IMG/VR virus record: IMGVR_UViG_3300033553_000428
Span: 1-23,678 of that record
Strand: one strand, 5' to 3'
DNA from: a virus
DNA: 23,678 bases
Position 1 is the stretch's first letter; every line of letters starts with the position of its first letter. The notes under the pieces are model-generated. The model was not told the origin of the DNA, made no database searches, and was given only the letters and a program-made list of their open reading frames with translations. Below, in pieces: positions 1-23,678 of this stretch. The translations under genes were made by a program, and so were the position numbers.

Positions 1-941
1 CGGATCACGTCGATCAGGTCATCTTCCAGTCTGAACGGTTCGCATGCATCGAGAGCAATCGCATACCGGACATTCTCCACGCCCGGCGCAAGAGGCGCAG
101 AAATCCGGGGGAAACCTGCAGTCACTTCGTAATCGCTCGTGCTACCAAGAAGCCATCTTCGATCGTCATAGTCATTCTCGGGATCATAACCTGTGGAAAA
201 CAGTGTTTCCTCCCACACTTCGAAGGCTGCGCCGTCTTCTTCGAACATCTCCGCCGTCATTCGCACGTGATCATGCAGGCTCTGACCTTCTGGCAGCACG
301 GCCGACGCCACATTGACCACACGCAGGCACAGCCGGTTGCCTTGGACATCTGCCAGTTGGTCTTCGGAAGAAATGGCCACGAATGGCTTTGCAGCCACCC
401 GCCTTGCCTTCACCTCGACGCAGCTTCCGATGAGCTCGAAATCCTTCGCGGAACGGGTCGGTCCTGTCCACGCCTCGATTGCAGTGTCAGGGCTGAAGGC
501 GGACACCAGGTCCCGGAGGAAGGCCAACTCGCCAACAAGCCCCCGCTGCTCTTCAACGGACAACCCATTGGTCTTTCCGCCACGTAGAAGGTGATACCAG
601 CGCCGCGTGCGTTGAAGCGCTCTGGAGAGCGCTTCGTCGCGATCCGCGCCTGCTTCCCCGGCCTCGACGACATCCCGGCAAAGGGTTCCGAAGATCTCGA
701 CCTGACTTCTTTCCTTGAGGCCAAGAACGAATGCCGATCCACCTGAAATTGGGCGGAACGACGCGACAAGGTTCTTCAATTTCGGCAGACGCGGCAGTGG
801 TTGCGGCAGGCTGGGCAGCCGCAACATGAGGCCGGGCATGCCTGCTTCCAGCACCACCCAGAAGAAATCGAAGCGGCCTGCAACATCGACCCGCTTTGCT
901 TCGTCCGAGTCGAGTCTTTCCCAGGGATCACGAGGCTTCAA
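1..941 (-). CDS. PD-(D/E)XK motif protein, MORC/Z1-associated (3' end cut off)
   Basis: This reading frame runs open from about 959 to the left edge, so the C-terminus is missing; about 313 residues are visible. I chose the TTG at 939-941 because AGGAGG (minus strand) lies 6 nt before it; an in-frame ATG at 957-959 is the alternative. Counted from the TTG, the frame shows an N-terminal DPWERL, then a candidate nuclease core: E138 in GELAFLRDL, D167 in AKDFEL, and E176-x-K178 in VEVKAR. That order fits the PD-(D/E)XK fold. The family is known next to Z1 and MORC-like ATPase genes and is presumed to be the DNA-cleaving subunit of a restriction-like system. The start overlaps the end of the Z1 gene by 14 nt, which suggests translational coupling. 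I infer nuclease activity; the motifs are seen directly. Confidence 0.82.
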   Translation of the reverse strand, partial: MKPRDPWERLDSDEAKRVDVAGRFDFFWVVLEAGMPGLMLRLPSLPQPLPRLPKLKNLVASFRPISGGSAFVLGLKERSQVEIFGTLCRDVVEAGEAGADRDEALSRALQRTRRWYHLLRGGKTNGLSVEEQRGLVGELAFLRDLVSAFSPDTAIEAWTGPTRSAKDFELIGSCVEVKARRVAAKPFVAISSEDQLADVQGNRLCLRVVNVASAVLPEGQSLHDHVRMTAEMFEEDGAAFEVWEETLFSTGYDPENDYDDRRWLLGSTSDYEVTAGFPRISAPLAPGVENVRYAIALDACEPFRLEDDLIDVI

Positions 942-3678
942 GAGCTGCCTCCTGATCATCGTCTTCGTCTTCTTCACCAAAGAGTTCTTTGTATCGCACC
1001 GTGTTCACCACGTACTCGACCCGTTCGGCCGGGCGTGAAGACACCGGAAGGCTTATACCCCACGCCACCACGGGGTTCGCAGGTATCAGGCTGACTTCCT
1101 TGGCATCTTCCTTTCCATCCGGCGCCTTCGCTTTCACGAAATGCAGAATGAACAACCCGCGATCTCTTTCGCGGCGGTAGATCGAGTCCGGATAGTTCAC
1201 GCGCTCGCCGTCCGCCTTTCCTTTTTCTTCTCGATAACGCGCCTCCGCTGCATCAGCTCTTGCTGGATCGACACCAGCCTTTTCGATGCCCCGCGACGCC
1301 ACGCGCATACGCTTGCCACTGAAGGACATGAACTCGTGTTGCAGATCGTACAGGTCTACATATCGCGTCGCGGGCACGATCGGCGTGCCGAGTGTTTCGG
1401 CAGACTCGCCTTTGTTTAGACTAGGAACTAGCACATCCCAAGTTTGCAACTCGTCTGTTCTACGCGCATCGATGTATTTTCTGACCGGGTCCGGGTCAGT
1501 GGTTATGCTCTGTTCTGCGTTTCGCCAGCCGGCGAGAAATTCGTCTATGAATTGAACAGGTACGCCGCGATACAACGTCCCCCAAGGCGATCGCTCCCCT
1601 TCCAAGCCCGCGCCTTTGAGCTTTGAAACCAGAGACTTGGCCGCATCAATATTCGCGGAAAGATCACGTGATCTAATGCTGACTCTCGATGTCTCGACAA
1701 ATTTGTTGGAGAGGCCGATCAGCGTCGTGATCTTTGTTCCCGACCCCATCTTGTTGCGTGCTGTGACGAGCAACGAAGCTGGATGACTTCGCACCGCCAG
1801 ACCGAAGTCCCTAGGAGTGGCTGTCGGAACAGCCGCCATATCATGAATTTCGGAATGCAATTCCTCTGTCGCGTTCGAAATGTATGCGTACCAGCCAATA
1901 GCTTCGGCTGGCATCCAGATACGGCAAAGATCTTCATAACCGGTCCGATATCCGAACCACCGACCCATTTGCATGAGGGTATCGTACATCTTCGTGTTGC
2001 GCAGGAACCAGGTTACCGTCAGTCCCTCGAGCGTCAGACCGCGCGATAGAGAAAAACCGCCGACTGCAATGTATTTTCTACCCGCTTTGCCACGAACTTC
2101 ATCGGGATATTCCAAGACATCCTTCGACTTGTAGTTCACCAACACGACCTGTGCAGCAGCTATGGCCTCATGCAGCGCAACCTGAATCTCATCCCATGAG
2201 GAATGGGAATCTTTGAACTCGCTTTCCCAAACTTCCTTCAGAGCAGCGATCTCAGGATCCGCAATTCCCTTATTGCCAGTTGAACCGTTCACCCTGACAG
2301 CGTTCTGAATACGTTGAAGTGCTTCATGCAGCCGATTTCGCAGCTGTGCTTGAATAGGGTTCCTAAAGCTTGCATTTACCAACATCGAGCAGTGTTTGTG
2401 CTCTTGGTTTCTAATCTTGCGAATTGCGGCGGTCAGCACGAAGGCGCGAACAGCCTTCACCAGAGAGTCCGGGAGTGCTTCCACGACAAAGTCAGCTGGA
2501 TGTTTGACGGGAAGCACATCTTCATTGTCGTCGACATACCTCAACCAAGTCGGCGCTTCATCATCAGGCAAGCCTTCGACAAAGACTTTGTAACCGCCGA
2601 AATAATTGGATGGAGCATCAAGGCCGATGATAAAGTTCTTCGGAAACAAGTCTTCCGCGAGCATTTCATCGTCTTGATCGGGATCGATGAAAATATTCGC
2701 GAAGGGAGTTGCAGTGTAGCCGACATAGCAACTCCGGTGGAACGTGTTCAGAAGCTCGCGGATCAACCTATTTGTGATCGTGACTTCCTCTTTGTTGTAC
2801 TTGGTGTTGATCGAAGCGTTGTCAGCCTCGTCATCAATGAGCAGCATAGGCTGATCAATCATCTCACGGTCGCCGCGAGCACTATTGTCTTTAAGCCATT
2901 GCAGCAGATTTCGGAGTGTATTCGACTGCTTCTTGATCACGAGAACAACAGGAACCTTGTAGGAGTCGATCTCGCTTGTGTTTGTTGACGCTGTGGCCTT
3001 GTTAAAGTCCCGAAGCGTGTTGGTAAGACTGACCGGTGTGTTGTTCGGGTCGAAGTGGCCGACACCGATGATGTGTTTCGCCCCGCCCTTTTTCGTTTCC
3101 TGGGACTTTCCGGTGTCACGGCCGATGAAACCTTCATCGATCCGTGCCTGGGTCTGGTTTCGAAGGTTGTTGTGAATGCCCGCGATTACGATGATCAACC
3201 TGTACCCGGCATCTGCAGCTTTACAGATCAAACCGGTATAATTCGCGGTCTTTCCACTTTGAACGTGGCCAACCACCATGCCGCGCCGATCCCATTGCAC
3301 GTGTTTTTCGGGGTTGCCTAGTCGGCTGAGGATCTTGTCCGTCACCGTGTCCGTTGAGATCACGACATCCTTCGGCAGGCCGTTTTGCAGGAGCAACTTC
3401 TGATAGCGGTTCCAGTAGAAAGGCTCGATCGACGGCTTTGCGTCATCCAGCCAAGGTTCGAAATCCTCGCTGTCGACCACCGCACCAAGCCCAGCCTTGA
3501 TTCCCTGCTTGTGCTCGATCTCCCGCGCAATCTGCTCGATATCTTCATCACTGAGGCCCGGCGGGACCAAAGCAGCAACACCGCGGATCATTTTGCGAAG
3601 CTCGTCTTCGGTCTTCCGGGCCTGATTGAACAGGCCACTTTCGACCATGTTCTTCACTGTCTCGATTGCTTCATTCAT
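928..3678 (-). CDS. Z1 domain-containing NTPase/helicase-like protein
   Basis: The protein has 916 residues if it starts at the ATG at 3676-3678, which overlaps the upstream gene's TGA as ATGA. A longer frame starts 17 codons earlier but would run into the ATPase gene. Walker A is at residues 137-144 (GHVQSGKT). An acidic DDEAD Walker B is at 282-286, followed by YTATPFANIF near 321-330. A central Z1 signature follows (FSLSRGLTLEGLTV, then MQMGRWFGYR). Z1 proteins are superfamily II-like NTPases found with MORC/MutL-type ATPases in restriction-like clusters, where a translocase or helicase role is presumed but not proven here. The C-terminal tail is acidic (EEDEDDDQE). It sits between the ATPase and nuclease genes in one overlapped operon. 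GC looks lower than in the replication module, consistent with separate acquisition. Confidence 0.9.
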   Translation of the reverse strand: MNEAIETVKNMVESGLFNQARKTEDELRKMIRGVAALVPPGLSDEDIEQIAREIEHKQGIKAGLGAVVDSEDFEPWLDDAKPSIEPFYWNRYQKLLLQNGLPKDVVISTDTVTDKILSRLGNPEKHVQWDRRGMVVGHVQSGKTANYTGLICKAADAGYRLIIVIAGIHNNLRNQTQARIDEGFIGRDTGKSQETKKGGAKHIIGVGHFDPNNTPVSLTNTLRDFNKATASTNTSEIDSYKVPVVLVIKKQSNTLRNLLQWLKDNSARGDREMIDQPMLLIDDEADNASINTKYNKEEVTITNRLIRELLNTFHRSCYVGYTATPFANIFIDPDQDDEMLAEDLFPKNFIIGLDAPSNYFGGYKVFVEGLPDDEAPTWLRYVDDNEDVLPVKHPADFVVEALPDSLVKAVRAFVLTAAIRKIRNQEHKHCSMLVNASFRNPIQAQLRNRLHEALQRIQNAVRVNGSTGNKGIADPEIAALKEVWESEFKDSHSSWDEIQVALHEAIAAAQVVLVNYKSKDVLEYPDEVRGKAGRKYIAVGGFSLSRGLTLEGLTVTWFLRNTKMYDTLMQMGRWFGYRTGYEDLCRIWMPAEAIGWYAYISNATEELHSEIHDMAAVPTATPRDFGLAVRSHPASLLVTARNKMGSGTKITTLIGLSNKFVETSRVSIRSRDLSANIDAAKSLVSKLKGAGLEGERSPWGTLYRGVPVQFIDEFLAGWRNAEQSITTDPDPVRKYIDARRTDELQTWDVLVPSLNKGESAETLGTPIVPATRYVDLYDLQHEFMSFSGKRMRVASRGIEKAGVDPARADAAEARYREEKGKADGERVNYPDSIYRRERDRGLFILHFVKAKAPDGKEDAKEVSLIPANPVVAWGISLPVSSRPAERVEYVVNTVRYKELFGEEDEDDDQEAALEAS

Positions 3679-5180
3679 GAAATTCGTGTCCTTAAGAAAT
3701 CTTCCAGAATCGTCGCGGCGGCTTCCCACCGCACTCGCAAGAATGGGTTGCTCTGCAGCGTGTCCGACAGAGCCTCGGACGGCACACCGTTTTCCATCAT
3801 GGTCGCCGCGAGGGAATAGACCAACTCTTCGAGGTCGGTTGCTGATGTTTCGTCAGCCGTGACCGCTTCCGCGTTCCCGACGAGTTCAGCATGCAGCGTC
3901 TCGATCGGCAGACCTGAACCGACAATGCGCAGGCAGCGCTCGAACCCCTCTCGCAGGTCTTCTGGCAATTGCTCGGCATAGGTTCGAAAAACCGGATGCT
4001 TAAGATTGGGACGGAAGACGATCTGCCCATCCTTCTGCACCCGATTCCAAATCGGGAAGCGGGTTTCATCCACCAGCTTCTGCCCCCGGCTCCGATACGT
4101 GCGCTTGGACGTTCCGACGAACCGCTCGACCACCTTCTTCAGTCGCTCACGCACCACCGGCGGCAGCTGGGCGGAGGCTTTCTTGACGTCGATCTTCCAC
4201 TCCGCATCCATCGTGTTCGGGATATCGACTGCGATCCGGCAGAGCTTCGTGAGTTCGGTCTGGCGCGCGAGACCCAGCCACCCGCCCGCGATAATGAGAC
4301 GTTTCTCACGATAGACGTAGAGGCCCTGAGACTTCAGATGCCCCTCCGGACCGCCAGTTTCTTCCCACTCTTCCCGGCTCATCCGCCTGTGATGGGGAAG
4401 CGTATGGCATCTGATCAGGACGTCTCCTTGACGCAGGCGAAGCACCTCCTCCGGGTCCTTTTGCGTGGCGGCATGCAACGTTGCCATGGGATCGATGGGT
4501 TTCAGCGGGCGACTGTTGAGTGACAATTTCAGACGTGGCTTGCCGCCCTCCAAGAAACGATGGAACACCAACCGCAGATGATGTTCTGCGCGGGACAACT
4601 CCGAATTCATGTGCTCGGCCCGTTTCGCGCGGTCATGCGTATAGCCGCCACTCAAGCGATCGAGTTTCTCCCAGATGACAACCGTTCCGGTCTCCGCAAG
4701 AAGGTCATGACCCGTCACGACTTCCGGATTGTCAATGAGTTCGAGGCTCCAGTCGTTCCGTTTCGCAACGCGATCTAGGTCCCAGCGCGCGCAAGATGTT
4801 CGACCGTCTTGTCGCGTCAGAACCGTCAGACTTCGGCACTGCGAGAAGCTGGCACTCTTGAGGCCGAGGCCGAAACGACCGAGGTCTTCGGCCTCGCGCT
4901 GGTCGGTCGGATTCTTCGAACCGAGACGCATAGCTTCGACCAGTTCGGCCTCCGTCATGCCTGAACCGTCATCTGCCAGCGCAATCCAAGGTTCGTCCGC
5001 AACGGTGTCGGCGATCAGTTCTACTGTTCGCGCGCCCGCGGTGATGGCGTTGTCGATGATGTCGGCGAGAGCTGTCTCGAGGGTGTAGCCAAAGTCCCGA
5101 TGACCCTCGATGAGCGACGCCGCGTATGGTGTCGCATCGACCTCTCGTGTCTTGGGCCTCAGATTCGCAGTATCGTTCAT
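3675..5180 (-). CDS. MORC/HSP90-like GHKL ATPase
   Basis: This 501-residue protein has an N-terminal GHKL ATPase domain. The N box is ADIIDNAI (39-46), the G1 box DDGSGM (70-75), and the G2 loop GRFGLGLKSAS (101-111). The remaining roughly 350 residues are likely a transducer-like and C-terminal region with no motif I can name. At the position of the catalytic Glu of MutL-type N boxes there is Asp (D40). Bacterial MORC-like ATPases of this kind are described in restriction-modification-like clusters with Z1 and PD-(D/E)XK proteins. It is the first gene of the three-gene defence operon and shares ATGA with the Z1 gene. There is no clear Shine-Dalgarno sequence before the ATG. A defence role comes from context; the ATPase fold is seen in the sequence. 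Confidence 0.88.
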   Translation of the reverse strand: MNDTANLRPKTREVDATPYAASLIEGHRDFGYTLETALADIIDNAITAGARTVELIADTVADEPWIALADDGSGMTEAELVEAMRLGSKNPTDQREAEDLGRFGLGLKSASFSQCRSLTVLTRQDGRTSCARWDLDRVAKRNDWSLELIDNPEVVTGHDLLAETGTVVIWEKLDRLSGGYTHDRAKRAEHMNSELSRAEHHLRLVFHRFLEGGKPRLKLSLNSRPLKPIDPMATLHAATQKDPEEVLRLRQGDVLIRCHTLPHHRRMSREEWEETGGPEGHLKSQGLYVYREKRLIIAGGWLGLARQTELTKLCRIAVDIPNTMDAEWKIDVKKASAQLPPVVRERLKKVVERFVGTSKRTYRSRGQKLVDETRFPIWNRVQKDGQIVFRPNLKHPVFRTYAEQLPEDLREGFERCLRIVGSGLPIETLHAELVGNAEAVTADETSATDLEELVYSLAATMMENGVPSEALSDTLQSNPFLRVRWEAAATILEDFLRTRIS

Positions 5181-5187
5181 AGCGCAA

Positions 5188-5215
5188 ATCTTATCGCGCG
5201 CTCAATGAGATACAA
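5188..5215 (-). promoter_or_regulatory. Candidate promoter of the ATPase/Z1/nuclease operon
   Basis: On the minus strand, TTGTAT (5210-5215) and TAAGAT (5188-5193) are separated by 16 nt, resembling a sigma-70 -35/-10 pair. The -10 ends only 7 nt before the ATG at 5180, and no ribosome-binding site is seen. Transcription from it would give an almost leaderless mRNA. The match is weak and could be chance. Confidence 0.25.
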
Positions 5216-5253
5216 CCGATAGCGAAGAGATGTCCTGTGATCAATGTGGGGCC

Positions 5254-5278
5254 AGCGCGCTGGCCGCGCCGCTTTTTT
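5254..5278 (+). terminator. Hairpin plus T-run, plus-strand orientation
   Basis: AGCGCGC (5254-5260) pairs with GCGCCGCT (5266-5273) with one bulged C around a 5-nt loop, followed by six T residues (5273-5278). This has the form of a Rho-independent terminator for rightward transcription. A perfect 16-bp palindrome (5250-5265) overlaps it. Both flanking genes read leftward, so it would stop antisense transcription entering the recombinase operon. Confidence 0.45.
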
Positions 5279-5279
5279 G

Positions 5280-5669
5280 TTAATTCCGTCTGAAGAGCGC
5301 CACTTGTTTTGTCCATTCCATTGGAAACAGCTCCAGCACGCGCGCCAGCGTCACATCCGGTCCCTGCGTGCCGTCGAGTATCCCCTCCACAATGCCTGGT
5401 GCAAGGAGCGTGAGCCGCAGCACCCTCGTCATGTAGGACGGCGCAATGCCCTCGCGCTCCGCCAGCTCGGCGATGGTCGTGAATTCGCCCCACTCCAGCA
5501 TTCGCTTCCAGCGAAACGCCCGCGCCAGCGCCTTGACCATCACGTTGTTAGTCTCACGCGACGGCGCTGCGCCATCCGGCATCTGCATCTCCTTTCGGCC
5601 GCCGCGCTTCACGAGGCGGAACGGGATGTGCACTGTCACCGTTTCCGGCACTGGCTTCGCGTGGGTCAT
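5280..5669 (-). CDS. Small HTH protein of the recombinase operon
   Basis: This 129-residue protein has a predicted helix-turn-helix in the middle (TIAELAEREGIAPSYMTRVL, about residues 64-83). The arrangement recalls the ParB/KorB-type HTH. Its ATG overlaps the recombinase stop as ATGA, so it is probably translated from the same mRNA. Small HTH proteins of this kind commonly follow this class of serine recombinase in alphaproteobacteria. A role as DNA-binding accessory factor, directionality factor or repressor is inference only. The N-terminus has a basic stretch (FRLVKRGGRKEM) that could help in DNA contact. Confidence 0.75.
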   Translation of the reverse strand: MTHAKPVPETVTVHIPFRLVKRGGRKEMQMPDGAAPSRETNNVMVKALARAFRWKRMLEWGEFTTIAELAEREGIAPSYMTRVLRLTLLAPGIVEGILDGTQGPDVTLARVLELFPMEWTKQVALFRRN

Positions 5670-6973
5670 GCCGCCGTTCCTAGATCAGCCATCATTTCCT
5701 GTGCCAGCCCGGTCAGCCCGTCCATGCGGAGCCGAACATTGAGGCCATCTGTGCCGATGGCGACGCGCTCGACCACCAGCGCCACGATGCGTGCCTGCTC
5801 GGCGGGGAAGAGTTCATCCCAGAGCGGGTCAAGACAGGTCAGTGCCTCGCGGGTGTCGGCTTCGGTTATCTCGCTGTCCTGTGCGCCTGCGGCCTTCCAC
5901 GTGCCTGCCACGATTTCGGGTTGGCGGAAGACGGCTCGGAGCTGGTCTATGACAGCGGCCTCGATCTCACCAGCGGGGACCCGTCCAACCGGGCATGACC
6001 CAGCACCATGCTTGAGTACCGTCTGGCTGACATAGTATCGGTAGAGCTTGCCACCCTTGCGCGTGTGGGTCGGTGAGAAGGCCGCCCCGTCGGGGCCGTA
6101 GAGCAGTCCCTTCAGCAGTGCTGGCGTGTCGGCGCGGGTGTGCGCGGCGCGCTTGCGCGGGCTCTCCTTCAGGATGGCATGGACCTTGTCCCAAACCGCG
6201 CGGTCGATGATGCCGTCGTGCTCACCGGGGTAGCTGTCGCCCTTGTGGACCGCCTCGCCGATATAGGCGCGGTTGTTCAGCAAGCGGTACAGGTATTTCT
6301 TGTCGATCCGATTGCCACGGCTGGTCTGGATGCCGCGTGCCGCCAGTTCACGAGCCAATTCCGTTCCGGAGCCGATCTCGATGAAGCGGGCGAAAATCCA
6401 GCGGATGTTGGCGGCATCGGCCTCCTTGATGATCAGCTTTCGGTCCCTCACCTCATAGCCCAGCGGTGGTACGCCGCCCATCCACATGCCCTTCATCCGG
6501 CTGGCGCGGACCTTGTCGCGGATGCGTTCCGCCGTCACCTCGCGCTCAAACTGGGCAAAACTGAGCAGAATGTTCAGCGTCAGCCGCCCCATGGACGTGG
6601 TGGTGTTGAACGACTGAGTGACGGACACGAAGGTGACGCCATTGCGGTCGAAGACTTCGACCAATTTGGAAAAGTCCATCAATGAGCGCGACAGGCGGTC
6701 AATCTTGTAAACCACGACCACGTCGACCAGCCCGTCCTCGACGTCCGCAAGCAGCCGTTTCAGGCCCGGGCGTACCAGCGTGCCGCCGGAGATGCCGCCG
6801 TCGTCATACTGGTCGCGCACCAGCACCCAGCCCTCGGAGCGCTGGCTGGCGATGTAGGCCTCGCAGGCCTCGCGTTGGGCATGCAGCGAGTTGAACTCCT
6901 GCTCGAGCCCTTCCTCGGAGGATTTGCGGGTGTAGACGGCGCAGCGCAGCTTCCTGACGATAGGTTTGGTCAT
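5666..6973 (-). CDS. Large serine recombinase / site-specific integrase
   Basis: The protein has 435 residues from the ATG at 6971-6973, which overlaps the DUF2924 stop (ATGA); an upstream extension in frame lies inside that gene and is rejected. The resolvase catalytic motif CAVYTRKSSEEG sits at the N-terminus, with the nucleophile probably Ser18. DDGGISGGTLVRPGL and VVYKIDRLSRSLMDF follow, then FAQFEREVTAERIRDK. A recombinase domain and a ribbon-like region (LLYGPDGAAFSPTHTRKGG, then SCPVGRVPAGEIEAAV) come after. The ribbon lacks a usual first Cys pair. The family carries out strand exchange through a 5'-phosphoserine intermediate between attP and attB sites. It is likely the integrase of the island or of a sub-element. 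I could not identify att sites. Confidence 0.93.
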   Translation of the reverse strand: MTKPIVRKLRCAVYTRKSSEEGLEQEFNSLHAQREACEAYIASQRSEGWVLVRDQYDDGGISGGTLVRPGLKRLLADVEDGLVDVVVVYKIDRLSRSLMDFSKLVEVFDRNGVTFVSVTQSFNTTTSMGRLTLNILLSFAQFEREVTAERIRDKVRASRMKGMWMGGVPPLGYEVRDRKLIIKEADAANIRWIFARFIEIGSGTELARELAARGIQTSRGNRIDKKYLYRLLNNRAYIGEAVHKGDSYPGEHDGIIDRAVWDKVHAILKESPRKRAAHTRADTPALLKGLLYGPDGAAFSPTHTRKGGKLYRYYVSQTVLKHGAGSCPVGRVPAGEIEAAVIDQLRAVFRQPEIVAGTWKAAGAQDSEITEADTREALTCLDPLWDELFPAEQARIVALVVERVAIGTDGLNVRLRMDGLTGLAQEMMADLGTAA

Positions 6974-7425
6974 GATGTCCTCCGATGGTTTTTCAGGCCA
7001 AAGAACACCCAGCCATTCCAGCGGGTGCCGGTGATGGCGCGGGCAATGGCCGAGAGCGACCTGTAGGGCCGGCCCTGCCATTCGAAGCCATCGGCGGTGA
7101 CCGTGACGATCTGCTCCACGCCCTGCCACTCGCGCAGCAGCCGGGTGCCGGCGATCGGACGGTCGCGATCGGCCCGCATGCCGCTCTTCTTGCGATCCCC
7201 GCCGTCGAGCTGTTCACCCAGGGCTTCCAGCCGCTTCACGGTCTCGCGCTTGAGCCCGCCATAGGTGAGCTCCTGGATCCGATAGGCCAGGCGGCTTTCG
7301 AGATACCTGCGGTTGAAGGGCGGCGGCTCGCAGTCGAAGAGCGCGCGCCATTGCTGCTTCAGGTCCGGCGTCGAGGAGGTCTTCAGGGCGGCGAGTCGGG
7401 CAGGGATGGGATCTGGCTTGATCAT
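6970..7425 (-). CDS. DUF2924 family protein
   Basis: This 151-residue protein matches the DUF2924 pattern: an N-terminal helical part (LESRLAYRIQELTYGGL), then TVTADGFEWQGRPYRSLSAIA and ITGTRWNGWVFFGL near the C-terminus. Such proteins occur beside large serine recombinases in many alphaproteobacteria; their function is unknown, though a DNA-binding or recombination accessory role is plausible. Both ends overlap neighbours by 4 nt (ATGA), so it is part of the coupled recombinase operon. The final basic NHRRTS overlaps the recombinase start. Confidence 0.88.
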   Translation of the reverse strand: MIKPDPIPARLAALKTSSTPDLKQQWRALFDCEPPPFNRRYLESRLAYRIQELTYGGLKRETVKRLEALGEQLDGGDRKKSGMRADRDRPIAGTRLLREWQGVEQIVTVTADGFEWQGRPYRSLSAIARAITGTRWNGWVFFGLKNHRRTS

Positions 7426-7625
7426 GATTTTCTCCGGTCAGTTGGAGGTGCATGACCGCTCTGGTTGACCGGATTGTGTAGCGGAAATTCTCCAGTTCCG
7501 TCAGATACCTGGGCGGTGTCTCTCATTCTCAATCGAACCAGCCCGAGGGACAGCAAGCGGCACAGTTCGGCGCGCCGTTCGAGCGGGGTCATGTGGCGGG
7601 GGTGCAGGGGATTGGGTCGTTTCAT
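7422..7625 (-). CDS. Small conserved protein upstream of DUF2924
   Basis: This is a 67-residue basic protein. Its core, LERRAELCRLLSLGLVRLR, recurs in small proteins that precede DUF2924 and serine recombinase genes in alphaproteobacteria, as far as I recall. It is first in the operon and overlaps DUF2924 by ATGA. The ATG at 7623-7625 has GAGG a short distance upstream. An internal Met before TPLERRAEL is a possible shorter start but has no ribosome-binding site. Function is unknown. Confidence 0.65.
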   Translation of the reverse strand: MKRPNPLHPRHMTPLERRAELCRLLSLGLVRLRMRDTAQVSDGTGEFPLHNPVNQSGHAPPTDRRKS

Positions 7626-7762
7626 GCGGGCCTCGGTTCTGTCGTCTCCTTTGACCTCTACTCACCCGCATAGAAATCTGTCCCAGCCGATCCCGGGGAG
7701 GTTGAAGAATCGAATTGGAGAACGTAGCAAGAACACCGGTTTTGCAGAAAAGGGGATTCGTC

Positions 7763-9004
7763 GTGGCTGGCAATTTGAAGAAGTTCGTGAACCCCCGGTT
7801 CATAAAGACCATCGACCTGGCGCTGATGAAGTCGCTACTGGCGCGGCACGAGGGCAAATATGAGGGTTTTTCTCTCGACCTTCTCGACCAGGACGAGAAC
7901 ACCGCCCGTGACGCGCTGCAAAATCTTCTGACCGGGTCAGAGGACAGCTATCCGGAAGGGCTGCGCGGCGATTTGCATCGCATCGCCGAACTTGGCGACG
8001 GGAGGGGGCTCGAAGTCATCCAGACCCAAGCCGACCGTCAGGGCATCTGTTTATTTCCGGAATTGAAGACCGGTGATGAGGATACACCCAACAAGGCTCA
8101 TGATCCGAAACACATTGCGGTCCGCGCGTTTCTTGAGCATCCCGAATTGTTTGACGCCGCCGCCGATCATATGGCGATGCTCGCAGCCGATCGCCTGCAC
8201 GAATACGCCGGACGGGAGCGAGGGGCCACGATTGACCTGACGGAGGAAAAGGTCGAGTCTTTCCGGACGGCTGTCGCAGAACTGCTGCGCGATGCGTTCC
8301 AGGGAGACTATTGCCGCGTCGGCGATTACGCCGACGGCGACGAGATCAACCTCGTGGTCAGTCACGGCTCCTTGGTTTCGACCATGCCGGTCGTCGAGGG
8401 CCAGCAGGAGCGGGTCATAAGTGTGCGGCAGATTTCCCATGCCGTTCTGCGCTATTCGGAAAATACGGGAATGCTCCGGCTCGCCCGGATCAGGAAAGCC
8501 CACCAGCCAAAGATCGCTGAATTCTTCGCCTCGATCATCCTGGAGAAGCCGGGATTTTTCGATGGCGACGATGCACAAGACCTCTATTCGCTGCATCCGG
8601 TTGAACGCGCGGGCCCCGATTTCGCGTTTGATCACGCCTACGATCCCATGATCGATCGCGTTCTGATCATCGAGGCGGCCGCAGACCTCATGGTGCCTGG
8701 CAAGAAAGGATATCCGCGCGTGGCGCGCACGCTGCGGTCGCGCGACCTTGGCGGCGAAGCGCTTCGGCATTTTGATGGCACGTCTGTATCGTTTGCTGGA
8801 TCATGGCACCTGGGTGAAATCGTATTTCGGATCCTGTTCAAGGGGGACGGCAAGCGCCAACCCGAGGTTACCGTCAAACTGCGTCCGCCCGGCGTCGTGC
8901 AGTTCCGGCGGACCCAGCACGAAGCCCGCGTGATGACCTTGATCGAACGGAATGGACTGACGAATGACCGGGACGATTTTGCACTTATTGACGCGGCTGA
9001 GTGA
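7763..9004 (+). CDS. Unknown protein A of a two-gene pair
   Basis: I do not recognise this protein. I place the start at GTG 7763 (413 residues) because AGGGG lies 7 nt upstream; an in-frame TTG at 7715 would give 429 residues. It appears soluble, with no signal peptide or membrane segment. Notable parts are a mixed acidic N-terminal half, a segment VLRYSENTGMLRLARIRKAH that could be a sensor-like beta-rich domain, and a C-terminal segment ending DDFALIDAAE. The stop overlaps the start of the next gene by 41 nt, which points to coupled expression and probably joint function. It reads divergently from the recombinase operon across 137 nt. The location, between an integrase and defence genes, makes a defence or element-control role possible but unproven. 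Confidence 0.8.
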   Translation: MAGNLKKFVNPRFIKTIDLALMKSLLARHEGKYEGFSLDLLDQDENTARDALQNLLTGSEDSYPEGLRGDLHRIAELGDGRGLEVIQTQADRQGICLFPELKTGDEDTPNKAHDPKHIAVRAFLEHPELFDAAADHMAMLAADRLHEYAGRERGATIDLTEEKVESFRTAVAELLRDAFQGDYCRVGDYADGDEINLVVSHGSLVSTMPVVEGQQERVISVRQISHAVLRYSENTGMLRLARIRKAHQPKIAEFFASIILEKPGFFDGDDAQDLYSLHPVERAGPDFAFDHAYDPMIDRVLIIEAAADLMVPGKKGYPRVARTLRSRDLGGEALRHFDGTSVSFAGSWHLGEIVFRILFKGDGKRQPEVTVKLRPPGVVQFRRTQHEARVMTLIERNGLTNDRDDFALIDAAE

Positions 9005-9914
9005 GGCCGGCGACGACGCGATCCTGTCCGGTGATCTTGCCGCGCCCTTCTTCGGCGCGGCGTTCGATCGGCTCCTGGCGAAACGCATCATCGTCGAACA
9101 GGCACCGCTCGCCGATTGGGAGGTCTGCGATGCCTGCGAATGCGGGCTGCCGTGTCGGCCGATCCGGAAAGCAGGTGATGCATTTCGGGCTGAGTGTCCG
9201 CTTGATCGCCAACAGGACGTTGATCTCACCGAAGCCGATCTGCGCGTGTTTCGCATAAGCGGAGAGGCACTGGCATCCGCAATGGGCGCAGCGGCAGGGT
9301 TCGGCGCAGCCCCGAAACTCGCGACGGAGAAGGTCTGGAGGCTTGGTGACACGCCATCGGGGCGCGCAGTGTTTCTTGCGCTTGAGCCTGCAGCCCTGAC
9401 CGGCGATGGCATCATCGTATCGTTGCGCCAGGCGGCGCAGGGCTCGGACATCACGATCCTCGCACCGCAGTTGTCAGCGGAGGCTGCGCGGCGGCTCGAC
9501 GATGCGGGCTTCCATCTGATCGAAACCCTCGCGGTGCTGGTGCCTGCCTCGAAGGGTCTCGGTGTCGCAATCGACGTCGCGGCTCTGGCACCCGTCCCGC
9601 TGGTGCCCACGCTGCGCGTGCGGAGGGCGACCGCCGAGGTTCAATGGGACGGTCGCTCCGTCATTCTGTCGCGTCAGATTTTCCCTGTGTTTGAGCGCCT
9701 GCTGGAAAAGGCGCTGTCGCGCGATCAGGTTGCCTCCCAATCCCATGTCGAAGGCACAACGGCGCGCGAGGCCAAGGATCTGATCCGCGAGTTGCGCGAT
9801 GCATTCAAGGCTGCAGGGTTCACTGATGCCGAGAGCAAGTCCCTGATCGCGACCGTGCGCAATCGGGGTTACCGGCTTGGCGTCCCGGCATCCGAGGTCG
9901 TGGTCGAAGGCTGA
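8964..9914 (+). CDS. Unknown protein B: Cys cluster plus winged-helix C-terminus
   Basis: This protein has 316 residues. A cysteine cluster near the N-terminus (C55, C58, C60, C64, C78) could bind zinc. The middle part (VWRLGDTPSGRAVFLALEP and ITILAPQLS) looks alpha/beta. The C-terminal 90 residues resemble an OmpR/PhoB-type winged helix: RSVILSRQIFPVFERLLEKA, then LIRELRDAFKAAG, then ATVRNRGYRLG (296-306), the last being typical of the wing end of that family. No receiver domain is seen. I infer a DNA-binding regulator or sensor working with protein A. The start overlaps protein A by 41 nt and its ribosome-binding site is poor, so translational coupling is likely. It is not a standard two-component regulator. 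Confidence 0.8.
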   Translation: MTGTILHLLTRLSEAGDDAILSGDLAAPFFGAAFDRLLAKRIIVEQAPLADWEVCDACECGLPCRPIRKAGDAFRAECPLDRQQDVDLTEADLRVFRISGEALASAMGAAAGFGAAPKLATEKVWRLGDTPSGRAVFLALEPAALTGDGIIVSLRQAAQGSDITILAPQLSAEAARRLDDAGFHLIETLAVLVPASKGLGVAIDVAALAPVPLVPTLRVRRATAEVQWDGRSVILSRQIFPVFERLLEKALSRDQVASQSHVEGTTAREAKDLIRELRDAFKAAGFTDAESKSLIATVRNRGYRLGVPASEVVVEG

Positions 9915-10009
9915 TTAGCCGCTCTCTGTTGAAGTTCGGCAAGCCGATCCTCGCGACTTTCGCCGCAGTTGCTCCGGGGCGGAGATCGACCGGCGGCAAT
10001 GCGCAGTTA

Positions 10010-10028
10010 GTGACCTTTGCAAAGTCAC
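10010..10028. repeat. Near-perfect 19-bp palindrome in a convergent gap
   Basis: GTGACCTTTGCAAAGTCAC is a palindrome apart from one extra C. It lies in the 181-bp gap between two convergent genes (9915-10095). It has no adjacent T-run, so it is a weak terminator candidate; it could be an operator. Nothing else is apparent in the gap. Confidence 0.35.
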
Positions 10029-10095
10029 GATCTGCGGCATGCTCTAGTCCGAGGGCGGCCCCACCTTGGTTTCCTTGCTGCTGATTAATATTCGC

Positions 10096-11781
10096 CTAGA
10101 TTCTCCAAACACTCGAGCGCGACAGCTCTGAAACACGCTGGGTATTCGCCTCGATTACTTGATCAGTCAGGTCTTCAGCGTCGGTGAGGATTGCCGGTAG
10201 TCGGTAGCCATTCTCAATCAAGAGCCGTTTCTTTTCCGGGAAGGCCTTGTTCGCCAATCGGTCATTTGTGCGCTTGTCCACCAGCATCAGATTGCCGATT
10301 TGACCAACTATCGAAGCGTCGCGATCAGACGCCTGCGGCAACAAGTGCTCAATTGTGAGTTCGTCGCTTTCCCCTACTGCTGGGCTACCCTCTTCTTTTT
10401 GAACCTTTTTTAGAATGTATCTGACGAGGTCCTTCTGCGAGGTCTGCCCTCGTGTGAAGGTAATCTGGCGGAAATTCACATCAAACTCATCTGGGTCAGC
10501 CACTCTTTCGCGAAGCTTGTTTTCTAGTTCTTGCACGACCAGTGCTGTGCCTTCACCGTCTTGACTGTTGAACACTTGCTTGCCGAACGAAGCGAACATC
10601 CCAGAGATTCCCCCCGAGGAACGGGATGACGTTACCGCGTTGAAGGTAAAGTGAAATTTCTCGATCATCTCAATAGAATTACGTAAAACGCGATAGCGGA
10701 TGATGCCGTCGCGATACGACCGGATCAACGAAAGAATCCCAGGCGTCGATTGCTTGACCTTGAAGATCCGCAGCGCTTCGAGTGCCTTCGCCACTTCCTT
10801 TTCAGTACCGGTCCAACGGAAGTCTGGGTCGAAAATCGACCTCCAGTGCTCGGCATCGCTTGAGAACCGGTTCAGATGGTCGGCTGCGTTGGTCGCGTCG
10901 ATGCGTTCCCTTGCTTTCGTGAATGCCTTTGCCTTCGTCACGAAATCGTACCTAGACTGCCATGAGTGTACAACGAACTCGTCCGGGTCCAAGCTGCTCG
11001 GCGCACCCCTAATCGTATCGAGCACCCCACGCCATTTTAGCGTTGCATGGTCAACTTCAGTTCCTTCGTCGATCATTTTCTTGAAATGATTGCGGAGGAG
11101 GTCAGTCAGTGCGAGGTCCTTACCCCGCGTATTCAGTGTTTCGAAGATGGTGTAGGCGTCATTCTCGTTGTCGAGTGTCACGACTATGACATTGAGGTCT
11201 AGGACAGTATCTCTGATTTCAGTAAGCCAACGTTTGACTTCAGCCCTGTTTTCCTCGGGCGACCGTTCAAGATTGGCTTGGATCGTTTTCGTTCCTTCAG
11301 CTATCTTCTTCTTGAACTCCGAAAAGGCTTTTTCAATAGCTCTTTCCTCATCGCCTATCTGCGTCGCGATACTCGCCGGGCTGTCTTTCAGAACCTCCTC
11401 TTGAAGATATGGAAAACTCGTCTCAGTCTTGAGGACGTAGACAGTTCGTGCATCCCTATCTTTCTGCTGGATATATGCCTGTACTCCTTCCGCAAGGTCC
11501 GTCGCGTCGATGTTCTTGAAGCCTTCTCGCAACGCGCAGAGCAATATCGCGATGGTTGTGAGCCGTTGCTGGCCATCCACCACGAAGACTCTCGAGCGAT
11601 CGCCTTTGTACACGACCATAGAACCTATGAAATAGGTATCAGAAATGTTCTCGAGGACGTCGTTCCAAAACGCGTTTATGTGATCAAGCTCCCAAGAGTA
11701 GGGGCGTTGAAAACTCGGGATTTCAAAAACCGTGCCTTTTAATAGCGCCTCTATTGTTTGGTCATGGGACTCAATCTTCAT
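10096..11781 (-). CDS. DUF262/DUF1524 protein, GmrSD-like
   Basis: The protein has 561 residues from the ATG at 11779-11781, which has a strong GGGAGGTAAGG upstream; a GTG two codons earlier is the alternative. The N-terminal DUF262 domain carries IPSFQRPYSW (21-30) and the family motif DGQQRLTT (69-76), followed by FETLNTRGKDLALTDLLRN. The C-terminal DUF1524 domain has an HNH-like pattern: LTIEHLLPQ with H479, then GNLMLV and NKAFPEKK. Fusions of these domains resemble GmrSD, a type IV restriction enzyme that uses nucleotides and cuts modified phage DNA. It stands alone on the minus strand, facing away from the replication operon, and its GC looks lower than that operon. Restriction of modified DNA is the likely role, by family analogy. 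Confidence 0.9.
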   Translation of the reverse strand: MKIESHDQTIEALLKGTVFEIPSFQRPYSWELDHINAFWNDVLENISDTYFIGSMVVYKGDRSRVFVVDGQQRLTTIAILLCALREGFKNIDATDLAEGVQAYIQQKDRDARTVYVLKTETSFPYLQEEVLKDSPASIATQIGDEERAIEKAFSEFKKKIAEGTKTIQANLERSPEENRAEVKRWLTEIRDTVLDLNVIVVTLDNENDAYTIFETLNTRGKDLALTDLLRNHFKKMIDEGTEVDHATLKWRGVLDTIRGAPSSLDPDEFVVHSWQSRYDFVTKAKAFTKARERIDATNAADHLNRFSSDAEHWRSIFDPDFRWTGTEKEVAKALEALRIFKVKQSTPGILSLIRSYRDGIIRYRVLRNSIEMIEKFHFTFNAVTSSRSSGGISGMFASFGKQVFNSQDGEGTALVVQELENKLRERVADPDEFDVNFRQITFTRGQTSQKDLVRYILKKVQKEEGSPAVGESDELTIEHLLPQASDRDASIVGQIGNLMLVDKRTNDRLANKAFPEKKRLLIENGYRLPAILTDAEDLTDQVIEANTQRVSELSRSSVWRI

Positions 11782-12205
11782 CGTCACCTTACCTCCCTTT
11801 ACCTTGCAGTCATGGAGACTGGAGGAAATCACAATGTAAGCCAATGGGCAGAGGTGAATTTGCCCCACGCAGTTAGCTTCGCTTGTATCTGCATGACAGT
11901 TTGGTCCTGGACACACTAGTGCGGCTATGGCCATCTTTATGGTGCATCGCGCCCGACTGTCCTCTTTGGGCTGAGACCGGCCCGCTGCGCTCGGAGCATG
12001 AATGGCCGGCGGGCCGACCCGTCCACCCGCTGTGAGCTCGGAATTCGCTCTCGCCTGAGCTGCGTAATCTTCATTCAGCCTGACGGGCCGTGGGAAAGGT
12101 CTCGGCCCACCAAACCCCCACCTTATTCCCACCCCGTTCCCACCTACGAACCGACCGTATCCGGCACTTTGGGCTCATCAGAAACGATGACCGAGGCGCA
12201 CAGCG
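11782..12205. other. Intergenic region between divergent genes
   Basis: This 424-bp stretch separates the DUF262 gene (minus) from the sigma factor gene (plus). The DUF262 frame stays open 117 codons upstream, but that part looks random. An 8-bp inverted repeat, CGGCCCGC (11978-11985) with GCGGGCCG (12009-12016), could form a hairpin with a 23-nt loop. The right part holds the 11-bp tandem repeats listed separately. No convincing -35/-10 pair was found for either gene. Confidence 0.6.
12106..12149 (+). promoter_or_regulatory. Four tandem 11-bp repeats upstream of the sigma gene
   Basis: CCCACC occurs at 12106, 12117, 12128 and 12139, exactly 11 bp apart, each followed by a variable 5-nt spacer. 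The last unit ends 56 nt before the sigma factor ATG. Head-to-tail sites at 11-bp intervals are known for OmpR/PhoB-family regulators, and a possible member of that class is encoded at 8964-9914. I infer an operator array controlling the replication operon. Confidence 0.6.
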
Positions 12206-12802
12206 ATGCAGATCAAACTCTCCCCCGACGACATTGAAACCATCATCTCCGAGGCCGACACTGCCGCCCGGCGGCTACGGCGGCGTCTGGGATTGCCTGC
12301 CTGCGATCGCGAAGATCTGGGTCAGGATCTTCTGATCGATCTTCTGCGCCGCTTGCCAGCTTTCGATCCGGCACGCGGCAGTATCGGTGCATTCGCAGGT
12401 CTGGTCCTGCGCAATCAGTCCTCTCGGATCGCGATCCGGATCATGCGTGAACGCAGGGCGCAGGGTGGCGGGCTGCTGTCGCTCGATGCCCCCTCCGGCG
12501 GGGACGACCGGCGTCCGCTTGCCGAGACCATCGGTGAAGAGGAGGGCCTGTCGGCCTGGCATGGCCAGGCGACTAGCGCGCATGCCTCCAATGAGCAGCA
12601 TCAGGCCGTGCAAACCGCAATTTCACGGTTGCCGCTCGAGGATCGTCGCCTCTGCGCAGCACTGGCACATCGCCCGGTATCTGCACTGGTCTGCGAAGGT
12701 TTCGGCAGCCGGTCCGGGCTTTACCGCCGCCTTGCCGATCTCCGCTACGTCCTCACCGCCCACGGCATCGGTCCCTCCTGGGACGATGTGGCGGCGGCGT
12801 GA
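12206..12802 (+). CDS. Sigma-70-family-like sigma factor of the element
   Basis: This 198-residue protein has a region 2-like part, DREDLGQDLLIDLLRRL followed by FDPARGSIGAFAGLVLRNQ (about residues 34-71). A region 4-like C-terminus (AISRLPLEDRRLCAAL, then a possible HTH at VSALVCEGFGSRSGLYRRL) follows. The overall size fits short phage or ECF-like sigma factors. A weak GAGG precedes the ATG. It is the first gene of the long plus-strand operon and lies directly after the tandem repeats, so it may direct host RNA polymerase to element promoters. The region 4 match is weaker than region 2. Confidence 0.75.
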   Translation: MQIKLSPDDIETIISEADTAARRLRRRLGLPACDREDLGQDLLIDLLRRLPAFDPARGSIGAFAGLVLRNQSSRIAIRIMRERRAQGGGLLSLDAPSGGDDRRPLAETIGEEEGLSAWHGQATSAHASNEQHQAVQTAISRLPLEDRRLCAALAHRPVSALVCEGFGSRSGLYRRLADLRYVLTAHGIGPSWDDVAAA

Positions 12803-12824
12803 GTAGAGGGAAAAGGAGGAGATC

Positions 12825-13178
12825 ATGTTCATGGGAACCACACCATTCATTACGGTCCGCGCGAGCCGACCGCTTTCCGAGATCGAGTTCTGCGCTTGGG
12901 TGGCGCAGGCCATGCCGGGCGACCGACTGGAATACCACCGCGGCTTTCTGGCGATTGACATCTTTCCGGTGTTTTCAGGGCTGCCGGATCCGGCACGCGC
13001 AGAATTGAGCCGGCTTGGATCCCGCGCTTTCTGGGCCGCCGAGCAGGGTCTTGTGCATCTCGTGCAGGAACGCGTCGGGCCCGATCAATTCGCCTACATC
13101 GCTATCGCCCGGCCAAAACCGAAGGCTGCCGCCACCTCGCTGTCTGAGTTGCTGCTCGCCGAACAGAAGGCCGCGTGA
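12825..13178 (+). CDS. Small unknown protein
   Basis: This protein has 117 residues and no recognised domain. The start ATG at 12825 has a strong AAGGAGGA just upstream; a second ATG two codons later is possible. The sequence appears alpha/beta and soluble, with an Ala/Lys-rich C-terminus (RPKPKAAATSLSELLL). It lies 22 nt after the sigma gene and ends in TGATG with the next gene, so it belongs to the same operon. A role in element replication or regulation is guessed from location only. Confidence 0.7.
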   Translation: MFMGTTPFITVRASRPLSEIEFCAWVAQAMPGDRLEYHRGFLAIDIFPVFSGLPDPARAELSRLGSRAFWAAEQGLVHLVQERVGPDQFAYIAIARPKPKAAATSLSELLLAEQKAA

Positions 13179-13711
13179 TGCCCGCCTTCCAATCCTTTTT
13201 CAAAGAACACGGAGACTATTTCATGCCATTCCCCGAGAACACCCCAACGCCCGACGATCTGCCATCTCTCAGCGCCGCCGAGGTTGCGGCGCTGCCGGTC
13301 GAGTTGCTGGCGATCCTGCAGCGCGAAATCGACGAGCGTTTGAAGCGCGACAAGGCGGCCAAGACCCGCTTCGATGCTGGACTGGCGGTCCGGTACGCCA
13401 CTCGGGCCGCCGAGGAACGCCAGGTTCAGGCCAAGGACACCGGCACTGTCCGCTTTGATGACGGCGACTTTACTATCGTGGCCGATCTGCCGAAGCGGGT
13501 GGATTGGGATCAGGACAAGCTCACCGTCATGGTGCAACGGATCCGCGATGCTGGTGACGATCCCGCACAGTATGTTGATGTTACGATCAAGGTGCCCGAG
13601 CGCAAATACACGGCCTGGCCTGATATAATCCGGCAGGATTTCGAGCCCGCACGCACGGTGCGGCCCGGCACGCTGAAGGTTGCGATTGATCCGAACGAGG
13701 CTGCGCAATGA
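13178..13711 (+). CDS. Small unknown phage-like protein
   Basis: The protein has 177 residues from the ATG at 13178, which overlaps the preceding stop (TGATG) and has AGAAGG upstream. An alternative ATG at 13223, before PFPENTPTPDD, has GGAG upstream and would remove 15 residues. The central part (LLAILQREIDERLKRDKAAKTRF) is strongly helical and charged. The second half (TVRFDDGDFTIVADLPKRVDW, then VTIKVPERKYTAWP) looks beta-rich. I do not know its function. Confidence 0.7.
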   Translation: MPAFQSFFKEHGDYFMPFPENTPTPDDLPSLSAAEVAALPVELLAILQREIDERLKRDKAAKTRFDAGLAVRYATRAAEERQVQAKDTGTVRFDDGDFTIVADLPKRVDWDQDKLTVMVQRIRDAGDDPAQYVDVTIKVPERKYTAWPDIIRQDFEPARTVRPGTLKVAIDPNEAAQ

Positions 13712-14478
13712 CAGCGCTGGCTCATTTTCCCAACCCCGTCCAAGATCTGCCGAGCCTGATCGACCGTGCCGCCAGCATGCTATCGGGAGCCAAGAACGCG
13801 GCCGAGGTCCTCGAAGCGCGCGAAGCCGCCGGGCTGGCCTATGACATTGCCAAACGCGCCGCACGGCTGAAGTGCGCCAAGGCTGCACATGATGATCTGG
13901 TGGCGGCTGCACACCGTGCGCAGGCCGATGCGCTCGAAATCGAAGCTGCCGCGAAGCGCCGTCTGGCTGATGAATACGATGCGGCGCAGGCGCGCGGCGA
14001 GGTCATGGGCCGCGTCCGGAGCTGCGTTGGAGAAGACAACGCACCCGCCACCGCCGCTGATCTCGGCCTGCGCCGCGACCAGATCCACGAAGCCCGCCAG
14101 ATACGCGATGCCGAGGTTGTCGATCCTGGCATTGTGCGCCGCACGCTGGATGAGCGCCTGGAGCATGGCGAGGAGCCGACGCGCGCTGCACTGCGCAAGA
14201 TGGTCACGGATGCCGCCCTGCGGGGAATGCGCCCGCAGCGCAGGTCCAGCACTCGCCGGAATCCCCTCTATGTCCCGCCGACACCAGGGCAAGCGGCCTG
14301 GCAGCATGTGACCGGCACGTTTCGTGCTTTTGCCGAATGGGCCTCTGACGAGAACCTTTCCCTTGCGCAGCAGGGCATGCGTGCTGCGCGGGAAGACCCG
14401 TTTCACGACCTCGACGCCAAGGCCATCGCGGACGGGTCAGCAGCTTTCACAACAATCAAGGAGTGGTTCGATGCTTGA
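13708..14478 (+). CDS. Unknown helical protein
   Basis: This is a 256-residue protein overlapping the previous gene by ATGA. The first 110 residues are Ala-rich and helical and could form a coiled coil (SKLPR-like frames on other strands are shadows). Then come a possible DNA-binding part (AADLGLRRDQIHEARQIRD) and a basic stretch (GMRPQRRSSTRR). The layout (helical arm, then HTH-like segment) recalls ParB-like or plasmid-type DNA-binding proteins, but I cannot assign a family. It is in the replication operon. Confidence 0.7.
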   Translation: MTALAHFPNPVQDLPSLIDRAASMLSGAKNAAEVLEAREAAGLAYDIAKRAARLKCAKAAHDDLVAAAHRAQADALEIEAAAKRRLADEYDAAQARGEVMGRVRSCVGEDNAPATAADLGLRRDQIHEARQIRDAEVVDPGIVRRTLDERLEHGEEPTRAALRKMVTDAALRGMRPQRRSSTRRNPLYVPPTPGQAAWQHVTGTFRAFAEWASDENLSLAQQGMRAAREDPFHDLDAKAIADGSAAFTTIKEWFDA

Positions 14479-14968
14479 TAGCCAAGCAGCGGCTTTTGCC
14501 GAACGCGTCTGGGATTACGCATCCCGTCTGGGCAACAACGCCCCCAGGATCGCCGATGAGATGATGGAGGCGGCCTTCCCGCTGACCTGCACTCAGGCAC
14601 GACAGGAAGGCGCGCTGCGCATGCTGCGCACCGGGATCATTTCCGAGGTCAAGCGCATCCTGCGCAACCGCGATGACGGGCTTTATCAGGCGGATTTCGC
14701 AGAGGTTTGCGCGGCCTTCGCGCCGCTGGTGAAGGACCTGCGCTCGAAGTCCTACTTTGTTGAGAGCGCCGAGGAATACGTCGCGGTCCCGGACCTGATC
14801 GTCGAACCCGACCTGCTTGATGACGCGCGGCGGTTCATGCGGCGCAAGGGTATCGAATGCCTCACCGAGGCTGATCGCCTGGATGCGCTTTTTGCGGCGG
14901 TGATTGCCGAGACCGCGATCCCGCCGCATCCGAATTCCGATTTTAGCCCTCACAAAGGAGCCCAATGA
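14471..14968 (+). CDS. Unknown protein
   Basis: This 165-residue protein starts at the ATG at 14471, which has AAGGAG 7 nt upstream and overlaps the previous stop by 8 nt; a longer in-frame extension upstream is a shadow of the previous gene. It appears soluble and mostly helical, with TQARQEGALRMLRTGII and an acidic C-terminal half. No known domain was recognised. Its stop overlaps the next start. Confidence 0.7.
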   Translation: MLDSQAAAFAERVWDYASRLGNNAPRIADEMMEAAFPLTCTQARQEGALRMLRTGIISEVKRILRNRDDGLYQADFAEVCAAFAPLVKDLRSKSYFVESAEEYVAVPDLIVEPDLLDDARRFMRRKGIECLTEADRLDALFAAVIAETAIPPHPNSDFSPHKGAQ

Positions 14969-15714
14969 TGGCCATTTCTCTCGCGTCTCTGCGCACCACC
15001 TCGGTGCTCCAGCCGCCGCGCATCCTGATCCACGGGGTTGCCGGGGTCGGAAAATCCACCTTCGCGGCTGACGCTGGCGCGCCGGTGTTTATCATGACCG
15101 AAGATGGTCTCGGCAAATTGCAGGTCCCGCATTTTCCATTGGCAACCAGTTATGCCGAAGTGGCCGAAGCGCTCAACGCCTTGCTGGATGAGGGTCACGA
15201 CTATGGCACCGTCGTCGTGGACAGCGTCGACTGGCTGGAGCCGCTGATCTGGGCGGAAGCCTGCAAGCGCAACGGCTGGCAGTCGATCGAAACGCCGGGC
15301 TTTGGCAAAGGCTATGCCGAGGCGCTGACCGTCTGGCGTGAATATCTCGATAAGTTGAACGCGCTGCGCGACCAGAAGGGCATGGTGATCATCCAGATTG
15401 CCCACACCGACATCAAACGGTTCGATAGCCCTGAGCACGAACCCTACGACCGGTATGTGATCAAGCTGCAGACCCGCGCCTCGGCACTGCTGCAGGAGCA
15501 TTCCGATGTAGTGCTCTTTGCCAATTACCGGATCTCCGTCGCCAAATCCGATGTCGGCTTCAACAAGAAGGTGACCCGGGCGCTCGGGTCCGGGGCGCGC
15601 GTCATGCACACCGAAGAGCGTCCCGCCTTCCTCGCCAAGAACCGTTACGGCCTGCCAGACACGCTCGAGCTCAGCTGGGCCGAGTTCATGGCGGCCATGC
15701 CCCAATCCGAATGA
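14965..15714 (+). CDS. AAA_24-type RecA-fold ATPase, Sak4-like
   Basis: This protein has 249 residues. Walker A is GVAGVGKST (24-32), and a Walker B-like YGTVVVDSVDWL follows near residues 80-91. A third conserved stretch is KGMVIIQIAHTDIKRF. This matches phage nucleotide-binding proteins (AAA_24), some of which are Sak4-type RecA-like annealing proteins acting with an SSB and an exonuclease. The next gene is a DUF669 protein and a RecB-like nuclease lies two genes on, which supports a recombination role. AAAGGAG precedes the start; the next in-frame ATG is one codon later. Confidence 0.85.
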   Translation: MMAISLASLRTTSVLQPPRILIHGVAGVGKSTFAADAGAPVFIMTEDGLGKLQVPHFPLATSYAEVAEALNALLDEGHDYGTVVVDSVDWLEPLIWAEACKRNGWQSIETPGFGKGYAEALTVWREYLDKLNALRDQKGMVIIQIAHTDIKRFDSPEHEPYDRYVIKLQTRASALLQEHSDVVLFANYRISVAKSDVGFNKKVTRALGSGARVMHTEERPAFLAKNRYGLPDTLELSWAEFMAAMPQSE

Positions 15715-15735
15715 TACACCTGAAAGGACACGACC

Positions 15736-16251
15736 ATGGCACGTTTTGATACGTCATTTGACGCCACCAGCGTTGAACCCACCACCCCCTATGAGCTGTT
15801 GCCCGCCGGCAAATACAGCGCCCAGATTGTTGAGAGTGAGATGCGCGTGACCCGCAATGGCATGGGCCAGTTTCTCTGGATGATGCTCGACATTCTCGAT
15901 GGGCCCTACAAGGGGCGGAAGATCTTTGACCAGCTCAACCTGGTGAACCCCAACCCGACCACGGTCGAGATCGCGCAGCGCACGCTGTCTGCCATCTGCC
16001 ATGCGACGGGCAGGATGCATGTCAGCGACAGCGAGGAGTTACACCTGATCCCGATGACGATTCAGGTGAAGATCAAGCCGCCGAAGAATGGCTACGGGGA
16101 GAGCAACGCCATCGCCTATCTGCCACCCGAACGTGGGGGAACCCCGGCTGTTGCTGCCAAGCCTGCTGCAATCCCCGCAGCACCGCCGACAACCCAGGCT
16201 GCTGCCGCCCCGCCCAAGATGGCCTCCGCGCCTTGGAACAAAAAGAGCTGA
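15736..16251 (+). CDS. DUF669 ssDNA-binding-like protein
   Basis: This protein has 171 residues. The first 130 match the DUF669 pattern: LLPAGKYSAQIVESEMRVTR, GQFLWMMLDILDGPYKGRKI, then a helical part and IQVKIKPPKNGYGESNAI. A Pro/Ala-rich linker leads to a short terminal PWNKKS. The layout (folded domain, flexible linker, conserved tip) resembles single-stranded DNA-binding proteins. Its place just after a Sak4-like ATPase supports an SSB role, as known for phage DUF669 proteins. AAAGGA lies upstream. Confidence 0.82.
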   Translation: MARFDTSFDATSVEPTTPYELLPAGKYSAQIVESEMRVTRNGMGQFLWMMLDILDGPYKGRKIFDQLNLVNPNPTTVEIAQRTLSAICHATGRMHVSDSEELHLIPMTIQVKIKPPKNGYGESNAIAYLPPERGGTPAVAAKPAAIPAAPPTTQAAAAPPKMASAPWNKKS

Positions 16252-16257
16252 TGCACA

Positions 16258-16292
16258 GCGCTGCTCCGCGCCCCTGATCGACGGGGCAGCGC
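16258..16292 (+). other. Stem-loop between DUF669 and the next gene
   Basis: GCGCTGC (16258-16264) can pair with GCAGCGC (16286-16292); inside the loop, CCCC (16271-16274) faces GGGG (16283-16286). There is no T-run, so it is not a standard terminator. It may affect mRNA stability or processing in the 65-bp gap. Confidence 0.35.
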
Positions 16293-16316
16293 GCAAACCC
16301 ATCTGAGGATATTCCC

Positions 16317-16679
16317 ATGACTGACCTGCAAAACGCAGCCCCTGTGGCTGTGATCACCCCCGGCTTGCCTGAAGACCAGCGCCGGCTGATCGACCTCGAC
16401 GACGATATCGCCAAGATCCGCACGCAGATTGCCACCGCGGATCTGGCACGCCAGCGCGGCCACAAACCCATCGATCCCGACTGGTTCCACCGCGCGCGAA
16501 CCGCGCTACGCCACCTGTGTCGTGAACGGTCCGAGTTGCTTGCCAAAGGCACCGGCCGCCATCGCCGCGAAAAGCTGAAGGACGCCCTGATCGGCGTGCT
16601 GCGTGAACGGCACGATCCTGCGACCTGGGACGGCATTCTGGCCGAGGCACAGGCCCGCCGCGAACGGGAGGGATTGTGA
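16317..16679 (+). CDS. Small unknown helical protein
   Basis: This 120-residue protein appears helical and rich in Arg, with HRARTALRHLCRERSELL and a C-terminal basic helix. It is soluble and has no recognised domain. It lies between the SSB-like gene and the nuclease gene and overlaps the nuclease start (TGATG), so it is co-expressed. The function is unknown. Confidence 0.7.
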   Translation: MTDLQNAAPVAVITPGLPEDQRRLIDLDDDIAKIRTQIATADLARQRGHKPIDPDWFHRARTALRHLCRERSELLAKGTGRHRREKLKDALIGVLRERHDPATWDGILAEAQARREREGL

Positions 16680-17623
16680 TGGCTGATCTTCCCGCACCGC
16701 CCACGCCGACACTCACGGCCATTTATGCGTCCTATGAAGCCCGGCAGGGCGATGGTTTCCGCGACCATCTGGGCGCGTCGATCATTGGCAAATCCTGTGC
16801 CCGCGCGCTCTGGTATGATTTCCGCTGGATCACGCCCTCGCGGCATTCCGGTCGCCTGCTGCGCTTGTTTGAGACCGGACAGATGGAAGAGGACCGGATG
16901 GTCCGCAACCTGCGCGCCACCGGTGCCACTGTTCTGGAGCTGGATCCGGAAACAGGGCGGCAAATCCGCGTCGAGGCCCATGGCGGTCATTTTGGTGGAT
17001 CGCTCGACGGTGTGGCGCTTGGCCTGCTGGAGGCCCCGAAAACCTGGCATGTGCTGGAGTTCAAGACGCATGGCATAAAGAGCTTTGCCGATCTGACCGC
17101 GAAGGGCGTGGTGCAGTCAAAGCCCCAGCATGCCGCGCAGATGCAGATCTATATGTATCTCACGGGCATCACGCGGTCCCTCTACATGGCGGTCTGCAAG
17201 AACACCGACGCGCTGCATATCGAGCGGATCGAGGCTGACAGCGCTATGGCCGAGCGCCTCCTGGAAAAAGCCGGGCGTATCATCTTCGCCCAGCATCCAC
17301 CCGCACGGATCAGTGAGGACCCCGCATGGTTTGAATGCCGGTTCTGCGATCACCATGCCGCCTGCCACGAAGGTGGCGGGGCTGCCGTGACCTGTCGGTC
17401 CTGCCTGCATTCCACCGCAGTCGATGGCGGGTGGCATTGCGCCCGGCACGATCGAATGCTGGCTCCGATCGAGCAGCGTGCGGCCTGCAGCAAACATCTC
17501 TTCATCCCCGATCTTGTGCCGGGTGAGGTCACCGATGCGGGGAACGACATCGTCACTTACCGCATGGCCGATGGCTCCACCTGGTCAAACGACGCCCGCA
17601 CCACGGAGGCCGCACCATGCTGA
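16679..17623 (+). CDS. RecB/Cas4-like PD-(D/E)XK nuclease
   Basis: The protein has 314 residues from the ATG at 16679 (GGGAGG upstream, overlapping the previous stop). The nuclease core shows GGSLDG with D110, then LEFKTH with E127 and K129, and a helix QMQIYMY with Q154, the pattern of RecB-family exonucleases. The C-terminal third holds many Cys and His residues (CRFCDHHAAC, then CRSC), which may bind zinc or an iron-sulfur cluster, as in Cas4-like nucleases. Next to Sak4, DUF669 and a helicase, it likely resects DNA ends for annealing. Confidence 0.85.
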   Translation: MADLPAPPTPTLTAIYASYEARQGDGFRDHLGASIIGKSCARALWYDFRWITPSRHSGRLLRLFETGQMEEDRMVRNLRATGATVLELDPETGRQIRVEAHGGHFGGSLDGVALGLLEAPKTWHVLEFKTHGIKSFADLTAKGVVQSKPQHAAQMQIYMYLTGITRSLYMAVCKNTDALHIERIEADSAMAERLLEKAGRIIFAQHPPARISEDPAWFECRFCDHHAACHEGGGAAVTCRSCLHSTAVDGGWHCARHDRMLAPIEQRAACSKHLFIPDLVPGEVTDAGNDIVTYRMADGSTWSNDARTTEAAPC

Positions 17624-19371
17624 CCCTGCGCCCATATCAACAGGCCGCGATCGCTTCGATCTACGAATACTACGAGAACAAATCTGGCAACTGTTGCATT
17701 GTGATCCCAACAGCTGGCGGCAAGTCGCTCGTCATGGCCGCCTTCATCGAGGGCGTGCTGAAAGCCTGGCCGGATCAGCGCATCCTGATCGTGACCCATG
17801 TGCGCGAGTTGATCGCACAGAACCATGCCGAGATGATCGGGCTTTGGCCTGACGCACCCGCAGGCATCTATTCGGCGGGCTTGGGCAAGCGCGAGGCGAA
17901 GGCGCGCATCTTGTTTGCAGGCATCCAGTCGATCCATCGCCGGGCCCGCGAAATCGGCCACACCGATCTGGTGCTGATCGACGAGGCCCACCTGATCCCG
18001 GGCAATTCGAGCACCATGTATCGCCGCTTCCTGGACGGACTGGTGCAGGTCAACCCGGCGCTGAAGGTGATCGGGCTGACCGCCACACCGTTCCGTGTTG
18101 ATTGCGGCATGCTGCATGAGGGCAAATCGGCACTCTTTACCGACATCGCCTATGAGGCTCCGGTGCGCGAGCTGATCGATCAGGGCTACCTCAGCCCGCT
18201 TACTTCCAAGCAGCCCGCCACCCGGCTGGATGTGTCGAAGGTGGGCACCCGGGCTGGTGACTTCATTGCGCGCGATCTCGCAGCAGCAGTCGACCAGGAC
18301 GCCATCACGCGCGCGGCGATCGCCGAGATTATCGAGTACGGCAAGGACCGGAAGTCCTGGTTGGCCTTCTGTTCGGGCGTGGATCATGCGCGCCACGTTG
18401 CGGAGGAATTCCAGCGCCGGGGCATCAGCTGCCGCACGATCTTTGGCGACACGCCCAAGGACGAGCGCGATGCGATCATCGCCGCCTTCAAGCGCGGCGA
18501 AATCCGCGCGCTGGCCTCGATGGGCGTGCTGACCACCGGCTTCAACGCGCCCGGCGTCGATCTCATTGCGCTGTTGCGCCCCACGAAATCCGCTGGCCTC
18601 TATGTGCAGATGGTCGGTCGTGGCACGCGGCTCAGTACGGATACCGGCAAGGAGAACTGCCTCGTTCTGGACTTTGCTGGCAATGTCCGCCGCCATGGTC
18701 CGATCGATCTGGTCCGGCCCAAACGCCCCGGTGAGGGCGGCGGGGGCGACGCACCCACAAAGGTTTGCCCCAAATGTGAGAGCATCATCGCGCTCTCGGT
18801 CACCGAATGTCCTGACTGCGGATACGAGTTTCCGGCCCGTGAAGTGAAGATCGCGCCGACCGCCGCCGCACTGCCGATCCTTTCGATAAAAACGCCAAAA
18901 GCGCCCCAATGGCTGCAAGTGAGCGGCGTATCCTACACCCGTCACGACAAACGCGGCGGGCGGCCCTCGCTCAAGGTCACCTATAGCTGCGGGCTCAAAT
19001 CCTACAGCGAATGGGTCTGCATCGAGCATCAGGGCTACGCCCGCCAGAAGGCAACGGACTGGTGGCGCAAGCGCGCGCCGGGTTTGCCCGTTCCGCTCAG
19101 CGTGAATGAGGCCATTGCGCAGGCAGGCCATCTTGCACGCCCCAGCGACATCTCGGTCTGCCCCTCGGGCCGCTATTTTGAAATCTCCGGTTACAGGTTC
19201 GATCCATGCGCCAAACCCGCCCTGGCCTCTGTGCCGTCTGCCACCGGCAACCTCGCGGCTTTGGTTGGTTCGACGCAGGTTTCCGCGTCGCTGACCAGCG
19301 GCGGGACGCAAGTCGGCAGCACCTCTGCTCCCGCGCCTGCCAGAACATCTGTCACGGGAGGAAGGGCATGA
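17617..19371 (+). CDS. SF2 DEAH-box helicase with zinc ribbon
   Basis: This 584-residue protein has PTAGGKS (31-37), DEAH (122-125), TATPFR (155-160), and a motif VI QMVGRGTR (331-338), so it is a superfamily 2 helicase. A zinc ribbon follows with CPKC (384-387) and CPDC (398-401). After about residue 530 the tail is Ser/Ala/Gly-rich; it lies in the region that overlaps the next reading frame. The start overlaps the nuclease gene by 7 nt. It probably unwinds DNA for the nuclease or the replication complex. Confidence 0.9.
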   Translation: MLTLRPYQQAAIASIYEYYENKSGNCCIVIPTAGGKSLVMAAFIEGVLKAWPDQRILIVTHVRELIAQNHAEMIGLWPDAPAGIYSAGLGKREAKARILFAGIQSIHRRAREIGHTDLVLIDEAHLIPGNSSTMYRRFLDGLVQVNPALKVIGLTATPFRVDCGMLHEGKSALFTDIAYEAPVRELIDQGYLSPLTSKQPATRLDVSKVGTRAGDFIARDLAAAVDQDAITRAAIAEIIEYGKDRKSWLAFCSGVDHARHVAEEFQRRGISCRTIFGDTPKDERDAIIAAFKRGEIRALASMGVLTTGFNAPGVDLIALLRPTKSAGLYVQMVGRGTRLSTDTGKENCLVLDFAGNVRRHGPIDLVRPKRPGEGGGGDAPTKVCPKCESIIALSVTECPDCGYEFPAREVKIAPTAAALPILSIKTPKAPQWLQVSGVSYTRHDKRGGRPSLKVTYSCGLKSYSEWVCIEHQGYARQKATDWWRKRAPGLPVPLSVNEAIAQAGHLARPSDISVCPSGRYFEISGYRFDPCAKPALASVPSATGNLAALVGSTQVSASLTSGGTQVGSTSAPAPARTSVTGGRA

Positions 19372-19592
19372 TCGATCCCACCCCGAACGAGAGCGAGGCA
19401 ATGACCGTCGGCGGTTGCCAGGGCGGCGAATACCTCGAAAGCATCGGCAAGTCCGATCTTGCGACCCTGACCGAGTCCGAATGGGACTGCTTCCTTGATG
19501 CGGTTGTCACCGGATATTGTGATCACTTGCGTGAGCTTGCGGGCAGGGACCGCACGCGGCTCGACGCCATGACCCCCGAGGTACCTTACTGA
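19206..19592 (+). CDS. DUF6511-like zinc-finger protein
   Basis: This protein has 128 residues. The N-terminus carries a C9-x2-C12 ... C41-x3-C45 pattern (CAVC, then CSRAC) suggesting a treble-clef zinc finger. The C-terminal part (IDPTPNESEAM, GGEYLESIGKSDLATLTESEW) matches my memory of DUF6511. The first 166 nt overlap the helicase tail in another frame. An internal ATG at 19368, which overlaps the helicase stop as ATGA and has a strong GGAGGAAGGG upstream, could also give a 74-residue product without the finger. Function unknown. Confidence 0.75.
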   Translation: MRQTRPGLCAVCHRQPRGFGWFDAGFRVADQRRDASRQHLCSRACQNICHGRKGMIDPTPNESEAMTVGGCQGGEYLESIGKSDLATLTESEWDCFLDAVVTGYCDHLRELAGRDRTRLDAMTPEVPY

Positions 19593-21874
19593 TGACTGAC
19601 ACATCTTACATGGCGCGGTTCGGCGCGCGCCTCGTCACCAATGGCTATGCCATCCTGCCGATCGGTCCGGGCACCAAAAAGCCCGGACGGTTCAAGCGCA
19701 GTGCCTGGGTCGATTACCCGGAATGGAACCGGCATGCCGAGCGAGCCACGACTGAGGTCGAGATCGCGACCTGGTCGGCATGGCCCGATTGCGGCATCGG
19801 CATCGTTGGCGGTGCGGTTGCTGCGGTCGATATCGACATCGTCGAGGATGCTGAACTGGCGCTCCAGATTGAGCGGCTGGCGCGGGACAAACTTGGCGAC
19901 ACACCCGCCCTGCGGATCGGAAAGGCCCCGAAACGGATGCTGATCTATCGCACGGCTGAGCCATTCCGGGGCATCAAGCGCCATCCGTTGGAAGTGCTCT
20001 GCCTTGGCCAGCAGTTTCTGGCTTATGCCACACATCCCGACACTGGCGCGCCCTATGCCTGGCCGGAGGAAGGCCTGGCCGATCTCGATATCAGCGATCT
20101 GCCGGAGATTACCGCTGATGCAGCGGTTGCGTTTCTGGATGAGGCTTATGCGTTGCTGCCGGAGGCCCTGCGTCAGCGTGGCCTGACAACTGCATCGCCT
20201 ACGGCCGAGCATTTGCGCAGCCACAGTCAGATCGGCACGCTACCCGCCATAAATGCAGCGCTCGCATGGCTGCCCAATGCCGAGTTGGATTATGACAGCT
20301 GGATGCGCATCGGCATGGCGCTGAAAGGCGCGCTTGGTGACGCTGGGGGTGATATCTTCGCTGACTGGTCAGCGCAGGCGTCAAAAGACATACCCGCGAC
20401 CACGGCCAAGGCATGGACCAGCTTCAAGCCTGATCGAATTGGTGCGGGCACGATCTACCATCTCGCCATGGAGCGCGGCTGGCAGCCTGATGCCTCTCTA
20501 TGTCTGGACGGCGCTGCAGCCTGCGATGGCGCGCATCCAGCGGCGGGGCTGTTGTCGAGGCTCGCACGCCAAGACGGCCCAACGGATCAGCATCAGGATA
20601 ATCTGCCTGTCAGCGTACCGCCGCCCCCACCTCTCTCACAGCTTGATGGGGCTCTGGCGATGATGATCGAGCATATTCTGGCCAGTGCCATCCGGCCCCA
20701 ACCCTGGCTGGCGGTCGGTGCCTCCCTCACCGCGCTTGGCACATTGATGGGGCGCAAGGTGCGCACCGATAGTGATCTGCGCTCAAATCTGTACGTGATC
20801 GGCCTTGCGGAAAGCGGGGGCGGAAAGGATCATGCCCGCAAGGCGATCAAGGAGATGTTCGCACAGGCTGGATTTGCGTCGCATCTTGGCGGGGAGCGCA
20901 TAGCCTCCGGTGCAGGGCTGATCTCCGCGCTCACCCGACAACCGGCGTCACTGTTTCAGATCGATGAGTTTGGCAAGTTCATGGCTAATGTCGTCGACAA
21001 GCATCGCGCGCCAAAGCATCTGTCCGAAATCTGGGACCTGTTCACCGAACTCGCAACCAGCGCGGCAACGACCTTTATGGGCGCGGAGTATGCGGATCAG
21101 AAGGAACGACCACGCCAGGACATCATCCAGCCCTGTGCCTGTGTACATGGAGTAACCGCGCCGGGTCCGTTCTGGGAGTCGCTCTCCACTGGCTCCTTGC
21201 AGGATGGAAGCCTCGCGCGGTTTCTTGTGTTCAGGAGCGAAGACGACATTCCTGATCGAAATCGGATTCCGCGCTCGCTCAGGGATGTGCCGCAACCGCT
21301 TCTCGATGCGCTCAAGGCGATTGCCAACGCTGGCAGCAGTAATCGCGGCAACCTTGCTCAGACAGGAAGTGCGACCATTGTGCCCGCACCGAAGCTGGTG
21401 GAAATGGATCCTTCCGCGCTGGCGGTTTTTGATGATCTCGATCTTGAGATGACGAAACGTCAGCGCGCGGCGGTCGGTACGGAGCAAGGCGCAGTGCTTG
21501 CACGCGTCTGGGAAAACACGGCCAAGGTTGCGTTGATCAAGGCGGTCAGCGCAGATCCTTATGCGCCAGTCATTCGCGAGCCGGATGCGCTTTGGGCGCG
21601 GGAGTTGGTTGCGCACTGCATTGGCACGCTCTTGCTGCAGTCGGAGCGGCATCTGGCGGACACCCGCACCGAAAAGCATCACAAGAAGGTGCTGGAGATC
21701 ATCCGGGCCGCTGGTGGAAAAGGCATAAGGCGCCGCGATCTGACACGCAAAACCCAGTTTCTGGATCTGCGGGTGCGCCAGGAGGTTCTGCAGACCCTGA
21801 TTGAAAGCGAACAAATCACCAGCGTCAGCACCCAGACCAAAGGGCGCAGCGCTGATGTATACCGTATCGGGTAG
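19592..21874 (+). CDS. Prim-Pol primase/polymerase with helicase domain
   Basis: This 760-residue protein has an N-terminal Prim-Pol domain: KKPGRFK near 29-35, and a catalytic VDIDI with D80 and D82. A PriCT-2-like part follows at about 220-297 (ELDYDSWMRIGMALKG, DRIGAGTIYHLAMERGW). A Pro-rich linker (near 343-347) leads to a helicase-like domain with GLAESGGGKD (404-413) as Walker A and FQIDEF (455-460) as Walker B, and a C-terminal HTH-like end. This is the replication initiator or primase-helicase of the element. The start overlaps the DUF6511 stop. The repeat-rich region starts one nucleotide after its stop codon. Confidence 0.9.
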   Translation: MTDTSYMARFGARLVTNGYAILPIGPGTKKPGRFKRSAWVDYPEWNRHAERATTEVEIATWSAWPDCGIGIVGGAVAAVDIDIVEDAELALQIERLARDKLGDTPALRIGKAPKRMLIYRTAEPFRGIKRHPLEVLCLGQQFLAYATHPDTGAPYAWPEEGLADLDISDLPEITADAAVAFLDEAYALLPEALRQRGLTTASPTAEHLRSHSQIGTLPAINAALAWLPNAELDYDSWMRIGMALKGALGDAGGDIFADWSAQASKDIPATTAKAWTSFKPDRIGAGTIYHLAMERGWQPDASLCLDGAAACDGAHPAAGLLSRLARQDGPTDQHQDNLPVSVPPPPPLSQLDGALAMMIEHILASAIRPQPWLAVGASLTALGTLMGRKVRTDSDLRSNLYVIGLAESGGGKDHARKAIKEMFAQAGFASHLGGERIASGAGLISALTRQPASLFQIDEFGKFMANVVDKHRAPKHLSEIWDLFTELATSAATTFMGAEYADQKERPRQDIIQPCACVHGVTAPGPFWESLSTGSLQDGSLARFLVFRSEDDIPDRNRIPRSLRDVPQPLLDALKAIANAGSSNRGNLAQTGSATIVPAPKLVEMDPSALAVFDDLDLEMTKRQRAAVGTEQGAVLARVWENTAKVALIKAVSADPYAPVIREPDALWARELVAHCIGTLLLQSERHLADTRTEKHHKKVLEIIRAAGGKGIRRRDLTRKTQFLDLRVRQEVLQTLIESEQITSVSTQTKGRSADVYRIG

Positions 21875-22144
21875 AACTTACGACAACGTCAAATGTAGCG
21901 TCAAAGTACGGAAGATGCGGGTCAAGCTCATGAAAGAATTAAACAATAAACTTACGTCATTCCGTCATCTAGAAGAAACCTTAGTCCCCCTCCACTCGAA
22001 GGGGGAAAGCAAACCGGAATTTCCCCCTAGAGAGAGATGACTATATGACGTAAGTATTTATATATAATAAAAACAATACTATACTTGCGAAAATTCGTCA
22101 AACTTACGTCAATTTCGTACTTTGACGTTTTGACCAAACTTGAC
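21875..22144. other. Candidate replication origin: AT-rich repeat region
   Basis: The 352-bp gap before the RuvC-like gene is much more AT-rich than the flanks. ACTTACGTCA occurs at 21950-21959 and 22102-22111, inverted at 22046-22055, with a variant AACTTACGACA at 21875-21885. CGTCAAAGTACG (21899-21910) is repeated inverted at 22116-22127. GTCAA or TTGAC recurs about eight times. A nearly pure A/T tract lies at 22056-22080. The layout resembles iterons plus a DNA-unwinding element next to a primase-helicase gene. A regulatory role is the alternative. Confidence 0.55.
21985..22028 (+). other. Two mutually exclusive hairpins
   Basis: AGGGGGAAA (22000-22008) can pair with TTTCCCCCT (22020-22028) or with TCCCCCT (21985-21991). 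One arm therefore has two possible partners, as in attenuators. There is no T-run next to either stem. It lies inside the candidate origin region. Confidence 0.35.
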
Positions 22145-22226
22145 CCCCCTTTCGGGGCCTGGCGAGACCGCAGCCTTCATCGGCCAGCCCTCTCGCCTCG
22201 CTCGCCAAACCGAAGAGGAGGTCTGA

Positions 22227-22715
22227 ATGACCCAACCCACACAAACCCCGCGCACCATCCTGGCCCTCGACCTCGGTACCACCACCGGCTGGGCCATTCG
22301 TGGCTATGACGGCCTGATCACCAGCGGCACGGCCAGCTTCAAGCCCGGCCGCTATGACGGTGGCGGCATGCGCTACCTGCGCTTCACCAACTGGCTAACG
22401 GAACTCGACCGGCTGTCCGGACCGATTGCCACCATCTGGTTCGAAGAAGTCAGGCGGCATGCCGGTACTGACGCAGCCCACGTCTATGGCGGCCTCATGG
22501 CAACGCTGACCGCATGGGCGGAACTGCGGGGTGTCCCGTATCAAGGCGTCCCGGTTGGCACCATCAAACTTCACGCGACCGGCAAGGGCAATGCCCCGAA
22601 GCAGGCCATGATTGCAGCTGCAAGGGCCCGTGGGTTCTCACCCGCTGACGACAACGAAGCCGATGCCATCGCCATCCTCCACTGGGCCATCGAAACCCGG
22701 GGAGGTGCATCATGA
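22227..22715 (+). CDS. RuvC-like Holliday junction resolvase
   Basis: This 162-residue protein fits the RuvC-like fold of phage resolvases: D15 in LALDLGTTTGWAI, the acidic pair E73/E74 in WFEEVRRHAG, and D141/D142 and D146 in PADDNEADAIAIL, near K119/K124. GAGGAGG lies upstream of the ATG. It likely cuts four-way junctions formed during element recombination or replication. It follows the candidate origin and overlaps the next gene by ATGA. Confidence 0.85.
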   Translation: MTQPTQTPRTILALDLGTTTGWAIRGYDGLITSGTASFKPGRYDGGGMRYLRFTNWLTELDRLSGPIATIWFEEVRRHAGTDAAHVYGGLMATLTAWAELRGVPYQGVPVGTIKLHATGKGNAPKQAMIAAARARGFSPADDNEADAIAILHWAIETRGGAS

Positions 22716-22924
22716 ACGGCATGCGGTTCACACCAAAGGGATACGGCGGTCACCGGCGTGACCCCGAACAAATCAAGTGCGATGGTTGGCAGGAACAGGG
22801 CCTGCTGGCTGTCGCCATCGACGATGACCGGCTCACCTGGCCAGAGTGCGAGCTGGTCCGGCAGCTTGGTGAAAAGCTCTATGGCAAACTCCCTGCCGTT
22901 CGGGAGGTGTGCAATGGCAAATGA
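22712..22924 (+). CDS. Small unknown protein
   Basis: This 70-residue protein overlaps RuvC by ATGA. It starts with a basic segment (RFTPKGYGGHRRD) and then an acidic one (AIDDDRLTWPECELV). No domain is recognised. It overlaps the next start by 11 nt, so its expression is coupled with both neighbours. Confidence 0.6.
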   Translation: MNGMRFTPKGYGGHRRDPEQIKCDGWQEQGLLAVAIDDDRLTWPECELVRQLGEKLYGKLPAVREVCNGK

Positions 22925-23345
22925 CTGGACCCGCGCCATGGTGGCGGACCGGCTGGACCTCGCGGCAGACGTCATGCGCAGCCTGCCGCCAGTACGCCCG
23001 CAAGGCTACGTCAGCACATGGCCTGAGTATAATTACAGCTTTGCCGACCAGGTCGAACAAGAGCCGAAGATGCGCCGTCCGCTGCCGTCGCCGCGGATGA
23101 TCACGCAAGCCGACGAGGCAATGCTTTGGTTGCGCTGGCTCGACAAGGATATCGCACAGATCCTCTGGGCGCGGGCCAACCTCAAGGCTTGGAAGGGAAT
23201 TTGCTGGGCGCACGGGATCAGTCGTGCAACTGCCAACCGTCGCTTTGAGTATGGTCTGGCGGTGATTGTCTGGCGGCTCAACGGCAAGACCGTGCCGCGC
23301 AAGCGGTCGATGGAGTTCGTGATCCAGCGTGCTCGGGCTGGATGA
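22914..23345 (+). CDS. DUF6362-like HTH protein
   Basis: This protein has 143 residues from the ATG at 22914, with GGGAGG 6 nt upstream; a longer in-frame extension upstream is a shadow. The second half (WKGICWAHGISRATANRRFEYG, then AVIVWRLNG) looks like a helix-turn-helix and matches my memory of DUF6362 proteins. It is the last gene of the run. A DNA-binding role, perhaps late or copy-number control, is inferred. Confidence 0.8.
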   Translation: MANDWTRAMVADRLDLAADVMRSLPPVRPQGYVSTWPEYNYSFADQVEQEPKMRRPLPSPRMITQADEAMLWLRWLDKDIAQILWARANLKAWKGICWAHGISRATANRRFEYGLAVIVWRLNGKTVPRKRSMEFVIQRARAG

Positions 23346-23430
23346 GTGCAAGGGCGTGAGGATCAAAACGTCGACTTACGCGTTTCCATCATGAAACCAA
23401 GGGCGACAGAAAGTACATCGTTTGCACTCA
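23343..23430. repeat. 9-bp inverted repeat around the right gap
   Basis: TGAGTGCAA (23343-23351) and TTGCACTCA (23422-23430) are perfect inverted copies separated by 70 nt. The first covers the stop of the DUF6362 gene. It could be an operator or an element-end signal; a chance match is possible. Confidence 0.3.
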
Positions 23431-23451
23431 CCTTGGTAGGGAAAGGCAAGT

Positions 23452-23678
23452 ATGCTGAATTTTATGCGTCAAGGCACGGGCCGTCCGCTTCTTCTGGTGC
23501 ATGGCCTCGGGGGGTCGTGGCGATCATGGTCCACGATCCTTCCCGCGCTTTCTGAATCTCGCGAGGTTCTCGCCTTGGACCTGCCCGGACATGGCAAAAC
23601 ACCGGCAACTTCCGAAAGTGGTACGTTCAAGGGGCTCGCTGACAGCGTCGAAGCCTTTATCGTTGAGCAAGGCTTTGA
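23452..23678 (+). CDS. Alpha/beta hydrolase, N-terminal fragment
   Basis: An open frame of 75 codons continues past the right edge. It starts at ATG 23452 with AAAGG upstream. LLLVHGLGGSWRSW fits the oxyanion-hole HG motif, and VLALDLPGHGKTP fits the next strand and loop of alpha/beta hydrolases. The nucleophile elbow would lie beyond the window. It is unlike the phage-type genes before it and may be the host gene next to the element. Confidence 0.8.
   Translation, partial: MLNFMRQGTGRPLLLVHGLGGSWRSWSTILPALSESREVLALDLPGHGKTPATSESGTFKGLADSVEAFIVEQGF

Follow-up and report, generated by a model that had tools for sequence, protein, structure and literature searches.

What binds the four CCCACC sites that stand one helical turn apart ahead of a phage sigma factor gene, and what would binding there control? 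The window examined here is a whole 23.7-kb contig (23,678 nucleotides) that carries, from left to right, defense genes, an integrase side, a pair of genes designated A and B, cargo, the repeat array, the sigma gene, and a replication operon. A first-pass annotation of this DNA had proposed protein B as the protein bound at the array, with the sigma factor and the whole replication operon under its control. We followed up this proposal by comparing the window with related elements, which are prophages found widely across marine Rhodobacteraceae and not present in the phage records searched.

The phased array and its conservation

The integrase side (5280 to 7425, minus strand) contains a helix-turn-helix open reading frame (5280 to 5669), a serine recombinase gene (5666 to 6979), and a DUF2924 gene (7003 to 7425). 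The replication operon (12825 to 21874, plus strand) encodes Sak4, an SSB-like DUF669 protein, a Cas4-like exonuclease, an SF2 helicase, and a PrimPol-DUF3987 protein, with gaps of 65 bp or less between genes. In the complete relative G102, whose recombinase matches integrase phrog_95, the module runs on into ParB/methyltransferase, terminase (phrog_15 TerL), head, tape-measure, and tail genes, and the window contig ends before these. The presence in G102 of integrase, terminase, and head and tail genes identifies it as a temperate siphovirus-type prophage. MZA-type defense genes (relatives of MzaD, MzaC, and MzaB) occupy positions 3 to 5180 of the window on the minus strand, where the end of the contig truncates them, and for MzaB and MzaC the matches fell short of the NCBIfam cut-offs. 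The region that follows the PrimPol-DUF3987 gene, at 21878 to 22140, is AT rich (39% GC), contains ACTTACGTCA/TGACGTAAGT repeats, and is a candidate replication origin. Different repeats, CAGAATCC/GATTCTGG, are found in the same place after the primase gene of G102 (L122, about 8580 to 8800).

The array extends from 12106 to 12144 on the plus strand and consists of four CCCACC sites with an 11-bp period (12106 to 12111, 12117 to 12122, 12128 to 12133, and 12139 to 12144), which are the proposed binding sites of protein B and start at exactly the four positions given by the first-pass annotation. The number of CCCACC hexamers in the window is ordinary (12, versus 12.4 expected), and it is their phasing that is unusual. 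The window contains one case of a 6-mer recurring four times with constant spacing, and 60 simulated windows, in which periods of 7 to 24 were considered, produced none. No further match to the array with at least three copies was detected in the 3.87-Mb host genome that contains the window, and no DNA match to positions 12000 to 13200 was detected among plasmids.

Finding the same array in related elements had been suggested as a check on the proposal, and the array was indeed conserved: phased 11-bp repeats were found in 69 of 70 non-redundant sigma-gene leaders of related prophages, and the 70th contained a looser version. The last repeat copy was located 66 to 68 bp ahead of the sigma ATG in these 69 leaders, and the core of the repeat differed by lineage, being CCCACC, CACAC, YCCACG, CCCAC(A/G), CCCAG, or GACAGG. 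The repeats had been described as having no length variation, which is correct for the window but not for the other elements, where the spacing varied slightly. The first spacing was 10 bp in L003, L007, and L022, as it was in the CCCAG class, the GACAGG version in L024 had spacings of 11, 10, and 11 bp, and L068 had lost one copy and retained three. A scan of four stretches around the G102 element and of the CCCACC-class loci gave one array per element, and no second array was found elsewhere in the element for the CCCACC class. A second group of sigma-like proteins (L025, L026, and L031), 28 to 37% identical to the sigma factor of the window, had a different conserved leader with no CCCACC array.

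Short tandem repeats can be made by slippage, and the three copies in L068 could be taken as a trace of that process, but the spacers differed among repeat copies while the cores were kept, and the array was preserved in several motif classes. We therefore give virtually no credence to chance or neutral tandem duplication, which is already refuted by the conservation of the array. A second possibility was that the repeats are iterons, with B as the replication initiator and the array as the phage origin, since four tandem repeats adjoin a replication operon without a recognized initiator. However, the array and leader were 61% GC with no AT-rich stretch that could serve for unwinding, AT-rich repeats were located instead at 21880 to 22140, G102 had its other repeats at the matching position after the primase gene, and the distance from the array to the sigma ATG was fixed. 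We regard the iteron reading as very unlikely and rejected the array as a replication origin on its GC content and on the other repeat-rich regions after the primase gene.

A search for a sigma-70-like promoter around the array found none. This absence is compatible with a promoter that depends upon an activator but is not proof of one, and the start site is thus not located. A conserved hairpin was identified between the array and the sigma gene (12169 to 12195, plus strand), partly covering the sigma Shine-Dalgarno sequence (GAGG, 12193 to 12196). Its folding z score ranged from -2.0 to -5.0 across the relatives, and with a hand-set pairing 86% of alignment cells were paired, compared to 31 to 45% when the pairing was slid along the alignment. 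Covariation was weak, and RNAalifold found no structure when run over the whole leader. This hairpin may modulate sigma translation.

Protein B and the inheritance of the repeat motif

Protein B (316 amino acids; 8964 to 9914, plus strand) is the proposed activator that would bind the array, and in every element for which both genes were available its gene precedes the sigma gene and shares its strand. Both profile searches and a predicted structure (mean pLDDT of 83.5) placed an OmpR/PhoB-type winged helix at the C terminus of B (residues 211 to 316; 9594 to 9911). The profile of this domain matched BaeR (E value of 3.4e-4) as well as CarR, CadC, and PhoB, and a Foldseek search with it returned 4b09 (BaeR; E value of 1.4e-5) and also 1gxp (PhoB on the pho box). 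Single-sequence Pfam matches for the winged helix were weak. The tentative description of B as a PhoB-like winged-helix protein was thus borne out by the profile and structural matches. The M. tuberculosis PhoP protein recognizes 7-bp sites with a 4-bp spacer and binds three or four of them in a row (PMC4832192), which fits the earlier suggestion that same-orientation sites one helical turn apart are of the OmpR/PhoB kind. The N-terminal domain of B contains four invariant cysteines (C55, C58, C60, and C78; 9126 to 9197, plus strand) that probably form a zinc ribbon. No receiver domain was matched in B by Pfam, and B does not fit a two-component response regulator.

Protein A, the conserved partner of B, is encoded at 7763 to 9004 on the plus strand by a gene that overlaps B by about 35 nucleotides. 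It was 44 to 88% identical among relatives and had no match in Pfam, NCBIfam, or PADLOC. A weak fold match of A to RdgC and CENP-N (E value of about 9e-4, low TM) was not relied upon. No relatives of A, B, or sigma were found among 50,697 phage records, and many were found in Rhodobacteraceae genomes and IMG/VR contigs.

The B gene had been placed 2 kb away from the array. This distance stands for the window, but it is due to an insertion of cargo, since only about 106 to 112 bp separate the end of B from the start of sigma in relatives of the simplest layout. The cargo of the window includes a GmrSD/DUF262 gene (PADLOC Orf5/HEC-06; 10096 to 11781, minus strand). Positions 9915 to 12105 correspond to a cargo hotspot that was either empty or filled to 0.9 to 4.8 kb in different elements, mostly with genes on the opposite strand and with the array left intact.

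The differences in repeat core among lineages were then compared to the phylogeny of each part of the putative circuit. Four changes of motif class, the minimum number, were required on the tree of the B C-terminal domain, and seven were required on each of the N-terminal domain and sigma trees. The tree of the B middle domain also required four, equal to the winged helix. Natural swaps gave the same pattern. L018 and L105 were 90% identical in the N-terminal domain and 89% identical in sigma but 27% identical in the winged helix and 56% identical in the array, and L033 and L003 were 87% identical in the N-terminal domain and 91% identical in sigma but 46% identical in the C-terminal domain and 59% identical in the array. 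In L117, sigma was closest to that of the CACAC lineage (81%), and the winged helix (58%) and array (95%) were like those of L018. The partial Mantel correlation of the array with the C-terminal domain, given the N-terminal domain and sigma, was 0.46 (0 of 2,000 permutations), and that of the array with the N-terminal domain, given the rest, was 0.13. Because the rows used for the trees and Mantel tests are related to one another, the permutation counts are not true probabilities. In addition, B and the array are contiguous in cargo-free elements, so a single recombination event could carry both, which weakens each single swap as evidence. In many elements, the match between winged helix and motif is unbroken across varied cargo of 0.9 to 4.8 kb, which argues against pure hitch-hiking.

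Since motif class tracks the winged helix of B and not its N-terminal domain or sigma, protein B is very probably the protein that binds the array, a conclusion that is drawn from co-inheritance and is not supported by binding data. An alternative is that the array serves not B but a regulatory protein of the host, of which CtrA, GcrA, and response regulators are examples. Phages of alphaproteobacteria do use host CtrA sites (PMC9437464), and OmpR-family proteins are known to bind direct repeats (PMC4832192). Such a regulator, however, would not explain why the motif changes along with the B winged helix among phages of one host family, and we judge this alternative to be highly improbable. 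The earlier claim that B binds the array and controls sigma is therefore supported by the conservation of the array and by the motif following the winged helix, with binding itself remaining an inference.

LexA box, predicted sigma promoters, and the proposed switch

Aligning the regions upstream of A revealed a second 11-bp direct repeat, GAAC-N7-GAAC, which has the form of a LexA (SOS) box (GAACGTAGCAAGAACA; 7720 to 7735, plus strand) and precedes the A-B operon. This form was present ahead of A-B in 52 of the 53 elements for which the region was available, in all array classes, and was also found upstream of the recA and lexA genes of the host itself. Both GTTC and GAAC consensus groups of LexA sites have been described in the related Dinoroseobacter shibae (PMC6473078), and Caulobacter likewise has LexA sites of the GAAC/GTTC type (PMC12700426). 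No sigma-70 promoter was found in a search upstream of gene A. From the position of the box, A-B should be repressed by LexA and released by DNA damage, although LexA binding and induction are inferred here; this would make B an activator and not a maintenance repressor.

The opposite assignment was also weighed. Here B would be the immunity repressor, bound at the array to silence the sigma-replication operon in the lysogen, and the winged helices and arrays that have been swapped would represent immunity types. A DNA-binding domain and its operator swapping together is just how immunity modules are generally known to behave, and searches of the G102 element and the window gave no CI-like repressor of the HTH_3 or S24 kind. 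Two observations nonetheless make this assignment unlikely. With a LexA box in nearly all elements, B should appear only once damage has occurred and should be absent from the lysogen, which is the opposite of what is expected for a maintenance repressor. In addition, no strong promoter lies beneath the array. With no HTH_3 or S24 repressor in evidence, host LexA may itself hold the lysogen.

The gene ahead of which the array lies (12206 to 12802, plus strand) encodes a phage sigma factor of the ECF type (198 amino acids). Region 2 matched PF04542 above the gathering score (E value of 3.9e-6), TIGR02937 matched residues 21 to 149 below its cut-off, and the C terminus was judged helix-turn-helix-like by eye only. 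Two predicted sigma-dependent promoters of the form TGGGAC-N15-TGAGTAG were found, one at 7655 to 7685 on the minus strand, facing the integrase-side operon, and the other at 12779 to 12809 on the plus strand, facing the replication operon. Both are exact matches to TGGGAC-N15-TGAGTAGAGG, there were two per element, and they were kept at both places across elements. Their scores in the window were 33.1 and 29.5, with the next best site scoring 0.6, and the sites of the window and G102 together scored from 26 to 33, with the next best below 2. In 397 genomes of the host family, the motif occurred 31 times, versus once for a reversed control. Although we infer that this motif is the phage sigma factor's own promoter, its use by this sigma is predicted from sequence alone. 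No TGGGAC-type site was seen before the sigma gene itself. The first-pass annotation had noted neither this motif nor the LexA box.

Because the final codons of sigma overlap the site at 12779, coding constraint may contribute to its conservation. In L177 to L179, L182, and L185 (G510, G538, and G094), the sigma gene was replaced by a different sigma-like open reading frame, and only the last sigma codons with TGGGAC-N15-TGAGTAG remained. Retention of the site where the sigma gene has been replaced argues that it is kept as DNA. Upstream of the replacement open reading frame, several of these five loci had GTCTAAC repeats that keep an 11-bp phasing (offsets 0, 11, and 33). As for control of the whole replication operon from the array, which had also been proposed, this remains plausible since positions 12206 to 21874 are tightly packed, but the second promoter-like site at 12779 suggests that sigma drives part of the operon.

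We consider it likely that the array is the operator of the phage-encoded activator B inside a three-step lytic switch that would run from LexA to A-B, from A-B through the array to sigma, and from sigma to the integrase and replication genes. In the lysogen, host LexA would keep the A-B operon off at GAAC-N7-GAAC, and DNA damage would free A-B. Through its C-terminal winged helix, B would then dock head to tail on the four sites, each one helical turn from the next, and array-bound B would recruit RNA polymerase so that the sigma gene is transcribed. Sigma in turn would guide RNA polymerase to the two TGGGAC-N15-TGAGTAG promoters, turning on both the integrase side, for excision, and the replication operon. 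Sequence comparison established that the array exists, is conserved, and is inherited together with the B winged helix, and it also established the LexA box and both promoter-like sites; the binding, activation, LexA repression, and promoter use that would connect them are inferred.

A more speculative proposal, which is possible but which we hold with considerable doubt, is that the B winged helix and its four-site array form an exchangeable "password" module that is swapped as a unit among related prophages and stops their SOS-triggered lytic activators from cross-firing, in the manner of repressor immunity types but for an activator, with the phage sigma as a second tier that starts excision and replication together. 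A search of G510, G538, and G387 for co-resident elements of differing class yielded no resolved case, because several of the contigs were short or carried another sigma gene.

For a widespread group of Rhodobacteraceae prophages, these results provide a wiring diagram of the lytic switch that is complete and can be tested, with all three cis elements placed at base resolution. Elements that differ by a natural domain swap are also ready pairs for studying how OmpR/PhoB-type winged helices choose their sites (CCCACC versus CACAC, CCCACG, and CCCAG). If the swapping has been selected for the isolation of co-resident prophages, it would carry the idea of immunity types in phages beyond repressors to activators.

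Comparison with known systems

In the immunity modules of lambdoid phages, which consist of a repressor and its operators, DNA-binding specificity and binding sites are exchanged together. The same joint exchange is seen here, but B is predicted to be an activator released by the SOS response and not a maintenance repressor. B resembles OmpR/PhoB activators, such as E. coli PhoB at the pho box and M. tuberculosis PhoP, in its winged-helix fold and in head-to-tail sites with an 11-bp period, and differs from them in having no recognized receiver, a Cys4 N-terminal domain and a middle domain, the partner A, and one dedicated target.

In LexA-controlled lytic switches such as those of GIL01 and CTX (cited in PMC9437464), the first regulator of the phage is likewise governed by LexA sites of the host type; in the prophages described here, LexA would instead control a winged-helix activator, which would then turn on sigma. 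SigN of the Bacillus subtilis element pBS32 is likewise a LexA-repressed, damage-induced sigma factor on a phage-like element (PMC6751061). However, LexA represses SigN directly and SigN activates itself (PMC6751061), whereas here the A-B/array step would lie between LexA and sigma. GafA, which belongs to the gene transfer agent of Rhodobacter capsulatus, is a further Rhodobacterales regulator of phage origin that has sigma-like DNA-binding regions, but it acts via the omega subunit of RNA polymerase, and no such array was seen for it in the passages of that report consulted (PMC9638019). The individual parts of the proposed switch are thus of known kinds, and what is new is their combination and the exchangeable module of winged helix and array.
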